Source of the DNA: Terriglobia bacterium
Lineage (GTDB): Bacteria > Acidobacteriota > Terriglobia > Terriglobales > Acidobacteriaceae
Assembly (NCBI GenBank): GCA_032252755.1
Contig: JAVUPY010000052.1
Coordinates: 186,001 to 250,000 of the forward strand
Direction of reading: 5' to 3'
Length of the DNA: 64,000 bases
Shown here: positions 1 through 64,000 of the stretch, piece after piece
How the letters are laid out: each line of letters begins with the position of its first letter
Position numbering within the stretch: position 1 is the first letter of the stretch
The notes under the pieces: generated by a model
Told to the model about the DNA's origin: nothing
Seen by the model: the letters and a program-made list of their open reading frames with translations, nothing else
Database searches by the model: none
Translations under genes and position numbers: made by a program

Positions 1-1
1 C

Positions 2-1186
2 AAGGGAGGGCCCTACCTGCCAGGCCTCGAAGTCAATACGGGGCTGACGCGTGAAGAGATCGCCGATCTCGGCCAGAAACTTACCAGCTATCCGGCCGAA
101 TTCCACATTCACCCCAAGGTGAAGAAGCTTCTTGAACAGCGCCTCGAAATGGCGCAGGGCAAGCGCCCCATCGACTTCGGCATGGGCGAAGCTCTGGCGT
201 TCGCGTCTCTTGCGCTCCAGGGCACGCCCATTCGCCTGAGCGGACAGGACTCGCGGCGCGGCACCTTCAACCAGCGCCACTCCGCGCTCATCGACATCCA
301 GAACGAGCGCGAATACGTTCCACTTTGCCATCTCGCGCCCAACCAGGCGCGCGTCGAGATCTACAACTCTGAACTCTCCGAAGCCGGCGTGATGGGCTTC
401 GAATACGGTTACAGTCGCGACTATCCCGAAGCGCTAGTGCTCTGGGAGGCGCAGTTCGGCGACTTCGCCAACGGCGGACAAATCGTCATCGACCAGTTCA
501 TCAGCGCCAGCGAAGAGAAGTGGGGATTGCTCAGCGGGCTAGTGCTGCTGCTGCCGCACGGTCACGAAGGCCAGGGACCGGAGCACTCCAGCGCGCGCAT
601 TGAACGTTACTTACAGCTCTGCGCTCGAGACAACATGCAGGTGACGCAGGCCTCAACGGCCGCGCAGTACTTCCACCTGCTGCGCCGCCAGGCCATGCGA
701 CGCTGGCGCAAGCCGCTCATCGTCTTCACGCCGAAGAGCATGTTGCGTCACCCGGAAGCCGCCAGTCCGATCGACGAATTCACAAAGCCGCGCTTCGAGC
801 CTGTTGTTGTCGATCATACGGTTCCGGCGGCAAGCCGCGTGCTGCTCTGCACCGGCAAGATCGGTCACGAACTCCAGGTCGAGCGCAAGCGCCGCGGCGA
901 CTCCGAAACCGCTATCTGCTTCCTCGACCAGTTCTACCCCTTCCCGGAGAACGAGATTCGCGACATGATGAAGTCTTACCCGAACGCCACTGAACTCGTC
1001 TGGGTGCAGGAAGAACCGGCCAACATGGGTGCGCTCAGCTTCGTCGTGCCGAAACTCCGCCGCTTGTTGCTCGGCAAACCCATCCGCTCCATCAAACGCG
1101 CCGCCGCCGCAAGCCCCTCAACCGGCTCGGCCAAAGCGCATGAACTGGAACAAAAGACACTCTTGACACTGGCGTTTACCAGCTGA
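2..1186 (+). CDS. sucA: 2-oxoglutarate dehydrogenase E1 component, C-terminal part (5' end outside window)
   Basis: The thiamine-diphosphate E1 subunit oxidatively decarboxylates 2-oxoglutarate in the TCA cycle. The frame is open from base 2, so the gene enters from the left and only about 394 C-terminal residues are present. Visible family features are the SGQDSRRGTFNQRH segment, the FEYGYS motif followed by LVLWEAQFGDFANGAQ-like residues (the pyrimidine-binding transketolase fold), the LLPHGHEGQGPEHSSAR stretch, and the C-terminal LCTGKI and WVQEEPANMGA motifs. All are typical of SucA/OdhA. The gene ends just before a palindromic repeat with a strong hairpin at 1242-1274. Identity is very secure; the E1o rather than E1p assignment rests on the homodimeric SucA-type motifs. 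Confidence 0.95.
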   Translation, partial: KGGPYLPGLEVNTGLTREEIADLGQKLTSYPAEFHIHPKVKKLLEQRLEMAQGKRPIDFGMGEALAFASLALQGTPIRLSGQDSRRGTFNQRHSALIDIQNEREYVPLCHLAPNQARVEIYNSELSEAGVMGFEYGYSRDYPEALVLWEAQFGDFANGGQIVIDQFISASEEKWGLLSGLVLLLPHGHEGQGPEHSSARIERYLQLCARDNMQVTQASTAAQYFHLLRRQAMRRWRKPLIVFTPKSMLRHPEAASPIDEFTKPRFEPVVVDHTVPAASRVLLCTGKIGHELQVERKRRGDSETAICFLDQFYPFPENEIRDMMKSYPNATELVWVQEEPANMGALSFVVPKLRRLLLGKPIRSIKRAAAASPSTGSAKAHELEQKTLLTLAFTS

Positions 1187-1191
1187 AGCCA

Positions 1192-1325
1192 ATTCACCAC
1201 AGAGACGCAGAGGCACAGAGTTTTTGGGCATAGCTGCAAAAGCAAAGGCACGGAATTTAATTCCGCGCCTTTGCTCATTGATTTTATAACTTACTTTCTG
1301 CGTCTCTGAGCCTCAGTGGTGAACA
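1192..1325. repeat. Palindromic intergenic element with CACCACAGAGACGCAGAG-type ends
   Basis: The left end reads TTCACCACAGAGACGCAGAG and the right end, on the opposite strand, reads TTCACCACTGAGGCTCAGAG, so the spacer between sucA and trmO is framed by related inverted termini. Similar 'CTCTGTGTCTCTGTGGTGAA' words are known as dispersed repeats in several bacterial genomes, including Acidobacteria (from memory). The centre is filled by the hairpin at 1242-1274. It looks like a REP/MITE-like unit serving as the shared 3' region of two convergent genes. Confidence 0.6.
1242..1274. terminator. Long hairpin between convergent sucA and trmO
   Basis: GCAAAGGC-A-CGGAATT pairs with AATTCCG-C-GCCTTTGC: fifteen or so pairs with one internal mismatch and a tiny loop. 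It lies between convergent genes (sucA plus, trmO minus). There is no long T-run directly after it on either side, so intrinsic termination is plausible but not assured. Confidence 0.5.
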
Positions 1326-1329
1326 GGTT

Positions 1330-1776
1330 CTAACGATTCCTTTCCTCCGCTTCCGCCAGCCACCCTCTCCGCAACTTATCCATCGGAATGCTCGACAGGT
1401 ACGGCTTGATATCCAGGATCGGCGTTCCATCCAGCATATCGACACCTTTGACCTTCAGCGCCGTCCCCTCGCGACCGAGCAACTCCACCACCGTCAAGCC
1501 GATGGGGTTCGGCCTGTACGGTGAGCGCGTCGCGAACACTCCATGCTCTCGGTTATCGGTCGGCGGCTTTCCCTTCAACTGGAATCCTTCAGAGCGATCA
1601 AAGGCCCAGATGACATAAAGATGCGAGAAGCCCTCGATGTCCGCCAATCCCGGCTCGAATTCCGAGAGAATCTTCAACTCTCCCAACGCTTCCTGCTTTG
1701 CACCCAGCCCGCGCGGAACATCGCTCGTGGTCTTGTACGGACTGCTCACATATCCAATCGGTCGCATCGTCAGCAT
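1330..1776 (-). CDS. trmO: tRNA (N6-threonylcarbamoyladenosine(37)-N6)-methyltransferase TrmO (TsaA family)
   Basis: TrmO uses SAM to methylate the N6 of t6A37 in tRNAs decoding ACY codons. The 148-residue protein carries the single TsaA/YaeB domain. It starts with the MRPIGYVSSPY strand, then the HLYVIWAF strand, the hallmark FATRSPYRPNPIGL segment (SAM/substrate pocket) and the LDGTPILDIKPYL motif. Residue 4 is an alternative Met (1767). It is shorter than E. coli TrmO (about 235 residues) and lacks the C-terminal subdomain, as many bacterial TsaA-only proteins do. It is convergent with sucA across the repeat element; no operon partner is evident. Confidence 0.88.
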   Translation of the reverse strand: MLTMRPIGYVSSPYKTTSDVPRGLGAKQEALGELKILSEFEPGLADIEGFSHLYVIWAFDRSEGFQLKGKPPTDNREHGVFATRSPYRPNPIGLTVVELLGREGTALKVKGVDMLDGTPILDIKPYLSSIPMDKLRRGWLAEAEERNR

Positions 1777-1853
1777 TGCACTAGATTACCAGCGAAACGG
1801 GTGCCCCATTCAAGCGTTCTGTTGGCTTGAGTGGGTTGGTCCCGGCACTCTGA

Positions 1854-2333
1854 CTACGGGTGTCTCTCGATGAACTTGCCCACGACTTCCGCGCACGCCT
1901 CGCACAATTCCCGGTCTTCCGGCGTGAATGCTGCCTTGAAGTGCGAGTCGATATCCAGTTCGCCGACGACCTTTCTGTGCGCATACACCGGGACGACGAT
2001 TTCCGATTTCGTCTCGATTGAGCACGCCAGGTAGCGCGGATCGGAATTCACATCGTCGACCACGACGGTGTGGCCGCTGGAGGCCGCCGCCCCGCAGATT
2101 CCCTCGTTTAGCGGAATCGCCACGTGCGGTGTCATCGCACCCTCAAATGGCCCCAGATGCAGCATGTCTCCAGCTTCGTTCAACATGTAGAAGCCCACCC
2201 AGTTGTATTTAAGGAGATTCTGGTGAAGGATCGCCACGACCTGCGTCATCAACTGCTCTGAAGTGGCGGCTGTCGAAGCTGTTGCGGAGACCTTTTCCTT
2301 GATTTCTTCGTAAGAGAGCGTCGCGTTTGACAT
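1854..2333 (-). CDS. GAF domain protein, free methionine-(R)-sulfoxide reductase-like
   Basis: This is a 159-residue single GAF domain in the fRMsr/YebR family, which reduces free Met-R-sulfoxide using cysteine chemistry. The fold signature NWVGFYML, GPFEG, IPLNEGICG, the VDDVNSDPRYLAC loop and SEIVVPV are all present. Compared with E. coli fRMsr (C84, C94, C118), the equivalents of C94 (GICG) and C118 (YLAC) are kept. The C84 position in the segment before IPLNEG is not cysteine. Activity is therefore probable but with altered resolving chemistry; a small-molecule-sensing GAF is the alternative. It stands alone, with 77 bp to trmO. Confidence 0.75.
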   Translation of the reverse strand: MSNATLSYEEIKEKVSATASTAATSEQLMTQVVAILHQNLLKYNWVGFYMLNEAGDMLHLGPFEGAMTPHVAIPLNEGICGAAASSGHTVVVDDVNSDPRYLACSIETKSEIVVPVYAHRKVVGELDIDSHFKAAFTPEDRELCEACAEVVGKFIERHP

Positions 2334-2408
2334 GGTGAAATTCTAGACGGGCGAGATGCCAAACATCAATCTTCAGGAATTACCGGCGGGAAAGCACCGA
2401 AGCGCAGA

Positions 2409-2606
2409 TCAATGCGTCGGTTTGCTTTGTTCAGGCTCATGCCTGATAACTCGCGATTCGGTTGCACGTTGCGCCGCTTCTGCCCTGATGAGCGTCACAC
2501 ACTCCAAGTCCTCTCGGCTCCACTTGGCGAGCATGGCACCGCAGTTTTCGCAACGGCCGAACTTATCGGTTTGAAGGTGGGCACAATTGGATCGGCGCCG
2601 TCTCAC
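2409..2606 (-). CDS. Possible small Cys-rich hypothetical protein
   Basis: A 65-codon ORF starts at GTG and is preceded by GAGGGTGA, a reasonable Shine-Dalgarno. The product has an N-terminal RRRR run and then CAH-x8-CENCG, which resembles part of a zinc ribbon, followed by a charged C-terminal half. I do not recognise a family. It is the only ORF with plausible translation signals in the otherwise empty 365-bp spacer 2334-2698. It could be a real small zinc-binding protein or chance. Confidence 0.3.
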   Translation of the reverse strand: MRRRRSNCAHLQTDKFGRCENCGAMLAKWSREDLECVTLIRAEAAQRATESRVIRHEPEQSKPTH

Positions 2607-2698
2607 AGTTCACCCTCATCGGTGTCCAGCATTGTACATTAAAAGAACAATTCCGCTCAGGTATTGAGAATGACGGCTGCCGCCTCACTTGCAGGCAG

Positions 2699-4876
2699 CT
2701 ATTTCCGGCCCCCAACTTCCTCCGAGGTCTTGGTAGTCTTTACCACTCCCGCCAGCAGCTCGGCGTTCTTCGCCGTTGCCGCCTTCAAGATATCGATCTG
2801 CTGCTGCGCCGTCTTCCAATCAGCAGCTTCCACCGCTTCTGTGATTCCCGGCAACTCCAGGTGCGCGTACGTGTACCGCGCGGCATAGAGTTCGTGCTTG
2901 AACCACGGCCGCCCGGGAATGCCATCCGGATTCAGCCAGTTCCTCTCCACCTCCATGATCGCCGCATTGATCTGCTTCACCTCGTCCGGAGACAATCCGC
3001 TTTGCCCGCCCACTTCCTTCAGGCTCTTGCCGGCTGCCTCGAACTCGTCGATCTTCTGCATTAGGTCCGCGAATTGCAGGTGCTCCTTCGCTCCCGGCTT
3101 TTTCGTCACTTCCTGCACGAAATCTCGCAGATCGCCCGCATACGCCGAGAAATCAAATGGCAGCGTGTCAGCATTCGCCAGTCGCAACGCTACGGCGCCC
3201 CAAAGCTTCGACATCAGTGCGTGATACCTGTAACCGGGATCGCCGAAGTGATTCATCCAGAAGAAGTCATCGTAAACCGAATGATAAACGCCGTACGGCC
3301 CATCGAATTGCAGGCCAATGACGGGCACTCCATCATGATTGAGAAAAACGGTGTGGTCCGAGCCGCTTCCAATCCGCACGTTGACCATGTTCGCGTCCGT
3401 AACCGGTTGCTTGTCTTTCTCGGTCTTCCGCGTGCGCTCGACATAACTCTTCCACGCCTCGTACAAGCTCTTTCCGGTCGCGGGATCCTGGAACGATCGC
3501 GTCGCTTCCAGCAGCATCGGCGCGAGCGAACCCACCGCGCTGCCGTCAAAGTCCGGTCCCGAAGTCGACGAATCGACATTGATATACGCCACGGCGTTCT
3601 TCTTCAAATTGTCCTCGAACTGCTCTCCCCACTCGGTCGAACCCGTCAACCCAACTTCCTCGCCATCCCAACTGCAGAAGACGAGCGTCCGGTCCGGCCG
3701 GATCCCCTTCTGTAACAGTGTTCCCAGCACGCGCGTCAACTCCATCAGCGAAGCAGTCCCGCTGCTCGGATCCACCGCGCCGAATTCCCACGCGTCGTGA
3801 TGATTTCCGAGGACGATCATCTGATCCGGGTTCTTCGCCCCGCGAATCCGCCCCTCAACGTTGTAGTAAGGCATCGTTCGCGTGTCCATGTCGACCTTGA
3901 CGTGAACTTTCGCCTGACCGCCCAGCCGATAGGTGATCGGCAGACCGCCGCGCCACGACTTCGGCGCCTTCGGCCCGCCCATGTTCACCAGCAACGGCTT
4001 GGCGTCCTTCCACGAAAGCGGAACCGCCATTATCCCCGGGAGCGATCGCGCCCCCTTCATCGGAATCCGCTTTGCCCCCGGCACCGAGGCCCACCCCGGC
4101 GTCAGCGGATCGCCCGGCACGATGAAGTCGTAGGTGATCGATCCTCGCTGGAAATGGCTCTCCGGCCCCCACGGCCCGTCCGGATATACCTTCCCCTTCT
4201 TGTAGCCATCTTCCTCGGGGTCGGAATAAATGAGGATGGCCGCCGCCCCCATACGTTGCGCCGTCAGCGCCTTGAATCCGCGATAGCTGTAAGGGTTCGA
4301 GTAGCGGACCAGGACGATCTTCCCGCGAACGTCGATCCCGGCCTTCTTCAGCACTTCGTAGTCTTCCGGATTGCCGCTGTGCGCATACACAATCGGTGCC
4401 GTCACCTCGCCCGAAGCCGACATGCTGAGCCATGCCCCGCGCACCGCCGGGTTGCTCGTGTCCGGATCCTGCGGGTAAGCATCTTCGCGCAGACCAGCGC
4501 GATAGACCACCGGACTGACCATGTCGACCGCAATCTCCCGCGGCAGCATGCTCAGCACGTCGTACTGACGAATCGTGACGTCCTCGATCCCCTGCTTGCG
4601 CCACGTGTCCGCGATGTACTCCGCGACCTTGTGATCCTGTTCGGTTCCGGCCGGGTGAGGTTCGCTCGTGAAGTAGCGATGAAACGTGCGCGCACTTTCT
4701 GCCGATACGAGCGCGTTCAGTTGCGACTCGATCGACAACTCATGCTCGCTGCCCTCAGCGGAAAATCCCATCAGGCGAGCTTCGTTTTTCGATTGCCCGG
4801 TCAAAAGTGGCAACGAGAGCACCGCAATGACGGCGACAACTACCACACGGGACACTACTCGACCTGGGATTCTCAC
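2699..4876 (-). CDS. Secreted M28B-family Zn peptidase (glutamate carboxypeptidase II/PSMA-like)
   Basis: This is a 725-residue exported di-zinc peptidase resembling human PSMA/NAALADase. An N-terminal hydrophobic signal spans residues about 8-28. A PA domain insertion lies at about 150-300. The M28 core shows GNHHDAWEFGAVDPSSG (ligands H359 and D369), WDGEEVGLTGS (general base E406, ligand E407), INVD (D435) and YHSVYDD (H532). A transferrin-receptor-like dimerisation domain fills the C-terminus. All five metal ligands of GCPII have counterparts, so the enzyme should be active on peptides with C-terminal acidic or other residues; substrate is not predictable. The aminotransferase gene upstream ends 39 bp before this start, suggesting co-transcription. 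Confidence 0.88.
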   Translation of the reverse strand: MRIPGRVVSRVVVVAVIAVLSLPLLTGQSKNEARLMGFSAEGSEHELSIESQLNALVSAESARTFHRYFTSEPHPAGTEQDHKVAEYIADTWRKQGIEDVTIRQYDVLSMLPREIAVDMVSPVVYRAGLREDAYPQDPDTSNPAVRGAWLSMSASGEVTAPIVYAHSGNPEDYEVLKKAGIDVRGKIVLVRYSNPYSYRGFKALTAQRMGAAAILIYSDPEEDGYKKGKVYPDGPWGPESHFQRGSITYDFIVPGDPLTPGWASVPGAKRIPMKGARSLPGIMAVPLSWKDAKPLLVNMGGPKAPKSWRGGLPITYRLGGQAKVHVKVDMDTRTMPYYNVEGRIRGAKNPDQMIVLGNHHDAWEFGAVDPSSGTASLMELTRVLGTLLQKGIRPDRTLVFCSWDGEEVGLTGSTEWGEQFEDNLKKNAVAYINVDSSTSGPDFDGSAVGSLAPMLLEATRSFQDPATGKSLYEAWKSYVERTRKTEKDKQPVTDANMVNVRIGSGSDHTVFLNHDGVPVIGLQFDGPYGVYHSVYDDFFWMNHFGDPGYRYHALMSKLWGAVALRLANADTLPFDFSAYAGDLRDFVQEVTKKPGAKEHLQFADLMQKIDEFEAAGKSLKEVGGQSGLSPDEVKQINAAIMEVERNWLNPDGIPGRPWFKHELYAARYTYAHLELPGITEAVEAADWKTAQQQIDILKAATAKNAELLAGVVKTTKTSEEVGGRK

Positions 4877-4915
4877 GAGAGCACCTCTTTCTGCTGAATG
4901 AACCTTCGACCGAAT

Positions 4916-6265
4916 CTATCTACAGGAATTCGTCGTTTCCTCGACCGCCCGGCCTATCTGCTCTACCGCGAACTCAATCTCTTCGCGCTTGATCACCGCT
5001 GGCGGCGCGATCAGCAGATGATCGCCGGTAATACCATCGACGCACCCCTGCATCGGATAGGTCATCACGTCGAGACGAGCCGCTGCCGCCGCCACTTTTG
5101 CTGCGAACTGCTTGCCCGGCGCGTACGGCCGCCTGCTTGCCTTGTCCACCACGAACTCCACTCCCCACAGCAGCCCAATACCCCGAACATCCCCAACACT
5201 CGGCCTCGCCGCAAGCTGGCGCAGAGACTTCCCCAATGCATGGGCTGCTTCCTTTGCGTTGGCGGCAAACTCGTCGTGCTGCAGCCGCGCCAGAACACTC
5301 CGTCCTGCCGCCAGCGACGGCGGATGCGCGTTGTAGGTAAAACCGTGTACGAGATTGCCGGAACCGTTTCGAATCGCGTCGACCACTTTCCGGCTTGCGA
5401 TCACCGCACCCAGCGGCGCGTATCCGCTGGAAACCCCTTTTCCCGCCACGATGATGTCCGACACAGTGTTCCAGTGCGCGCAAGCGAAATTCGCTCCCGT
5501 TCGACAGAATCCAGTCATTACCTCGTCAGCAATCGTCAGAACGCCGTGCGCGCGGCACGCATCTGTGACACGCTTCAAGTAACCATCTGGCGGTGCAACC
5601 GCGCCCAGCGTCGCGCCGCTCACCGGTTCGAAAATGAACGCCGCCGTATCCTTCCCTGTTCGCTCCAGTTCGCGCTCTACCTCAGCAGCATACTTGGCGG
5701 CGCAGTCGTCCCCCCCGTATTGGCAGCGATAACAATAGGGAGTGTTCACCTGCTCGTACGCGCGCAGCATGGGCAAGTACATCTCGCGACGCTTCCGGTT
5801 CCCCGACACGGTCATCGCCCCAAACGTCGCGCCATGGTACGACTGCCGCCGGCTGAGCAGGCGATTGCGCTGGATCTGCCCAATCTCCACCTGGTACTGC
5901 CGGGCCAGTTTCAGCGCGCTCTCCACCGCCTCAGAGCCGCCGCTGGTGAAGAAAACGGCGCCGCCCTCGAAGCCCGGTCCGGCGAATTGCAGAACTTCGT
6001 TCGCGAATTCCAGGGAGACATCCGTCACGAACTGCGAGCTGTGCACAAACTCCAGCTTTGCAATCTGTCCCGCAACGGCTTCCGCAATCTCACGGTCGCC
6101 ATGCCCAATCAGGTTGACCGCGGAGCTGCCCGAGAAATCCAGGTAGCGCTTCCTCGCGGCGTCCCAGATCCAAACGCCCTCGCCCCGAACCGCAACCGGA
6201 TAATCTTTCCTGAAATTTCGAACCAGCAGCGAACCCTGAAAATCGACTTTATCTTTAACGTTCAT
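4916..6265 (-). CDS. Class III (omega-type) PLP-dependent aminotransferase
   Basis: This 449-residue fold-type I aminotransferase is in the acetylornithine/4-aminobutyrate/diaminobutyrate superfamily. Seen directly: the phosphate-binding TSGGSEAVESALK, YHGATFGAMTVSG, the cofactor aspartate in TIADEV (D247) and the PLP lysine in IVAGKG (K276). A CxxC-x6-C cluster (PYCYRCQYGGDDC, about 178-187) is characteristic of one aspartate-aminotransferase-family subgroup of unknown substrate. It is followed after 39 bp by the M28 peptidase gene, which could feed amino acids to it. The exact amino donor cannot be told from sequence. Confidence 0.85.
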   Translation of the reverse strand: MNVKDKVDFQGSLLVRNFRKDYPVAVRGEGVWIWDAARKRYLDFSGSSAVNLIGHGDREIAEAVAGQIAKLEFVHSSQFVTDVSLEFANEVLQFAGPGFEGGAVFFTSGGSEAVESALKLARQYQVEIGQIQRNRLLSRRQSYHGATFGAMTVSGNRKRREMYLPMLRAYEQVNTPYCYRCQYGGDDCAAKYAAEVERELERTGKDTAAFIFEPVSGATLGAVAPPDGYLKRVTDACRAHGVLTIADEVMTGFCRTGANFACAHWNTVSDIIVAGKGVSSGYAPLGAVIASRKVVDAIRNGSGNLVHGFTYNAHPPSLAAGRSVLARLQHDEFAANAKEAAHALGKSLRQLAARPSVGDVRGIGLLWGVEFVVDKASRRPYAPGKQFAAKVAAAAARLDVMTYPMQGCVDGITGDHLLIAPPAVIKREEIEFAVEQIGRAVEETTNSCR

Positions 6266-6400
6266 CTAGTCACACGGAACGGACCGCCCTGCGTCAACAG
6301 ACGACACGTAGGAGTCGAGCTTGTTTGAGAAACAGGGAATGTTACCAGCCCAGCAACTACTCTGCCACCCCAGGGCACTCTTGAGCATCAGAGACCGTGG

Positions 6401-7249
6401 ATGAAACCTCTCACCACCTCTTTGTTCTTTCTGCTGACTCTCGCCGCCCCACGACTGTGGGCGCAGGGGCCACCCTTCCAGACCGACGACCCCGTCCCCG
6501 TCGAACTCCATCATTACGAGTTCTACATCTTCGGTTCCGCCGACGGCACGCCGGTCGAGATGAACTCCGTGGGGCCCGCCTTCGAATTCAACTGGGGAGC
6601 CATTCCTCGCGTGCAACTCCACGCAATTCTGCCCTGGGGCATAGCGGCGCCGCTCAACAATCCCATCTACTACCCCAACGGGACCGGGCCCATCGAATTC
6701 GGCCTGACCGACATGGAACTGGGCGCGAAGATCGCCTTCATCAAGGAAGGCAAGCACATGCCCCAGATCGGCAGCTTCACCATGTTCGAGATGCCCACCG
6801 GCAACTCGAACAAAGGACTCGGTGTCGGCAAAGTCTGGTACAGGTTGCCCATCTGGATGCAAAAGAACTTCGGGAGCTGGCTGTTCGACGGCGGCGGCGG
6901 ATACGAGGTCGTGCCCCAAACCGGCGCCCGCAACTTCCCCTATACCGGATGGCTGCTGGTGAAGAAGTTGAACGAGCAACTGCAACTCGGCGGCGAAGTC
7001 TTCGCGCACGGCCGCGCAGGTCCCACGCCGGCATACGGGTCATCCGCCATGATCGATTTCGGCGGCTACTACCATTTCAAACATCATCGCGGCGAACAGT
7101 TCTTGTTTGCCTACGGTCACTCCGTCGCCGGACAAACCGAGAACTACGCCTACGTAGGAATGTATTGGACCTGGGGGAAAGATAAAAACAAGTCCACGTC
7201 AAATATAGAAAGCCCGTTTCCGGGAGAGTTGAGCCACACCGTTTTCTAA
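6401..7249 (+). CDS. Outer-membrane beta-barrel-like protein (phenol MetA-degradation/transporter family)
   Basis: A 282-residue protein with a clear signal peptide (hydrophobic stretch ending APRLWAQG). The rest is built from alternating amphipathic strands rich in aromatic residues and glycine and ends in an aromatic residue (TVF). It opens with PPFQTDDPVPVELHHYEFYIF and later has IGSFTMFEMPTGNSNKGLG, both typical of the 'putative MetA-pathway of phenol degradation' barrel family (PF13557). Function is unknown; outer-membrane channel or structural barrel is the reasonable guess. It is divergent from the aminotransferase gene, with about 135 bp of shared upstream region. Confidence 0.65.
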   Translation: MKPLTTSLFFLLTLAAPRLWAQGPPFQTDDPVPVELHHYEFYIFGSADGTPVEMNSVGPAFEFNWGAIPRVQLHAILPWGIAAPLNNPIYYPNGTGPIEFGLTDMELGAKIAFIKEGKHMPQIGSFTMFEMPTGNSNKGLGVGKVWYRLPIWMQKNFGSWLFDGGGGYEVVPQTGARNFPYTGWLLVKKLNEQLQLGGEVFAHGRAGPTPAYGSSAMIDFGGYYHFKHHRGEQFLFAYGHSVAGQTENYAYVGMYWTWGKDKNKSTSNIESPFPGELSHTVF

Positions 7250-7320
7250 CCCTCGCAGTTTCACAGACTGCGCCCCCGGATCTTGGTACGTGCCGGAGTA
7301 TGCGCATAATTCGCACAAAT

Positions 7321-7344
7321 CGGGCCTCCTTTGCAGGAGGCCCG
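7321..7344 (-). terminator. Perfect 10-bp hairpin downstream of the M6 peptidase gene
   Basis: CGGGCCTCCT, loop TTGC, then AGGAGGCCCG. On the minus strand it is followed by ATTTGTG, a weak U-tract. It lies 20 bp after the M6 stop and between convergent genes, so it may serve both directions. Confidence 0.6.
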
Positions 7345-7363
7345 AGGTCTTGACGTCGCCAGA

Positions 7364-8974
7364 TTATTTACCGGCAGAAGTCCAAGGCTCGAACAACATA
7401 TTGGCATTAATGTTGCCGTCGGTTTCGGTGATGTTTCTTGCCGTCACTCCGGAATAACCGAACTTCGGACTCGATCCTGCCCAGAAGTAGTAATTACTGC
7501 TGTTCGGGAAAGTTTTGTTTCCGAAACTGGTCACATTCAGACTTCCGGGGTAGAGATCCGCTGCGAAGCCGCCGTAGTAGTAGTGCTCCAGGTGCCACTG
7601 ATCGTCGGCCTGAATGAGCGAAATCGCGTAGTGAGTTTCGCCTGTCCACGCTTTCTGCCACCCGAGTGAGCGGAATTCCTTCCAGTTTTCCGCCTCGTTG
7701 GGACGGCTGTAGTTGCGGCTGAAGACTGTCTCGTCTACGTGATAGATCGCCAGCCCGTGAGGACCGAACCGAGCCAGCCCCTGATCGAATCCGATCTGCT
7801 GACGATTTTCGAACAGAAAGTACTCCTTCCCGTCTGAGTACGGCACGATCATTTTGTAGACATCGGGGAAAGACTCCGCGGGGCGAATCGTGACCGAGGT
7901 TGGATCGTTGATGACGGTTGGAGCAACGAATCCAAGACGGTAGCGGCTCCACGCGTCGAGAAAAGCGGGCGAGTTGCCGTTGAAAATCCGCTCGTTGGGA
8001 TACCGGTTCCAACTTCCGCCAGCCATGAGGCTGTAAATCCCCGTACCGTCAGACTCGTATCCGTAGTCGTACTGATCGGGCAGGCCGAGAACATGTCCGT
8101 ACTCGTGTGCGTATACGCCAACCGTGGGCGGATACGGCCCGGTCACCGGACCGTAGTAGCCGGTCAGGTTGCCGCCGACTTCCGGCATCATTGCGTATCG
8201 GTTCACCTTGACGCCGTCTTCTGTCATATAGCCGCCCTGGCCAACCGCCGAACTCAGGCTCCAGCTGTGCGACCAAATCAGGCCGGGATCGCCGCTCCAC
8301 TCGGCGCCAGTTCCGGCGTACACAACAAAGAGATTTGGGACAACGCCCTCAACCGCATACTGCGAGAAATCGACCACGGGATCGAGGGCCTTCACCGCAT
8401 CAATCACAATCCCCTGAGCATTGTTGGGATAGTAACCAAATGCGTTGTCGTGGATGCCATCAGCCTTGCAGTAGTAGTCGTACGGATGTCCGGTCTGAGC
8501 CCATCCCTGTGTGCTGGGCATGTCGAGAGTAATTACGTCTACTGTGCCGTACGATACTGCATGGTAGTAGTTCTTGAGAGTGCGATCGGTGGGATGTTCA
8601 GGGTAGGCAGCATACTCCGGCGGGTCATACACAGTGCCGAATAACATATCGTCGAAATAACTGAGGTCGAGCCGGTCTGTGGGCCCGCCTGGCGGCGGGG
8701 TTGTGAAGTTGACAAAGATGACCAGCACTTTCTGTTGCGGATCGGTGCTTAGCTGGCCCATCACGAAGCCCGGCGGATTGAACTTGTTCCCCTCGTTGAG
8801 ACTGTTGGGAAACGGAATCTTGATTTTCTTTCCCTGTGCACGCAGAGCTTGCGCCGCTTCGGGTTCCAGAGGAACTGCGGAGAAGCTGAGATCTGCGGGA
8901 GCCGTTTGAGCGAATGCCGGTGTCAGCCCTAGAAGCAAGGCGAAGAGAACTGCATAACCGACTGCGCGAACCAT
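7364..8974 (-). CDS. Secreted M6-family metalloprotease (immune inhibitor A-like)
   Basis: An exported zinc endopeptidase of about 536 residues. I place the start at 8974 because an AGGAGG lies 6 nt upstream and the sequence then opens with a textbook signal peptide (MVRAVGYAVLFALLLGL...AFAQ). An earlier in-frame start at 9040 would put 22 residues before it. The catalytic motif HEYGHVLGLPDQYDYG gives HExxHxxG with the GLPD extension typical of M6. The LMAGGSWN Met-turn follows. The VIFVNFTTPPP and YFDDMLFG segments match the M6 N-terminal subdomain. Probably a nutrient-acquiring protease. Confidence 0.85.
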   Translation of the reverse strand: MVRAVGYAVLFALLLGLTPAFAQTAPADLSFSAVPLEPEAAQALRAQGKKIKIPFPNSLNEGNKFNPPGFVMGQLSTDPQQKVLVIFVNFTTPPPGGPTDRLDLSYFDDMLFGTVYDPPEYAAYPEHPTDRTLKNYYHAVSYGTVDVITLDMPSTQGWAQTGHPYDYYCKADGIHDNAFGYYPNNAQGIVIDAVKALDPVVDFSQYAVEGVVPNLFVVYAGTGAEWSGDPGLIWSHSWSLSSAVGQGGYMTEDGVKVNRYAMMPEVGGNLTGYYGPVTGPYPPTVGVYAHEYGHVLGLPDQYDYGYESDGTGIYSLMAGGSWNRYPNERIFNGNSPAFLDAWSRYRLGFVAPTVINDPTSVTIRPAESFPDVYKMIVPYSDGKEYFLFENRQQIGFDQGLARFGPHGLAIYHVDETVFSRNYSRPNEAENWKEFRSLGWQKAWTGETHYAISLIQADDQWHLEHYYYGGFAADLYPGSLNVTSFGNKTFPNSSNYYFWAGSSPKFGYSGVTARNITETDGNINANMLFEPWTSAGK

Positions 8975-9225
8975 GGGTTTCCTCCTGAAGTTTTTTTGGG
9001 CGCGGCCGCGAAACATAGCGGAGACACTGAGGGTCGGCACTAAAGTGCCATGACGAAGCGCGCTAATTGCACAGCGATTCAGAGGAAACGTCTGTGATGA
9101 GAGTCATCTGGTAATGTGACAGGCTGAAATCTGGAGCGCCCAAGAAGAGTTTTACGCCAGAGCGGTCACATCTTTTCAGTAGCTTGCGAGGGCAACGCCC
9201 CCTACCGATGCAAGTTACTCGTTGC

Positions 9226-10518
9226 TCAGTGTTTCATCGCTCCCGGACGGACTCGGAGGAAGATCCGAAAGCTGACCGGGTGCTCGCCGTAGTACGGATT
9301 GAGAACTGCGGGCTTGGAGTAGACGGAGAAGTCGGCGCCGAGCGCGATCTGCCAATTTGAATCATGTACGAGGTCGCGCGCGCCACCCAACGTGTACTTG
9401 CCGATTCGAAACGACTCGATACCCGAAGGTCCGCCGCCCTCCGGGAATAGTTCATCCTTGTCCACGAGTTCCAGCCTTGTGAACGCGTAGTTCTTCGCCG
9501 CGAAATTCAGTGAGGACTCCAGTAAATAGGAGTTCTGATTCGTCTGCGGGAGAATCTTGTGGTTCCGACCCCAGATGAGGGTGGTTGCCCAACTTCCATT
9601 CGTGATTGGCTGCGCATAGTTGATCGATGCCGTTTGACGCAGCACGTCGCCGGGTTCGAGAGCCTCGGGGTGAATCAGCCGTCCGGCGCTGTACTGCGCG
9701 GCCCAGTTCCTGTTAGGGCTGAAGCTGATGCGCCCGGAATAAGAATCCAGCGGCCCAAAGTCGAAGTTATAGCGGCGTTCATCTGGCTCGCGTCCATTGA
9801 ACACGGAGCCCTCGACTTTGAACCACTTCGCTTCGATCCCGGTGGTAATGACGCCGAAAGTAATGTGCGTCGAGTCCTGGAGGTGATGTCCGATCGGCGC
9901 GTCGGGAATCTCCAGTGCGGAGTTGCGATGCAGGAAAGCCGTCGGTCCGAGCGCCGGCTCGCCAGCTGGGCCGCCGTAAATTGTCCATGCGGCGCTCTCG
10001 CCGAGAGGAAGGAGGTACTTGGCGGAGATTTCACCGAAGACATCGTGCGGATGCTGGTGGTCGACGAGGGGGACTCCGTGATAAGTCTCGCCGGTCTGGA
10101 ACAGTTCGGGGAAGCCTGGATGCGGAGTGGTGAGCGGTTCGGCACTGAGCATCTGTCGCAACTGCAGCGTTCCGCGGCCGACTTTGCGCTGTTCCATCAG
10201 CATCAGCCAGTTCTCCGATGCCAGCTTTCCAGCCCCGCGCGGACCGCCCTGATGGTCGAACTCGAGAAACATATTCCCGTGCGCCATAAGCGTCCAGTCA
10301 CGCCATGTACGCATCCACATGTGCTCCGGAACCGATTGCGCCTGCCAGGACGTACCGGAGGCGAAGCCAAGTTCCATATCCTCGATATGGCTCTGAGGCT
10401 GGCTCATATTCATGCCGGGCATGTTCTGTTTATTCTGCGTGGACATGTCGTGCTGGTGATCCTGCGCAAGGATGAATGCGGGCAGTAGAATTCCGAAAAA
10501 GACGATCAGTTTCTTCAT
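9226..10518 (-). CDS. His/Met-rich exported protein, probable outer-membrane barrel
   Basis: This 430-residue protein has a signal peptide (MKKLIVFFGILLPAFILAQ) followed by a His- and Met-rich segment (QDHQHDMSTQNKQ, MPGMNMSQPQSH), a pattern typical of Cu(I)/Ag(I)-binding regions. The remainder shows barrel-like strands with many Trp/Tyr/Phe residues, and a GVPLVDHQHPHDVFGE motif adds more potential metal ligands. Families of this type occur near copper-handling genes in other bacteria, but no copper gene flanks it here. Function unknown; metal-binding outer-membrane protein is an inference. Confidence 0.6.
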   Translation of the reverse strand: MKKLIVFFGILLPAFILAQDHQHDMSTQNKQNMPGMNMSQPQSHIEDMELGFASGTSWQAQSVPEHMWMRTWRDWTLMAHGNMFLEFDHQGGPRGAGKLASENWLMLMEQRKVGRGTLQLRQMLSAEPLTTPHPGFPELFQTGETYHGVPLVDHQHPHDVFGEISAKYLLPLGESAAWTIYGGPAGEPALGPTAFLHRNSALEIPDAPIGHHLQDSTHITFGVITTGIEAKWFKVEGSVFNGREPDERRYNFDFGPLDSYSGRISFSPNRNWAAQYSAGRLIHPEALEPGDVLRQTASINYAQPITNGSWATTLIWGRNHKILPQTNQNSYLLESSLNFAAKNYAFTRLELVDKDELFPEGGGPSGIESFRIGKYTLGGARDLVHDSNWQIALGADFSVYSKPAVLNPYYGEHPVSFRIFLRVRPGAMKH

Positions 10519-10658
10519 GTTCTTATAGACAAAAAAAGACCGGATACTTACCCCAGTCCTGCATGGTTTGATGCGGGAACAAAGCAGATTGCTTCATCTC
10601 ACTGGCGATGCTCGGAATTTCCAGTGGTGCTCCCGCAAGGCTCACATGCACCAAGCGC

Positions 10659-11102
10659 TCAAGACTGTCCTGTAATCTTGAGCCGTACCTCTTCTGGAAT
10701 GCGATCGCGAACCTCGGGTGGAAGCTTATCGTGAACCTTGCGAGCACCGATGCGCGCAACGTCCACCATGGCCATTGGCGCCGGAGTCGCAACGGCGACG
10801 ACCAGCCACACCAGAGTGGAGAGCAGGAACCCGCCGATCGCGATCAGTTCGAGAACAAATGCGTGCTGTGGTTGGAAATGGCGAATGACGCCGTAGGCGA
10901 GCAGGAACATCAATGCGGAAACAGTCGCCAGTACCATCAATGCAATGTCGATGGTGCGATGCAGTCTCTGGCGGGAACGGCAGTGCTCGCAGGCAGCAAG
11001 ATGGGCTTCGTAGTCACCCCGCATCTCGGGGGTGATTCCGGAGATATCGTATCGCCAGCCCGCCAGGATGCTTCCTACAACCCGATCAGTGCATTGACTC
11101 AT
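10659..11102 (-). CDS. Zinc-finger (anti-sigma-like) two-TM membrane protein
   Basis: A 147-residue protein. The start at 11102 leaves 7 bp after the MBL hydrolase stop; a longer reading would overlap that gene by 200 bp. The N-terminus has HLAACEHC, the H-x3-C-x2-C signature of zinc-binding anti-sigma domains. Two hydrophobic segments follow (about residues 48-70 and 77-100), then a charged tail. No sigma factor gene is adjacent, so a role as anti-sigma factor is only suggested by the motif. Probably co-transcribed with the MBL-fold gene. Confidence 0.6.
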   Translation of the reverse strand: MSQCTDRVVGSILAGWRYDISGITPEMRGDYEAHLAACEHCRSRQRLHRTIDIALMVLATVSALMFLLAYGVIRHFQPQHAFVLELIAIGGFLLSTLVWLVVAVATPAPMAMVDVARIGARKVHDKLPPEVRDRIPEEVRLKITGQS

Positions 11103-11109
11103 GAATGTA

Positions 11110-11913
11110 TTACAGCGTAATCGTTTCCAGCGCCTCGTCCTGCGAAGCGAGCATGAGGCGATTCTGCCAGAGTGACAGGCGGTCCGCCAGCGCGTGCTCG
11201 GCGCAGTTGCGCGCAATTTCGGGGTGATTGTTTGCCGCCGAAAGGTGCGCCAATATGAGAAACGCCGCGCTTCCATCATAGTCGCTGGACAAAAATTCCG
11301 CGAGAGCGGCATTGGAAAGATGGCCCACGCGGCTCATCACACGCTGCTTCACCGCCCAAGGATACGGACCAACACGCAGCATCTCCAGATCGTGATTCGA
11401 TTCGACCATCAACCCGTCGCATTGGCGCAAATGCGCCTTTACATTGGATGGTATGTAACCGAGATCGGTCACATATCCGAGCTTGATTCCATCGGCACGA
11501 AAGGTGAACCCCACAGGATCGGCGGCATCATGCGGAATGGTGAACGGCGTGACCTCAATGTCACCAATGTGGAACCGATGGCCGGACTGGAAGTGCTCGA
11601 CCTTCTCGGCCTTCACGCGCTCTCCGTTGCTGTCTGTGTACTGGCGCGTCCAGGCGCGATGCGTGGCCTCGGTCATATAGACCGGCAACGAGTATTTCTT
11701 CGCCATAACGTAAAGCCCGGTAACATGATCGGCATGCTCGTGGGTGATCAGGACGGCATCGAGCGAAGCGGCGTCAATTCCACGGCTAGCAAGGCGTTTG
11801 GAAATGGCTTTGCAGGAAAGGCCGGCATCAATCAGCAGCCGCGTTCCCGACGACGCAACGACGGAGCAATTCCCGCCACTCCCGCTCGCCAGAACCGTCA
11901 AGGACACCGCCAT
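11110..11913 (-). CDS. MBL-fold metallo-hydrolase (YycJ/WalJ-like)
   Basis: A metallo-beta-lactamase-fold hydrolase of about 267 residues. I prefer the start at 11913, which gives the conserved opening MAVSLTVLASGSGGNC; an upstream ATG at 11943 is possible and neither has a strong ribosome site. The metal motif ITHEHADHVTG is intact, with FTIPHDAADPVGF and GYVTDLGYI later, as in YycJ-type exonuclease-like proteins linked to DNA processing and cell wall control in Firmicutes. Downstream it is 7 bp from the zinc-finger membrane protein gene. Substrate unknown. Confidence 0.8.
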   Translation of the reverse strand: MAVSLTVLASGSGGNCSVVASSGTRLLIDAGLSCKAISKRLASRGIDAASLDAVLITHEHADHVTGLYVMAKKYSLPVYMTEATHRAWTRQYTDSNGERVKAEKVEHFQSGHRFHIGDIEVTPFTIPHDAADPVGFTFRADGIKLGYVTDLGYIPSNVKAHLRQCDGLMVESNHDLEMLRVGPYPWAVKQRVMSRVGHLSNAALAEFLSSDYDGSAAFLILAHLSAANNHPEIARNCAEHALADRLSLWQNRLMLASQDEALETITL

Positions 11914-11984
11914 GCGAGCAGCATAACGTGAGTGCCTGTGCATTTGCAGTAATGAAGTAGTAACTAAGGCACTTCCGGGTCACG

Positions 11985-12758
11985 CTAGGGGTTCCGACGG
12001 CCGAACACCTGCTGCAGGATTGCCGTCGTTCGCGCCGCCGGGTTCTGACGGATGTTCTTCTCTTCCCGTCCGAGCATATAGAAGAGGCCGTCGAGCGTCT
12101 TGCCGACGACGTACTGATCGAGATCGAAACCGCGGCTCTGCAGCAGTGGCCCGGCCAGCGAGTTCTGCGCGATCCGATCATATTGCCTGACGACTCCTAC
12201 GTTCTGCATGGCGTTGTGTACGATCGGCGTAAATGCCATCATCAGTTCCTGCGAGGTCGCGTTTTTGAAATACTGCGTTGCGGCGGTGTCGCCGCCGTTC
12301 AGGATGTTGCGCGCGTCGCTGATCGTCATCTTCATCAGCGCGTTAAGGAATATTTGTTTTGCCAGAGGCGTCGCCTGCTCGGCCGCGCGATTCATCCCGA
12401 CCTCAAGCTGATCGAGTTGTGGACCCATCCCAACCAGTTGCAGCCCGGTGCGAGCCTTCTGCAGTGAGGCAGGAAGCGGAATCTTGATCGCCGGATTGCC
12501 AAGAAAGCCGTCGGGCCTGCCGGTTTTCGCGACTGCCTGCGTCGTGCTCACCCTCAGGGCCTCTCTCAGACCCCTCGTGATGGTGTCCGTACTGAGGTTT
12601 CCGCCAGCTGACTGCGATTTCGGCTTGGTTATGCTCTGCCAGACGCGGTCGAGCGGGGATTGCGCGAAGCAAGAGATGGACAACAACATGAAAATGATGA
12701 GGCTGGATAAAATGCGCATACGATGCACATTAACACTGAAATGTCGTGAAAGCTGCAT
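11985..12758 (-). CDS. DUF4197 family exported protein
   Basis: A 257-residue protein with a hydrophobic N-terminus (MRILSSLIIFMLLSISCFAQ begins at residue 14, so a start at 12719 is equally likely). The body is helical, with the DUF4197 hallmarks GLREAL, NPAIKIPLP, MNRAAEQATPLAK, ALMKMTISDARNILNGGDTA and YVVGKTLDGLFYMLGREE. The family is widespread in Gram-negatives and probably periplasmic; its biochemical role is not known. It stands alone between the MBL gene and a small membrane protein gene on the other strand. Confidence 0.82.
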   Translation of the reverse strand: MQLSRHFSVNVHRMRILSSLIIFMLLSISCFAQSPLDRVWQSITKPKSQSAGGNLSTDTITRGLREALRVSTTQAVAKTGRPDGFLGNPAIKIPLPASLQKARTGLQLVGMGPQLDQLEVGMNRAAEQATPLAKQIFLNALMKMTISDARNILNGGDTAATQYFKNATSQELMMAFTPIVHNAMQNVGVVRQYDRIAQNSLAGPLLQSRGFDLDQYVVGKTLDGLFYMLGREEKNIRQNPAARTTAILQQVFGRRNP

Positions 12759-12823
12759 CGCCTTTGGACGTGTACTTCGAGGTGTCCATCACCGCAGGGG
12801 ACGTATTATGATGATCGCCGGCA

Positions 12824-13048
12824 ATGAGCCGCCTCCGGAAATCACGCCGGCAATGGGAACAGGAGTTGGATCAACTCCAGCACAATGTGCTATTTGAGGA
12901 CGGTCAGCGCAACGCCTGGCTTCTGAATCAACTCGGCGGTGGAAAGAACCACCTGACCAAGGCGCAATCTCTGGTACTGCTCTCAGCCATTGCGTTTGGC
13001 GCCGTGCTGCTCGTCTTCCTCATCGCCGTCCTGCTGGCGTATCTCTGA
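12824..13048 (+). CDS. Small single-TM hypothetical protein
   Basis: A 74-residue protein with a basic N-terminus (MSRLRKSRRQWEQ), a polar region and a strong C-terminal transmembrane segment (about residues 48-73). I do not recognise a family. Its stop abuts, tail to tail, the stop of the membrane protein on the opposite strand. The composition (basic end, single clean TM helix) makes it more than a chance ORF. Confidence 0.45.
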   Translation: MSRLRKSRRQWEQELDQLQHNVLFEDGQRNAWLLNQLGGGKNHLTKAQSLVLLSAIAFGAVLLVFLIAVLLAYL

Positions 13049-13384
13049 TCAATTTTCTTTGCCCTGGAACATCACCCGCACGAACCTTCGTCCAACGGAC
13101 CCGCCGTACGCTCCGGCGACGCCAGGCAGCATGATCAGGATCGATCCGGCGAGCCCGGCGCGAGTCAGCGTTTCGTAGTAATGCAACAGGTTCGCGCTCA
13201 TCATCACGATGGGAACCATGAGGCCGACGAGCAGGGTCCATCGCCAGGGGCGTTCAGGACTGGCAAAGCCAAGCGACATGGTCGAGATGAGTACGACGAG
13301 CGATGTCAGCAGCGGATCGCCAATAGTGATGTGAACAAAGCCGGCGAGTAATCCGCAGATGACGGCAATGATGTAGCTGGTCAT
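13049..13384 (-). CDS. Small four-TM hypothetical membrane protein
   Basis: About 111 residues from the ATG at 13384 (a GTG at 13399 would add five). Four hydrophobic segments are separated by short loops, with the loop motif FASPERPWRW and a glycine-rich stretch near the end (GVAGAYGGSVGRR). No family recognised. Convergent with the small single-TM gene, with directly abutting stop codons. Confidence 0.5.
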   Translation of the reverse strand: MTSYIIAVICGLLAGFVHITIGDPLLTSLVVLISTMSLGFASPERPWRWTLLVGLMVPIVMMSANLLHYYETLTRAGLAGSILIMLPGVAGAYGGSVGRRFVRVMFQGKEN

Positions 13385-13501
13385 ACGAATATTAAACACG
13401 AACAGAGCAGCAGATTACTCAACCCTTTCGTGTCGTATCGCGCGCAAATTGCCGCCATGCTACACCGAGCGTTCTATCAGGAAAACGAACCGGCCGATCC
13501 A

Positions 13502-14350
13502 TCAGTACTGGTAGAAACCTTTCCCTGATTTCCGTCCCAGCCAGCCTGCATCGACCATCTTGACCAGCAGGGGGCAAGGCCGGTACTTGGGATCACCAAG
13601 GCCCTCATGCATCACGCGCATAATGTTGAGACAGACGTCGAGACCGATGAAGTCGGCGAGCGTCAGCGGCCCCATCGGGTGAGCCATGCCGAGTTTGAAA
13701 ACCTCATCGACGGCTTCCGGCGTCGCTACGCCTTCCATGACTGCGTAAATTGCTTCGTTGATCAGCGGCATCAGCACGCGATTCGAAACGAACCCGGGGG
13801 CGTCGTTCACTTCGACCGGCGTCTTTTCCAGCTTCAGCGCGAGATCCTTCACGGTTGCGTAGGTTCCATTGCTGGTTGCGATCCCGCGAATGACCTCGAC
13901 CAGTTTCATCATCGGAACCGGATTGAAGAAGTGCATTCCGATAATCTTGTCAGGCCGCTTCGTGACCGCCGCAAGCTTCGTGATCGAGATCGATGACGTG
14001 TTTGATGCCAGGATGATTTCGGGCCGGCAGATCTGGTCGAGGTCGCGAAAGATCTCCGACTTGATATCGAACTTCTCTGTCGCGGCTTCGACAACAAAGT
14101 CACACTGCGAAAGATCTTTGCGACTGAGGGATCCGTGAATGCGTCCGAGCGCCGCTGACTTCTGCTCCGCGGTGATCTTGTTCTTTGCTACTTCGCGGTC
14201 GAGGTTCTTGTTGATTGTATCGAGACCACGATCGAGGAAGCGTTGCTCGACTTCGACCAGAGTGACGTTATATCCGGATTTTGCGAAGACATGAGCGATG
14301 CCGTTGCCCATCGTCCCCGCGCCGATGACGCCGATGTTCTTGAAGTCCAT
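13502..14350 (-). CDS. hbd: 3-hydroxyacyl-CoA (3-hydroxybutyryl-CoA) dehydrogenase
   Basis: A stand-alone 282-residue NAD-dependent dehydrogenase that interconverts 3-hydroxyacyl-CoA and 3-oxoacyl-CoA, in beta-oxidation or butanoate metabolism. The Rossmann motif [15 protein letters not shown] is at the N-terminus, [12 protein letters not shown] follows, the catalytic His lies in [14 protein letters not shown], and the [16 protein letters not shown] and [14 protein letters not shown] motifs are present. It is full length for the single-domain family and has no crotonase fusion. A repeat-containing spacer separates it from the PP2C gene. Confidence 0.92.
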
Positions 14351-14371
14351 ATGAAGTGCCTCGGGTGAAAT

Positions 14372-14456
14372 TAGTTCTCAGTTCCCGTTCCAGGCTCTCA
14401 GTCGGGAACAGGCACAAATGTAAATGAAGAACGAGGAACTAGGAACGAAGAACTGT
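14372..14456. repeat. Spacer repeat of the AGTTCTCAGTTCCC type
   Basis: This contains AGTTCTCAGTTCCCGTTC and, inverted, GAACGAGGAACTAGGAACGAAGAACTG. The same short words recur at 15830-15919, 18464-18505 and 20067-20102, always in gene spacers. Confidence 0.6.
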
Positions 14457-15277
14457 CAGTGCGCTTCGCGCGACACGGGTCCACCATTGAACAGGCCCTT
14501 GAGCCAGCCCTGCTCCTGGAATTTCAAAGCGAGCACCGTGATATTATCCGCGCCGCCGGCATCCCGCGCTGTGACAATGAGTTTATCGACAGCGTACTCG
14601 AGCGCGGTTGACTCGCGCACAATCGCCAGAATCTTCTCACCGTCGAGGTAGCGAGTGAGGCCGTCGCTGCACATTACAATAACGTCGCCGACTTCGGCGG
14701 TGAGGTCCTCGATGTCGGCCTGCACCGTGGGTTCGGCTCCGAGGGCTCGAATGACGATGTTCTGGTAATCGACTCGCTTGGCTTCCTCGGCCGTAATCAA
14801 GCCCCGGCGAACCTGTTCCATTACCAGCGAATGGTCCTCGGTCAACTGTTGAATGGAGTTTTCGCGAATACGGTAAATGCGCGAGTCGCCTACGTTGGCA
14901 ATAGAGAATTCGTTATCGTTCGCGGCCACCGCAACGATGGTCGAACCCATGCCCGCGTGTTCTTCACTGGCACGAGAGGCGTTGAAAATTTCCTGGTTGG
15001 CGAGGTTTATGGCACTGCCAAGCGCGATGGCTCGCATGGAGAACTCGCTGGGATAGGCGCCTACAATGTCGACCTTGCCGTCCTTGCCCGCCCGACGGAA
15101 GTAACTGAGCAGGCAGTCGACGGCCATCTTGCTGGCAACTTCGCCCGCGGCAGCTCCGCCCATGCCATCGCACACCACGTAGATGCCATAACGCTTGTCG
15201 AAACCGAAATTGTCTTCGTTATTGGCCCGAACGCGGCCGACATCGGTCTTGCCCGCGACTTCGACAGTCAGACTCAT
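14456..15277 (-). CDS. PP2C-type serine/threonine protein phosphatase
   Basis: A 273-residue metal-dependent phosphatase of the PrpC/Stp1 class, likely reversing Ser/Thr kinase phosphorylation. Motifs in order: TDVGRVRANNEDNFG, VCDGMGGAAAGEVAS, IANVGDSRIYRI, TEDHSLV, VIVMCSDGLTRYL and GGADNITVL. The Asp metal ligands are all in place. I chose the ATG at 15277, with GGGGTG just upstream; a GTG at 15283 would add two residues. No kinase gene lies next to it. It sits downstream of the ATP synthase operon beyond that operon's terminator. Confidence 0.92.
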   Translation of the reverse strand: MSLTVEVAGKTDVGRVRANNEDNFGFDKRYGIYVVCDGMGGAAAGEVASKMAVDCLLSYFRRAGKDGKVDIVGAYPSEFSMRAIALGSAINLANQEIFNASRASEEHAGMGSTIVAVAANDNEFSIANVGDSRIYRIRENSIQQLTEDHSLVMEQVRRGLITAEEAKRVDYQNIVIRALGAEPTVQADIEDLTAEVGDVIVMCSDGLTRYLDGEKILAIVRESTALEYAVDKLIVTARDAGGADNITVLALKFQEQGWLKGLFNGGPVSREAH

Positions 15278-15372
15278 CCACACCCCGTAGGAAATTAGGA
15301 ATTACGAAGGGCGCACCAGCTCGAACCACTCAGAAAATCGAAACTAGTTTTTACAATATTAGCCGGCGAAAC

Positions 15373-15398
15373 AAAAACCCCCGAAACGTCGGGGGCTT
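15373..15398 (-). terminator. atpC: Intrinsic terminator of the ATP synthase operon
   Basis: CCCCCGA (15378-15384), loop AACG, TCGGGGG (15389-15395). On the minus strand the stem is followed by TTTTTGTTT. It sits 20 bp after the atpC stop, exactly where the operon should end. A shorter T-run on the plus side makes it weakly bidirectional. Confidence 0.88.
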
Positions 15399-15414
15399 TT
15401 CAGTATCTCACGGA

Positions 15415-15828
15415 TTACTTTACTCCTGCTTTGGAGGCAACATCCAGACGCGTTTCAGCTCGTTGCAGCGCTGTCAATGCGCGCTGGTAATCTATTTCGC
15501 CTTGTCCGCCCTGCAAACGCTCTTCCGCTCGCTTCTTGGCTTCCTGGGCGCGGTTCACGTCAATCTCTTCCGGTTTCTCCGCCGATTCCGCCAGGATTGT
15601 TACCTTGTTCGGAAGAACTTCGGCAAATCCCCACGCAACCGACAATATCGCGGTTGTGCCAGCGTTGCGGTAGGTAATCTCGCCGACGGCCAATTCGGTG
15701 ATCAGCGGAGCGTGTCCCGGAAGAATGCCAATGTAGCCGTTCCGGGCGGGAATCTGAACCTCTTCCGCCACGTCCCGAACCACCAGCTTCTCTGGGGTTA
15801 CGATCTCGAGTTCGAAAGTCTCTGCCAT
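15415..15828 (-). CDS. atpC: F1Fo ATP synthase epsilon subunit
   Basis: A 137-residue central-stalk subunit linking gamma to the c-ring and modulating hydrolysis. The N-terminal beta-sandwich (FELEIVTPEKLVV, IPARNGYIGILPGHAPLITEL) is followed by the two-helix C-terminal domain (VNRAQEAKKRAEERL and RALTALQRAETRLDVA). It is the last gene of the minus-strand atp operon, with the terminator at 15373-15398. Confidence 0.95.
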   Translation of the reverse strand: MAETFELEIVTPEKLVVRDVAEEVQIPARNGYIGILPGHAPLITELAVGEITYRNAGTTAILSVAWGFAEVLPNKVTILAESAEKPEEIDVNRAQEAKKRAEERLQGGQGEIDYQRALTALQRAETRLDVASKAGVK

Positions 15829-15829
15829 G

Positions 15830-15919
15830 CCAGTTCTCGGTTCCCAGTTATCAGTTCTCAGTTGGTATTCACCAGTAGACCTGCGGGTTCTAACTGAGAA
15901 CGGAGAACTGAGAACTTCG
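15830..15919. repeat. Inverted pair of AGTTCTCAGTT spacer repeats between atpD and atpC
   Basis: The left half reads CAGTTCTCGGTTCCCAGTT and TCAGTTCTCAGTT; the right half carries the reverse complement (AACTGAGAACGGAGAACTGA). RNA from this spacer could fold into a long hairpin inside the operon transcript. Confidence 0.65.
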
Positions 15920-15921
15920 TT

Positions 15922-17370
<1,449 letters not shown>

Positions 17371-17425
17371 TCAAACTCTCCGTGCCCCACAAGCCGCAGT
17401 TAGCAGATGTGGGCACCGCGAATCT

Positions 17426-18460
17426 CTATAGTGCCGCCGCCCCGCTTACGATCTCGATGATTTCTTTCGTGATCGAGGCCTGCCGGGCGCGGTTCATCGC
17501 CAGCGTTAACGAGTCGATCATTTCGCTGGCGTTGTTCGTCGCCGAATCCATCGCGGTCATCTGCGCAGCGTTGAAAGCCGCCCACGATTCCAGCATCGAA
17601 TGATAGATCTGGATCGCGATGTACTTCGGCAGCAGTGCCGCGAACAAGTCCTTCGGCGACTGCTCGTAAATGTAGTCAACCTGTGCGGCGCCGAACAGCT
17701 TGGCGCGCTCGTCGATTTCACGAGTTTCTGGCTCTTCCAGGCTGACACCTGCCTTCAGCGCGGCTTCCGCAGCCTGTTCGCGCTGCTCGGTGGTGAGTTC
17801 TTCTACCTGGGCCAGCACGTGCTCGCCAATCGCTCCAACCGGCAGGACGGTGTCAACAACCAGGCGCTGCGCGATCACCGACTTGAATTCGTTGAAGACG
17901 AGATATACCGAGTCGATCTCGCCCTCGCAGTAGCGGTCGATGACTTTCTCCGCGATCTCGTGGGCATTGTCGAAAGCCGCTTTTCCGAGCAGGCCGGAGT
18001 ATTCGCCGACGATCTGGACCGGGCCTTTGCGAGCCGAGGGTTCGTCCGTCACGGGAAAACGCCGGCGTAGAAAATCGCGGCCCTTGCGCCCAAAGGCGAT
18101 AATGTCGATGTTCTTACCGGCTTTTGACTCGATGAAGCGCATCGCCGCCTTCAAGATGTTGGCGTTGAAAGCGCCGGCGAGCCCCTTGTCGCCAGTCACA
18201 ATAATCAGCAGCGCGGTCTTTTCCTCGCGGCGCTCCAGCAGCGGATGCTTCGGCGCACCAGTCTGCGGATCGTAGATTTCAGCGCGGCCGACCAGCGACT
18301 TCAGCACGTTCGTCAGCATCTGCGCGTACGGACGCGCCGCCATGGCGCGGTCCTGTGCTCGGCGCAGCTTCGCAGCCGAAACCATCTTCATCGCGCGCGT
18401 GATCTGCCGCGTGTTGCGAACGCTTCGAATGCGACGCCGAATGTCGAGTACGCCTGCCAT
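17426..18460 (-). CDS. atpG: F1Fo ATP synthase gamma subunit, with an insertion
   Basis: The rotor shaft subunit. The N-terminal helix (DIRRRIRSVRNTRQITRAMKMV) and C-terminal helix (NRARQASITKEIIEIVSGAAAL) are canonical. At 344 residues it is roughly 50 longer than typical. The extra sequence includes a Glu/Ala-rich stretch near residues 205-245 (VEELTTEQREQAAEAALKAG and following) before the YIYEQSPKDLF strand. Identity is certain; the insert is likely lineage-specific. Confidence 0.96.
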   Translation of the reverse strand: MAGVLDIRRRIRSVRNTRQITRAMKMVSAAKLRRAQDRAMAARPYAQMLTNVLKSLVGRAEIYDPQTGAPKHPLLERREEKTALLIIVTGDKGLAGAFNANILKAAMRFIESKAGKNIDIIAFGRKGRDFLRRRFPVTDEPSARKGPVQIVGEYSGLLGKAAFDNAHEIAEKVIDRYCEGEIDSVYLVFNEFKSVIAQRLVVDTVLPVGAIGEHVLAQVEELTTEQREQAAEAALKAGVSLEEPETREIDERAKLFGAAQVDYIYEQSPKDLFAALLPKYIAIQIYHSMLESWAAFNAAQMTAMDSATNNASEMIDSLTLAMNRARQASITKEIIEIVSGAAAL

Positions 18461-18463
18461 TAG

Positions 18464-18505
18464 TCAGTTCCCAGTTGCCAGTTCTCAGTTCGTTCTTCGT
18501 TGTTC
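18464..18505. repeat. AGTTCTCAGTT-type spacer repeat between atpA and atpG
   Basis: Reads AGTCAGTTCCCAGTTGCCAG followed by TTCTCAGTTCG. Same family as the copies at 14372, 15830 and 20067. Confidence 0.6.
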
Positions 18506-18525
18506 GTTCTTTGCTGCAGCAAATG

Positions 18526-20102
<1,577 letters not shown>

Positions 20103-20200
20103 CCATGCCGCTCGATATATAGCTGAGTCGAAGACCGGGAACCCGCAATAATCAAACTCTCGAAAAATCATGACACTTCGCTAATGGCTAATTGCTTCTT

Positions 20201-20740
20201 TTATTCCGCGCTCAGCGTCTCTCTTATCTTGTTCAACTGGCCGCGCACGGAACCGTCGTAAATGGTGCTGCCGATCTGCACCACGGCGCCGCCGATCAGG
20301 GCCTTATCGGTCGCATACAGCGCGCGCACCGCCTTGCCGGTAATCTGCTTGATCTGGTTCTCCAGCGCGAGCCGCTCGTCCGTCGTCAGATCACGCGAAC
20401 TCGTCACCTTCGCTTCGGCGATTCCCAGCCGCGAATCCAGTTCCGTCTCGAACTGCCGTGCGATGAGATCGATCATCGCGATGCGCTGGTGATCGATCAG
20501 CACGGCAATGAAGTTCCGCACCATCGGGTCCAGCACGATCTTCTGTCCAATCGCGTCCAACAACTTCCGCTTCTGATCGGCCGGAACCGAAGGGTTATCC
20601 CACACCTGGCGCAGGTTATGGTTGGCTGAAACCAGCTGCGCAATCGTGTTCACCTGCTCGCGAACGCGCCCGGGAATCAGTTTCCTGTCGATCACGACGT
20701 CGGCAAGGGCACGGGCGTAACGGCTGGTTACCTCGGCCAT
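20201..20740 (-). CDS. atpH: F1Fo ATP synthase delta subunit
   Basis: The peripheral-stalk subunit (179 residues) that joins F1 to the b/b' dimer. SRYARALADVVID at the N-terminus, NFIAVLIDHQRIAMIDLIARQFE in the middle and IGGAVVQIGSTIYDGSVRGQL at the C-terminus match the OSCP/delta family. Its start directly abuts the atpF stop, consistent with tight co-translation. Confidence 0.95.
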   Translation of the reverse strand: MAEVTSRYARALADVVIDRKLIPGRVREQVNTIAQLVSANHNLRQVWDNPSVPADQKRKLLDAIGQKIVLDPMVRNFIAVLIDHQRIAMIDLIARQFETELDSRLGIAEAKVTSSRDLTTDERLALENQIKQITGKAVRALYATDKALIGGAVVQIGSTIYDGSVRGQLNKIRETLSAE

Positions 20741-21511
20741 TTACTCTCCGTCCTTTCCGAGTTGATCGACAAAACTCCTGACCAGGCTCTCATCCGTGTC
20801 GCGATCCACCGAAATCTTCTTCTCCGCCAGTCCAACCGCAAGATCCGCGGCGAACACCTTCAGTTCACGGCGGGCGCTCTTTGCTGCCGATGCGATCTCC
20901 TGCTCGGCGGCTTCCACAACGCGCTTCGCGTCTTCCACCGCCTGTTGCTGAATCCGTTGCTCTTCTACCTTGAAATCTGTTTCCGCCTGCGCTTTCAGTC
21001 CCGCAACTTCGCCATCGATCTTCGCCAGGCGCGCCTCGATATTCGCCAGCCGCGCATTGGCCTCATCGCTGGCTTTCTTCGCCGCGTCCATGGCAGAGCG
21101 AATCGACACATTCCGTTCGCGCAGACCCGGCGCAACCTTTGCCTTGAGGAACCACCCGACGAGCCAAAGCACGACTGCGAAGTTCAGACAAGTAAACAGC
21201 CAGTACGACGCCTTCGGCCCGAGGCCGATCAGTTTCCCTACCTTGGTCACCGTCGGCGAATACTTCAGGGCGGCGTTTTCTTCTTCCGATTCCTCTTCCT
21301 TCGCGATCCCTTGCTTATTGCCTACTTGCGCCTCGGACCCCGACTGCTTCTCTTCGGGGCTCATCTGACCCGCCGCCTCCGGCTTCTGGGGTTCGGCTTG
21401 CGTCTGCGCAGCATGCGGTGCCGACGCGGCTTCTGGCTGCTGCGCGACCGCGATTCCGAACGCGACGCTCAGCGCGAGAAAAAGGATTATGTGTCGAATG
21501 AAACTCTTCAT
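20741..21511 (-). CDS. atpF: F1Fo ATP synthase b subunit with signal-like N-terminal extension
   Basis: A peripheral-stalk subunit of 256 residues, about 100 longer than usual. Residues 1-23 look like a cleavable signal peptide (hydrophobic core ending AVAQQ). Residues 24-95 are a Pro/Ala/Gln/Glu-rich acidic linker (including KEEESEEENAALKYSPTV). The normal b transmembrane helix then appears (YWLFTCLNFAVVLWLVGWFL, about 103-122), followed by the long charged coiled coil. The acidic extension would face the periplasm. Adjacent to atpF' upstream (2 bp) and atpH downstream (0 bp). Confidence 0.93.
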   Translation of the reverse strand: MKSFIRHIILFLALSVAFGIAVAQQPEAASAPHAAQTQAEPQKPEAAGQMSPEEKQSGSEAQVGNKQGIAKEEESEEENAALKYSPTVTKVGKLIGLGPKASYWLFTCLNFAVVLWLVGWFLKAKVAPGLRERNVSIRSAMDAAKKASDEANARLANIEARLAKIDGEVAGLKAQAETDFKVEEQRIQQQAVEDAKRVVEAAEQEIASAAKSARRELKVFAADLAVGLAEKKISVDRDTDESLVRSFVDQLGKDGE

Positions 21512-21513
21512 CG

Positions 21514-21984
21514 TTAGCTTCCGGCAGCCGGGGCCTGCCCAGTGCCTGCGGGTTGCAGGATGGTACGGATGATTTCGTTTGCCAGGCGCTCCCCTTCGCT
21601 CTGCAGCGTAAACTTCGCCGCCACCACGTCGCGCTCCATGCCAGCCTTTGCGTCTTTGACCTGGGCGTCGGCCCGTGCGCGAGCCTGCGCAACAGCTGCC
21701 GCCCGTGCCTGCTGTGCCTGCTGACGCCTGGTCTCCAGGGCCTTGAAGATCGCCAGTTTGGCATCTCTCAGGCGTTCTTCATACTCATTGGCCTTCATTT
21801 CCGCCAACGCGATGTCCGTGCGCGCTTGTTCGACGGCGCCCTCGGTTTTCGCCCGCCGCTCGGCCAAAACCCGCTCCAGTGGCCTGTGTACGAGGACGTG
21901 ATAGGCCAGGTACATCAGCAGCAGAAGCACACCTGTGGGCACCGCTCCGAGCAGTAATCCGCCTAATTGTCTGAAGGTGTCCAT
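21514..21984 (-). CDS. atpF': F1Fo ATP synthase b' subunit
   Basis: A 156-residue b-type stalk subunit: an N-terminal TM helix (LLLGAVPTGVLLLLMYLAYHVLV), the PLERVLAERRAKTEGAVEQA start of the coiled coil and a long Ala/Arg/Glu/Gln-rich helix. It pairs with atpF as an asymmetric b/b' stalk, as in photosynthetic bacteria and several other phyla. It is the first gene of this operon; atpB (a) and atpE (c) are not upstream of it. Confidence 0.88.
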   Translation of the reverse strand: MDTFRQLGGLLLGAVPTGVLLLLMYLAYHVLVHRPLERVLAERRAKTEGAVEQARTDIALAEMKANEYEERLRDAKLAIFKALETRRQQAQQARAAAVAQARARADAQVKDAKAGMERDVVAAKFTLQSEGERLANEIIRTILQPAGTGQAPAAGS

Positions 21985-22052
21985 GAACCTGTCGGTGAAA
22001 GCCTTCTCGAGAGGATGTGGGCTATGAAACTTCTATAAAACAATAAAACTTA

Positions 22053-22073
22053 ACACCCCACAAAGAGGGGTGT
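22053..22073 (-). terminator. Intrinsic terminator between the hpnI-like gene and the atp operon
   Basis: ACACCCC, a 7-nt loop, GGGGTGT. On the minus strand it is followed by TAAGTTTTATTGTTTTAT, a broken but T-rich tract. It lies about 115 bp after the glycosyltransferase stop and about 70 bp before the atpF' start. The intervening bases 22074-22188 show only a small GTGGC/GCCAC hairpin. Confidence 0.72.
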
Positions 22074-22188
22074 CAATGAACGATGAGCAGTCCGCAGATA
22101 ACGAAAACGGGGCAGAAACATGGGCCGTCTGATCAGTGACGTGGCGACTCGCTGCCACGCCTGACCCCGCTTTCCATGTATTGCAACC

Positions 22189-23460
22189 TTACGACCGCTC
22201 TCGCCCAGCCGACGCAAGAACTTCCTCGGCCGTGGGAACGTCGGCCCAGAAATCCGGCGAGTCGGGGTCGATGACGGAACCGTTCGCGCGAGTGGCCCAC
22301 AACCGGCCGCCCTTCAGCAACTTGTACTTGTTGTCACGCCAGAGACTCCGTTTGGACAGGTAGCTCGCGCACCAGATGATAAATCCGTGCAGATCTCGTA
22401 AGGGATACAGTGGCACTAATTTTCGCGCCACAGGATCACGGGCAGCCCACCAGCCAACGACCCAACACTCAATCATGCGGTTCAGCCATGCGGCGGCAAA
22501 CAGTCCCACGCCCAGCGAAGTCAATCCGGCGAACGGAGCGGCAATCAAGGCCAGGATTCCGAAGGGCATCGCGAATGTAAGCCCAGTGCCCAAGTGGCCC
22601 TTGGGACGCGAATAACGGGTGCCCATGGCCCACCGCAGCTGTCTCTCCCACATGGTTCGGAAACCCATCCGAGGGGCTATGTGATCGACTACATGGCTGG
22701 AAAGCACAACATCGTATCCGGCTTTGTGAATGAAGTTTCCGACCACGAAATCGTTCGACAGATAATCCCGAACCGCGGCGTAACCGCCAATCTTCCCTAT
22801 GGAGTCTTTGCGCAGAGCGATCGTCGGCCCGAGCCCAAACTTCGTACCCTCCAGCAGGTTGACCACGAGAACTCCGGCCGCGAACTCCACCGACATGCCG
22901 ATTGCGTCGAGATCAGCCCAGAAGCCACCCGCGCTCTTTCCGCGGAAGATAGTAGTGAGTGCCCCGACCTTGGGATCGAGCAGGGGGTGAACCACATCGC
23001 GCAAGTAATTCGAATCCACCTCAACGTCACTGTCGCTGGTCACAAGGATGTCGTAGGACGCGACCTCTGTCAGGCGATGGAAGCAATAATTCGGGGCATT
23101 TGGCCACGGCGGCTGCCCGGTAATGAAAATTTCGCAGTGTATGTGGGGATAACGTGCAGCGATTTCACGGATTATCGGCAGCGCTGAGTCGTCTGCCTCG
23201 TCGGCCGCAAACAGGATCTCGTAGTTCGGGTAGTCCTGACGGAAGAAGCTCTCGATGTTCTCTTTCATCCGAGCTTCATTACCATGTACCGGCTTCAGGA
23301 CCGAGACCGGCGGCAGATTCTCCGAGAGTCTCCCGACGGCTTTGCGCTCTCGAACGGCATTACGCCTGAACTTGATTGCGCCAATGATGGCAAGAATGAG
23401 AACGACCGTGGAGGAGATGCTTCCGACAACGGCAATGGCGAGGATTATCTGTGCAATCAA
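22189..23460 (-). CDS. hpnI: GT2/GT21-family glycosyltransferase (HpnI / ceramide glucosyltransferase-like)
   Basis: A 423-residue membrane glycosyltransferase. An N-terminal TM helix is followed by PPVSVLKPVHGNEARMKENIESFFRQDYPNYEILF, the donor-binding DSDVEVDSNYL (DxD-like), the acceptor D in DYLSNDFVVG and the QLRWAMGTRYSRPKGH (Q/RxxRW) motif. Hydrophobic C-terminal helices then cover about residues 300-345. This layout matches HpnI, which adds N-acetylglucosamine to bacteriohopanetetrol, and eukaryotic-like ceramide glucosyltransferases. Last gene of a lipid-glycosylation cluster; HpnI versus another lipid acceptor is not decided by sequence alone. Confidence 0.75.
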   Translation of the reverse strand: MIAQIILAIAVVGSISSTVVLILAIIGAIKFRRNAVRERKAVGRLSENLPPVSVLKPVHGNEARMKENIESFFRQDYPNYEILFAADEADDSALPIIREIAARYPHIHCEIFITGQPPWPNAPNYCFHRLTEVASYDILVTSDSDVEVDSNYLRDVVHPLLDPKVGALTTIFRGKSAGGFWADLDAIGMSVEFAAGVLVVNLLEGTKFGLGPTIALRKDSIGKIGGYAAVRDYLSNDFVVGNFIHKAGYDVVLSSHVVDHIAPRMGFRTMWERQLRWAMGTRYSRPKGHLGTGLTFAMPFGILALIAAPFAGLTSLGVGLFAAAWLNRMIECWVVGWWAARDPVARKLVPLYPLRDLHGFIIWCASYLSKRSLWRDNKYKLLKGGRLWATRANGSVIDPDSPDFWADVPTAEEVLASAGRERS

Positions 23461-23611
23461 GCGTGCACTCCCTGAGCAGATGCAACGTTACTTTCTCCAT
23501 TAGCAACGCTAAGGAGACGCAAGAACCTTAGTTGGGCCTATAAGCTGCCAGTATTTAGTTTATCAGACGGATTTCACCGCAGGCTATCGCCCGATGAGGT
23601 ACCCAACGGGT

Positions 23612-25519
23612 CTAGCGTGGTATCTCTGTCGTTGGATCGTGGTTCGTGAACACGAGCTTGCCGCCGCTACGCGCAAGTTGAAACGCCTTCATCCCGCTTA
23701 AAGCTCGTGGCTGTTCGTTATCTGCCCACATGAATACCGTTGTCGGACTCTTCCACAAACTCGCAAACGATTCTTGCGTTTCGAAGAGTTTCGGCGCATC
23801 GGGGAACTTCGCGCCATACCAGAGGTTCCCGCTGGGCGCGTGCAACACATGGACCGGAACCCCGATATAGAAGTTAAGTGTAGACGCCTGATCATACCGG
23901 CCATCGATGACGATCACATCCCCCGGCCGAAAGTGTTTTTGAATCGCGACTGCAAGATTGTAGGACGAAAGAATCGGCGAGAAGGTGATGTAAGCCGAGT
24001 GTATGCAGGCCAATAGAACGACCATCATTCCGACAAGCGCGACGTTCCCGGCAAATGGACGCCGAAGCTTCCGGAAAATCCAATTCGCCCCAGGTCCAAG
24101 CAGCAGAGCGAGCGATGCTCCGAGGAGCGGGATACGAAAAATGCCCAGGGCCTCCGGCGTCAAATCGAGCACATGGCCCAAAGAAAAGTTGTAGTCCTGC
24201 GGATTCTTCTTAAGAAGGTCTGCCAGGTCGGCTCCCGGCGCAGGAGCACGCGAAACGAGGAGAACGTACATTCCGGCAACGAATGCCAGGGCGCCCAATA
24301 CCAACAATATGATGGATGAAATCAGTCCGGCCCGGCGACTCGACTCCGGGGCGTCCGGCTCAGATTCCCGTACAAGCCAACCACCGGCTAACAAGGCAAT
24401 TCCGGGCACACCCGGAATCATGTAGTACTCCTGCCGGGTGGAGAAGCTGAAGAATAAAAGGATCACCAGCGGCCAAAGGAGGAACAGCAAGTTCGCCCGA
24501 CCGCGTCGGTCCAGTTTGGCAGCCCCGGCCCGGAGTTTTCGCCACGCCGGCACGTCACGCACAGCTTGCGGCAGAAAGATACTCCACGGGAATACCCAAA
24601 CCAGGATGAGGCCCCAGAATATCGCCAAGGGAACAGTGTCGTACCCCGGGGGCACGCGTTTCCCAAGGAAACGCATGACGTGCTCGTTGATGAAATAGAA
24701 CCAGAGGAACCCCCGCGCCTGACCCTGGGCCGGATTACGGATTGCCGCCAGGATGTGCCACGGTGCTGCGATCGCCAGGAAAACTAGCGTGCTGGAAAAC
24801 AGGCGCAGTTTCAGCAGGTGCTTCAAATTCCGCGTCAAAATAAGAAAGGCCCCGATCGCGGCAAACGGAAACACCAGCCCGATCAGTCCCTTCGTGAGCA
24901 CATTCAACGCACATGTCGCGGCAAATCCCCAGCAGACAAAACGCGAAGGCCGCTCTTCTTCCAGCGAGCGCAAGAATAGGTAGTACCCAATCGTGAGCCA
25001 CAGGGTGACCAGCACTTCTGGAATCAGGAAGCGGGTATAAATGTAGAGGCCCAACGCTGTAGCCAGTACAACGCCCGAAAACAGACCACCCTTCTCACCA
25101 TAAACATAGCGCCCCAGGTAATACGTCGCGAGAATTAACGCGAGCACGCCGAGCAGCAATGGCAAGCGCGTGCTCCAGGTGTTTACGCCAAAAATCTCGT
25201 AGCTGGTCGCCATGCCCCAATACATCAGTGGCGCTTTTTCCAGGTACCGGAATCCGTCCGTGTAAAGCGTTACCCAGTCGTGCCGTAACACCATCTCGCG
25301 CGCGGCTTCGGCATGCACGGTGTCGACATCGTCGAGCAATGCAGGATTCGCAATACCCGCAAGGTAAACGACTCCCCATAATGCAACGAGGAGGAGGACA
25401 GAAACGCGCCAGTTCCAATGGAACCGCTTTGGGCTACCCGTTTGACCGGAAATGATGCCAACGGTCGACTCTTGCAGCTGACCCGGATCCTGCAGATTGG
25501 GGGTGGCACCTGAATTCAT
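23612..25519 (-). CDS. GT39/ArnT-like integral membrane glycosyltransferase
   Basis: A 635-residue multi-pass protein of the dolichyl-phosphate mannosyltransferase/ArnT superfamily, which transfers sugars from polyprenyl-phosphate carriers on the outer face of the inner membrane. The catalytic acidic loop after TM1 (NPALLDDVDTVHAEAAREM) and the EKAPLMYWG motif are typical of ArnT-like enzymes. About a dozen TM segments follow, then a C-terminal soluble domain. Two small EamA/SMR-type proteins upstream resemble the ArnE/ArnF flippase pair, so the cluster probably exports and attaches a lipid-linked sugar. Substrate unknown. Confidence 0.8.
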   Translation of the reverse strand: MNSGATPNLQDPGQLQESTVGIISGQTGSPKRFHWNWRVSVLLLVALWGVVYLAGIANPALLDDVDTVHAEAAREMVLRHDWVTLYTDGFRYLEKAPLMYWGMATSYEIFGVNTWSTRLPLLLGVLALILATYYLGRYVYGEKGGLFSGVVLATALGLYIYTRFLIPEVLVTLWLTIGYYLFLRSLEEERPSRFVCWGFAATCALNVLTKGLIGLVFPFAAIGAFLILTRNLKHLLKLRLFSSTLVFLAIAAPWHILAAIRNPAQGQARGFLWFYFINEHVMRFLGKRVPPGYDTVPLAIFWGLILVWVFPWSIFLPQAVRDVPAWRKLRAGAAKLDRRGRANLLFLLWPLVILLFFSFSTRQEYYMIPGVPGIALLAGGWLVRESEPDAPESSRRAGLISSIILLVLGALAFVAGMYVLLVSRAPAPGADLADLLKKNPQDYNFSLGHVLDLTPEALGIFRIPLLGASLALLLGPGANWIFRKLRRPFAGNVALVGMMVVLLACIHSAYITFSPILSSYNLAVAIQKHFRPGDVIVIDGRYDQASTLNFYIGVPVHVLHAPSGNLWYGAKFPDAPKLFETQESFASLWKSPTTVFMWADNEQPRALSGMKAFQLARSGGKLVFTNHDPTTEIPR

Positions 25520-25585
25520 AGGTAACGAAAACCATTGTAAAAATACAGCGCCGACGAGTCCATCTCGCGGGAGTCCACTATCGTG

Positions 25586-25969
25586 TCAAGACTGGGTCAG
25601 CAGAAGGACTCCGAACGCCACGAAGATGGTTGCAAACCAGCGTCGCCGATCCACTCTTTCGCCCAGGAAATACTTTGCCCCAATCGCGTTACCGACAAAA
25701 GTGAGCGCAGCCGATGTCGGACCCACTAAGCTAAGGTCAGCCCACGAGAGTCCCATCAAGTTGCTGAAAAACGCTATGGCCATGAAGAAAATTCCGCCAA
25801 AGAGGACGCCGCTCGTTGCTACCCGAACCATTACCGCGCCAATGCCGTGATCGCGACGGAGATCGCCGAGATCGCCGATGCGTCGCATCGCCATAGCAAC
25901 CAGTACGTCCCCCGCCGATGCCGCAAGAACAGTGGTAGATATGCAGGCCCAGGTATAAAAAGTTCTCAT
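25586..25969 (-). CDS. EamA/SMR-like small membrane protein (ArnF-like partner)
   Basis: A 127-residue four-TM protein: TM1 near the N-terminus (ISTTVLAASAGDVLVAMAM), then a basic loop, three further helices and the ERVDRRRWFATIFVAFGVLLL end characteristic of EmrE/EamA halves. It overlaps the upstream EamA gene by 4 bp, so the two are translationally coupled and likely form a heterodimer like ArnE/ArnF that flips a lipid-linked sugar. The ArnT-like gene follows after 66 bp. Confidence 0.65.
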   Translation of the reverse strand: MRTFYTWACISTTVLAASAGDVLVAMAMRRIGDLGDLRRDHGIGAVMVRVATSGVLFGGIFFMAIAFFSNLMGLSWADLSLVGPTSAALTFVGNAIGAKYFLGERVDRRRWFATIFVAFGVLLLTQS

Positions 25970-26397
25970 AACGATTTATCCAGCGCCCCTTCTGAATTTG
26001 CGGAAAGCTCCGGGTCCTCGGTTCGCGATGGCCCCCCGGCAACGATTCCAACTCCAATCACGATGAGGACAACCCCGGACCAGCGTTGCGGACTGACATG
26101 CTCGTGCAGCCAGAAAATCGACAACAGCACCATCAGGACATAGCTGATAGCCGTCGCTGGGAGTACATAACTAAGGTCTGCAAAAGACAGCGCAGTCATG
26201 TAGCTCCACATAAAAATGATGAGAGAAACGATTCCTAAAATAATGAAGGGATTCGTGAGTGCGAAAAACAGATGCGACAAATGATGAATATCAATGGGCG
26301 GGACCTGCTTCATCCCGTGCGCCAGGAAAGCGTCTCCGCACGAACCAAAGATGACGATCGAAAGGATTACGAGATATTTTCGAAGGGTCAAACGCAA
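25966..26397 (-). CDS. EamA/SMR-like small membrane protein (ArnE-like partner)
   Basis: A 143-residue four-TM protein with the arrangement of EmrE-like halves: VILSIVIFGSCGDAFLAHGMK, then IILGIVSLIIFMWSYMTALSFADLSYVLPATAISYVLMVLLS and HEHVSPQRWSGVVLIVIGVGIV. First gene of the minus-strand lipid-glycosylation cluster and coupled to the next gene by a 4-bp overlap. Specific cargo unknown. Confidence 0.65.
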   Translation of the reverse strand: MRLTLRKYLVILSIVIFGSCGDAFLAHGMKQVPPIDIHHLSHLFFALTNPFIILGIVSLIIFMWSYMTALSFADLSYVLPATAISYVLMVLLSIFWLHEHVSPQRWSGVVLIVIGVGIVAGGPSRTEDPELSANSEGALDKSL

Positions 26398-26530
26398 TTC
26401 ATCCTAAAGGGTGCAATGTCCTATATCCTACCAGACGGTATCGGGACCATCTCGCACCGCAACTAGCACATTGATGGGATGAACTTGTTGTCAGCGCACT
26501 CCAAAACTCAACGTGCGATGTTTTATGGAA

Positions 26531-26563
26531 CAAAGAAAAAGGAAGGCGATTGCGGCGCCTTCC
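26531..26563 (-). terminator. ilvC: Intrinsic terminator of the ilv operon
   Basis: GGAAGGCG (26541-26548), 7-nt loop, CGCCTTCC (26556-26563). On the minus strand it is followed by TTTTTCTTTG. It lies 31 bp after the ilvC stop: a textbook rho-independent terminator. Confidence 0.93.
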
Positions 26564-26593
26564 CACTCCACGCACGTTCGTGAGGATCCACGG

Positions 26594-27727
<1,134 letters not shown>

Positions 27728-27741
27728 CAACGCAGGAACCA

Positions 27742-28290
27742 CTACACCGAATACGAAATTCCCTGATCATTCGCCGCTGCAATCGAATTGCTAATCGTCT
27801 GCATTGGCACAGACTTCGCCCCGCGCTTCATCGCCACGATCCCCGTGCGCACCATCTCGAGCACGCCATAGGGCCGCAGCACTTCAAGCAGTCCATCAAT
27901 CTTGTCCTCGGTTCCAGTAATCTCCACTGTCACCGAATCCGGCGCGACATCAATCACCCGCCCACGAAATACGCCGACGAGATCCAGCACATGCGGCCGA
28001 GACTCCTGCGCGCACGCAACCTTAATCATTGCCAGGTCGCGCACAATCGACGGGTGTGCCGTAATGTTTTCGACCAGCAGAACGTTGACGAGTTTGTATA
28101 GGTGCGCCTCGATTCGCTTCGCGCCGTCAGCGTCCGTGTCGACGACGATCGTCATTCTCGACACATCCGGGTTGTCAGTCCGTCCCACGTTCAGCGAGTC
28201 GATATTGAAAGCGCGCCGGCGGAATAGCGAGGCCACCCGCGTCAGCACACCTGGCTTATTTTCGACATGCACCACAAATACATTCAGCAT
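27742..28290 (-). CDS. ilvN: Acetolactate synthase small (regulatory) subunit
   Basis: The ACT-domain subunit (182 residues) that activates IlvB and confers valine feedback inhibition. The N-terminal ACT domain (FVVHVENKPGVLTRVASLFRRRAFNIDSLNVGRTDNPDVSRMTIVV) is canonical, followed by the second ACT-like domain (EITGTEDKIDGLLEVLRPYGVLEMVRTGIVAM). It starts 2 bp after the ilvB stop, consistent with stoichiometric co-translation. Confidence 0.95.
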   Translation of the reverse strand: MLNVFVVHVENKPGVLTRVASLFRRRAFNIDSLNVGRTDNPDVSRMTIVVDTDADGAKRIEAHLYKLVNVLLVENITAHPSIVRDLAMIKVACAQESRPHVLDLVGVFRGRVIDVAPDSVTVEITGTEDKIDGLLEVLRPYGVLEMVRTGIVAMKRGAKSVPMQTISNSIAAANDQGISYSV

Positions 28291-28292
28291 GA

Positions 28293-30002
28293 TTACGCAT
28301 CCGTTGCGGTTTCCACGATGGGACTCGGACGGCGGATCATGCGATGCAAATCCGCTCCAGCCGGAACCATCGGGTAAACCGTGTCTTCCTGTTCGACCTG
28401 GAAATCGATGAGCACAGGCCCGTCGTGCTCACGTGCAGCCTGCACCGTGGGAATCACATCCTTGCGTTGATCAACCTTGACCGCGTGAATCCCAAACGCT
28501 TCGGCTAGCTTCACAAAGTCCGGATTCAACAGGGGCGTCGCCTGGTAATTCCTCTCGTAGAAGAACTCCTGCCACTGCCGCACCATTCCGAGATAGCCGT
28601 TGTTGATGATGGCGATGTGGATCTTCAGCTTTTCTTGCGCTAGCGTCGCCAACTCCGGCATCGTCATCTGGAAACCGCCGTCGCCGACGACGACCCAGAC
28701 CTCCGCATCCGGGCGCGCCATCTTTGCGCCAATCGCCGCCGGCAGTGCGAATCCCATCGTGCCCAATCCACCAGACGTGATCAGCGAGCGTGGGTCTTCG
28801 TGCTTGTAGTACTGCGCCTCCCACATCTGGTGCTGGCCTACGTCGGTCACCACAATCGCGTGACCGTGCGTCTGCTGCCAGATGTCGTTGATCACGTGCG
28901 CAGCATAGAGATGGCCGTTGTCCGGAAGGTTCTGAATGTCGCGTACCGCCGCATCGCCTTTAAGTTTCTGGATGTAATCGAACCACTCTATGCGCTCGCG
29001 TGCCTCGACCTCCGGCAGGAGTTGATCGAGGACATCCTTCAGGTCGCCGACCAGCGGTACATCCACTTTGACGTTCTTGTTAATCTCCGAAGGATCTATC
29101 TCGACGTGGATCTTCTTTGCTCCGGGCGCATACGTGCTCAAGTTCCCGGTCACGCGATCGTCGAAACGCATACCCAGCGCGATCAGAAGATCGGCATCCT
29201 GGATCGTGTGGTTCACCCACGCCTCACCGTGCATGCCCATCATCCCGAGATTTAGCGGATGCGACGCCGGGAGCGCACCGATCCCGAGCAGCGTCAGCGC
29301 CACGGGGATATTCGCGCGTTCCGCGAGTTCGATGACTTCCCGCGTTGCGCCCGACATCATAATGCCGTGCCCCGCGAGGATCACCGGACGCTTCGAGTTG
29401 TGAATCAACTCCAGCGCCTTCTCGTACTCGTCCATCTCCGGCGAAAGATCTGGCCGATACCCTGGCAGTTGCGGCTTTGCGCCCTCCCAGTCAAACTCGC
29501 AAGAAGACTGCTGCGCATCTTTGGTGATGTCGATGAGCACCGGCCCCGGCCGCCCCGACTTTGCGATATAGAACGCCTCGCGAATGGTCTGCGCGATCTC
29601 GCTCGCATGCGTGACCAGGTAATTGTGCTTCGTCACGGGCAACGTCACCCCCGTGATGTCCGTTTCCTGGAATGCGTCTGAGCCGATTAGCTTGCTGCCC
29701 ACCTGCCCGGTGATGCACACGATCGGCGACGAATCCATCATCGCAGTGGCGATGCCCGTCACCATGTTGGTCGCGCCCGGCCCCGAGGTCGCAATCGCGA
29801 CGCCCACTTTGCCGCTCGCGCGCGCATAACCATCTGCCATGTGCGTCGCGCCCTGCTCATGACGCACCAGCACGTGGTGAATAGAGGAGTGCTTCAGCGC
29901 GTCATAGGTCGGCAGAATCGCCCCGCCCGGATACCCGAACACGACGGACACGCCCTCGCGCTCCAAACACTCCCAGATTATTTCCGCTCCCGTCTTCATC
30001 AT
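28293..30002 (-). CDS. ilvB: Acetolactate synthase large (catalytic) subunit
   Basis: A thiamine-diphosphate enzyme that condenses pyruvate with pyruvate or 2-oxobutyrate. About 569 residues from the ATG at 30002, which gives the usual MKTGAEIIWECL opening; a GTG at 30017 would add five. FGYPGGAILPTYDAL with the following conserved Glu (VRHEQGATHMADGYAR), the central FAD-binding region, and the ThDP-Mg motif VVVGDGGFQMTMPELATLAQEKLKIHIAIINN are all present. In the operon it follows ilvD across a repeat-filled spacer. Confidence 0.96.
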   Translation of the reverse strand: MMKTGAEIIWECLEREGVSVVFGYPGGAILPTYDALKHSSIHHVLVRHEQGATHMADGYARASGKVGVAIATSGPGATNMVTGIATAMMDSSPIVCITGQVGSKLIGSDAFQETDITGVTLPVTKHNYLVTHASEIAQTIREAFYIAKSGRPGPVLIDITKDAQQSSCEFDWEGAKPQLPGYRPDLSPEMDEYEKALELIHNSKRPVILAGHGIMMSGATREVIELAERANIPVALTLLGIGALPASHPLNLGMMGMHGEAWVNHTIQDADLLIALGMRFDDRVTGNLSTYAPGAKKIHVEIDPSEINKNVKVDVPLVGDLKDVLDQLLPEVEARERIEWFDYIQKLKGDAAVRDIQNLPDNGHLYAAHVINDIWQQTHGHAIVVTDVGQHQMWEAQYYKHEDPRSLITSGGLGTMGFALPAAIGAKMARPDAEVWVVVGDGGFQMTMPELATLAQEKLKIHIAIINNGYLGMVRQWQEFFYERNYQATPLLNPDFVKLAEAFGIHAVKVDQRKDVIPTVQAAREHDGPVLIDFQVEQEDTVYPMVPAGADLHRMIRRPSPIVETATDA

Positions 30003-30027
30003 CCCGTTTTGCCCCACCCCATTTGGC

Positions 30028-30154
30028 CGTCATCCCGAGCGAGGATCGCGCTTGTTGTTCACGCGCCGCAGTTTACCGGGGTCCCCGGCACGCCCGCATT
30101 TGGTGTGCTGGGGTGGCTTAGCGCGTCGCGACCGCAGTCGAGGGACCTGCATTT
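30028..30154. repeat. Second CGTCATCCCGAGCG-type element, between ilvD and ilvB
   Basis: Begins CCGTCATCCCGAGCGAGGAT and ends CGCAGTCGAGGGACCTGCAT, matching the two ends of the 27669 copy. Its middle is about 65 bp longer, as if a further unit had been inserted. Confidence 0.6.
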
Positions 30155-31880
30155 ACTTCCCGGCTCTGCTGCTCACGGCGAAATCCGGCGTTCCCGCCGC
30201 CTGATAGATCTCTGTAATCGCCCCACGTGCAGCCGACGAAACTGTCGCCGCATACTTCGCGAACACCCCGGTCTTGTATCCAGGCTCCGGCGCTTTCCAC
30301 TTCCGCAACCGTGACTTAATCTCCTCGTCCGGCACCGCCATCGAGAGTTCTCTCTTCGCGATATCGAACGTGATCATGTCACCGTCGCGTATCGCCGCAA
30401 TCGGTCCACCGACGGCAGCTTCCGGCGCCACATGCCCTGCCATCAAGCCGCGAGTCGCCCCGGAGAATCGTCCATCGGTTAGCAGCGCCACCGTGTCACT
30501 CAACTCAGCGATCCCCGCAATCGCGGCCGTAACGCCCAGCATCTCGCGCATTCCCGGACCGCCTCGCGGCCCCTCGTAGCGAATGACGACAACGTCGCCA
30601 GCCTGGATCCGTGCATCCTGCACCGCCGCAAACGCGTCCTCTTCCGAATCGAACACGCGCGCCGGTCCGCGATGATTGAGGTGCTCATGTCCCGCAACCT
30701 TCACGACGCAGCCCTCGGGTGCAAGATTTCCCTTCAGAATCACATGCCCCCCGGTCGGCTTGAGTGGCTGCGCGTTCGGCCGAACCACGACTTGTCCCGG
30801 TGTCTCCGCTGCCGAAGTAGCTTCTTCCGCAATCGTTCGCTGCGTGACCGTCATCGCGGCTTCGTGCAAGAGCCCAGCCTCGAGCAGACGATTGGCTACT
30901 AACCTTGTCCCACCCGCCTCGTAAAGATCGGTTGCCATGAACCGGCCTCCGGGTTTGAGATCGCAAAGCAGCGGCACGCGCCGATTGATTCGATCGAAGT
31001 CGTCGATGCTCAGTTCAATCCCCATCTCGTGCGCAATCGCCAGCAGGTGCAAAACGGCGTTGGTCGATCCGCCCGACGCGGCGACGCTCGCAATTGCGTT
31101 TTCAATCGCGTCGCGCGTGATGATCTGGCTTGGCCGCACATCAGCCCTGAAGAGTTCCATCACCAGCTGCCCGGCCTCGTACGCTACCTTGTTCTTCGCT
31201 TCGACCATCGCCGGAACTGCATTCGCGCCCATCGGCGAAATCCCCAGGAACTCACTTACCATCGACATCGTGTTCGCCGTGAACTGCCCGCCGCATGCCC
31301 CCGCGCCCGGACACGCGCTCTCTTCCAGCATCTGCAACTCCGCATCGCTCATCGCACCGCGCGCATGAGCCCCGACCGCTTCGAACACATCCTGGATGGT
31401 GACGTTCTTCTCGTGAAACTTTCCCGGCGCGATCGATCCGCCGTACAGCATCACCGACGGCACATCAACGCGCGCGATCGCCATGATCGTCCCCGGAATC
31501 GTCTTGTCACATCCCGAGATCGCCACCATACCGTCGAACAGATTTCCCCGCGCGACGAGTTCGATCGAATCGGCGATCACCTCGCGGCTCACCAGCGACG
31601 CCTTCATTCCCTGCGAACCCATCGTGATCCCATCCGAGATCGACACCGTGTTGAACTCCATCGGCGTCCCGCCCGCGTCTCTCACGCCCTTCTTAATGTG
31701 GTCCGCGAGTTCGCGCAGGTGGTAGTTGCACGGCCCAATCTCGATCCATGTGTTCGCAATCCCGATGATCGGTTTCTTCAGGTCCTCACTCGTAAATCCT
31801 GCCGCATGAAGCATCGCCCGCGCCGGCGCGCGGTTCGGTCCATCCGTAATAGCTGCACTTTTCCTGGGTTGATCCGGCAT
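30153..31880 (-). CDS. ilvD: Dihydroxy-acid dehydratase
   Basis: An Fe-S dehydratase of the third step of Val/Ile synthesis (575 residues). Cluster cysteines are visible in [16 protein letters not shown] and [47 protein letters not shown] and the [22 protein letters not shown] motif of the C-terminal domain are intact. First gene of the ilvDBNC set. The 258 bp upstream contain a plausible TTGATA-N17-AATCAT promoter in an AT-rich patch. Confidence 0.96.
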
Positions 31881-31950
31881 AAAAAATTCGTTCTGGGACG
31901 CACTGTCCTTTTAACTTTGTGAGTGCCATCTTAGGGCGGAACTTGATGAT

Positions 31951-31974
31951 TAGTCCAATTTATATTTTTATCAA
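31951..31974 (-). promoter_or_regulatory. ilvD: Candidate promoter region of ilvD
   Basis: In the AT-rich stretch upstream of ilvD the minus strand reads TTGATA, 17 bp, then AATCAT, a passable sigma70 arrangement about 65 bp before the start codon. Coordinates are approximate for the -35/-10 core. The surrounding 31881-32138 has no gene I can support. Confidence 0.35.
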
Positions 31975-32117
31975 TATCATTCACTTTGCCTAATACTGCA
32001 ATTGAAACTTATGCGCCCTCTTGCTGCTGTAATCACCCCACCTAAATGCCTCAACCGAAGGAAATTAAGCCGCTGTCGCCATCCTTATGAAGCTATCGGG
32101 CAGCTTATGATTTCAGG

Positions 32118-32151
32118 CCCGACGTTTAGCATCCGTGCTCAAACCGTCGGG
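32118..32151 (-). terminator. thrB: Strong hairpin spanning the thrB stop codon
   Basis: On the minus strand CCCGACG-G-TTT-G-AGCA pairs with TGCTAAACGTCGGG around a CGGA loop. It starts inside the last thrB codons and includes the stop. There is no T-run after it, so it may stabilise the mRNA 3' end or act with Rho rather than as a canonical intrinsic terminator. Confidence 0.45.
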
Positions 32152-33068
32152 GGCACCGATTCTACCGCGCGCAAACTCTCCTCACCCTGATGCACGCTCA
32201 AAACTCGCACCGCGCACGCATTCCCCGTCCGCAGATACGTCCTTCGCATGAGCGCCGCAATCGCCTCGACATTATTCTGTGCGAACCCCACCAGCGACGG
32301 CCCCGCTCCGCTCAAGCAAACGCCCAGCAAATCCGGATGCTCCAATCCGAGCAGGTCTTCCAATCCCGGCACCAGTTTCTCCCGATACGGCTGATGCAAC
32401 CGGTCGTGCAGCGCCTCGCGCAACAAACCATAACTCTCGTTTTGCAGCGCGCTCATCAGCAGCACCACGCGCTGAAGGTTGTACACCGCATCCTGTCGCG
32501 ACACATGCGACGGCAGCACCTGTCGCGCCGCCTGCGTCGACAACCCAAACTCCGGCGTCAGCACAATCATCTGTAGCGACTCCGGCCAGCGAAACTGCAC
32601 TGCCACAGCCGATCCATCCGGCAACTCGCAGCTCGCGGTCATTCCGCCCAGCAGCGCCGCCGCGACATTATCTGGATGCCCCTCCAGCGCGGTCGCCGCA
32701 TTCAGCATCTGGTTCGGCGATAGCGGCCTCGCCACTGCGTCGTACAACCGGATCCCCGCGACGGTAGCCGCCGCGCTACTCCCCAGCCCCGACCTCATCG
32801 GGATATCGCTGCGAACCTCCACCTTGAGCGACGGCAAGTCTTTCGGCAACTGGCGCGCCAGAAATCGAAACGCCCGCTCAATGTAGTTCTCGCCCTGAAG
32901 TTGCAGCCCTTCAAAGCGAAAATACAATTTCGACTCCGCATCGTCCGTCGCCCGCACTCGCAGCGTGAGATACAACTGCACTGCCACAGCAAGCGTGTCG
33001 AATCCCGGCCCCAGGTTCGCAATTGACGCCGGTACCCGAATCTCAAACTCCTGCGGCGACATTCCCAT
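32139..33068 (-). CDS. thrB: Homoserine kinase
   Basis: A GHMP-family kinase that phosphorylates homoserine before threonine synthase (309 residues). The N-terminal VPASIANLGPGFDTLAVAVQLYL, the ATP-binding loop MRSGLGSSAAATVAGI and the C-terminal GVCLSGAGPSLVGFA motif are the GHMP signatures. Its start overlaps the thrC stop (TGATG), so translation is coupled. Last gene of the lysC-ilvE-hom-thrC-thrB operon. Confidence 0.95.
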   Translation of the reverse strand: MGMSPQEFEIRVPASIANLGPGFDTLAVAVQLYLTLRVRATDDAESKLYFRFEGLQLQGENYIERAFRFLARQLPKDLPSLKVEVRSDIPMRSGLGSSAAATVAGIRLYDAVARPLSPNQMLNAATALEGHPDNVAAALLGGMTASCELPDGSAVAVQFRWPESLQMIVLTPEFGLSTQAARQVLPSHVSRQDAVYNLQRVVLLMSALQNESYGLLREALHDRLHQPYREKLVPGLEDLLGLEHPDLLGVCLSGAGPSLVGFAQNNVEAIAALMRRTYLRTGNACAVRVLSVHQGEESLRAVESVPPTV

Positions 33069-34282
33069 CAGTTCATCCCCACCGTCGACGCATCGCGCAA
33101 ACGCCCCTGCTCGCGCCGAATGATGAACTCCGTGTCTTTCAAAACGTGTCCGGTCAGGATCGCCACTACGCGCGCGTCCGCCTCGATCTTCTTCTCGCCC
33201 GCCAGTTTGTGCAGGGCCGCCAGTGTCGTCGCCGAAGCCGGCTCACACCCAATACCGTCACGTCCAATCACTTCCTTCGCTTCGGCGATCTCCTCATCCG
33301 TCACATCCATCACCCAACCGCCTGTGAACTTCACCGCACGCAACGCCTTCCTCCATGAACGCGGATTCCCGATGCGAATTGCCGTCGCCATCGTTTCCGG
33401 ATGCTCCACTGGCACCAGTTCCGCCGCTCCGCGTCGCCACATCTGGGCCAGCGGGTTGGCCCCTGCCGCCTGCACGACCACGAGTTTCGGCACATGCTCG
33501 ATCAACCCCGCCGCCTTCAGTTCCTCGAACCCTTTTCCGAACGCGGACGAGTTCCCGAGATTCCCGCCCGGCACGATCAGGTAATCCGGCGGATCCCACC
33601 CGAACTGCTCGCAGAGATGGAACATCGTCGTCTTCTGCCCCTCGATCCGGAACGGATTGATCGAATTCAAAAGGTAAATGTTCTCTTTTGAGGATTCGAT
33701 CACCGCATCCAGCGCCGCATCAAAACTGCCTTTGATCTGCACGACGTCGGCCCCGTAATCGAGAGTCTGCGCCAGCTTGTTGACGGAAATCTTTCCCTCT
33801 GGCAGATAGACTCGAACCTTCAGCCCAGCACGCGCCCCATACGCGGCCAGCGATCCAGAGGTATTTCCCGTCGAAGCGCAGGCGACAATTTTTGCGCCTG
33901 CGACTTTCGCCTCCGTCACTCCAACCGTCATTCCCAGGTCCTTGAAGCACGCCGTCGGGTTCCACCCCAGGTGCTTGAACCACAAATTCCGCAACCCCGC
34001 GTATTCAGCCGTGATGTTGCCGCGCACGATGGGACAATTCCCTTCTCCCATCGTGACGACCGCTTCCACCGGGTACTCCGGAAGAAACTCGCGGAAGCGC
34101 CAGACACCGCTCAGATCGCGCGGATCGTCGGAGACTCGCCGCTGCGCCCAGAGCCGCTTCAGTTTTCCGGGCTCGCACTCGACCTCCGGCTCCAGTTCCA
34201 GCAGTTCACCACATTTCGGACAGCTCAACCGGCGATCGTGCAAATCGAGTTCGTAGTGGCACTCACTGCATTGCAGTCTCAT
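33068..34282 (-). CDS. thrC: Threonine synthase with N-terminal zinc ribbon
   Basis: A PLP enzyme that converts O-phosphohomoserine to threonine (404 residues). A short zinc ribbon opens the protein (CSECHYELDLHDRRLSCPKCG), followed by the PLP lysine in NPTACFKDLGM, the CASTGNTSGSLAAYGARAG phosphate cup and the VPGGNLGNSSAFGKGF segment. It belongs to the short ThrC type common in archaea and many bacteria. Overlaps thrB by 1 bp; 39 bp separate it from hom. Confidence 0.93.
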   Translation of the reverse strand: MRLQCSECHYELDLHDRRLSCPKCGELLELEPEVECEPGKLKRLWAQRRVSDDPRDLSGVWRFREFLPEYPVEAVVTMGEGNCPIVRGNITAEYAGLRNLWFKHLGWNPTACFKDLGMTVGVTEAKVAGAKIVACASTGNTSGSLAAYGARAGLKVRVYLPEGKISVNKLAQTLDYGADVVQIKGSFDAALDAVIESSKENIYLLNSINPFRIEGQKTTMFHLCEQFGWDPPDYLIVPGGNLGNSSAFGKGFEELKAAGLIEHVPKLVVVQAAGANPLAQMWRRGAAELVPVEHPETMATAIRIGNPRSWRKALRAVKFTGGWVMDVTDEEIAEAKEVIGRDGIGCEPASATTLAALHKLAGEKKIEADARVVAILTGHVLKDTEFIIRREQGRLRDASTVGMN

Positions 34283-34289
34283 ATCTAAT

Positions 34290-34313
34290 CGTCATTCCGA
34301 GCGGAGCCGCGAC
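34290..34313. repeat. Short CGTCATTCCGAGCG copy between hom and thrC
   Basis: Reads CGTCATTCCGAGCGGAGCCG, a truncated single-arm version of the elements at 27669 and 30028. Confidence 0.5.
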
Positions 34314-34321
34314 TCACGTAC

Positions 34322-35617
34322 TCATCCCAATATCGGCATATCCACCGGCGCCGCCACATGGAAAGTCAGGTTCCGAATTTCCGCCAGCGCCTCGCGCAAC
34401 TTCTCGCTGCGACACGGCTCCAGCGTGATCACGAACGGCAACGACGCCTTCGAAAATCCCGGCCGCTGCAGCACCGAATCGATGTTGATTCCATGCCCCG
34501 AGAACACATTCGCCAGAGCCGCAATAATTCCCGGCTTGTCCGCTACTTTGAACCGGACGTAATGCGCACTGTTGAAATCGCCGCTCACCTTCAGCTTTCG
34601 CGCCGCACTCCAACCGACACTTGCCTGATTCTCACGATTCCGTGCCAGCCACAGCAGGTCGGAAACCACCGCCACCGCCGTTGGATCACCACCGGCACCG
34701 TGTCCTGAGAAAACTGTTTCGCCGCCGAACTCGCCCTTCGAAACAACGACGTTCTGGCTGCCCGTCACCCGCGCCAGCGCCGAACTCTGCGGCGCCAGGC
34801 ACGGCTGCACCCGCGCGTACAACGTGTCACCCTGTAACTCTGCCCGAGAAATCTGTCGTATGGTGCACCCCAAATCGTGCGCGTAAGCAAAGTCGATCTG
34901 CTCCACCTCACGAATGCTGTGCGTCTCCACCTGCTCCGGTTCCAACGACGCGTTCAGTGCCGTGCGCGCCAGGATCGTCAGCTTTGCCCTCGCATCGAAC
35001 CCGTCGATATCCTCCGACGCATTTGCCTCTGCAAATCCCTTCGCCTGCGCCTGCTCCAGCGCCTCGCTGAACGAGATCCCCGCATTCTCAATCTGGCTAA
35101 GGATGAAGTTGCACGTGCCGTTCAAAATGCCGCTGATGCGCTGGATGCGATCGCCCGCGAGTCCTTCCTGCAAGCCCAGCAGCACCGGGATGCCGCCCGC
35201 GACCGAGGCACCATATAGAAGATGGCACCCATGCTCCGCTGCCAGCTGCAACAGCTCCGGGCCGCAGCGGGCCATCAACTGTTTGTTGGCCGTCACCACC
35301 GACTTGCCCGACTCCAGCGCCCGACGCACCCACTCCTCTGCCGGATCCAATCCGCCGATCAGTTCCAGCACGACATCGCAGTCGGACGTCAGCACGTCAT
35401 CGACATTTTCCGTCCACACGACCTCGCGCTTCACCCAATCGACCTTCTTGCGATCGATGTTGCGGTTGTAGACGTGCGTCAAGTGGAGTTGCCCAGCCCC
35501 GGCCGTGAGAATGCGTGCGACCGAGCGTCCGACCGTGCCGAACCCGATCAGTCCAACCTTGCATCGCTCGTCGCGCGCCTCGCTCGCTTCTTTAGTCACC
35601 TGCGGCGACGTTACCAA
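34322..35617 (-). CDS. hom: Homoserine dehydrogenase
   Basis: An NAD(P)-dependent enzyme converting aspartate semialdehyde to homoserine (431 residues). The Rossmann motif VGLIGFGTVGRSVARIL, the VVTANKQLMA segment, the catalytic stretch GGIPVLLGLQEGLAGDRIQRISGILNGTCNFIL and a C-terminal ACT domain (VRFKVADKPGIIAALANVFSGHGINIDSVLQ) for threonine feedback are all present. The TTG at 35617 has an AGGAGG 6 nt upstream, so I keep it; the start overlaps ilvE by 26 bp. Confidence 0.95.
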   Translation of the reverse strand: MVTSPQVTKEASEARDERCKVGLIGFGTVGRSVARILTAGAGQLHLTHVYNRNIDRKKVDWVKREVVWTENVDDVLTSDCDVVLELIGGLDPAEEWVRRALESGKSVVTANKQLMARCGPELLQLAAEHGCHLLYGASVAGGIPVLLGLQEGLAGDRIQRISGILNGTCNFILSQIENAGISFSEALEQAQAKGFAEANASEDIDGFDARAKLTILARTALNASLEPEQVETHSIREVEQIDFAYAHDLGCTIRQISRAELQGDTLYARVQPCLAPQSSALARVTGSQNVVVSKGEFGGETVFSGHGAGGDPTAVAVVSDLLWLARNRENQASVGWSAARKLKVSGDFNSAHYVRFKVADKPGIIAALANVFSGHGINIDSVLQRPGFSKASLPFVITLEPCRSEKLREALAEIRNLTFHVAAPVDMPILG

Positions 35618-36572
35618 GCCCCGCCTCCTTTGCTGCCTCGCTCCGTGCCGGCACCTTCACATAATCCAGCCACCGTGCAGAAAACTTGTGCTTGCCTCGA
35701 ACTGCCTTGGTAAATGCGCGCTGCAACCGCTGCGTCACCGGGCCCGTCTCGCCCCCACCGATCTTGCGGAAATCAATCTCGCGCAGCCCGATCACCTCGG
35801 CAGCCGTACCCGACACAAAGACTTCATCGGCGAAATACAGCTGGTCCCGCGAAACCGGCTGCTCCGTCACGCTATATCCCAGATCGCGCGCCAGTGCAAT
35901 GATGCTGTCCCGCGTGATGCCCTCAAGCACGCCGGCCGCTGGCGTCGTGTAGATAGCTCCCTTGCGCACCAGGAACAGGTTCTCTCCCGTGCACTCGGCG
36001 ACGTACCCCTGCGGGTCGAGCATGATCGCCTCGTCGAATCCCAGCCGCACCGACTCGGTCTTGGCCAGCACCGAGTTCACGTAATTCCCGCAGATCTTTG
36101 CCTTCGTCATCGTCACGTTCGCGTGGTGCCGGGTGAACGACGAGGTGTTGGCGCGGACGCCGCGCTCCAGCGCCTCATGACCAAGATACGCTTCCCAATT
36201 CCACGCGGCGATACCAACGTGAGGCTCACCGTTATCGATACACAAATTCCATCCGCCCTCGGCGAGATACACCAGTGGTCTAACGTAGCAGTTTCCAAAA
36301 CCATTCGCGGCGACCACTTCCAGCACCGCGTCACAGAGTTCATCCACCGAGTACGGCAGTTCGCGCCACCCGAGAACCTGTGCCGACTGCTCCAGCCGAC
36401 GCATATGGTCTTTCAACCGAAATACCGCCGGCCCGCGATCCGCCTGGTAGCACCGGATACCCTCGAATACCCCGACGCCGTAATGCAGACCCGCCGTCAA
36501 AAACGGCAACTGCGCCGCATGCTGATCCCGCAACTCTCCATTAAGCCAGATGAAATTCCCTGTCTTCGACAT
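35592..36572 (-). CDS. ilvE: Branched-chain-amino-acid aminotransferase
   Basis: A fold-type IV PLP aminotransferase for the last step of Ile/Val/Leu synthesis (326 residues from ATG 36572, preceded by AGGAG; a TTG at 36575 is also possible). It opens FIWLNGELRDQHAAQLPFLTAGLHYGVGVFEGIRCY, with YVRPLVYLAEGG, the catalytic Lys region (HANVTMTKAKICGNYVNSVLAKTE) and GTAAEVIGLREID. It is embedded between lysC (32-bp overlap) and hom (26-bp overlap), which links threonine and branched-chain synthesis in one transcript. Confidence 0.94.
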   Translation of the reverse strand: MSKTGNFIWLNGELRDQHAAQLPFLTAGLHYGVGVFEGIRCYQADRGPAVFRLKDHMRRLEQSAQVLGWRELPYSVDELCDAVLEVVAANGFGNCYVRPLVYLAEGGWNLCIDNGEPHVGIAAWNWEAYLGHEALERGVRANTSSFTRHHANVTMTKAKICGNYVNSVLAKTESVRLGFDEAIMLDPQGYVAECTGENLFLVRKGAIYTTPAAGVLEGITRDSIIALARDLGYSVTEQPVSRDQLYFADEVFVSGTAAEVIGLREIDFRKIGGGETGPVTQRLQRAFTKAVRGKHKFSARWLDYVKVPARSEAAKEAGLGNVAAGD

Positions 36573-37977
36573 CAATCGCTCTCCTCACCTTTGTGACTTC
36601 GTGTTTTCGTAATACTTCTTTTTTCGGAAAGAAATGTGCGTGCAGTTTTGCTACTGCCTTTGGCACCGCCTCTTCATCGACGACCACGCTGATGTTGATC
36701 TCCGAGGCGCCCTGCGAAATCATGTGGATATTCACGCCGGCGTCCGCCAGCACGCGAAACACGCTCGCCGCAATACCGACCGTCCCGCGAATGTCCTTCC
36801 CCACCAGGCACACAATCGCCTTGCGAGGCTCGACATCCACCTCACCCAACTCTCTTAGTTCCGGAACCATGGCCGCGACATCGTGCGACGGATCGACCAC
36901 CAGCGACACGCTCACTTCCGAGGTCGACACCAGGTCCACCGGGCAGCGATGCTTCGCGAGTATGTCGAACATCGCTTTCAGGAAGCCCGAGGCCATCAGC
37001 ATCCGCGGCGCGCGTAGGTTAATCACCGTCGATCCCTTCTTCGCAGCGATTGCTCGGAACGTCGTCCGGCTGGGCGCCACCTTGCTGCGAACGCACGTCC
37101 CACTGCTCCGTGGCTTCCGTGAATTCAGCACGTAGACGGGGATATCGCGCTCCACTGCCGGCAATAACGTAGCGGGATGCAGCACCTTCGCTCCGAAATA
37201 TGCAAGCTCTGCCGCCTCGTCGAAGCTGATCGTGCGGATTCGCTGCGCGTCCGGGCATAGTCGCGGATCCGTCGTGAGCATCCCCTCGACATCGGTCCAG
37301 ATCTCGATTGCCTCTGCATCAAGCAGCGCGCCGAAAATCGCCGCTGAGTAGTCCGACCCGCCACGCCCGAGCGTCGTCACCTCGCCGTCTTCCGTTCCGC
37401 CGATAAATCCTCCCATCACCGGAATCTTTCCCTTCGAAAGCAGCGGTGCAACTGTTTTGGTCAACCGCTCGCCGGTCCGCTCGAATAAGGGCTGCGCACT
37501 CTTGTGCATCGCGTCAGTCACCATCAATTCGCGCGAATCAACATGAACTCCAGCAAGTCCTTCCGCGCGGAACGCCGCCGCAACCAACAAACTCGACAAA
37601 ACCTCCCCATAAGAAAGAATGAGATCGGTAGTGCGATTCGAAAGCTCCCCAAGCGCTGCCACGCCCTTGAGCAACAACTCCAGCGATTTAACGTTCTCTT
37701 CGAAAGCCGCAAGCAGAAAATTCAGTTCCTGGCCCGATACCAGCTCACGCGCGGCCTCAACGTGCCGCGCCTCAAACCTCGCGAGTTCATCGAGCGCCGG
37801 CGCCAATTCATTCCGCTCCGCAGCCTCGCCCATCCGAACCAGCGCATCCGTCATCTTGGCCAAGGCACTTACCACTACCAGCGGACTCTTCGTGAGGCGC
37901 CAGCGAACAATTTGTGCCACCCGCCGAATCGCCTTGGCGTCCTCCACCGACGTCCCACCAAACTTCATCACGATCAT
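36541..37977 (-). CDS. lysC: Monofunctional aspartate kinase
   Basis: The first enzyme of the aspartate family pathway (about 478 residues). KFGGTSVEDAKAIRRVA opens the kinase domain; FIGGTEDGEVTTLGRGGSDYSAAIFGALLDAEAIEIWTDVEGMLTTDPR is the substrate and ATP region; two C-terminal ACT domains follow (INLRAPRMLMASGFLKAMFDILAKHRCPVDLVSTSEVSVSLVVD and AIVCLVGKDIRGTVGIAASVFRVLADAGVNIHMISQGASEINISVVVDEE). I chose ATG 37977, which has AAAGG nine bases upstream; TTG 37986 is the alternative. First structural gene after the attenuator leader. Confidence 0.95.
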   Translation of the reverse strand: MIVMKFGGTSVEDAKAIRRVAQIVRWRLTKSPLVVVSALAKMTDALVRMGEAAERNELAPALDELARFEARHVEAARELVSGQELNFLLAAFEENVKSLELLLKGVAALGELSNRTTDLILSYGEVLSSLLVAAAFRAEGLAGVHVDSRELMVTDAMHKSAQPLFERTGERLTKTVAPLLSKGKIPVMGGFIGGTEDGEVTTLGRGGSDYSAAIFGALLDAEAIEIWTDVEGMLTTDPRLCPDAQRIRTISFDEAAELAYFGAKVLHPATLLPAVERDIPVYVLNSRKPRSSGTCVRSKVAPSRTTFRAIAAKKGSTVINLRAPRMLMASGFLKAMFDILAKHRCPVDLVSTSEVSVSLVVDPSHDVAAMVPELRELGEVDVEPRKAIVCLVGKDIRGTVGIAASVFRVLADAGVNIHMISQGASEINISVVVDEEAVPKAVAKLHAHFFPKKEVLRKHEVTKVRRAIDVEDREFHLA

Positions 37978-38089
37978 TTTCGGCAACCTTTCCTATCAAT
38001 GCCGTTATCCGGAGCGCCCCAAGTAGCGAGGAGTTGCGGAACCCGCATTTCTCGCCGCCCCGCTGTCTCGGGTCGCGCCAAAATTCACA

Positions 38090-38128
38090 CCTAAAACACG
38101 AAAGCCCACCGTCTTATTGGCGGTGGGC
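38090..38128 (-). terminator. Attenuator terminator in the lysC leader
   Basis: On the minus strand GCCCACCG (38128-38121), a 9-nt loop and CGGTGGGC (38111-38104) are followed by TTTCGTGTTTTAG. It lies between the leader ORF and lysC, so it would abort transcription before the structural genes. Its 5' arm (TTCGAGCCCACCGCCA) can alternatively pair with the end of the leader ORF (TGGCGG-A-CTCGAA), which would prevent termination. Confidence 0.72.
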
Positions 38129-38155
38129 TCGAATCTCTCTGAACTTTGCTTTAGA

Positions 38156-38248
38156 TCATTTCGAGTCCGCCATCCCTGGGAGCACAATAATTCGTGTCAC
38201 TGTCATAATGACCGTCGACAGGCTCACCGAGATGGCGTTGAAATGCAT
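38156..38248 (-). CDS. Putative Thr/Ile/Val-rich attenuator leader peptide
   Basis: A 30-codon ORF upstream of lysC. Codons 12-23 encode T-V-I-M-T-V-T-R-I-I-V-L: eleven of twelve are Thr, Val, Ile, Met or Leu, the products of the operon's pathways. It ends 28 nt before the terminator stem. The last codons (MADSK-stop) contain TGGCGGACTCGAA, complementary to the terminator's 5' arm, so a ribosome stalled at the Thr/Ile/Val codons would leave this segment free to form an antiterminator, while one reaching the stop would cover it. The ribosome site is weak (ACGGA). This is the arrangement of E. coli thrL/ilvL, inferred here from sequence alone. Confidence 0.6.
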   Translation of the reverse strand: MHFNAISVSLSTVIMTVTRIIVLPGMADSK

Positions 38249-38259
38249 AAAGTCCGTGT

Positions 38260-38288
38260 AGAGTAACCTACCTTTTCTTAGAGGTCAA
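38260..38288 (-). promoter_or_regulatory. Candidate promoter of the lysC operon
   Basis: TTGACC (38288-38283), 17 bp, TACTCT (38265-38260) on the minus strand. Transcription would begin close to 38253, just ahead of the leader ATG. A second possibility, TTGTAA-N17-GATTCT, lies about 28 bp farther upstream and would give a longer 5' end. Confidence 0.5.
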
Positions 38289-38424
38289 GAATCCATCGCG
38301 AGATTTCCGGTTACAAACATCACAAAAGTTTGGGGTTCAAATGAAATTGCCGATTCGGAATTTTTACTGAACGGCAGAGCAATGGAGCAGGAGATTGGCC
38401 GTGCCATGGCTCGCATTCGGGCTC

Positions 38425-38433
38425 TGCTATAAT
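38425..38433 (+). promoter_or_regulatory. Extended -10 promoter of tRNA-Pro
   Basis: TGC-TATAAT, a perfect -10 hexamer with the TGN extension, about 48 bp upstream of the tRNA. No good -35 is seen at 17 bp spacing, which is usual for extended -10 promoters. Confidence 0.6.
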
Positions 38434-38481
38434 AAAAATGTAGCGACGAGTTCTTTCCTGCCTTCGTCGCGCCTTCCTAGT

Positions 38482-38558
<77 letters not shown>

Positions 38559-38583
38559 ATCTTTCTCTCGCATTCTCAATTGT

Positions 38584-39834
38584 TTACGCTGCCTCTACTG
38601 CTTCGTTTTTTTGTGCAGTTTTCGGTACATTCGGTACAACTGAGGGCAATTCGAATCCGAATCCGCACCGTTCTGCCCATTTTCTGCGGAATGCCACGTC
38701 CTCTTTGATCTTGTCGTAGAGGTCGCTCATATCCTCCCCCGCATGACCCATCCAGTATTTGTATAGTCCCGCAGGGCACTCCGTGTAATTCCGCAGGTAC
38801 GTATTCCGAAAACGACGAAACGCATGGTTTCCAGCTTTGTGCGTTCCCGTAAACGGATTCACGTATTTGAGTTCTTTCAGCGCCTTATGCAGATGACGCC
38901 TGATTATGTTCGTTGGCGACACTGGTTTTCCTTTTCGAGTACAGAAGAGGAATCCCGTCTTGCGGTCGCCAATGAACTGTTTGAGCATCTCGGCAATGCT
39001 CGGGTGAAGATCGACCTGACGAAAGCCGTTCGCAGTCTTGAGCCGCAGTTCGACTTTCCCGTGACGAACCTTCTGCTTGATGTAGAGAGTCAGGAAGTCG
39101 GACGACATGTGCTTGTCGATTTCGATACCGAGCACCTCTCCGATTCTCAAACCCGCCGCACCGCACAGGATGAAAATCATCCGTTCCCGTGACTTCTTCC
39201 ATCGCACCAAACCGTTCATTACCTCAGCAGAAAAGGACGGCGTGTTCTGCTTGTCCTTTTCGACGACGGGCAGATCGATGAACTCGTGATTCCACTTGCG
39301 CGGATAGATTTGCTCTCCTTCCTCATCGACAGCGGAAGCCACCACCATCTTGACCACTGGCACGTAGTTATCACTTATCGTCTTCGGCGACAAACCGCCT
39401 TCCGACATTCTGGCAACGAGTGTTTTGAGCACTGCATTGTTGACCTCGGATAGCGGCAGGTCTCCGATATTCGGGTTGATCCAATTATCCAAGCAGCCTT
39501 TCCAAAGTTCCAACGTCGCATTTGCTAATGGTTTGCGCTTGCGACGCTGAATGTGGTTCAGCCACCACTTCGCTTGCTGGCGGAATGTGACGCCGTGAGC
39601 CTGTTTCACCACCTTGTCGAAGAGCTCAACTGTATCCGCTCCGCTCCCCGTGATGATTTCACGGGCGCGCCGTTCTCTTTCTGATTTGGATATGCAACCG
39701 GGACCGGAGATCGGGCATATCTTGGCTCGCATGTGCCTTCTCTCTTCCTGTCCCGGTACATCCATCCACCAACGAACAACCCACCATTTACCGCTCACTT
39801 CAATGTGGCCGTTCTGACCAGTTCGGCGGGACAT
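38584..39834 (-). CDS. int: Tyrosine recombinase / ICE integrase
   Basis: A 416-residue site-specific recombinase. I use the ATG at 39834 (AGAGG upstream); the open frame extends 101 codons farther with no protein-like character. A SAM-like core-binding domain occupies about residues 80-180. The catalytic set is visible: R in AAGLRIGE (about 229), HAFR (H336, R339), H of WMGHAG (about 364) and the nucleophile Y in SDLYDKI (about 372). It points to tRNA-Pro, whose 3' end is 25 bp from the int stop, so it most likely integrates and excises this element there. Confidence 0.92.
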   Translation of the reverse strand: MSRRTGQNGHIEVSGKWWVVRWWMDVPGQEERRHMRAKICPISGPGCISKSERERRAREIITGSGADTVELFDKVVKQAHGVTFRQQAKWWLNHIQRRKRKPLANATLELWKGCLDNWINPNIGDLPLSEVNNAVLKTLVARMSEGGLSPKTISDNYVPVVKMVVASAVDEEGEQIYPRKWNHEFIDLPVVEKDKQNTPSFSAEVMNGLVRWKKSRERMIFILCGAAGLRIGEVLGIEIDKHMSSDFLTLYIKQKVRHGKVELRLKTANGFRQVDLHPSIAEMLKQFIGDRKTGFLFCTRKGKPVSPTNIIRRHLHKALKELKYVNPFTGTHKAGNHAFRRFRNTYLRNYTECPAGLYKYWMGHAGEDMSDLYDKIKEDVAFRRKWAERCGFGFELPSVVPNVPKTAQKNEAVEAA

Positions 39835-40045
39835 ACACTTTCCTCTCCGCTTCACTGGTGTCGCTGGAACGAACTTAATATCAGTGGTCGACAATTGCAA
39901 TGGACGGAATTCCCTGATCCGCCGAGAGTGCGAACGTTCTCGCACCGAGGCTTCTTCATTCACCGCCAGAAAGGTGCCGCTCTCCTCAGGCGAATTGCCG
40001 TGGAAAGAAAGAATGGAAACAGCGCGAATGGCTAAAGGGAAATGC

Positions 40046-40174
40046 TTAAGGGAAGGACGTCCCGCCGCCGAGTCTGATATACGGCGGCCCCAGCCCTGCC
40101 CACCGCCAATACCGCAGCGTGCTCTCTGGCAAATCAAGAATCGCGGACACTTGTTTCGTATTGATCAACTTCAC
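40046..40174 (-). pseudogene. Truncated AlpA/MerR-type HTH protein (excisionase-like remnant)
   Basis: A short reading frame whose N-terminus, VKLINTKQVSAILDLPESTLRYWRWAGLGPPYIRLGGG, is the classical winged HTH of AlpA/Xis-type excisionases. Such proteins normally run on by 20-30 residues after YIRLG, but here a stop follows GGTSFP. A neighbouring frame stays open through the region, so a frameshift is possible. I take the GTG at 40174 as start. It lies just upstream of int on the same strand, the usual place for a recombination directionality factor. It may be a very short functional protein or decayed. Confidence 0.5.
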
Positions 40175-40294
40175 CGTCCCGCACCTCAAGCGTGAAATCG
40201 CACTGGTTGTCCTGCTTGCTGATCGGCGGCGATTTTCACCAAACCAATCGAAAGACAACCCGGCACGCTCAAGTTAGGCCGGAAATCTTCAGTC

Positions 40295-40336
40295 GATCTA
40301 TATCTTTTTGAGCCGACTTATTCCGTTTAGATATAA
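40295..40336 (-). promoter_or_regulatory. 42-bp ICE element, copy 1 (upstream of xis/int)
   Basis: Read on the minus strand it begins TTATATCTAAACGGAATAAG and ends CAAAAAGATATAGATC. It matches copy 2 at 57622-57663 at 36 of 42 positions. Arms TTATATCT and AGATATAG form an AT-rich inverted repeat with 31 bp between corresponding bases. It lies about 120 bp ahead of the HTH/int reading frames and in their orientation, suggesting an operator or activator site. Confidence 0.6.
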
Positions 40337-40619
40337 ATCCACGCCCACACTCTGTTGCACGGAGACCACAATCCCAGCTCCGCCCAGAATCAGAAGATTC
40401 CACCTGAGACCTGCTTTCCTGACTCCATGCACGTAAAGCCAACCTCTCGGATTGCGCCTACGCGCGCCGTTCCCCGCACTTCCGCCGGGCGAGTGCGCCC
40501 ACTCCGCTACGCTCCGGGACGGCCCTTCGGGACAGCGCGTCCGCGCGCCAAACGATAAAGCTGTTTGGCACTTGCCACGCCCGCCACTCGGTCCTTCACC
40601 CTCGCCCTCTGTCGTTCCT
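40337..40619. other. Non-coding GC-rich palindromic region (possible oriT or other cis site)
   Basis: No gene is supported here. The stretch about 40470-40555 is dense in short palindromes and alternating CG words (GGGCGAGTGCGCCCACTCC, CGGGACGGCCCTTCGGGAC, GCGCGTCCGCGCGC). Similar GC-rich, inverted-repeat-rich tracts accompany transfer origins or replication sites in plasmids and ICEs, and this lies between the int and ardC/parB modules. No relaxase gene or known nic sequence was recognised, so the assignment is tentative. Confidence 0.3.
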
Positions 40620-40700
40620 CTTTGTCTCCCTGTGGTTCGTTTTTTCCTTCGCTTCGCTCCCAGGTGAAAGAAAAAAACGCCCCACAGGGCAGACAAAGGA
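40620..40700. repeat. Long imperfect inverted repeat in the ardC 5' leader
   Basis: The left arm CTTTGTCTCCCTGTGG...CGTTTTTTCCTTC is matched by the reverse complement of the right arm GAAAGAAAAAAACG...CCACAGGGCAGACAAAG, about 30 pairs around a short loop. The right arm reaches into the AAAGGA ribosome site of ardC, so the folded mRNA could block translation. Confidence 0.65.
40666..40690 (-). terminator. Minus-strand intrinsic terminator inside the inverted repeat
   Basis: On the minus strand GCCC-TGTG-GGGC is followed by GTTTTTTTC. The stem is short but the T-run is excellent. It would stop antisense transcription entering from ardC toward the int region. Confidence 0.5.
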
Positions 40701-40707
40701 AAAAACA

Positions 40708-41649
40708 ATGGAATATCAAAGCAACAACAACAGCAACGGCTCAGCCGCCGTCAATGCGGCTTCCGGCAGTAATAACCGGAAGCCCGCGACCGCACAGCAG
40801 CTCATCCGCGAAAACGTGCAGTATCTCATCCAGCAACTCGAAGCCGGACACAGCGAAGCCCTCACCGCCTTCCTCGACGCAATGGCTCATTTTCACAACT
40901 ACTCGTTCGGAAATGTTTTGCTGATTGCGCGGCAGAGACCCACGGCAACGCATGTTGCAGGGATGAGAACGTGGAACGAGCTAGGCCGCCGCGTAAAACG
41001 CGGGGAAAAGGGCATCGCCATTCTTGCGCCCATGATTGGCAAGAACCGCAAGAAGCGGAAGCAGGAGAGCGAAGAAATCGACTCGAACAAGTCCGCTCTG
41101 CTCGGCTTTCGTCGCGTCTACGTGTGGGATGAGGCGCAGACCGACGGCGCACCACTGCCAACGCTCGGAGAGACCACCGGAGAAGTCGGCGAATATCACG
41201 ACCGCTTGCGGGAGTTTGTCTCTTCACGCGGAATCGCCTTGGAGTACAGCGAAGACATCGCGCCTGCATTGGGTGTTTCCTACGGCGGCAGAATCGCGCT
41301 GCTGCCCGGACAGACGAAGGCCGAGGAGTTCGCCGCTCTTGTTCACGAGACCGCGCACGAATTTCTGCACAAGGCCGAGCGGCGCACGGCAACTACCAAG
41401 ACGGTGCGAGAGACGGAAGCGGAAGCAGTCGCCTTTGTCGTCGCAAAAGCCATCGGCCTGAACGCCAACACCAGCGCTGCTTACATCCAGCTTTACCACG
41501 GCAACGCCGAGTTGCTGATGGAAAGCCTTGAAGTCGTCCAGCAAACAGCTTCCGCGATCCTCTCGGGAATCCAGACGAAAGAATCCATTTCACAGGAAGG
41601 TCCCGACTCTCAGTTTTCAACCACGGAAGCGGCACAGACCGCCGCCTAA
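40708..41649 (+). CDS. ardC: ArdC-type ssDNA-binding / zincin-like antirestriction protein
   Basis: A 313-residue ICE protein. The N-terminal ArdC domain (about residues 28-125) shows NYSFGNVLLIARQRP, GMRTWNELGRRVKRGEKGIAILAP and RVYVWDEAQT. The C-terminal zincin-like domain carries HETAHEFLH (about 213-221) with the ETEAEAVAFVVAKAIG helix supplying the distal ligand, an HExxH peptidase signature. ArdC proteins enter recipients during conjugation and protect incoming DNA from restriction; the peptidase part is intact here. AAAGGA precedes the ATG, within a long inverted repeat. Confidence 0.85.
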   Translation: MEYQSNNNSNGSAAVNAASGSNNRKPATAQQLIRENVQYLIQQLEAGHSEALTAFLDAMAHFHNYSFGNVLLIARQRPTATHVAGMRTWNELGRRVKRGEKGIAILAPMIGKNRKKRKQESEEIDSNKSALLGFRRVYVWDEAQTDGAPLPTLGETTGEVGEYHDRLREFVSSRGIALEYSEDIAPALGVSYGGRIALLPGQTKAEEFAALVHETAHEFLHKAERRTATTKTVRETEAEAVAFVVAKAIGLNANTSAAYIQLYHGNAELLMESLEVVQQTASAILSGIQTKESISQEGPDSQFSTTEAAQTAA

Positions 41650-41731
41650 CCGCACCGCACCATAGGCGCGGACAGGCGAAGTGTGTCTGTCCGCTCGACT
41701 TTCACCTATTACTCGAAAGGAGCAAATCGTC

Positions 41732-43342
41732 ATGTCTACCGCAGTTAGCATCAACAACAATGAATACCGCAATCTGCCTGTCGTACAGTTGCAGGAATCG
41801 CCCACCAACCCACGCCGCCGCTTCGATGAACACAGCCTAGCGGAACTGGCTGCCAGCTTTACGGCCCAAGGAGTGTTACAGCCCTTGCTTGTTCGCGAGA
41901 TCGAAGAAAGCAAGTACGAGGTCGTTGCCGGAGCACGCAGATTGCGTGCCGCCAAACTGGCAGCACTCGAAACCGTTCCTGTGCGGGTTGTGGAACTCTC
42001 GGACGCCGCCTGTGCCGAGGCTCAGTTGGTCGAGAACATTCAGCGCGAAGGCGTGCATCCTCTGGAGGAAGCCTTCGCCTTCCACGTGCTTCTGCACACG
42101 GATGGGCTTCAGTACGACATCCAGAGTTTGGCTGCCAAGGCTGGAAAGAGTCCGGCTTTCGTGGCAACTCGGTTGCGCTTGACCGAACTGATTCCATCCA
42201 TTGCCGAGGCCTTCTTGGCAGACCAGATCGGAGTAGGACACGCGCTGGAAATTGCCAAACTGCCGCAATCAGAACAGCAACTCGCATTCGATGCGGCATT
42301 CCGTACCGTCTGGAGTGGCAGCAAAGAAAGTCGCGTATTGCTGCCCGTGCGGGAGTTGACGGCATGGCTTGAGCAGAACATCCTGCTCTCACTTGATGCC
42401 GTGGCGTTCGACAAGGGCGATGAAACACTTGTGCCAGAAGCCGGGAGTTGTACGAACTGCCCCAAACGAACCGGATACAACACGCTGCTCTTCGATGCAG
42501 CGTTGAAAGATAGTTGTACCGATCAGCATTGCTACAACAACAAGCTCAGCAAACTCGTCGAGCGACAGATTGCCGAGAAACCGAAGCTGGTACAAATCAC
42601 GACCAGCTACGGAACGCGCGGCGATGATGCCGTGCTTGGACGCAACCGTTACGTCGCCTTGAATCTTTCGGCGAAGAACAGGAAGTCAAAAGCGCCACTC
42701 TCGCCACACCAGAAGCCATGCAAGCAAATGAGCGAGGCGATTGTGGTGGACGGCACGGAACGTGGTCACATCGTAAAGGTATGCACCGATCCGACTTGTT
42801 CCGTTCACTTCGCCGACCGAGCCGCACCCAATCCAGAGCAGATGGCAAAGGAGCGTGAACAGCGGCGCAAGGAACTGGAACGGCAGAAGCTCGAAACCAC
42901 GGTGCGGCACCGCACGCTGGCCGAAGTGCTCAAGCGCGTTGGTTCTCCGCTCGACCGTGCCGACCTCGTTCTGGTAGCGAGTGCGCTGCTGAATAGGCTC
43001 GAACCCATGAGGAAAGAAGTGTTCGCGCGGAGGCACAAGCTGATTGAAAAGACAGGCAGCGAGGTGACGTATCCGCAGGTGCAGCAGGCCATCGCAAAGC
43101 TGCTGCGGCAAGCGGATGAGGCAGCGCTATCAAAGCTGCTGATCGAGGTCACCTTGCTGGAGGTTGCGGACCACCCATCCCAAAGCGATGCAGATGCTCT
43201 GACTACAACGGCCAAACGGCATCGCGTGGACGTAGTGAAGGTCCGCAAAGCGGTCGAGCAGGAGTTTGCCGCCAAGCGAGACAAGCAGGAGAGTAAGCAG
43301 AAAACCGCTGCGAAAAAGACAGCCGCGAAACCCGCTGCGTAA
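41732..43342 (+). CDS. ParB/RepB/Spo0J-family partition-like protein
   Basis: A 536-residue protein. The ATG at 41732 follows GAAAGGAG; an earlier start at 41681 has no such site. The N-terminal ParB nuclease-like domain contains SPTNPRRRFDE, GVLQPLLVRE, the GARR box (VAGARRLRAAKLA, about 64-76) and ENIQREGVHPLEEA. An HTH region follows (SLAAKAGKSPAFVATRLRLTELIPSI). The C-terminal half has several CxxC pairs (GSCTNCPKRTGYN, CTDQHCYNNKL) and a Lys/Ala-rich tail. Such long ParB-like proteins are common in ICEs and plasmids of environmental bacteria; no parA is adjacent, so a regulatory or transfer role is as likely as partition. Confidence 0.85.
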   Translation: MSTAVSINNNEYRNLPVVQLQESPTNPRRRFDEHSLAELAASFTAQGVLQPLLVREIEESKYEVVAGARRLRAAKLAALETVPVRVVELSDAACAEAQLVENIQREGVHPLEEAFAFHVLLHTDGLQYDIQSLAAKAGKSPAFVATRLRLTELIPSIAEAFLADQIGVGHALEIAKLPQSEQQLAFDAAFRTVWSGSKESRVLLPVRELTAWLEQNILLSLDAVAFDKGDETLVPEAGSCTNCPKRTGYNTLLFDAALKDSCTDQHCYNNKLSKLVERQIAEKPKLVQITTSYGTRGDDAVLGRNRYVALNLSAKNRKSKAPLSPHQKPCKQMSEAIVVDGTERGHIVKVCTDPTCSVHFADRAAPNPEQMAKEREQRRKELERQKLETTVRHRTLAEVLKRVGSPLDRADLVLVASALLNRLEPMRKEVFARRHKLIEKTGSEVTYPQVQQAIAKLLRQADEAALSKLLIEVTLLEVADHPSQSDADALTTTAKRHRVDVVKVRKAVEQEFAAKRDKQESKQKTAAKKTAAKPAA

Positions 43343-43362
43343 ACTGTACGATCTACAATTCA

Positions 43363-43395
43363 GGCACTCGGAGACTATCCGGGTGCCTTTTCTTC
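43363..43395 (+). terminator. Intrinsic terminator after the parB-like gene
   Basis: GGCACTCGGA, loop GACTA, TCCGGGTGCC, then TTTTCTTCT. It is 21 bp downstream of the stop and marks the right limit of the ICE backbone before the metal cargo. Confidence 0.88.
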
Positions 43396-43407
43396 TGGTT
43401 CGCCAGC

Positions 43408-43481
43408 CCGTGATCCCACCCACCTAAGGGCTCCTGCTACCTGCAGGAGGCTTCTTCACCCCACCCACGGGCAAGGCGCGA
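43408..43481 (+). repeat. Cargo-flanking direct repeat, left copy
   Basis: Begins CCGTGATCCCACCCACCTAA and ends CCCACGGGCAAGGCGCGA. The copy at 57502-57575 has the same length and orientation and is roughly three-quarters identical, with identical outer segments. Each contains a short hairpin (here CTCCTGC-TACCT-GCAGGAG). Confidence 0.65.
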
Positions 43482-43776
43482 ATAGCTTTCCATTGCCGAC
43501 GCCTCGCGATGATCCTGTTTTCTGAACACTTGCGCGTTTGTCGGTACTAACCCAACCAGGCGAGCTGATAACGTCCGGGTTGCCCGTCCTTCGGAAGCAC
43601 CGGCTCATCAGCAGGGTGCGTCCTCTGCCCGCAGCATCTGCCGTTTTAACGGGAACGCAGTGCGCGAGTAAACCAATGACGATTTTGACCACTGAAAGCG
43701 TGGCGCTCACCGCAATGCTGATCAGCGCGATCCGTTTACCAAGGGCAACGTTTGAACTGTTTCCGGTAGCGCTCAC
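43456..43776 (-). pseudogene. N-terminal remnant of a cation diffusion facilitator
   Basis: The first 40 or so residues (GNSSNVALGKRIALISIAVSATLSVVKIVIGLLA) are the N-terminus and first TM helix of a CDF metal efflux protein. After HCVPV the frame no longer resembles the family and there are no further TM helices. A complete CDF is about 300 residues, so only the start survives, cut off at about 43655. GTG start at 43776 overlaps the stop of the lipoprotein gene (GTGA coupling), showing it was once a functional operon member. The remnant ends inside the left direct repeat. Confidence 0.7.
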
Positions 43777-44156
43777 TTCCGCTCGCTGCTCTGTTCCGCT
43801 CCGGCGCCTAATGCACTTTCCTCAACCCCGTGAACCATAGTCATACAGGTAGACATGCTCTTCTTCGCATCGTCCATTTGCACGGATAGCCGCTTCGTGT
43901 CTGGCATGCGCGCCGATACCAGTGCTGCGGCACGATTTAGGGCATCGCTCGCTTTCCCGCAATGCTCCCTCAGCTCCTTTGCCAGATCCGTCGAAGAGAG
44001 ATAGACGTGGCGATTCTCACTGGAGCGGTCCGGCGACTTCGCGGCGGGCGAGGCACTTCCTTCCGGATTTTGGTGCGAGGTGTTTGGCGAAGGCTCCCGA
44101 GAGCAGCTCAGGCACAGCACGGAGCTGAGTATCATGACCGCGAATAGATTCCGCAT
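43773..44156 (-). CDS. Small metal-cluster lipoprotein, hypothetical
   Basis: A 127-residue protein with a lipoprotein signal (MRNLFAVMILSSVLCLSC, lipobox LCLSC). A Ser/Pro-rich linker follows, and a helical C-terminal domain with two Cys (LREHCGKASDAL and MSTCMTMVHGVEE). No family recognised. It is in the minus-strand metal-resistance block and overlaps the CDF remnant by 4 bp. A periplasmic metal-binding or sensor role is possible but not shown. Confidence 0.55.
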   Translation of the reverse strand: MRNLFAVMILSSVLCLSCSREPSPNTSHQNPEGSASPAAKSPDRSSENRHVYLSSTDLAKELREHCGKASDALNRAAALVSARMPDTKRLSVQMDDAKKSMSTCMTMVHGVEESALGAGAEQSSERK

Positions 44157-44194
44157 ACCAACACTCCAGGCTCAGTGTATAAGATGGTACGAGC

Positions 44195-44296
44195 ATGACG
44201 CGACGCGAGAAAATCTTCTTCATTGTGGGCGCATTGACTGCACTGATTGTGGTCGCGATTGTGCACCATCTCATCACCTATCCTCATGGGCGATGA
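44195..44296 (+). CDS. Possible 33-residue single-TM peptide
   Basis: ATG ... TGA encoding a basic N-terminus (MTRREK), a continuous hydrophobic helix of about 18 residues and a His-containing tail (VHHLITYPHGR). It lies on the plus strand in the spacer between two minus-strand genes, with no other ORF of merit there. The clean positive-inside TM pattern suggests a real small membrane protein. There is only a weak purine-rich stretch (AAGATGG) upstream. Confidence 0.4.
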   Translation: MTRREKIFFIVGALTALIVVAIVHHLITYPHGR

Positions 44297-44346
44297 TCAT
44301 GGTTACTCTGGACTTAGGCAATACGCCGGTGCTCGCGCGGCGTGGC

Positions 44347-44625
44347 CTACAGATTCACAGTTCGGTGTCGCTTACTTATTTTTGCACGCAGTTTGCGTTG
44401 ATGTGAGTACGATGTTCTTAGCCCTTCAATGCCGAACAGAGTTCCGACCGTGCAAAAGAGCAGACCGCCGATCAAGCTCCGCAGCATCAGATCGTGATGC
44501 ACAATTGTGTGCCACAGCCCCCTGCTCAGCATAACCACGCCAATTGTCACGAAAAGGAAACTCGCTCCCACGTCGAACCAGACGATCCGACGGAGTGGTC
44601 TTCGTTTACCGAATACTTCGTGCAT
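44347..44625 (-). CDS. Small two-TM hypothetical protein
   Basis: A 92-residue protein with two TM segments (about residues 16-34 and 47-67) separated by a His-containing loop (LWHTIVHHDL), a basic N-terminus (KRRPLRR) and a basic tail. No family recognised. It starts inside the last codons of the P-type ATPase gene (20-bp overlap), so it is translated from the same mRNA and may assist efflux. Confidence 0.55.
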   Translation of the reverse strand: MHEVFGKRRPLRRIVWFDVGASFLFVTIGVVMLSRGLWHTIVHHDLMLRSLIGGLLFCTVGTLFGIEGLRTSYSHQRKLRAKISKRHRTVNL

Positions 44626-47002
44626 TGTGTTTCACTCTCAGCAGTCGCAATCCATTGATGATTACGGCGAGAGAGGCTCCCATATCGGCTGCTACCGCCA
44701 TCCAAAGCGTCGCCCAACCAAAGAGGGCCAAAACTAAGAAGACTCCCTTAATCGCAATTGAGAAAATGATGTTCTGACGCAACACGGCGGCCGTGGCGCG
44801 GGAAATACGCATTGCAAACGGCAAGTGTGAAAGGTCGTCCGCCATCAGTGCGACGTCTGCTGTTTCAAGCGCCACGTCGGTTCCGGCGGCTCCCATCGCC
44901 ACACCAACAGTGGCTGCAGCGAGCGCAGGCGCATCGTTGACACCGTCTCCAACAAACGCCACTCGCCCACCATGGTTTTCCAGTTCGCGGACTACTGTCA
45001 CTTTGTCGTCGGGCATGAGCTCTGCTTTGAACTCATCAATCCCGAGCCGTTTGGAAATGGCTCGAGCTGTGTCCTTGTTGTCACCGGTGAGCATTACAAG
45101 TCGCCGTACGCCATACAGTTTCAGCAGACGAATCGCTTCAGGCGCTTCGGGCCGCGGTTCATCTGCAAGGGCAATAATCCCTCGCGGGGCGCTCTCGGAA
45201 AAGACTACGACCGCTGTCTGGCCCTGAGCCTGCGCACTGAAAAGTGCGTCCTCACTGGGCGGGGTACAAGCACCCATTTCATGGCAGAGTTTTTCGTTGC
45301 CGAGGTATAGAGTGGCGCCGTTCACACGTGCTCGGATTCCCCGTCCAGCGAGTGACTCGAATTGGTCAATGGGAGCCAAGACCAAACCGCGACTCTTCGC
45401 CTCTCGAAGGATGGCTTGCGCGAGCGGGTGCTCGGAACCCTGTTCTAGGCTCGCCGCAAGCTGGAGCACCTCGTTTGCGCTCGCGCCGTCAAACGCCATC
45501 ACGTCAACCACCGTGGGCTGTCCCTTCGTGAGGGTCCCTGTCTTATCGAAGGCAATTGTCGTGGTTCGCCCGAAATTCTCGAGATGAATACCGCCTTTGA
45601 TCAGCACACCTCCTCGCGCCGCAGCAGCTAGGCCGCTTACGATCGAGACCGGAGTGGAAATAACCAACGCGCACGGACAGGCGATCACCAGCATGGTGAG
45701 TGCACGATAAAACCATGTTCCCCACGTGCCGACGCCGAGTAATGGAGGAGCAACGGCTACTGCAATTGCCCCCAGCACGACGACTGGCGTATAGATCCGC
45801 GCAAAGCGATCAACAAATGATTGTGAAGGTGCCCGCGAAGCCTGTGCCTCTTCGACCGCGTGGGTGATACGCGCAAGGGTCGTGTCTTCTACGAGCTTGG
45901 TGACCCGAACTTCGAGTAGGCCGTTTTCATTGATCGAACCCGCGAAAATATCCGACCCGGGTTCCTTGTCTACGGGAATGGATTCGCCAGTTATTGGGGC
46001 CTGATTGACTGCCGAGGCGCCGGAAGTAACCGTTCCGTCCAGAGGGATTCGCTGGCCAGGTTTGATGACGATAGTCTCGTCCAGCCTGACATCCTGAACC
46101 GGGATTGAAATCTCCGTACCATCTCGCCGTACTGTCGCTTCCGGAGGCGACAAACTCATGAGCGCCTTGATCGCGTTCCGTGCACGATCCATCGAGTAGA
46201 CCTCGAGCATCTGTGCAACTGAGAACAGGAACATCGCCGACGCGCCTTCTCCCCATTCTCCGATTGCGGCCGCGCCGACCGCCGCGACTGTCATGAGGAA
46301 ATTCATGTCGAGGACGCCGCTTCGCGCCGCTCGGACGCCACGCGGAGCAATGAACCAACCTCCTGCAACTGCTGACCCAGCCAAAATAGGAACAAGTACA
46401 TACCGTGGCGCCCCTGCCAGGATTGCGATGCCCCCAAGAGCAAGCAACAAGCCTGAAACTACAGTCACCACCAGCCGTTCGCGTCTTTCCCAGAAGCCGA
46501 CGTGACGAATTTCCTCTCCTTCCCGACGCGCTCGCATTCCGAGTTGCTTTACAACTCGCTCCACTTCCGTCGCAGCGATGCTCCCTTCGACAACGAGGCG
46601 ACGACGCATGAGATCGAACTGAAGTTTTTTTACATCAGGGAGATTGCCAAGCTTGTCCTCAATCTGCCGGACCTCATCGGCACAGTCCATTCCCTCAATG
46701 ATGAACGCTGCCGAGTTCGCGTCCCCATCCTCTGCCCTGTACCCGAGACGCCGAATTGCGCCCGCTAAGTCGCCGCGAGCCAATGAACCTTCGGCATACA
46801 CAACTTGGACCTTCCCGCCGACCACATCCACACTGACATCCTCAATGCCCTTGAGCCGCTCAAGTGCGTGGCGAATCTCGTCGGCACAGCTTGCGCAGTC
46901 CATTCCTCCGACACGTAAATCGCACACGGTCCCTTTGGCAGTTCCGTTGAAAGAAGGTTCGGCAACAATGTGACTCGATGCTTTGTGATCAGAATGAGCC
47001 AT
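44606..47002 (-). CDS. cadA: Zn/Cd/Pb-translocating P1B-type ATPase
   Basis: A 798-residue efflux pump. The first HMA domain near the N-terminus has GMDCASC. A second HMA-like domain follows (FIIEGMDCADEVRQIED), keeping only one Cys of the pair. The transporter core has CPC in TM6 (IACPCALVISTP, about residue 441), the phosphorylation site AFDKTGTLTKG (D about 483), the HP motif (SEHPLA) and the hinge VGDGVNDAPAL. The VSIVSGLAAAARGGVLIKGG context favours the ZntA/CadA (Zn2+, Cd2+, Pb2+) subgroup over copper pumps. Downstream of czcCBA and the PII gene. Confidence 0.92.
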   Translation of the reverse strand: MAHSDHKASSHIVAEPSFNGTAKGTVCDLRVGGMDCASCADEIRHALERLKGIEDVSVDVVGGKVQVVYAEGSLARGDLAGAIRRLGYRAEDGDANSAAFIIEGMDCADEVRQIEDKLGNLPDVKKLQFDLMRRRLVVEGSIAATEVERVVKQLGMRARREGEEIRHVGFWERRERLVVTVVSGLLLALGGIAILAGAPRYVLVPILAGSAVAGGWFIAPRGVRAARSGVLDMNFLMTVAAVGAAAIGEWGEGASAMFLFSVAQMLEVYSMDRARNAIKALMSLSPPEATVRRDGTEISIPVQDVRLDETIVIKPGQRIPLDGTVTSGASAVNQAPITGESIPVDKEPGSDIFAGSINENGLLEVRVTKLVEDTTLARITHAVEEAQASRAPSQSFVDRFARIYTPVVVLGAIAVAVAPPLLGVGTWGTWFYRALTMLVIACPCALVISTPVSIVSGLAAAARGGVLIKGGIHLENFGRTTTIAFDKTGTLTKGQPTVVDVMAFDGASANEVLQLAASLEQGSEHPLAQAILREAKSRGLVLAPIDQFESLAGRGIRARVNGATLYLGNEKLCHEMGACTPPSEDALFSAQAQGQTAVVVFSESAPRGIIALADEPRPEAPEAIRLLKLYGVRRLVMLTGDNKDTARAISKRLGIDEFKAELMPDDKVTVVRELENHGGRVAFVGDGVNDAPALAAATVGVAMGAAGTDVALETADVALMADDLSHLPFAMRISRATAAVLRQNIIFSIAIKGVFLVLALFGWATLWMAVAADMGASLAVIINGLRLLRVKHNARSIR

Positions 47003-47011
47003 AGTTCCTCA

Positions 47012-47353
47012 TCAAATTGCTCTTTCGCCTCGCTCGCCGGATCGTATTTTCACGACGTCGTAGACGGGATAAACAAAGATCTTCCCGTCTCCGGCGTTCC
47101 CGGTGTGCGCTATTTCCGTGATCACCCGTAGTACCGGTTCCACCAATTGATCAGGAACAACAATTTCCAGCTTCGCTTTCTTCACGTACTCGATTCCTTC
47201 ATCGAGCACCGGGTTTGGCGAACCGGCAGCGCGTGCGCGGCCGAAACCGCGCACTTCCGACACAGTCACACCCGGTAAACCTTCTATTTCCTTCAAAGCC
47301 TCCACCACTTTTGAAAGCATGAACGGCTGAATTACTGCCTTTATCTCTTTCAT
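47012..47353 (-). CDS. PII-like protein associated with the Czc efflux system
   Basis: A 113-residue PII-family protein: MKEIKAVIQPFMLSKVVEALKEI, the T-loop region GFGRARAAGSPNPVLDEGIEYVKKAKLEIVV and GKIFVYPVYDVVKIRSGERGE. Canonical GlnB has the uridylylated Tyr in the T-loop; here the T-loop differs (GSPNPVLDEG), and there is no ammonium or glutamine gene nearby. PII-like proteins next to RND metal pumps form a recognised subgroup. It sits 9 bp upstream of nothing but the czcA 3' end and shares the transcript, so it may regulate the pump by binding nucleotide or metal. Confidence 0.85.
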   Translation of the reverse strand: MKEIKAVIQPFMLSKVVEALKEIEGLPGVTVSEVRGFGRARAAGSPNPVLDEGIEYVKKAKLEIVVPDQLVEPVLRVITEIAHTGNAGDGKIFVYPVYDVVKIRSGERGERAI

Positions 47354-47362
47354 GACTGTCTC

Positions 47363-50300
47363 CTAAATTTCAACTTCCTCGCGCCGTCCCTCAAACCACT
47401 TGTAAAGGCTGGGCAGCACGAAGAGGGTCAGCAGCGTGGAGGTGATAAGCCCACCGATAACCACGGTAGCCAGCGGACGTTGTACCTCGGCGCCTGCGCT
47501 GCTCGAAATTGCCATCGGCAAGAAGCCGAGGCCGGCAACAAGAGGTGCCATGATCATTGCTCGCATCTTCTCAACTGAGCCACGCTCCGTTGCCTCGTGA
47601 AGTTCAACACCCTCACGCCTCAGGCTCAGGATGTGTGAAAGGAGCACGACTCCGTTCATGACCGCAACGCCGGAGACAGCTATAAAGCCGACACCAGCCG
47701 AGATGCTCAGTGGCATTCCCCGAAGCGCCAGCGCTATCACGCCTCCCGATGCTGCCACAGGGACGTTCAGAAAGATCAGCACGGCTGGACGAACTGTGTT
47801 GAACGTTGTGTACAGCAGGAAGAAGATCAATAACATGGATAGAGGTACGACAATGGCCAAACGCTCTGTGGCCCGTTGTAGGTTTTCAAATTGGCCGCCC
47901 CACGTGACCCAGTACCCGGTGGGGAGAGATACCTTGTTTGAAACGGCAGCCTGCGCTTCCTTGATGAACCCTGACAAATCGCGACCGCGAACGTTCGCTT
48001 CCACGCTAATCCTGCGCTGACCGTTGGTGCGGCTGATCTGAGCCGGACCTACTTCCTTGCGTAGATCAGCTAACTGGCTGAGCGGAATCAGCCGCCCTTG
48101 GGGATCGGCAACCTTCAAGTTTCCAATCTTTTCAAGCGCGTCACGATCCTGGGCTTGGAAGCGAACCTGCAACGCGAATCGCTTTTGGCCTTCGAGTACC
48201 TGACCGACTTCTTTTCCCCCAATTGTCTCCACTGCGTCCAGAACATCCCGCGCATTTATGCCATAGCGTGCTATCTGGTCGCGGCGGACTTCTACTCGCA
48301 GGTATGGCAAGCCGCCAATCTGTTCTGCCTTAACATCCGCTGCACCCTTGACTTGGCCGACAACTCGCACGATTTCGTCCGCCTTTTGCCGCAACATTTC
48401 AAGATCACCGCCGAACAGGGTGATCGCTACATCTGACCGCACTCCAGCGATCAGTTCCTGCATGCGCAGCTCAATTGGCTGCGAATAACTGAATATGTTT
48501 CCAGGTACGCTTTTCTTAAGTGCCTTATCGAATGCCTCAATTAAGCCTTCGCGCGTTGATGCTGTCGTCCACTGTTCACGTGGTTTCAGAATGACGTAGA
48601 CATCGCTGACCTCGACTCCCATTGGATCAGTAGCAATTTCAGCCCGCCCTGTACGGGAAACGACAGTCTGGACTTCGGGGAATTGCTTGAGCACCTTCTC
48701 TGCCATCGTTGTGCTATGGATGGATTCCGAGAGCGAGACACTCGGTAATCGCCAGGATTGGATAGCAAATGTGCCCTCGTCTAGCCGGGGAATGAACTCG
48801 GCGCCCATGAACGCCGCAACAACAATCCCGATCGCGAATGCCCCCGCTGCGAGCATAGCTGTGACTGCAGGGCGGTTCGTCGCCTTCCTCAGCCATGGGA
48901 TATATCGCTCCTTCACATAGTGAATCAGCTTCGACTCATCTTCTTTGACCTTGCCGGCTACGAAGAAGGAACTCAGCACCGGCATCAGTGTCAGAGCAAA
49001 CACCAACGATGCAACGAGCGCAAAGATGACCGTCCATGCCATGGGGCGGAACATCTTGCCTTCGACACCCTCCAGAGTAAGAATAGGCAGGTAGACGACG
49101 GTGATGATCAGCACCGCGAAGAAAACGGGGCGTGCAACTTCGCGGGAGGAATCCAGAATCACGGCAAAGGTATTGCGCTCACCTTTCTTTCTCGCTTCGG
49201 CAAGGTGACGGACGATGTTTTCGACCATCACTACTGAGCCATCCACGATCAAACCGAAATCGATCGCTCCCAGGCTCATTAGATTCCCGCTGATTCCAGT
49301 CCATACCATGCCACTAAAAGCCGCCAGCATCGAAAGGGGAATAGCCAAGGCCACGATCAAGGCGCCTCGAACGTTTCCAAGCAGTAAAAGCAGAATAACG
49401 ACAACCAGCAAAGCACCTTCGACCAGGTTCTTCTCTACAGTCTTGATCGTCTTTTGGACAAGAGAGGTTCGGTCGTAATATGGATCGACTTTGACTCCGG
49501 GCGGAAGGGTCTTTTGGATTTCCTGCAATCGTTCGGAAACATGCTGTGCGACCACACGCGAGTTTTCGCCGATCAGCATCATCACGACGCCGGTTACGGC
49601 TTCGCCCCTGCCATCGCGCGTGGCTGCTCCTTGCCGGATCATCGGCGCAAAACGCACTCCACCCAGATTCTTGATGTAAATGGGCGTGCCGTTCTTCGTC
49701 GCGCCGACCACAATGTTGCCAATATCCTCAAGAGATCCGACCAACCCTTCCCCGCGAACAACGTACTGCTCTTGGTTGTGCTCGATGTAGCCGCCGCCCG
49801 AGTTAAAGTTGTTGCGCTCTAGCGCCTCAAATACTTTTGCCAGCGGGATGTCGTAGCTGACGAGGCGGCCGGCATCAAGCTGTACTTCGTAGGTTTTTAG
49901 TTCGCCGCCGTAGGAATTGACCTCCACTACCCCAGGCTCAGACCGCAGCAGTGGTGCAATATCCCACTCCAAGATGCTGCGCAGATCCATCAAAGAGTAG
50001 CCCTGTCCGCGGACTTCAAACTGATAGATCTCGCCGAGCCCCGTTGTGATAGGACCCATTTCAGGCGTACCAAAACCGGCGGGAATCGCTTCCTTGGCTT
50101 GCGGCAGGCGCTCCATGATCAGACGGCGACAGAAGTAGATGTCCATGTCTTCCTTGAAGAAGATTGTCACGGAAGACAAACCGAAGCGTGATATAGAGCG
50201 AATTTCTGTCACGCCGGGCAGGCCGCTCATTGCAGTCTCGACGGGAAATGTGATGAGGCGTTCCACCTCGACCGGACCTAAGCCGGGCGCATCCGTTAGT

Positions 50301-50443
50301 ACAATGACCTGGTTCGGCGTAATATCTGGAACCGCATCAATCGGCAGGACCCGCATGGCCCAGATACCGACACCGATGACGACCGAGGTGAACACCAACA
50401 CTAGGAACCGGTTGCGAAGCGCGAACTCGACGACCTTATTCAT
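47363..50443 (-). CDS. czcA: Heavy-metal efflux RND transporter, CzcA/CusA family
   Basis: A 1026-residue inner-membrane proton/metal antiporter, the pump of a tripartite complex. N-terminus VVEFALRNRFLVLVFTSVV; 12 TM helices; the family's charged TM4 motif DFGLIVDGSVVMVEN (about 394-408); AVSGVAVMNGVVLLSHIL late in the protein. The EFIPRLDEGTFAIQSWRLPSVSL segment is typical of heavy-metal RND pumps. Motif spacing fits Zn/Co/Cd or divalent pumps more than CusA, but the metal is not certain. czcB ends 7 bp upstream. Confidence 0.94.
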   Translation of the reverse strand: MNKVVEFALRNRFLVLVFTSVVIGVGIWAMRVLPIDAVPDITPNQVIVLTDAPGLGPVEVERLITFPVETAMSGLPGVTEIRSISRFGLSSVTIFFKEDMDIYFCRRLIMERLPQAKEAIPAGFGTPEMGPITTGLGEIYQFEVRGQGYSLMDLRSILEWDIAPLLRSEPGVVEVNSYGGELKTYEVQLDAGRLVSYDIPLAKVFEALERNNFNSGGGYIEHNQEQYVVRGEGLVGSLEDIGNIVVGATKNGTPIYIKNLGGVRFAPMIRQGAATRDGRGEAVTGVVMMLIGENSRVVAQHVSERLQEIQKTLPPGVKVDPYYDRTSLVQKTIKTVEKNLVEGALLVVVILLLLLGNVRGALIVALAIPLSMLAAFSGMVWTGISGNLMSLGAIDFGLIVDGSVVMVENIVRHLAEARKKGERNTFAVILDSSREVARPVFFAVLIITVVYLPILTLEGVEGKMFRPMAWTVIFALVASLVFALTLMPVLSSFFVAGKVKEDESKLIHYVKERYIPWLRKATNRPAVTAMLAAGAFAIGIVVAAFMGAEFIPRLDEGTFAIQSWRLPSVSLSESIHSTTMAEKVLKQFPEVQTVVSRTGRAEIATDPMGVEVSDVYVILKPREQWTTASTREGLIEAFDKALKKSVPGNIFSYSQPIELRMQELIAGVRSDVAITLFGGDLEMLRQKADEIVRVVGQVKGAADVKAEQIGGLPYLRVEVRRDQIARYGINARDVLDAVETIGGKEVGQVLEGQKRFALQVRFQAQDRDALEKIGNLKVADPQGRLIPLSQLADLRKEVGPAQISRTNGQRRISVEANVRGRDLSGFIKEAQAAVSNKVSLPTGYWVTWGGQFENLQRATERLAIVVPLSMLLIFFLLYTTFNTVRPAVLIFLNVPVAASGGVIALALRGMPLSISAGVGFIAVSGVAVMNGVVLLSHILSLRREGVELHEATERGSVEKMRAMIMAPLVAGLGFLPMAISSSAGAEVQRPLATVVIGGLITSTLLTLFVLPSLYKWFEGRREEVEI

Positions 50444-50450
50444 TGCGGTT

Positions 50451-51677
50451 CTATTCCTCCCCGCCGATAAATTCGCGCATTAGCGCAGATTTCACATAGA
50501 AACTGCCCTTGGCAACTACTCTCTCTCCGACTTTTAACCCCGACTTGATTTCAGCGCTCTCCGGAGTCCGTTCGCCCAGTTCCACGATTCGTTTTTCGAA
50601 CTTTGTTGGTTCGATCTGAACAAATACCACCGGCTGTCCGTTGATCTCCTGAATTGCCGCAGATGGGACCGCGATTCCGGTACGCGACTCCTTGGTCGGA
50701 ACTGTCACAGTCGCAAACATCTCTAGCTTCACTCGGCCATCATTGTTGGGAAGTACGCATCGCAGCTTGGCGGTTCGGGACGCTGGGTCTAATGAGTCAC
50801 TTAGATATGCAATTTTTCCTCGGAACACCTCCTTAGGATATGAAGCCAGCGTTACTAGGCACTCGCCGCCACGGGCGACATCCTGAATGTCCTTTTCATA
50901 AACATCCGCTAGGGCCCATAAAGTACTGGTGTCGACGATCGTAAACAGTTCCTTATCGCGCCCGACGACCTCACCTTTAGAAACTTCGTACTTTGTCACC
51001 ACTCCGGCAAGAGGAGCGCGAACTGTGTTGTGGGAAGCGGTGCGATGGATTGCGTGTTCCGTGCTGTTTAGGTGCTTAATGTCCGGATCCGTAAGACCGA
51101 ACCGGTGGAGCTTTTCTTCTGCCCTCGAAGCCTCCGCTCGTCGGCTATCGACCTCGGCCGCTGCTTGTTGGTATTCTGCTCTGCGAAGTTCGAGCTCACG
51201 TGGCGAGATTGCCTCAACTGCAATCAGCGAATTGGCGCGCTCTAGGGACTTCTTAGCTACCTCCTGCTGAGCCAGTGCCTTGTCTAGGCCGCCGAGCAAA
51301 TTCTTGTATTCGCCAACTGATTCGCCCAATTCAATGCTGTCGTATATGAGGAGGGGCTGTCCCCTTTTCACTCGGTCACCGAGCTGTACAAATACGTCCT
51401 CAATCACCCCTTGTGATAACGGGACAATGTGAGAGACGCGTGCTTCGTCTGGAGAAATGACGCCCGTTGTTGTTACAACCTGTTGAAGGCGACGCTCCTC
51501 TGTGCTGGCTAGCTCCATGCCGCCATTTCGCTGTGCATCGAGGCTGATCTCGACGGTGTTCGGATCTTTCTTCTCTTCGTGTAGTTCAGAAGACGACTTT
51601 CGTGAGCGCAGCAGCAATGCCCCAGCGACAACAAGAACGACAACCACAATACCCGCAATCAGTACCCTTCTATTCAC
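50451..51677 (-). CDS. czcB: RND efflux periplasmic adaptor (membrane fusion protein)
   Basis: A 408-residue adaptor with a single N-terminal TM anchor (VLIAGIVVVVLVVAGALLL), barrel-sandwich and lipoyl-like segments (GVIEDVFVQLGDRVKRGQPLLIYDS and HNTVRAPLAGVVTKYEVSKGEVV), a long alpha-hairpin (residues about 125-200) and a C-terminal barrel (FEKRIVELGERTPESAEIKSGLKVGERVVAKG). It links CzcA to CzcC. Lies 1 bp from the czcC stop. Confidence 0.93.
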   Translation of the reverse strand: MNRRVLIAGIVVVVLVVAGALLLRSRKSSSELHEEKKDPNTVEISLDAQRNGGMELASTEERRLQQVVTTTGVISPDEARVSHIVPLSQGVIEDVFVQLGDRVKRGQPLLIYDSIELGESVGEYKNLLGGLDKALAQQEVAKKSLERANSLIAVEAISPRELELRRAEYQQAAAEVDSRRAEASRAEEKLHRFGLTDPDIKHLNSTEHAIHRTASHNTVRAPLAGVVTKYEVSKGEVVGRDKELFTIVDTSTLWALADVYEKDIQDVARGGECLVTLASYPKEVFRGKIAYLSDSLDPASRTAKLRCVLPNNDGRVKLEMFATVTVPTKESRTGIAVPSAAIQEINGQPVVFVQIEPTKFEKRIVELGERTPESAEIKSGLKVGERVVAKGSFYVKSALMREFIGGEE

Positions 51678-51678
51678 G

Positions 51679-52962
51679 TCAGAATTCCTTTCCTACTGAG
51701 GCTTCCAGCTGAAACACGGCAATCTTGTAGTCAAACAGTGCAACGTTGTATGCACGCAGGGTTTCGCGGTACACGCGCTCGGCATCGAGCAGCCCGATTA
51801 GATCCAAAGCTCCGAGGCGGTACGACTCTTGAGCGATCTCATGTGCCTTTTTGGCCGCAGGTACATACTCTTTTTCGAGCGCACGAAGACGTTCGGCTTG
51901 GCTTTCTAATGTCTGGTATCCCTGCTGCACCTCTCGCCGGACAGCAAGAAGGGAGCGAGTCACTTCATACCTCTGCTGTTCCAACTGTGCACTCGCTTTA
52001 GTGATTCCGCCCTGGTTGCGATTGAACAAAGGAATAGGTAGGGTGATACCAAATGCGGCGGTATTTACTCCAAAGTCGCGCTTGTATCCAAACGACGGAG
52101 TCACGTTTGGCATTGCATCGGCCTTCTGTACCTCGACTTCTCTACGGTTTCGCTCAAGTCGCTGTTGAGCAGCGACAAGATCAGGGCGGCTCTGCAGAGC
52201 AAGTTGTTGAAGTTCGCTTAATTGGACGGGTTGAACTGCGGCTGCTAATGTCTCGACTATGTCGAACTTGCCTGTGAGATCGCCGGCACCAAGTACTTCC
52301 AGTAAAGCGGTTTTTGAGTTGGCGAGTTGGAGGTTCGAATCGAGAACGTCAGAGTAGAACCGGAGCCTCTCTGCCCGGATGCGATTCATCTCCAGACCAG
52401 ACAATTCACCCTGCTTGAAGCGAGCTTCGTTCAGCCTGATGACCTCATCGAATTGCTTCAGAATTTCTTGCGCCAGGGAGAGCTGGGTCTTCGCGAGCAC
52501 AGCTGCAAAGTACCGGCCTTTAACTTCGAGCCTGATCTCACGCTCGGCATTCAGAACGTCAGATCCTGTGGCTAGAAACTCTTGTTGGGCCACCCGAGTC
52601 CGCTTCGATCTCTTGCTGGCAGTCTCGATTGTCTGTCCGGCAAGAAGTGTGAACTCCTGGTTATTCCAGAATGAGCCGGGTTTGGACTCGAACAATGGGT
52701 AACTCTGTGAACTGACATCAAGCTCGGGATTGGGGAGTAGTTTGGCTTGGCGCACACTTGCATTGGCGATGGCCAGGTTCTGGCGGTCGCGCTGCAAGAT
52801 GGGGTTGTTCTTCATCGCAAGCTGCAGAGCATCCGTCAGCGTGAGTTTTGCAGGTACAGCAACTTGTTCCTGCGCTGACACCACAGTGGATACGCCGAGC
52901 ACCATAAAGAACACACTGATCCAGAGGAATCTGCCCACATTGGGCAGGACATTCAGGGTCAT
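51679..52962 (-). CDS. czcC: TolC-family outer-membrane efflux channel
   Basis: A 427-residue protein with a signal peptide (VFFMVLGVSTVVSAQ) and two repeats of the OEP helical hairpin. Visible: LTLTDALQLAMKNNPILQRDRQNLAIANASVRQAKLLPNPELDVSSQ and later LQQLALQSRPDLVAAQQRLERNRREVEVQKADAMPNVTPSFGYKRD. Forms the outer-membrane duct for CzcBA. Its start overlaps the upstream sigma-like gene by 4 bp. Confidence 0.92.
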   Translation of the reverse strand: MTLNVLPNVGRFLWISVFFMVLGVSTVVSAQEQVAVPAKLTLTDALQLAMKNNPILQRDRQNLAIANASVRQAKLLPNPELDVSSQSYPLFESKPGSFWNNQEFTLLAGQTIETASKRSKRTRVAQQEFLATGSDVLNAEREIRLEVKGRYFAAVLAKTQLSLAQEILKQFDEVIRLNEARFKQGELSGLEMNRIRAERLRFYSDVLDSNLQLANSKTALLEVLGAGDLTGKFDIVETLAAAVQPVQLSELQQLALQSRPDLVAAQQRLERNRREVEVQKADAMPNVTPSFGYKRDFGVNTAAFGITLPIPLFNRNQGGITKASAQLEQQRYEVTRSLLAVRREVQQGYQTLESQAERLRALEKEYVPAAKKAHEIAQESYRLGALDLIGLLDAERVYRETLRAYNVALFDYKIAVFQLEASVGKEF

Positions 52963-53429
52963 TTCGACCGCTCCTTGAAATAGCCTGTAGGTAATAGCGA
53001 ATTACGCACTTCAATGAGTGACTTTGCCCAAAACTTAAAGGCATCCTCGTGCGAAATGCCGAGGATCGCCGCCGCCCAAGGCAACTGGACTAATAAAGCT
53101 GAATGCAGAATGAACACGCCGCGCTCAATTTCTCCCAAGCGAAGGATTGCCGCTTTCAGCGCGTCGGTTGGATTCGTCTTCCCTTTGGGATGATTCCGAC
53201 AAACGCGGAACGCACAGCTCAGCAACTGCACGGGAGTGCGTTCCCCGGGAGTAGGCAAACCCTTTCGAAGTGATTCGACGAACGCGTCTACCGCGGCTTC
53301 CTCAGCCTGGGCTTTGTCACCAAGGAAGAGCTCACAGAATCGCAGAATTGTAGGTCCCGGGGTCTGAAAGCAGTTAGCTTGCCAGGGTTCGCTTCGTTCT
53401 CCAGCCGAGTGGCTCAGGCGGACATTCAT
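52959..53429 (-). CDS. Small sigma-factor-like protein (second of a tandem pair)
   Basis: A 156-residue protein. The segment TILRFCELFLGDKAQAEEAAVDAFVESLRKG resembles sigma70 region 2 of ECF factors (LRFxxxxxGDxxxAEExxxDxF), and EIERGVFILHSALLVQLPWAAAILGISHEDAFKFWAKSLIEVRNSL resembles region 4 with its helix-turn-helix. Both regions are degenerate, so DNA binding or core-RNAP binding is uncertain. It overlaps czcC and the preceding sigma-like gene by 4 bp each, placing regulation and pump in one transcript. Confidence 0.5.
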   Translation of the reverse strand: MNVRLSHSAGERSEPWQANCFQTPGPTILRFCELFLGDKAQAEEAAVDAFVESLRKGLPTPGERTPVQLLSCAFRVCRNHPKGKTNPTDALKAAILRLGEIERGVFILHSALLVQLPWAAAILGISHEDAFKFWAKSLIEVRNSLLPTGYFKERSK

Positions 53430-53908
53430 TTCGCCTCCCAGGTATCGGATGGGTTAGAGCTCGCCGGTCGCAGGGTCGGAGCCGCAGATGAAAGTCGCTG
53501 ATGCAGTTCCTCTAACGCTTCAGCGCAAGTTCGGCGTGCGTGAATTCTGTCTTGGCCGGTGATCTTGGCAACTACATCCAGATCCAATGACAAACCGCGG
53601 AAGAGTACAATCACGGCCCTGCGCATTGGCTCAACCCGGGTGATTGCCAGAACAAGAGGATCAGTGGACCGTGGATTCAGCGGAGCTGAGGCAACACCCT
53701 TGGTGAGCGCACGGCGCAGCAACGGCACAACGACGTCACCGTCCGAGTCAACGCCCGAATTACGAACGTGCTCTGCTAGGGTATCGATCGTCAACGCTTC
53801 TGCTGTCGCCTGGTCTCCGACAAATAGTTGAAAGAATCGCAGTACGACGGGAGCCCACTCCGATGAGAAGTGGCCCGCGTCTGCGATGACGCGCTTCTTG
53901 GTAAACAT
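53426..53908 (-). CDS. Small sigma-factor-like protein (first of a tandem pair)
   Basis: A 160-residue paralogue of the next gene: VVLRFFQLFVGDQATAEALTIDTLAEHVRN matches its region-2-like segment, and EPMRRAVIVLFRGLSLDLDVVAKITGQDRIHARRTCAEALEELHQRL matches region 4. The shared FFQLFVGD/FCELFLGD words show that the pair arose by duplication. A role as a metal-responsive ECF-like regulator, or as an RNAP-binding accessory of one, is possible; neither has the full set of conserved ECF residues. Confidence 0.5.
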   Translation of the reverse strand: MFTKKRVIADAGHFSSEWAPVVLRFFQLFVGDQATAEALTIDTLAEHVRNSGVDSDGDVVVPLLRRALTKGVASAPLNPRSTDPLVLAITRVEPMRRAVIVLFRGLSLDLDVVAKITGQDRIHARRTCAEALEELHQRLSSAAPTLRPASSNPSDTWEAK

Positions 53909-53988
53909 AGGTTTTAGTCCGGTTCAAAAAAGTCCTTGTTGCGACCAGTACGGGACATTCATCCCGAAGAGGTCAGGACGAACTCAGA

Positions 53989-54315
53989 CTACGTGCGAGG
54001 AGGGTGATAATGAGGTTCAGCGAATTCTAGGATCCGCACCTGTGGAGCAGCGACGACGTATTTTTCGATGACCGCAACTGTCGAAAACTCGAAGTGCTGA
54101 GTTGGAGAAACATGCGATGAGCAGCAGAAGCAGTCGTCCTCGGACGCCGGAGCGCTTGGGTGGGATCCGTGATTGGAGTCAACTGAGATATTGGACTGCT
54201 GTTGAGGAATGGGAAAGAGGTCGTTATCGGCCTCGCAAAGCGAGGGCACACTCATGTCCACTACTGCCCAAAGCAGTATGACTAAAGCAGCGATCCTGTG
54301 CCAGCGCCGGAACAT
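53989..54315 (-). CDS. Small exported Cys/His-containing protein heading the czc operon
   Basis: A 108-residue protein with a signal/TM segment (RIAALVILLWAVVDMSVPSLC). A polar linker follows (including NHGSHPSAPASEDDC), then CFCCSSHVSPTQHF and a C-terminal HYHPPRT. Clustered Cys and His suggest a periplasmic metal ligand. Similar small CxCC proteins head czc-like operons elsewhere (from memory; no family name). It starts just after the promoter/palindrome at 54325-54366 with AGGAAG as ribosome site. Confidence 0.55.
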   Translation of the reverse strand: MFRRWHRIAALVILLWAVVDMSVPSLCEADNDLFPIPQQQSNISVDSNHGSHPSAPASEDDCFCCSSHVSPTQHFEFSTVAVIEKYVVAAPQVRILEFAEPHYHPPRT

Positions 54316-54324
54316 CTTCCTGTA

Positions 54325-54366
54325 TATGATACGTGGGCTCGGCTCTTTGTCACACTATTTTGTGAC
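54325..54366 (-). promoter_or_regulatory. czc operon promoter with palindromic operator
   Basis: GTCACA-N6-TGTGAC (54349-54366) is a perfect dyad. On the minus strand its edge serves as a -35-like GTGACA, followed after 16 bp by TATCAT. The AGGAAG ribosome site and ATG of the first operon gene follow. A repressor or MerR/other activator could bind the dyad. Confidence 0.5.
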
Positions 54367-54434
54367 CGGCGATGCGAGGATCACCCCACGTAAGTCGACT
54401 GTCCTCTCTGGTTTCGGGGTCGCGTGTAGGCCTC

Positions 54435-55510
54435 TTAACAAGTCTTTACAAATTCGCCGACTGGCTGAACCCGTAGGAAGGGTACGTGGATGCGATGGGA
54501 TTGCCTGGCCGTTCTGGCGAAACTTTCGTCCGACGGCAAGCAGAACGAGTGAGGACAAGGGATAATCGGCGTGAGCGGCGGCAAGCCACTCGCAGCGGCA
54601 TCACCAGCGGCGTAGACAGCTGGATTCGAGATGCTTTGTAGATACTCATTCACACTGACGCCGCGCTCTTCCGTCTGAACGCCAGCGGCGGCGAGATTCA
54701 AATCGTCAATCTCCGGAACACGACCGGCGCCGTGAACCACCAAATCCGCCTCAAACACCTCTCGTTCGCCGACCGTTGAAACATGGACCGAAAGCTTGTC
54801 ATCGGATTTCTCGACCGACACGACTGCCTTTCCGACTTCCACTCCTACGCCGAGTCGTTTCGTCCTCTCCACCAATTGCCCGACCAGATCGGGATCAAAT
54901 ACCTCCAAGGGGTGCTGCCCACGGTGCAGAATCGTGACTTCGGCCCCTGCCCGTGCCGCAACATGAGCGAATTCGAAAGAGATGTATCCGCCACCAATGA
55001 AAACGATGCGTCGAGGTAATTCTTCTAGCTCTAGAAACCGATCGCTTGTAGTGACGTATTGCTCTCCAGGAATACCCAACTTCCGCGGCATCGCCCCGGC
55101 AGCAACAACTACCTTGCGGCCTTCTAATACGTCCTCTCCAACCCCGACGGCTGTGGAGTCCACGAAGCGTGCGCGCCCCGGAAGGCTGCAACACCTGCCT
55201 TGGCAAAGCTTCGCTCGCTGTTTTTCGGTACAGGATCGGTGAACGAGCGCTTGAACCGCATCAATTCTGACCAGTCGATTCGCGTGTTCTCAGAGCGGAC
55301 GCCTCGCCCGTTCATCCTCTGAACCCAATCGACGACTTCAGCTACACCTACGAGCACTTTCTTGGGATCGCATCCCCGCAAGGCGCACGTTCCTCCGAAA
55401 GGGCGCGAATCAATGATGGCGACGTCCCAGCCGGCGGAACGGCACTCGTGGGCGACCGTCGAAGCTGCCGAGCCAGTCCCGATTACAATGAGATCGAATT
55501 GTTTTTTCAC
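54435..55510 (-). pseudogene. merA: Frameshifted, C-terminally truncated MerA-like flavoprotein disulfide reductase
   Basis: The gene starts at GTG 55510 (KKQFDLIVIGTGSAASTVAHEC, FAD Rossmann) with the redox pair in GGTCALRGCDPKKVL. In the run CCGGGG (plus-strand CCCC at 55176-55179) one G is missing: frame 1 ends ...VAAFRG and frame 2 continues GRARFVDSTAVGVGEDV, which join perfectly if one G is restored. The second part has the NAD motif RRIVFIGGGYISFEFAHVAARAG and VYAAGDAAASGLPPLTP, and then diverges from the family, so the dimerisation domain is gone too. Two lesions argue for decay rather than a sequencing error. Confidence 0.8.
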
Positions 55511-55565
55511 GACTTGAGTTCTCCCGCGGACTTGATTTGACTCCGGGGTTGATGGGCAGTGCAGC

Positions 55566-56060
55566 TCAACGAGACGCAGGAAGCGTCTCAGCCACACGTT
55601 TCTTCGCTTCTTGAATGGCGCGCGTAATGTCGCCCAGGCAGCAAGTCCCGCTGGGATTCTTGACCTCGCAGGCACAAAAACCGCCTTGCACCTCGGCCTT
55701 GATCTCGTCCTGCACCGAGGTTTTACCGTTGGCCTCGATATCCCGGCGGATGTCTTCGCGGCTGTAGTCGAAGCAATAGCAGAGCGGAATTGGATCCGCC
55801 GTCTCCTTGTTTCCCACTCGCACTTTCAGATCCGGTTTGTTAAACACGGCTTGATCGGAGAAATAAACAACCTCACAGTCCGCCGTGCGGCAAAAGGAAT
55901 AGGCCACCGATGCCGGCACGCGCGTGTGATCTCGAACCAGGCTCTTGACAGTCAACACCGCTACAGCCTTCCCCTTTTTGCCACATGAGGGGCAGACCTC
56001 TGGCATGCTCGTCGGCGGCGAGCATGTTCCGTCCTTCGTCGTCGAACAGCAACCGGACAT
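55566..56060 (-). CDS. CopZ-like [2Fe-2S]/Zn-containing metallochaperone
   Basis: A 164-residue Cys-rich protein. An N-terminal MSGCCS and CPSCGKKGK zinc knuckle are followed by SFCRTADCEVVYF, CYCFDYSREDIRRDIEANG and GFCACEVKNPSGTCCLGDI. The CxC and CC arrangement is that of the N-terminal domain of Archaeoglobus CopZ, which holds a [2Fe-2S] cluster and a zinc ion. The usual C-terminal HMA domain is missing but separate HMA proteins (MerP, MerTP) are encoded next door. It overlaps merP by 1 bp and is part of the mer transcript. Confidence 0.8.
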   Translation of the reverse strand: MSGCCSTTKDGTCSPPTSMPEVCPSCGKKGKAVAVLTVKSLVRDHTRVPASVAYSFCRTADCEVVYFSDQAVFNKPDLKVRVGNKETADPIPLCYCFDYSREDIRRDIEANGKTSVQDEIKAEVQGGFCACEVKNPSGTCCLGDITRAIQEAKKRVAETLPASR

Positions 56061-56341
56061 TACTTTTTCTCCTGACTCGATTCTTTGAATCCCGTCTTAT
56101 TGATGGCTTCGCGGAGTTGTTGCTCATTGGTCTGTTCGTCATCGTACACAACAGTCGCGAGTCCCTTTTCGTGACTGACGTCGGCCCTTTTTACGCCTTT
56201 GACTTTCGTTAATGCGCTCTTGACACTGACGGCGCATGCGCCACAGGTCATACCGCTGACCTTGATCTCCGTCTTCACATCTTTGGCGAAGGCAGAGCCA
56301 GCAAAAAGAAGCAAAAGAAACAGCGTAGTAAGTGATTTCAT
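56060..56341 (-). CDS. merP: Periplasmic HMA-domain metal-binding protein (MerP-like)
   Basis: A 93-residue protein with a signal peptide (MKSLTTLFLLLLFAGSAFA) and one ferredoxin-like HMA domain with the metal loop GMTCGAC, followed by VKSALTKVKGVKRADVSHEKGLATVVYDDEQ. In mer operons MerP passes Hg(II) to MerT. It overlaps both neighbours by 1 bp. Copper binding is possible from motif alone; context with MerT favours mercury. Confidence 0.85.
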   Translation of the reverse strand: MKSLTTLFLLLLFAGSAFAKDVKTEIKVSGMTCGACAVSVKSALTKVKGVKRADVSHEKGLATVVYDDEQTNEQQLREAINKTGFKESSQEKK

Positions 56342-56955
56342 TAGATGTGTTCTCCTCCTTGGATCGGATGGGCGCGGTAGCCCGCGTCTTGAATAGCTTG
56401 TTCAAGCTGCGCGATGGTGACCTTGCCGGCATCGAACTCGACCGTCGCCCGTTTCTGTTCGTATGAGACGATGGCGCTCTGAACACCGTTTAGATCCTTT
56501 AGTTTTTTCTGGATGGCCGTCGCGCAGGCTGTGCAATCCATGCCTTCGACGGCAAAGCTGGCACGGTCAGCGCGTGGCGCGGCGGCCGTCGTTTCCGGAG
56601 CTTTGCTCGACAGGAGCAACTCGGCAACGGGTCCCGAATAATAGGGAAACGCCGCCACGATGAGCACGACCGCCGTAGCGATCCACAACCCGATGCGACC
56701 TCTCCTGTTTGTCGCCGGTTTTTCGCATACTGATCCCGGTTCGCAAGCTTGCTTCGGTTTGCGGTAAGCGAAGTAGAATCCCAGTCCCAACAACAGGAAC
56801 GTAATTCGCAACAAGTAAGGGCGCCAAGCGGCGAAGAACGCTGATGCGCCCACGATTCCAGCTCCTGCCAGTGCAAACACAATGGGCAGGATGCAGCAGA
56901 GGCTGGCTGCAATCCCTGCCATCAACGATGCTCCGATAAAGGCCTTGTCCTTCAT
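56341..56955 (-). CDS. merT: Mercuric transport fusion protein MerTP
   Basis: A 204-residue inner-membrane transporter. MerT part: three to four TM helices with the vicinal Cys pair in TM1 (SLCCILPIV, about 18-22) and a cytoplasmic pair (ACEPGSVCEK). A fused C-terminal HMA domain (about 135-200) carries GMDCTAC. It imports Hg(II) for reduction. With merA broken, import would be a liability unless another reductase exists. Starts with a 4-bp overlap on arsR. Confidence 0.88.
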   Translation of the reverse strand: MKDKAFIGASLMAGIAASLCCILPIVFALAGAGIVGASAFFAAWRPYLLRITFLLLGLGFYFAYRKPKQACEPGSVCEKPATNRRGRIGLWIATAVVLIVAAFPYYSGPVAELLLSSKAPETTAAAPRADRASFAVEGMDCTACATAIQKKLKDLNGVQSAIVSYEQKRATVEFDAGKVTIAQLEQAIQDAGYRAHPIQGGEHI

Positions 56956-57338
56956 TTTCCTTTTCTCCCAAGCGTCCGGCTACGGACTCCGAGTTCATTC
57001 GCTTTGGTGATCACTACAACTCGCTTCGATTCGCTCTCTAACGTTTCGCAGCTATCCAAGGCGGGAGCATATTTCGCAAGGTGTTTCTCAATTCCGGTGA
57101 GGACTGGTCGGAGGTCCGAATTGAGCCGATAGACTTTGTTCTTGCCATTCCATGCCCATTCCACAAATCCGCAATTCAGCAGGCAGGCCAAATTGTGCGA
57201 AATACGGCTCTGCTCGATCCCGAGCTTTTCGACCATCTCGTTCACATAGTGCGGCTTATCTCTAAGCAATTGCACAATTGAGAAACGGGTCTGGTTGGAG
57301 AGAGCGCGGAAGAACTCACGATAAAGTCTGGCCTCCAA
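56952..57338 (-). CDS. ArsR/SmtB-family metalloregulator of the mer operon
   Basis: A winged-helix repressor of 128 residues. I prefer the TTG at 57338, which has GGAGG five bases upstream; an ATG at 57371 would sit inside the operator and lack a ribosome site. The domain reads FFRALSNQTRFSIVQLLRDKPHYVNEMVEKLGIEQSRISHNLACLLNCGFVEWAWNGKNKVYRL, with candidate metal cysteines in LACLLNCGF and later DSCETLES. It heads the minus-strand mer genes and probably senses Hg(II) or another thiophilic metal in place of MerR. Confidence 0.85.
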   Translation of the reverse strand: MEARLYREFFRALSNQTRFSIVQLLRDKPHYVNEMVEKLGIEQSRISHNLACLLNCGFVEWAWNGKNKVYRLNSDLRPVLTGIEKHLAKYAPALDSCETLESESKRVVVITKANELGVRSRTLGRKGK

Positions 57339-57369
57339 GATAACCTCCAAATGATATGACACTGATTGC

Positions 57370-57389
57370 ATATGAAAAGTTTCACATAT
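57370..57389 (-). promoter_or_regulatory. ArsR-type operator upstream of the mer operon
   Basis: ATATGAAAAGTTTCACATAT, an imperfect dyad of the ATATGAA...TTCATAT style bound by SmtB/CadC/ArsR proteins. It overlaps the alternative ATG of the regulator gene, consistent with autoregulation from the TTG start downstream. Confidence 0.6.
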
Positions 57390-57501
57390 TCACTGCTCCT
57401 GTCAACTCTGGAAACCGGGGCCGGGCAGGCCGGGGGTGAGTAGCAGGGGGAAGCGGAATCTCCGGAATTGTCCACAAGCTTTTTTCGAGCTCCCGCCACG
57501 T

Positions 57502-57575
57502 CCGTGATCCCGCCCAGCTAGAGATTCCTGCTAGCGCGGGAGACTTCTTGATCCCACCCCACGGGCATGGCGCGA
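57502..57575 (+). repeat. Cargo-flanking direct repeat, right copy
   Basis: Begins CCGTGATCCCGCCCAGCTAG and ends CCACGGGCATGGCGCGA. Same orientation as the copy at 43408-43481. Together they enclose the metal-resistance block and separate it from backbone ICE genes on both sides. The rest of the spacer 57390-57621 shows no gene. Confidence 0.65.
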
Positions 57576-57621
57576 GCCCTGCCTCGCGCTTTAAGCCCCC
57601 ATCCGGAAGGCCCTCAGCGAC

Positions 57622-57663
57622 TTATATCTAAATGGAATAAATCCGCCCAAGAAGATATAAATC
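57622..57663 (+). promoter_or_regulatory. 42-bp ICE element, copy 2 (upstream of virB2)
   Basis: Begins TTATATCTAAATGGAATAAA and ends CAAGAAGATATAAATC. The arms TTATATCT (57622-57629) and AGATATAA (57653-57660) are perfect inverted copies. It lies 80 bp upstream of the virB2 start in the direction of the operon; copy 1 lies upstream of xis/int in their direction. Confidence 0.65.
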
Positions 57664-57742
57664 ACCTCCGCAATTCTGGCTTAGCTTCTCCCAGTCACGC
57701 AGCCCGCGATGGTTGCGAACTGAACGGAGGAGTTTCAGCCCA

Positions 57743-58072
57743 ATGCAGCCAGACCACACCACTAAAACCAACTTCCGCTTCTCATGGACGCGCCTACGAA
57801 AGTTCGTCCCTCTACTGCTGCTCGATCTCCTGATCCCGTCCGCCGCCAACGCCCAAGGCACCGGCAGTTCTCCATGGGAAAACGCAGTCAACGTCCTTAA
57901 GACCGCCTTCACCGGTCCCATCGCCACCGGGCTTTCGCTGGTGGCCATCGTCGTCGGCGGCCTGATGTTCGCCTATGGCGAAGGCCAGTCCAAGCGCATG
58001 CTCGCCGGAATCGTCTTCGGCGTCGGCATGGCCATTGGAGCCGTGAACTTCATGGCGTGGCTGTTCCCATAA
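57743..58072 (+). CDS. virB2: Type IV secretion pilin VirB2/TrbC
   Basis: A 109-residue prepilin. The ATG at 57743 follows GGAGGAG. A long signal sequence (FVPLLLLDLLIPSAANAQ) is followed by a short polar segment and two TM helices (GLSLVAIVVGGLMFAYG and LAGIVFGVGMAIGAVNFMAWL). First gene of the ICE conjugation operon; the 42-bp element lies upstream. Confidence 0.88.
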   Translation: MQPDHTTKTNFRFSWTRLRKFVPLLLLDLLIPSAANAQGTGSSPWENAVNVLKTAFTGPIATGLSLVAIVVGGLMFAYGEGQSKRMLAGIVFGVGMAIGAVNFMAWLFP

Positions 58073-58098
58073 ACCAGCAGAAAAGGAGGTGATGCGCC

Positions 58099-58422
58099 AT
58101 GGCAAAGGGCGGTTCACGACAGGAGTATCGGCACAGCAAGGTGTTCAAGGCGATGAACCGCCCGTTGACCATCCTCGGGGCAGAACGGCGGCTGTTTTTT
58201 GTCGCGTTGATCTCAGGAGGCGCGATCTTTTCGCTCATGCATTCGCTGTTCGGCGGAATTCTGCTCTTTGTGGTGGGCGTGATTGCCGCGCAGCGGGCGA
58301 CCAAGTATGACGTGGAGATCCTGCCGGTGCTGCTGAATTCTACCAAGTTCCGCAGGCGCTATGACCCGATGAAATGGCAGCCGGTAGAGATACGAATCGC
58401 GAGGCACGATGTTCAAGGTTGA
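58099..58422 (+). CDS. virB3: Type IV secretion protein VirB3/TrbD
   Basis: A 107-residue protein with the VirB3 layout: HSKVFKAMNRPLTILGAERRLFFVALISGGAIFSL, a second hydrophobic helix (SLFGGILLFVVGVIAAQ) and a DVEILPVLLNSTKFRRRYDPMKW tail. An inner-membrane partner of VirB4. It overlaps virB4 by 14 bp. Confidence 0.88.
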   Translation: MAKGGSRQEYRHSKVFKAMNRPLTILGAERRLFFVALISGGAIFSLMHSLFGGILLFVVGVIAAQRATKYDVEILPVLLNSTKFRRRYDPMKWQPVEIRIARHDVQG

Positions 58423-60889
58423 GCACATCACGAAAGACTGGAAAGAAGCCGGATCGTTGCAGGCGCATATCAACCTGTACGGCTTCTGGGACGAACACGC
58501 GTTTCTGACCAAATCCGGCGACCTCGGGGCGGTGCTCAAGATCGGCGGGATTGATTACGAAAGCCTCGACCACTCCGGACGGGATTGTGCAGTGAAGCGC
58601 CTGGAAGCCGCCTTCCGCAGCCTCGATGACAAGACGCGGCTCTATCAGATCATGTTCAAGCACAACCAGCCTGAGATTGCGCACGCGGATTACGAGAACC
58701 CCCTGGTAAGCGCAGCCGTGGAACAGCGCGCCGAGTTTCTCCGGTCGAAGGCCGACCGGCTCTACTCAGTCGAGATCTTCTGGGTGGTGATGATAGATGG
58801 CAACTATGCCAAGAACGGCTTCCTGCAGGCGCTCTCACAGCTTCCGCGCGATCCGCTCCGTTCCGTCGAACGAATCAAGACACTCTTTGCCAGCAACCAG
58901 CAACGGACATTGCTCTATGAGCAGATCGAGCGCGACCGGCTCTTGCTCCAACAGAAGATCCAGAGTTTGAGTGGGCAGCTCAGCGACCTGACGCAGGTCG
59001 AGCTGCTAGGGGCGGAGAAGACCTTCCGGCTTGTCCGGCGTCTCGTCAACTTCCGCCCCTCCAAGATTCAGGATGCGCGGCTGCACGGGCCGCGCTTCCT
59101 CGACTGGCAGGTGTGTGATTCGGAGCTGGAGGCCCATCGCGGTTACTTGCGTCTGGACGACTACTTCGTTCGCGTCCTGACGCTGAAAGAGTTGCCGAGC
59201 GAGACGCATCCTTTATTACTAAACGGGCTGCTGGACATCCCTGCGAACTTCCATGTTGTGACCGAGTGGCACTCCGTCGAGAATGCGGTGGCCCGCAAGG
59301 AGATCAATAAGCGCCGCCGCCACTACCACAACTCCAAAACCAGCTTTCTCTCCAATCTTCAAGACCACCAGAACGCCGGGCCGCGCGACGAACTGGTGGA
59401 TGACTCGAAGGAGGCCGCCGTCGCCGAGTTGGGCGATGCGCTGACGGCACTCGGCATGGAAGGAAAGTCGTTCGGCGAGTTCACGCTCTCGGTCGTGATC
59501 TACGACGAGGACCGTCTGAAGGTGGAGCACGCCATTGCGGATTTCCAGAAACTGTTCACCACGCACGATGGCCTGCTGTACGAAGAACGCTACAACCTGC
59601 TCAATGCATACTTTGCCACCGTACCCGGCAACCGGCAGTTCAATCTCCGCAAGCAGTGGGCGCTGAACTCGAATTACGCCGACCTGTCTTTTCTATTCAC
59701 CGTCGATACCGGCAAGACATGGAACGCCCACCTGGAGCGGGAGTTTCTTGCCGTCCTCGAAACCGCGCACGGTGCGCCCTACTATCTGAATCTCCACAGT
59801 GGCGATGTGGCGCACACCCTGGTGCTCGGCGCGACCGGCACGGGCAAGAGCTTCACGTTGAACTTCCTGATCCAGTCGCTACAGAAATATCAGCCACTGA
59901 CATTCATCTTTGATCTTGGCGGCAGCTACGAGACGCTGACGCGCGGCTTCGGCGGGACATACCTGAACGTCGGATTGAAGAATCCCGGTTTCACCATCAA
60001 TCCGTTCTCACTCGACCCAACGCACGAGAATCTTAACTTTCTGTATCTGTTTGTGCGGGTTCTGATCGAAGCCAATGGCCGTTATGAACTGACACCGGAT
60101 GATGAGAAGGCACTATTCGCCGCGATTGAGCGCGCCTATAAGCTGCCGCAGGAAATCCGCACGCTCTCAAACTTCGCGTCCATTCTCGGGCCGCTGGGAG
60201 AGCGGCTCCATCGTTGGACGCAAACTGGACAATTCGGGTACCTGTTCGACAACGCAGAAGACACGCTGACCTTTTCGCGCTTCCAGACCTTCAACTTCGA
60301 CGGGTGGAGCGATTATCCCGACATCCTCGAACCTTTGCTCTTCTATATATTACAGCGTGCTTCGTCGGAGATCGAGAGGCCGGAGAACGCCGCTACCTTC
60401 AAGGCCTTCGTCATCGACGAGGCGTGGATCTTCCTGAAGAACCGCACGATCCGCGACTGGATCACACGAGCCGAGAAGACCTGGCGTAAGAAGAATGCAG
60501 CGATGATCCTGGCCACGCAGTCGGTCGTGGAGCTACAGGCGTCGGAGATGCTGCACGTCGTCAACGAGTCATGCCCGACAAAGATATTTCTTGCGAACCC
60601 AAACATCGACCGCAAGCTGTACGCCGAAATCTTCCAGTTCAACGATACACAGCTTGAGCTGCTCGAAAGCCTTGTACCCAAACGCGATCTATTGCTGATC
60701 CAACCCGGCAGTACCAAGAAGCTGGTGCTCGAAGTCGATGCGCTCAGCTACTGGGTCGCTACCAACAACGCCCGCGACAACCTGCGCAAGCAGGAGTATT
60801 TCGCCCGCTACGGCGCAGAGGAGGGACTGCTGCGCCTTGCCCAGGACTATCCCAACCCCCAATCCAAGGAGACGAAAGGAATCCGATGA
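58409..60889 (+). CDS. virB4: Type IV secretion ATPase VirB4/TrbE
   Basis: An 826-residue AAA+-like ATPase that powers pilus assembly and DNA transfer. The CagE/TrbE/VirB4 N-terminal domain precedes Walker A (LGATGTGKSFT, about 472-482), QPLTFIFDLGGSYETLTRGFGGTYLNVG, Walker B (AFVIDEAWIFL, about 666-676) and the sensor region ILATQSVVELQ. Full length. It ends 4 bp into virB9 (ATGA overlap). Confidence 0.95.
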   Translation: MFKVEHITKDWKEAGSLQAHINLYGFWDEHAFLTKSGDLGAVLKIGGIDYESLDHSGRDCAVKRLEAAFRSLDDKTRLYQIMFKHNQPEIAHADYENPLVSAAVEQRAEFLRSKADRLYSVEIFWVVMIDGNYAKNGFLQALSQLPRDPLRSVERIKTLFASNQQRTLLYEQIERDRLLLQQKIQSLSGQLSDLTQVELLGAEKTFRLVRRLVNFRPSKIQDARLHGPRFLDWQVCDSELEAHRGYLRLDDYFVRVLTLKELPSETHPLLLNGLLDIPANFHVVTEWHSVENAVARKEINKRRRHYHNSKTSFLSNLQDHQNAGPRDELVDDSKEAAVAELGDALTALGMEGKSFGEFTLSVVIYDEDRLKVEHAIADFQKLFTTHDGLLYEERYNLLNAYFATVPGNRQFNLRKQWALNSNYADLSFLFTVDTGKTWNAHLEREFLAVLETAHGAPYYLNLHSGDVAHTLVLGATGTGKSFTLNFLIQSLQKYQPLTFIFDLGGSYETLTRGFGGTYLNVGLKNPGFTINPFSLDPTHENLNFLYLFVRVLIEANGRYELTPDDEKALFAAIERAYKLPQEIRTLSNFASILGPLGERLHRWTQTGQFGYLFDNAEDTLTFSRFQTFNFDGWSDYPDILEPLLFYILQRASSEIERPENAATFKAFVIDEAWIFLKNRTIRDWITRAEKTWRKKNAAMILATQSVVELQASEMLHVVNESCPTKIFLANPNIDRKLYAEIFQFNDTQLELLESLVPKRDLLLIQPGSTKKLVLEVDALSYWVATNNARDNLRKQEYFARYGAEEGLLRLAQDYPNPQSKETKGIR

Positions 60890-61635
60890 AGACACGCATT
60901 TTCGCATCGTTGCTGTTGCTGGCGGCCACGAGCGGCTTCGCCCAGCAGACCGCCCGCGTGGTGAGGTACCACACGAACGACATCGTCAGTGTGCGCGCCA
61001 AGATGCGCTACACGACGCTCATTCAGCTTCCGGCGACGGAGAAGATTCTGGAGGTTGCCACTGGCGACAAGGACTTCTGGATCATCGATGCCACCGGCAA
61101 CTACTGTTTCCTGCATCCGGCCAAGGAAGCTATCCATTCGAATCTAAACCTGATTACCGACAAGGGCAGCGTGTACTCGTTCACGCTCGACGAGGTAGAG
61201 GCCGGCGATCCCGATCTCAAAGTCGTGATCGAGCCATCGGACGCCTCTTCAGTTGCCGCTGTCAGCGGCTTGGCGAAGTTTGTTTCCGCATCGGAGGTCG
61301 TGGCAGCACAGGCCCAGGTTCAGGCCGCCCAGGCTCACGCCGCGCAGGCCGTCGAGCAGTTCCGCGCGGAATATCCCACGAAGAGCCTGAAGTTCGATTA
61401 CAGCTATCGCAACGACAAGCCGTTCAATGTGTCCGCTATGTACCAGGACGGCCAGTTCACCTACATCAAATCGTCGGCCACGGAAAAGTTCTCGATCTAC
61501 GAGGTCAAGGACGGCAAGCCCGACCTCATCAACTTTCAATTGAAAGACGGAACCTACGTGATTCCCAAGGTGATTGACCACGGTTATCTCGAAATCGGCA
61601 AGCATCGGCTCGCCTTTGAGCGGGCGGCGCAGTAG
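60886..61635 (+). CDS. virB9: Type IV secretion protein VirB9/TrbG
   Basis: A 249-residue periplasmic/outer-membrane core component. Signal peptide MKTRIFASLLLLAATSGFAQ; the N-terminal domain includes KMRYTTLIQLPATEKILEVATGDKDFWIIDATGNYCFLHPA; after an Ala/Gln-rich linker (ASEVVAAQAQVQAAQAHAAQ) the C-terminal beta domain has FDYSYRNDKPFNVSAMYQDGQFTYIKS, typical of CagX/VirB9. It sits before virB10 by 9 bp. Confidence 0.9.
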   Translation: MKTRIFASLLLLAATSGFAQQTARVVRYHTNDIVSVRAKMRYTTLIQLPATEKILEVATGDKDFWIIDATGNYCFLHPAKEAIHSNLNLITDKGSVYSFTLDEVEAGDPDLKVVIEPSDASSVAAVSGLAKFVSASEVVAAQAQVQAAQAHAAQAVEQFRAEYPTKSLKFDYSYRNDKPFNVSAMYQDGQFTYIKSSATEKFSIYEVKDGKPDLINFQLKDGTYVIPKVIDHGYLEIGKHRLAFERAAQ

Positions 61636-61644
61636 GAGAGGGCA

Positions 61645-62886
61645 ATGACAGCCGAAAAACCGACTCTTGCAGCAGATACTGTTGAGCCGCCGTCCTCTGA
61701 GGTCCCGGAGCTACGCGACCGGCGCCCGAAACCGGAGGGCGTTGTGCCAAAGCAGAGCCAGGCTTACGTCATCGCCGGATTGGCGGTACTGATTCTGCTG
61801 GCAGTGATGTTCTCCAACAATCGCGCCAAGCCTGCCGCGAAGCCGAGCGCCGCGGCTCCGGCGGTCTTCTCCAGCGACGCGAATCAGCGCAACATCGACG
61901 ACCTGAAACGCGACCTGACGGAAGAACAGCGGAAGAGCGAGCAACAGGCGCAGTCGCAGAAAGCTGCTGGTGCTGGAGCTTCGTCACTACCAGGCGGCGC
62001 GACGCAGCCAGGCGCAACCACAAATAATAATTCCCAGCCCCCAACCGAGCCGCCGCGTGATCCAGTGAAGGACGCAGAGCGTGCTTTGAACTTCAAAGCG
62101 CGCTTCGCGTCGAACCTCGTCCCCGTCAGTGATGCTACTGCGCATTCGGCGGCCACTCAATCGCTCGCGCTCGGGTGCTCTTTGGAAGGGGACCGGACGA
62201 CGAGCGCTCCTGCGACCGCTGTACAGAGTGCTGGCGCGACACAACAAAATGGAGCGCCCACGAAGCGCGCACCTGAAGTGAGCGTCAACTCCGCCTACGG
62301 TCAGCCCTACGTCTTGTTCGAGGGAACGACGATCGACACGGCACTGGTGAATCGCCTTGATGGTGAATTCTCCGGCCCGGTGAAGGTCATGGTCACTAAC
62401 CCGGTCTACAGCCAGGACCGACAGCACGTGCTCATCCCCGAAGGGACATTCATCCTTGGCGATGTGCAGAAAGTCTCTGGCTTCGGACAGAAACGCTTGG
62501 CGATTGTCTTCCACCGGATGCTGATGCCGGACGGCTACTCCGTCGATCTCGATCAGTTCCATGGCCTCGACCAGGTCGGCGAGACCGGCCCGAAGGACAA
62601 GGTCAACAACCACTACCTCGAAGTCTTCGGCGCTTCGATCGCGCTCGGCATCATCTCGGGTACGGCGGAAGCATCCACCAACGGCGGCTATAACCAGAGC
62701 GGCTCCGATATGTACCGGCAAGGCGTGGCATCGAGTTTGTCGCAGGAGAGCGCCCACGTCCTTGATCGCTTCATCAATGTTCCGCCGACTCTCACCATTC
62801 GCGAGGGCCATCGGATCAAGGTCTATCTGACGCAGGACTTGCTCCTGCCAGCGTATGAGAACCACACGATTCCGCCCAACATCTGA
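61645..62886 (+). CDS. virB10: Type IV secretion protein VirB10/TrbI
   Basis: A 413-residue protein spanning the envelope: short cytoplasmic N-terminus, one TM helix (YVIAGLAVLILLAVMFSNN, about 41-60), a long Pro/Gln/Ala/Thr-rich periplasmic linker, and the beta-barrel TrbI domain (LFEGTTIDTALVNRLDGEFSGPVKVMVT, VLIPEGTFILGDVQKVSGFGQKRLAIVFHRMLMPDG, LGIISGTAEA). Energises the outer-membrane core. Confidence 0.93.
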   Translation: MTAEKPTLAADTVEPPSSEVPELRDRRPKPEGVVPKQSQAYVIAGLAVLILLAVMFSNNRAKPAAKPSAAAPAVFSSDANQRNIDDLKRDLTEEQRKSEQQAQSQKAAGAGASSLPGGATQPGATTNNNSQPPTEPPRDPVKDAERALNFKARFASNLVPVSDATAHSAATQSLALGCSLEGDRTTSAPATAVQSAGATQQNGAPTKRAPEVSVNSAYGQPYVLFEGTTIDTALVNRLDGEFSGPVKVMVTNPVYSQDRQHVLIPEGTFILGDVQKVSGFGQKRLAIVFHRMLMPDGYSVDLDQFHGLDQVGETGPKDKVNNHYLEVFGASIALGIISGTAEASTNGGYNQSGSDMYRQGVASSLSQESAHVLDRFINVPPTLTIREGHRIKVYLTQDLLLPAYENHTIPPNI

Positions 62887-62948
62887 GCGGTGAACCGCAA
62901 CCACCAACGATAACTGAGCCGGCCACGGCTGGCGAAATGGAGAATTCG

Positions 62949-63779
62949 ATGAAATCAGGAAGGCTTTGCTGGCTTGTTTTTGTGTTTTCCGCATTACTCG
63001 CACCAACTGCGCACGCGCAGTGGGCGGTCTTTGATGCGAGCAACTATGCCAACGCCGTCGAGGAGTTCAAGCAGTTGCAGCAAATGTACACGACGGCCAA
63101 CCAAACCCGCGACCAGATCATTCAGGCGTACAACCTCGCCTACCAGATGTCGCGGATGCCGCAGAACCTGTATCAGCGGTACAAGTCCGACTTCTCACAG
63201 TGGACGAATCTTTCCGCCCCGAACACCTACGGCAACACGTCAGCCTGGATCGATGCCCTGAATCTCGGCAGTCCGAGCCGCGCCACGGCGGCCTACAACA
63301 ACGCGGTGATCCAACCGCAGACCTATCCGGGCAGCAGCCTCGCTGCTCAAGACTCGCTGACGCAGGCGGCGATCAAAAATCAGTACGCCACATCGGAGCT
63401 GGGCCAGGGCACGATCACCGGTACGCTGTCCACCCTAGGCACTGTGCGGTCAAACTCCGAGGCCTTCGCCCAAAAGCTCGCCAACCTCGAATCGGACACC
63501 TATTCGACCGATCCGAGCCAGCAAACCGAGATGGCCGCGCTCGGCAAGATCAACACGGCCACACTCCTGCAAATCCATTCGCAGCAGGACACCAACCAGA
63601 TCCTTGCCGCGTCCGTTGCGCAGCAAACTCTGGCCGAGAAGCAGCGTATGGACGAGCAGAACCGGCTCATCAACCAGGCGATTTACTTCCAGCAGAACTT
63701 TCCGAGCACCATGCAGCGCGTCACCGGCGGTGTGAGCAATTCAATCCAGTCGATTTCGCTGAGCACGAATGGAAGGTAA
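62949..63779 (+). CDS. VirB5/TrbJ-like type IV secretion protein
   Basis: A 276-residue exported helical protein. ATG 62949 has GGAG seven bases upstream; an earlier ATG at 62937 would add four residues. After the signal (LCWLVFVFSALLAPTAHAQW) come VFDASNYANAVEEFKQLQQMYTTANQTRDQIIQAYNLAYQMSRMP and repeated Gln/Ala/Thr-rich helices. This is the TrbJ/VirB5 pattern for a pilus-tip or assembly protein. Its place between virB10 and virB6 supports the call. Confidence 0.8.
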   Translation: MKSGRLCWLVFVFSALLAPTAHAQWAVFDASNYANAVEEFKQLQQMYTTANQTRDQIIQAYNLAYQMSRMPQNLYQRYKSDFSQWTNLSAPNTYGNTSAWIDALNLGSPSRATAAYNNAVIQPQTYPGSSLAAQDSLTQAAIKNQYATSELGQGTITGTLSTLGTVRSNSEAFAQKLANLESDTYSTDPSQQTEMAALGKINTATLLQIHSQQDTNQILAASVAQQTLAEKQRMDEQNRLINQAIYFQQNFPSTMQRVTGGVSNSIQSISLSTNGR

Positions 63780-63781
63780 CG

Positions 63782-64000
63782 ATGAATCAGAATCCATTCA
63801 CATTTCTCGGCCAGGCTATCAGCCAGTTGCTCACTACCAAGAGCGCCGCCATTCAAGCGATGGGCCTGAATATGTTTCGCGGCTTGGCAGTGATCCTGAT
63901 CGTCTGGTTCGGGGTGAAGGCCGCCCTGTCCGCCGCGCACGGACACGGCGGTTTCAACTTTGCACGATTTGCCGACCTGATCCTTCTGATCTCGTTCGGC
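63782..64000 (+). CDS. VirB6/TrbL-like inner-membrane protein (3' end outside window)
   Basis: 73 codons of an open frame that continues past the right edge. The start follows GGAAGG by 7 nt. The product begins NPFTFLGQAISQLLTTKSAAIQAMGLNMFRGLAVILIVWFGVKAALS, with TM helices forming, as in TrbL/VirB6 channel subunits. Its position after the VirB5-like gene matches Trb operons. Confidence 0.75.
   Translation, partial: MNQNPFTFLGQAISQLLTTKSAAIQAMGLNMFRGLAVILIVWFGVKAALSAAHGHGGFNFARFADLILLISFG

Follow-up and report, generated by a model that had tools for sequence, protein, structure and literature searches.

The locus analyzed here raises the question of how a threonine operon that also carries a branched-chain aminotransferase gene, lysC-ilvE-hom-thrC-thrB, is controlled in a soil bacterium of the Acidobacteriota. 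We refer to the whole stretch of DNA that was analyzed, 64,000 nucleotides in length, as the window. The original prediction had read a short open reading frame (ORF) and a hairpin ahead of lysC as a ribosome-mediated attenuator. With the leader codons and the pairings found in relatives in its support, we hold with little doubt that the window element is a classical ribosome-mediated transcription attenuator for threonine and branched-chain amino acids. The leader is very probably a starvation switch ahead of an amino acid operon.

Anatomy of the operon and its leader

The gene order lysC-ilvE-hom-thrC-thrB had been proposed from the letters and open reading frames, and NCBIfam agrees with these identities. 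The operon and the genes that follow it are as follows.

36541..37977, minus strand: lysC, aspartate kinase (ORF from 37986, ATG at 37977; NCBIfam)
35592..36575, minus strand: ilvE, branched-chain aminotransferase (NCBIfam)
34322..35617, minus strand: hom, homoserine dehydrogenase (NCBIfam)
33068..34282, minus strand: thrC, threonine synthase (NCBIfam)
32139..33068, minus strand: thrB, homoserine kinase (NCBIfam)
30153..31880, minus strand: ilvD, 258 nt after thrB; may have its own promoter (NCBIfam)
26594..30017, minus strand: ilvB, ilvN, and ilvC (NCBIfam)

The genes from lysC to thrB overlap or nearly do so. Downstream of thrB lie ilvD-ilvB-ilvN-ilvC, and because the 258-nt gap before them contains a promoter-like element of its own, their control by the leader is not assured. 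The same gap, with an element that resembles the region before ilvD in relatives, weakens the idea of a whole thr-ilv fused operon under one leader. Within the gap (31881-32138) we noted AATTGGACTAATCATC, which by eye is similar to sequence before ilvD in three relatives (L170, L174, and L177) and is possibly a conserved regulator site or the ilvD promoter. A search for ilvB near thr genes in 20 other genomes, in which many assemblies are fragmented, found none. On the other side of the operon, at 38482-43342, a tRNA-Pro (cgg) adjoins the gene of a phage-type integrase, and genes of the ArdC-N and ParB types lie further out. This arrangement probably reflects an integrated element that borders the operon; a second copy of the tRNA-Pro 3' end was looked for within the window and not found.

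The elements ahead of lysC, all on the same strand as the operon, are listed here in the order in which they would be transcribed.

38283..38288, minus strand: probable -35 box TTGACC (weighted scan, 17-nt spacer to TACTCT)
38260..38265, minus strand: probable -10 box TACTCT, 11 nt 5' of the leader ATG (score 4.1, modest)
38156..38248, minus strand: leader peptide ORF MHFNAISVSLSTVIMTVTRIIVLPGMADSK, 30 amino acids, with related leaders in relatives
38231..38236, minus strand: segment 1 (GCCATC), which pairs with segment 2
38180..38215, minus strand: control codons 12-23 (TVIMTVTRIIVL)
38188..38194, minus strand: the word CGAATTA, in-frame CGA-ATT-A (Arg-Ile), present in 21 of 31 parsed leaders
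38160..38174, minus strand: segment 2 (GATGGCGGACTCGAA), the final leader codons and 5' arm of the antiterminator
38118..38133, minus strand: segment 3 (TTCGAGCCCACCGCCA), common to antiterminator and terminator
38102..38130, minus strand: intrinsic terminator hairpin (segments 3:4), z -6.2
38093..38103, minus strand: T-rich tail TTTCGTGTTTT

The predicted leader of 30 codons at 38248-38156 was borne out by the ORF and its translation. Codons 12-23 read T V I M T V T R I I V L, and the claim that 11 of these 12 are Thr, Val, Ile, Met, or Leu is exact. Control codons for the product of the operon are thus clustered within this short ORF, whose composition tracks gene content. A terminator sits between the leader and the first gene, lysC: the stretch 38131-38100 folds at -18.8 kcal/mol (z -6.2), a value equaled by none of 200 shuffles, and its T-tract (TTTCGTGTTTT) is imperfect. 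The GC-rich terminator expected after the leader was therefore present, at a spacing that differed slightly from that claimed, with the stem beginning about 26 nt past the leader stop codon rather than 28 nt.

The end of the leader had also been described as complementary to the 5' arm of the terminator. This complementarity is present (TGGCGG-A-CTCGAA with TTCGAG-ccca-CCGCCA), and the mutually exclusive pairing recurs in relatives. The antiterminator hairpin in the window (38180-38113) folds at -18.6 (z -2.7; 3 of 200 shuffles equal it), and as an isolated duplex its 2:3 pairing reached p=0.08 against shuffles. Beyond the two helices of the original prediction, a classical 1:2 hairpin is also present (duplex p=0.010; hairpin z -2.5, equaled by 4 of 200 shuffles). 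The 1:2, 2:3, and 3:4 pairings in the window are mutually exclusive. In the window alone, then, the terminator is clear and the alternative pairings are moderately supported, and the case consequently rests on comparison with relatives.

We modeled ribosome stalling as a simple equilibrium with an assumed 15-nt footprint in 12 of the 31 leaders described below. With a ribosome at codons 3-21 of the window leader, segment 2 stayed free for segment 3 and the modeled P(2:3) was 0.6-0.8; it fell to 0 from codon 24 to the stop and was 0.49 without any ribosome. In all 12 leaders, a modeled ribosome at the stop codon masked segment 2, and stalls at the control codons left it unmasked. P(2:3) likewise dropped towards the stop in the 11 other leaders, from plateaus of about 0.4-0.8, those of the ilv leaders L176 and L178 being lower.

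From this anatomy we infer the start site, leader translation, stalling, termination, and starvation response. Transcription would start just 5' of the leader ATG, and a ribosome would trail RNA polymerase across the leader. Were Thr-, Ile-, or Val-tRNA scarce, the ribosome would stall within codons 12-21 and cover segment 1; segments 2 and 3 would then pair, no terminator would form, and lysC-ilvE-hom-thrC-thrB would be transcribed, with readthrough perhaps extending into ilvD-ilvB-ilvN-ilvC. With amino acids plentiful, the ribosome would reach the stop codon at the end of segment 2 and hide that segment, and the 3:4 terminator would halt transcription more than 100 nt before lysC.

Leaders, pairings, and promoters in relatives

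For comparison, we fetched upstream regions and 80 named genome loci from relatives, many of them Acidobacteriota metagenome-assembled genomes (MAGs). The search for aspartate kinase was positive in all 61 relatives covered, and that for homoserine dehydrogenase in 108 of 130. We parsed 31 leaders, of which 23 were of the thr type and 8 preceded separate ilv operons of relatives and carried their own branched-chain amino acid (BCAA) codons. The thr-type set, which spans at least 19 genera, was made up of 17 leaders at lysC-hom loci, 2 at lysC loci that ended before hom was visible (L043 and L044), and 4 at stand-alone hom loci (L127, L128, L129, and L131). It is important to note that leader starts were picked by eye, so having both an ORF and a hairpin is partly a matter of selection.

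A search with the pattern CGAATTA plus CCCACCGCC matched 16 places in 16 of 150 genomes; six were lysC leaders (G000, G004, G015, G032, G105, and G121) and the other 10 appeared chance-like. We used a covariance model built from the 23 thr leaders instead. With duplicates counted once, a leader ORF and terminator were present at 18 of 19 distinct lysC-hom-linked loci, comprising the 17 parsed leaders and L165, whose leader (L250) came from the covariance model. The exception, L135 (lysC-hom), had only a chance-level model match (E 0.96). At 25 other stand-alone hom loci (L136-L157, L160, L162, and L164), a word search found no leader and the model found one, in L160, where a Thr leader (MKTNVQICTSITITATTMVAIHPCFWRT, as read by eye) precedes hom. 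None of 23 stand-alone lysC loci had a model match before lysC. Five stand-alone lysC loci without a model match (L004, L006, L021, L028, and L030) have a short ORF rich in Thr, Ile, Val, and Leu, which in L004, L006, and L021 is probably there by chance. For a second lysC in the window's own genome (L181; G000:C59), a scan of 420 nt upstream showed no leader, and the model gave no match either. Before six other ilv operons (L168, L169, L170, L174, L177, and L180), neither a scan of 420 nt nor the model found a BCAA leader.

RNAalifold on a MAFFT alignment returned the terminator helix alone as consensus, and we therefore tested the 1:2 and 2:3 pairings by duplex energies. Against dinucleotide shuffles, the 2:3 energies of the 31 leaders gave a Fisher p of 4e-21 and the 1:2 energies 4e-8; as the leader sequences are related, these pooled values are not strict probabilities. 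Singly, 2:3 was below 0.05 in 21 of 31 leaders and not significant in 10, with the ilv leaders L167 (p 0.91) and L178 (p 0.99) failing outright. The 1:2 pairing was below 0.05 in 10 of 31 leaders and not significant in 21, including 7 of the 8 ilv leaders. For these tests the terminator of L179 was set by hand. Cognate segments paired better than noncognate ones (p 5e-5 for both 2:3 and 1:2, the floor of 20,000 permutations), and the cognate partner was the single best in 2 of 23 thr leaders for 2:3 and in 9 of 23 for 1:2. The alternative pairings thus recur among the parsed leaders, and the check proposed with the original prediction, on control codons and alternative pairings in relatives, came out in its favor. 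By eye, several leaders (e.g., L013, L019, L026, L129, and L130) also carry TGAGC at the stop codon, followed some 20-30 nt later by GCTCA, possibly a small hairpin between segments 2 and 3.

The promoter elements were scored with weights from E. coli frequencies. A consensus promoter scan of 37500-39500 gave a single match, on the other strand, and did not pick up TTGACC-17-TACTCT. Since the -10 box ends 11 nt before the leader ATG, the 5' end of the transcript is probably very short, and a short or absent 5' untranslated region is probable for the window leader. No Shine-Dalgarno-like tetramer was seen before its ATG. Across the parsed set, a good -10 box (score ≥5) ending 3-14 nt before the start was found for 16 of 31 leaders versus 7.6% of 527 control positions. 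The best-scoring -10 box ended 7-13 nt before the leader start at 15 of the 23 thr-type loci and 1 of the 8 ilv leaders, which suggests a near-leaderless start for these.

Control codons and alternative explanations

Among the parsed leaders, codon content follows downstream gene content, with Thr (and Met) before thr genes and Val, Leu, and Ile before separate ilv genes. Thr made up on average 18.6% of thr leaders versus 6.6% of ilv leaders (p 1.5e-4), and Val plus Leu 7.4% of 21 thr leaders versus 29.4% of 8 ilv leaders (Mann-Whitney p 4e-5). The two leaders before operons with ilvE between lysC and hom, that of the window (20.7% Val plus Leu) and L025 (31.0%), ranked second and first of 23, and since they may share descent they count as two independent events at best. 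Three of the four leaders in the set before stand-alone hom (L128, L129, and L131) have 3-4 internal Met codons, which would fit homoserine as a precursor of Met.

Codon choice within residues was also uneven. The rare codon ACA accounted for 69 of 116 Thr codons (8.8 expected) and CGA for 30 of 71 Arg codons (8.9 expected), where the expectation was taken from each locus's own genes and loci with fewer than 8 reference codons per residue were omitted. CGA-ATT was used in 26 of 27 Arg-Ile pairs. The word CGAATTA, present in 21 of the 31 leaders, was in the leader frame in 24 of 24 occurrences at varying positions. We dropped a fixed structural role for it because position varies and frame does not, and a codon role is favored for the same reason; one guess is that slow decoding of CGA underlies the conservation. 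In-frame CGA-ATT is nearly invariant at the nucleotide level in thr leaders and some ilv leaders. Of 15 further model loci outside the training set, 14 were readable thr leaders and one (L204) was misread. In these 15 loci, which came via a sequence model and are not an unbiased sample, CGAATTA occurred in 11, ACA accounted for 48 of 82 Thr codons, and pooled 2:3 pairing gave p 4e-15 against plain shuffles.

The codon content bears directly on what the leader senses. If it mainly sensed threonine, its Val, Ile, and Leu codons would be drift and ilvE a passenger. The Thr/Met kind does predominate among the parsed leaders that precede lysC or hom, and T12, T16, and T18 of the window leader lie within the modeled permissive zone. 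Against this, both ilvE-containing leaders are high in Val plus Leu relative to the mean of thr leaders, a coincidence with a chance of 1 in 253 if the two are independent, and separate ilv operons use the same residues. We regard a leader that mainly senses threonine as unlikely and keep to a leader for threonine and branched-chain amino acids together.

Three further explanations were considered. Random short ORFs are common and the 2:3 duplex of the window alone is not significant, so the hairpin might be the terminator of an upstream unit on the integrase/tRNA side and the ORF a product of chance. The recurrence of parsed leaders across so many genera speaks against this, as do the differing 5' sequences (window, L003, L025, and L037, by eye) and the pathway-matching codons of model matches elsewhere, and we give this explanation almost no weight. 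Conservation of CGAATTA beyond amino acid need (the Arg-Ile pairs above) could instead point to a leader bound by a ligand or protein, such as a riboswitch, T-box, or target of an RNA-binding protein. We consider this very improbable, given that codons change with the operon product and that Rfam offered no match other than the tRNA and chance-level ones: a search of 37500-39500 at E up to 10 returned the tRNA and two chance-level matches only, and eight related loci gave none at the gathering threshold. The upstream ORF might finally act on lysC by translational coupling or reinitiation, as leader genes near a start codon may do according to the account in PMC4833913. Here about 178 nt, the terminator among them, separate the leader stop codon from the lysC ATG, which makes such an action hardly credible.

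Related leaders and known systems

The window element belongs to a set of leaders that is common in its family; these look to be built on one scaffold, with codons that fit the downstream genes. At E ≤0.01, the covariance model matched 175 of 300 family genomes, a count that includes training genomes and partial or terminator-only matches. In the phylum, 41 of 297 genomes had matches at E ≤0.001; among the matches listed, those above 35 bits were within the family alone, and those outside it scored about 33 bits or less. We inspected 35 matches outside the parsed loci (20 plus 15), which were hand-chosen, full-length, and mostly better scoring: 20 were leaders that fit the downstream pathway, 13 were Cys-rich and preceded other genes, and 2 were misfits. 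Five of the inspected matches were from outside the family (L245-L249); L246, L248, and L249 look real, and L245 and L247, the two misfits, are low-complexity false matches.

Eleven of the 20 fitting leaders were Cys-rich, often with poly-Cys, and preceded nitrite/sulfite reductase-type genes, a call made by Pfam for L218 and L255 and by BLASTP to L218 for nine others (L220, L222, L223, L225, L227, L230-L232, and L236). A further Cys leader preceded cysK (L217). BCAA leaders were found before ilvD (L221 and L228) and ilvC (L226). Thr leaders preceded an aspartate kinase gene (L219 and L233), asd (L246), and a GHMP-kinase gene that occupies the thrB position in thrB-lysC-thrC-hom (L250). A Met/Cys leader preceded an O-acetylhomoserine sulfhydrylase-type gene (L249).

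The 13 other Cys-rich leaders precede genes that are not Cys biosynthetic. One, in a different family of the phylum (L248; MGMIAYRSECVCCCRIQKGASGGGLSIMT), lies before a sulfur transporter (PF04143); others precede a PF03601 gene (L224), a solute-binding protein (L229), a FadL-type protein (L234), and outer membrane proteins (L252 and L253), and leaders with a CCCC run precede peroxiredoxin-type genes (L256, L257, and L258). Three lie several hundred nucleotides 5' of an SrpI-like type 2A encapsulin (PF19307; L235 and L254 by Pfam, L251 by eye), which suggests control by sulfur starvation. In the window's own genome, a Cys-rich leader (L259, G000:C90; MSPCCQSCRITVCTCCGQIRSGVRVVK) precedes a gene of the beta-carbonic anhydrase family. 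In the PDB, the product of this gene is related to carbonic anhydrases and, to a weaker degree, to carbonyl sulfide and CS2 hydrolases. The link to the gene is loose, with the gene several hundred nucleotides downstream, in L224, L235, L251, L252, L254, and L257.

One scaffold thus appears to be reused with different codon cassettes. On balance, we lean slightly towards a history in which this scaffold (CCAGAAG / TTCTGG..GG / ACCCACCGCCAGA / TCTGGCGGTGGGT, often with a near-leaderless ORF and in-frame CGA-ATT) spread within Acidobacteriota genomes with the cassette rewritten each time, the window copy being a hybrid cassette for a Thr-plus-ilvE operon. If so, the spread of the scaffold would amount to a regulon that responds to starvation for Thr, BCAA, Met, and most of all Cys, and one that also covers nonbiosynthetic genes for sulfur transporters, type 2A encapsulin, peroxiredoxin, and outer membrane proteins.

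Leader peptide attenuation is best known from Proteobacteria and Actinobacteria, and in the Acidobacteriota, a major soil phylum, attenuators have hardly been assigned: those predicted earlier had almost no associated function as presented in PMC2965389, the main text of which does not mention threonine, homoserine, or aspartokinase. The original prediction held that attenuation of this kind had not been described in the Acidobacteriota. Our full-text searches, with subscription papers mostly outside their scope, likewise found no published report of such attenuators in this phylum, with a prediction in the broad survey of Lopatovskaya et al. (2010) as a possible exception. What is new, as far as sequence comparison can tell, is the place of the window element in a widespread family set of leaders with a common scaffold and differing control codons. 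It gives the Acidobacteriota a concrete and testable amino acid sensing system, in which control codons differ with operon gene content, and supplies sequence signatures with which the regulation of thr, ilv, and cys genes can be annotated in the many genomes of uncultured soil bacteria.

In E. coli, thrLABC and ilvGMEDA have a leader ORF with codons for the product, alternative 1:2, 2:3, and 3:4 pairings, and a terminator before the first gene. The window leader shares all of these features, but it occurs in another phylum, with another gene order and a probable near-leaderless start, combines Thr with BCAA codons over lysC-ilvE-hom-thrC-thrB, and has no Rfam match. Codon choice differs as well: the E. 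coli thr leader is described as using eight major ACC codons, in contrast to the rare ACA of the Acidobacteriota leaders (PMC1183508). Actinobacterial trp, cys, and ilvB leaders are described in PMC1262725 as short ORFs with codons for the regulated amino acid before biosynthetic operons, which resembles the arrangement found here; that account gives no conserved RNA structure upstream of actinobacterial threonine operons. In mycobacteria, leaderless poly-Cys short ORFs sense Cys and control downstream translation, as PMC9031893 summarizes Canestrari 2020. The poly-Cys leaders before sulfite reductase-type genes are similar to these ORFs but, unlike that actinobacterial system as summarized there, match a terminator-type scaffold common to thr and ilv leaders.
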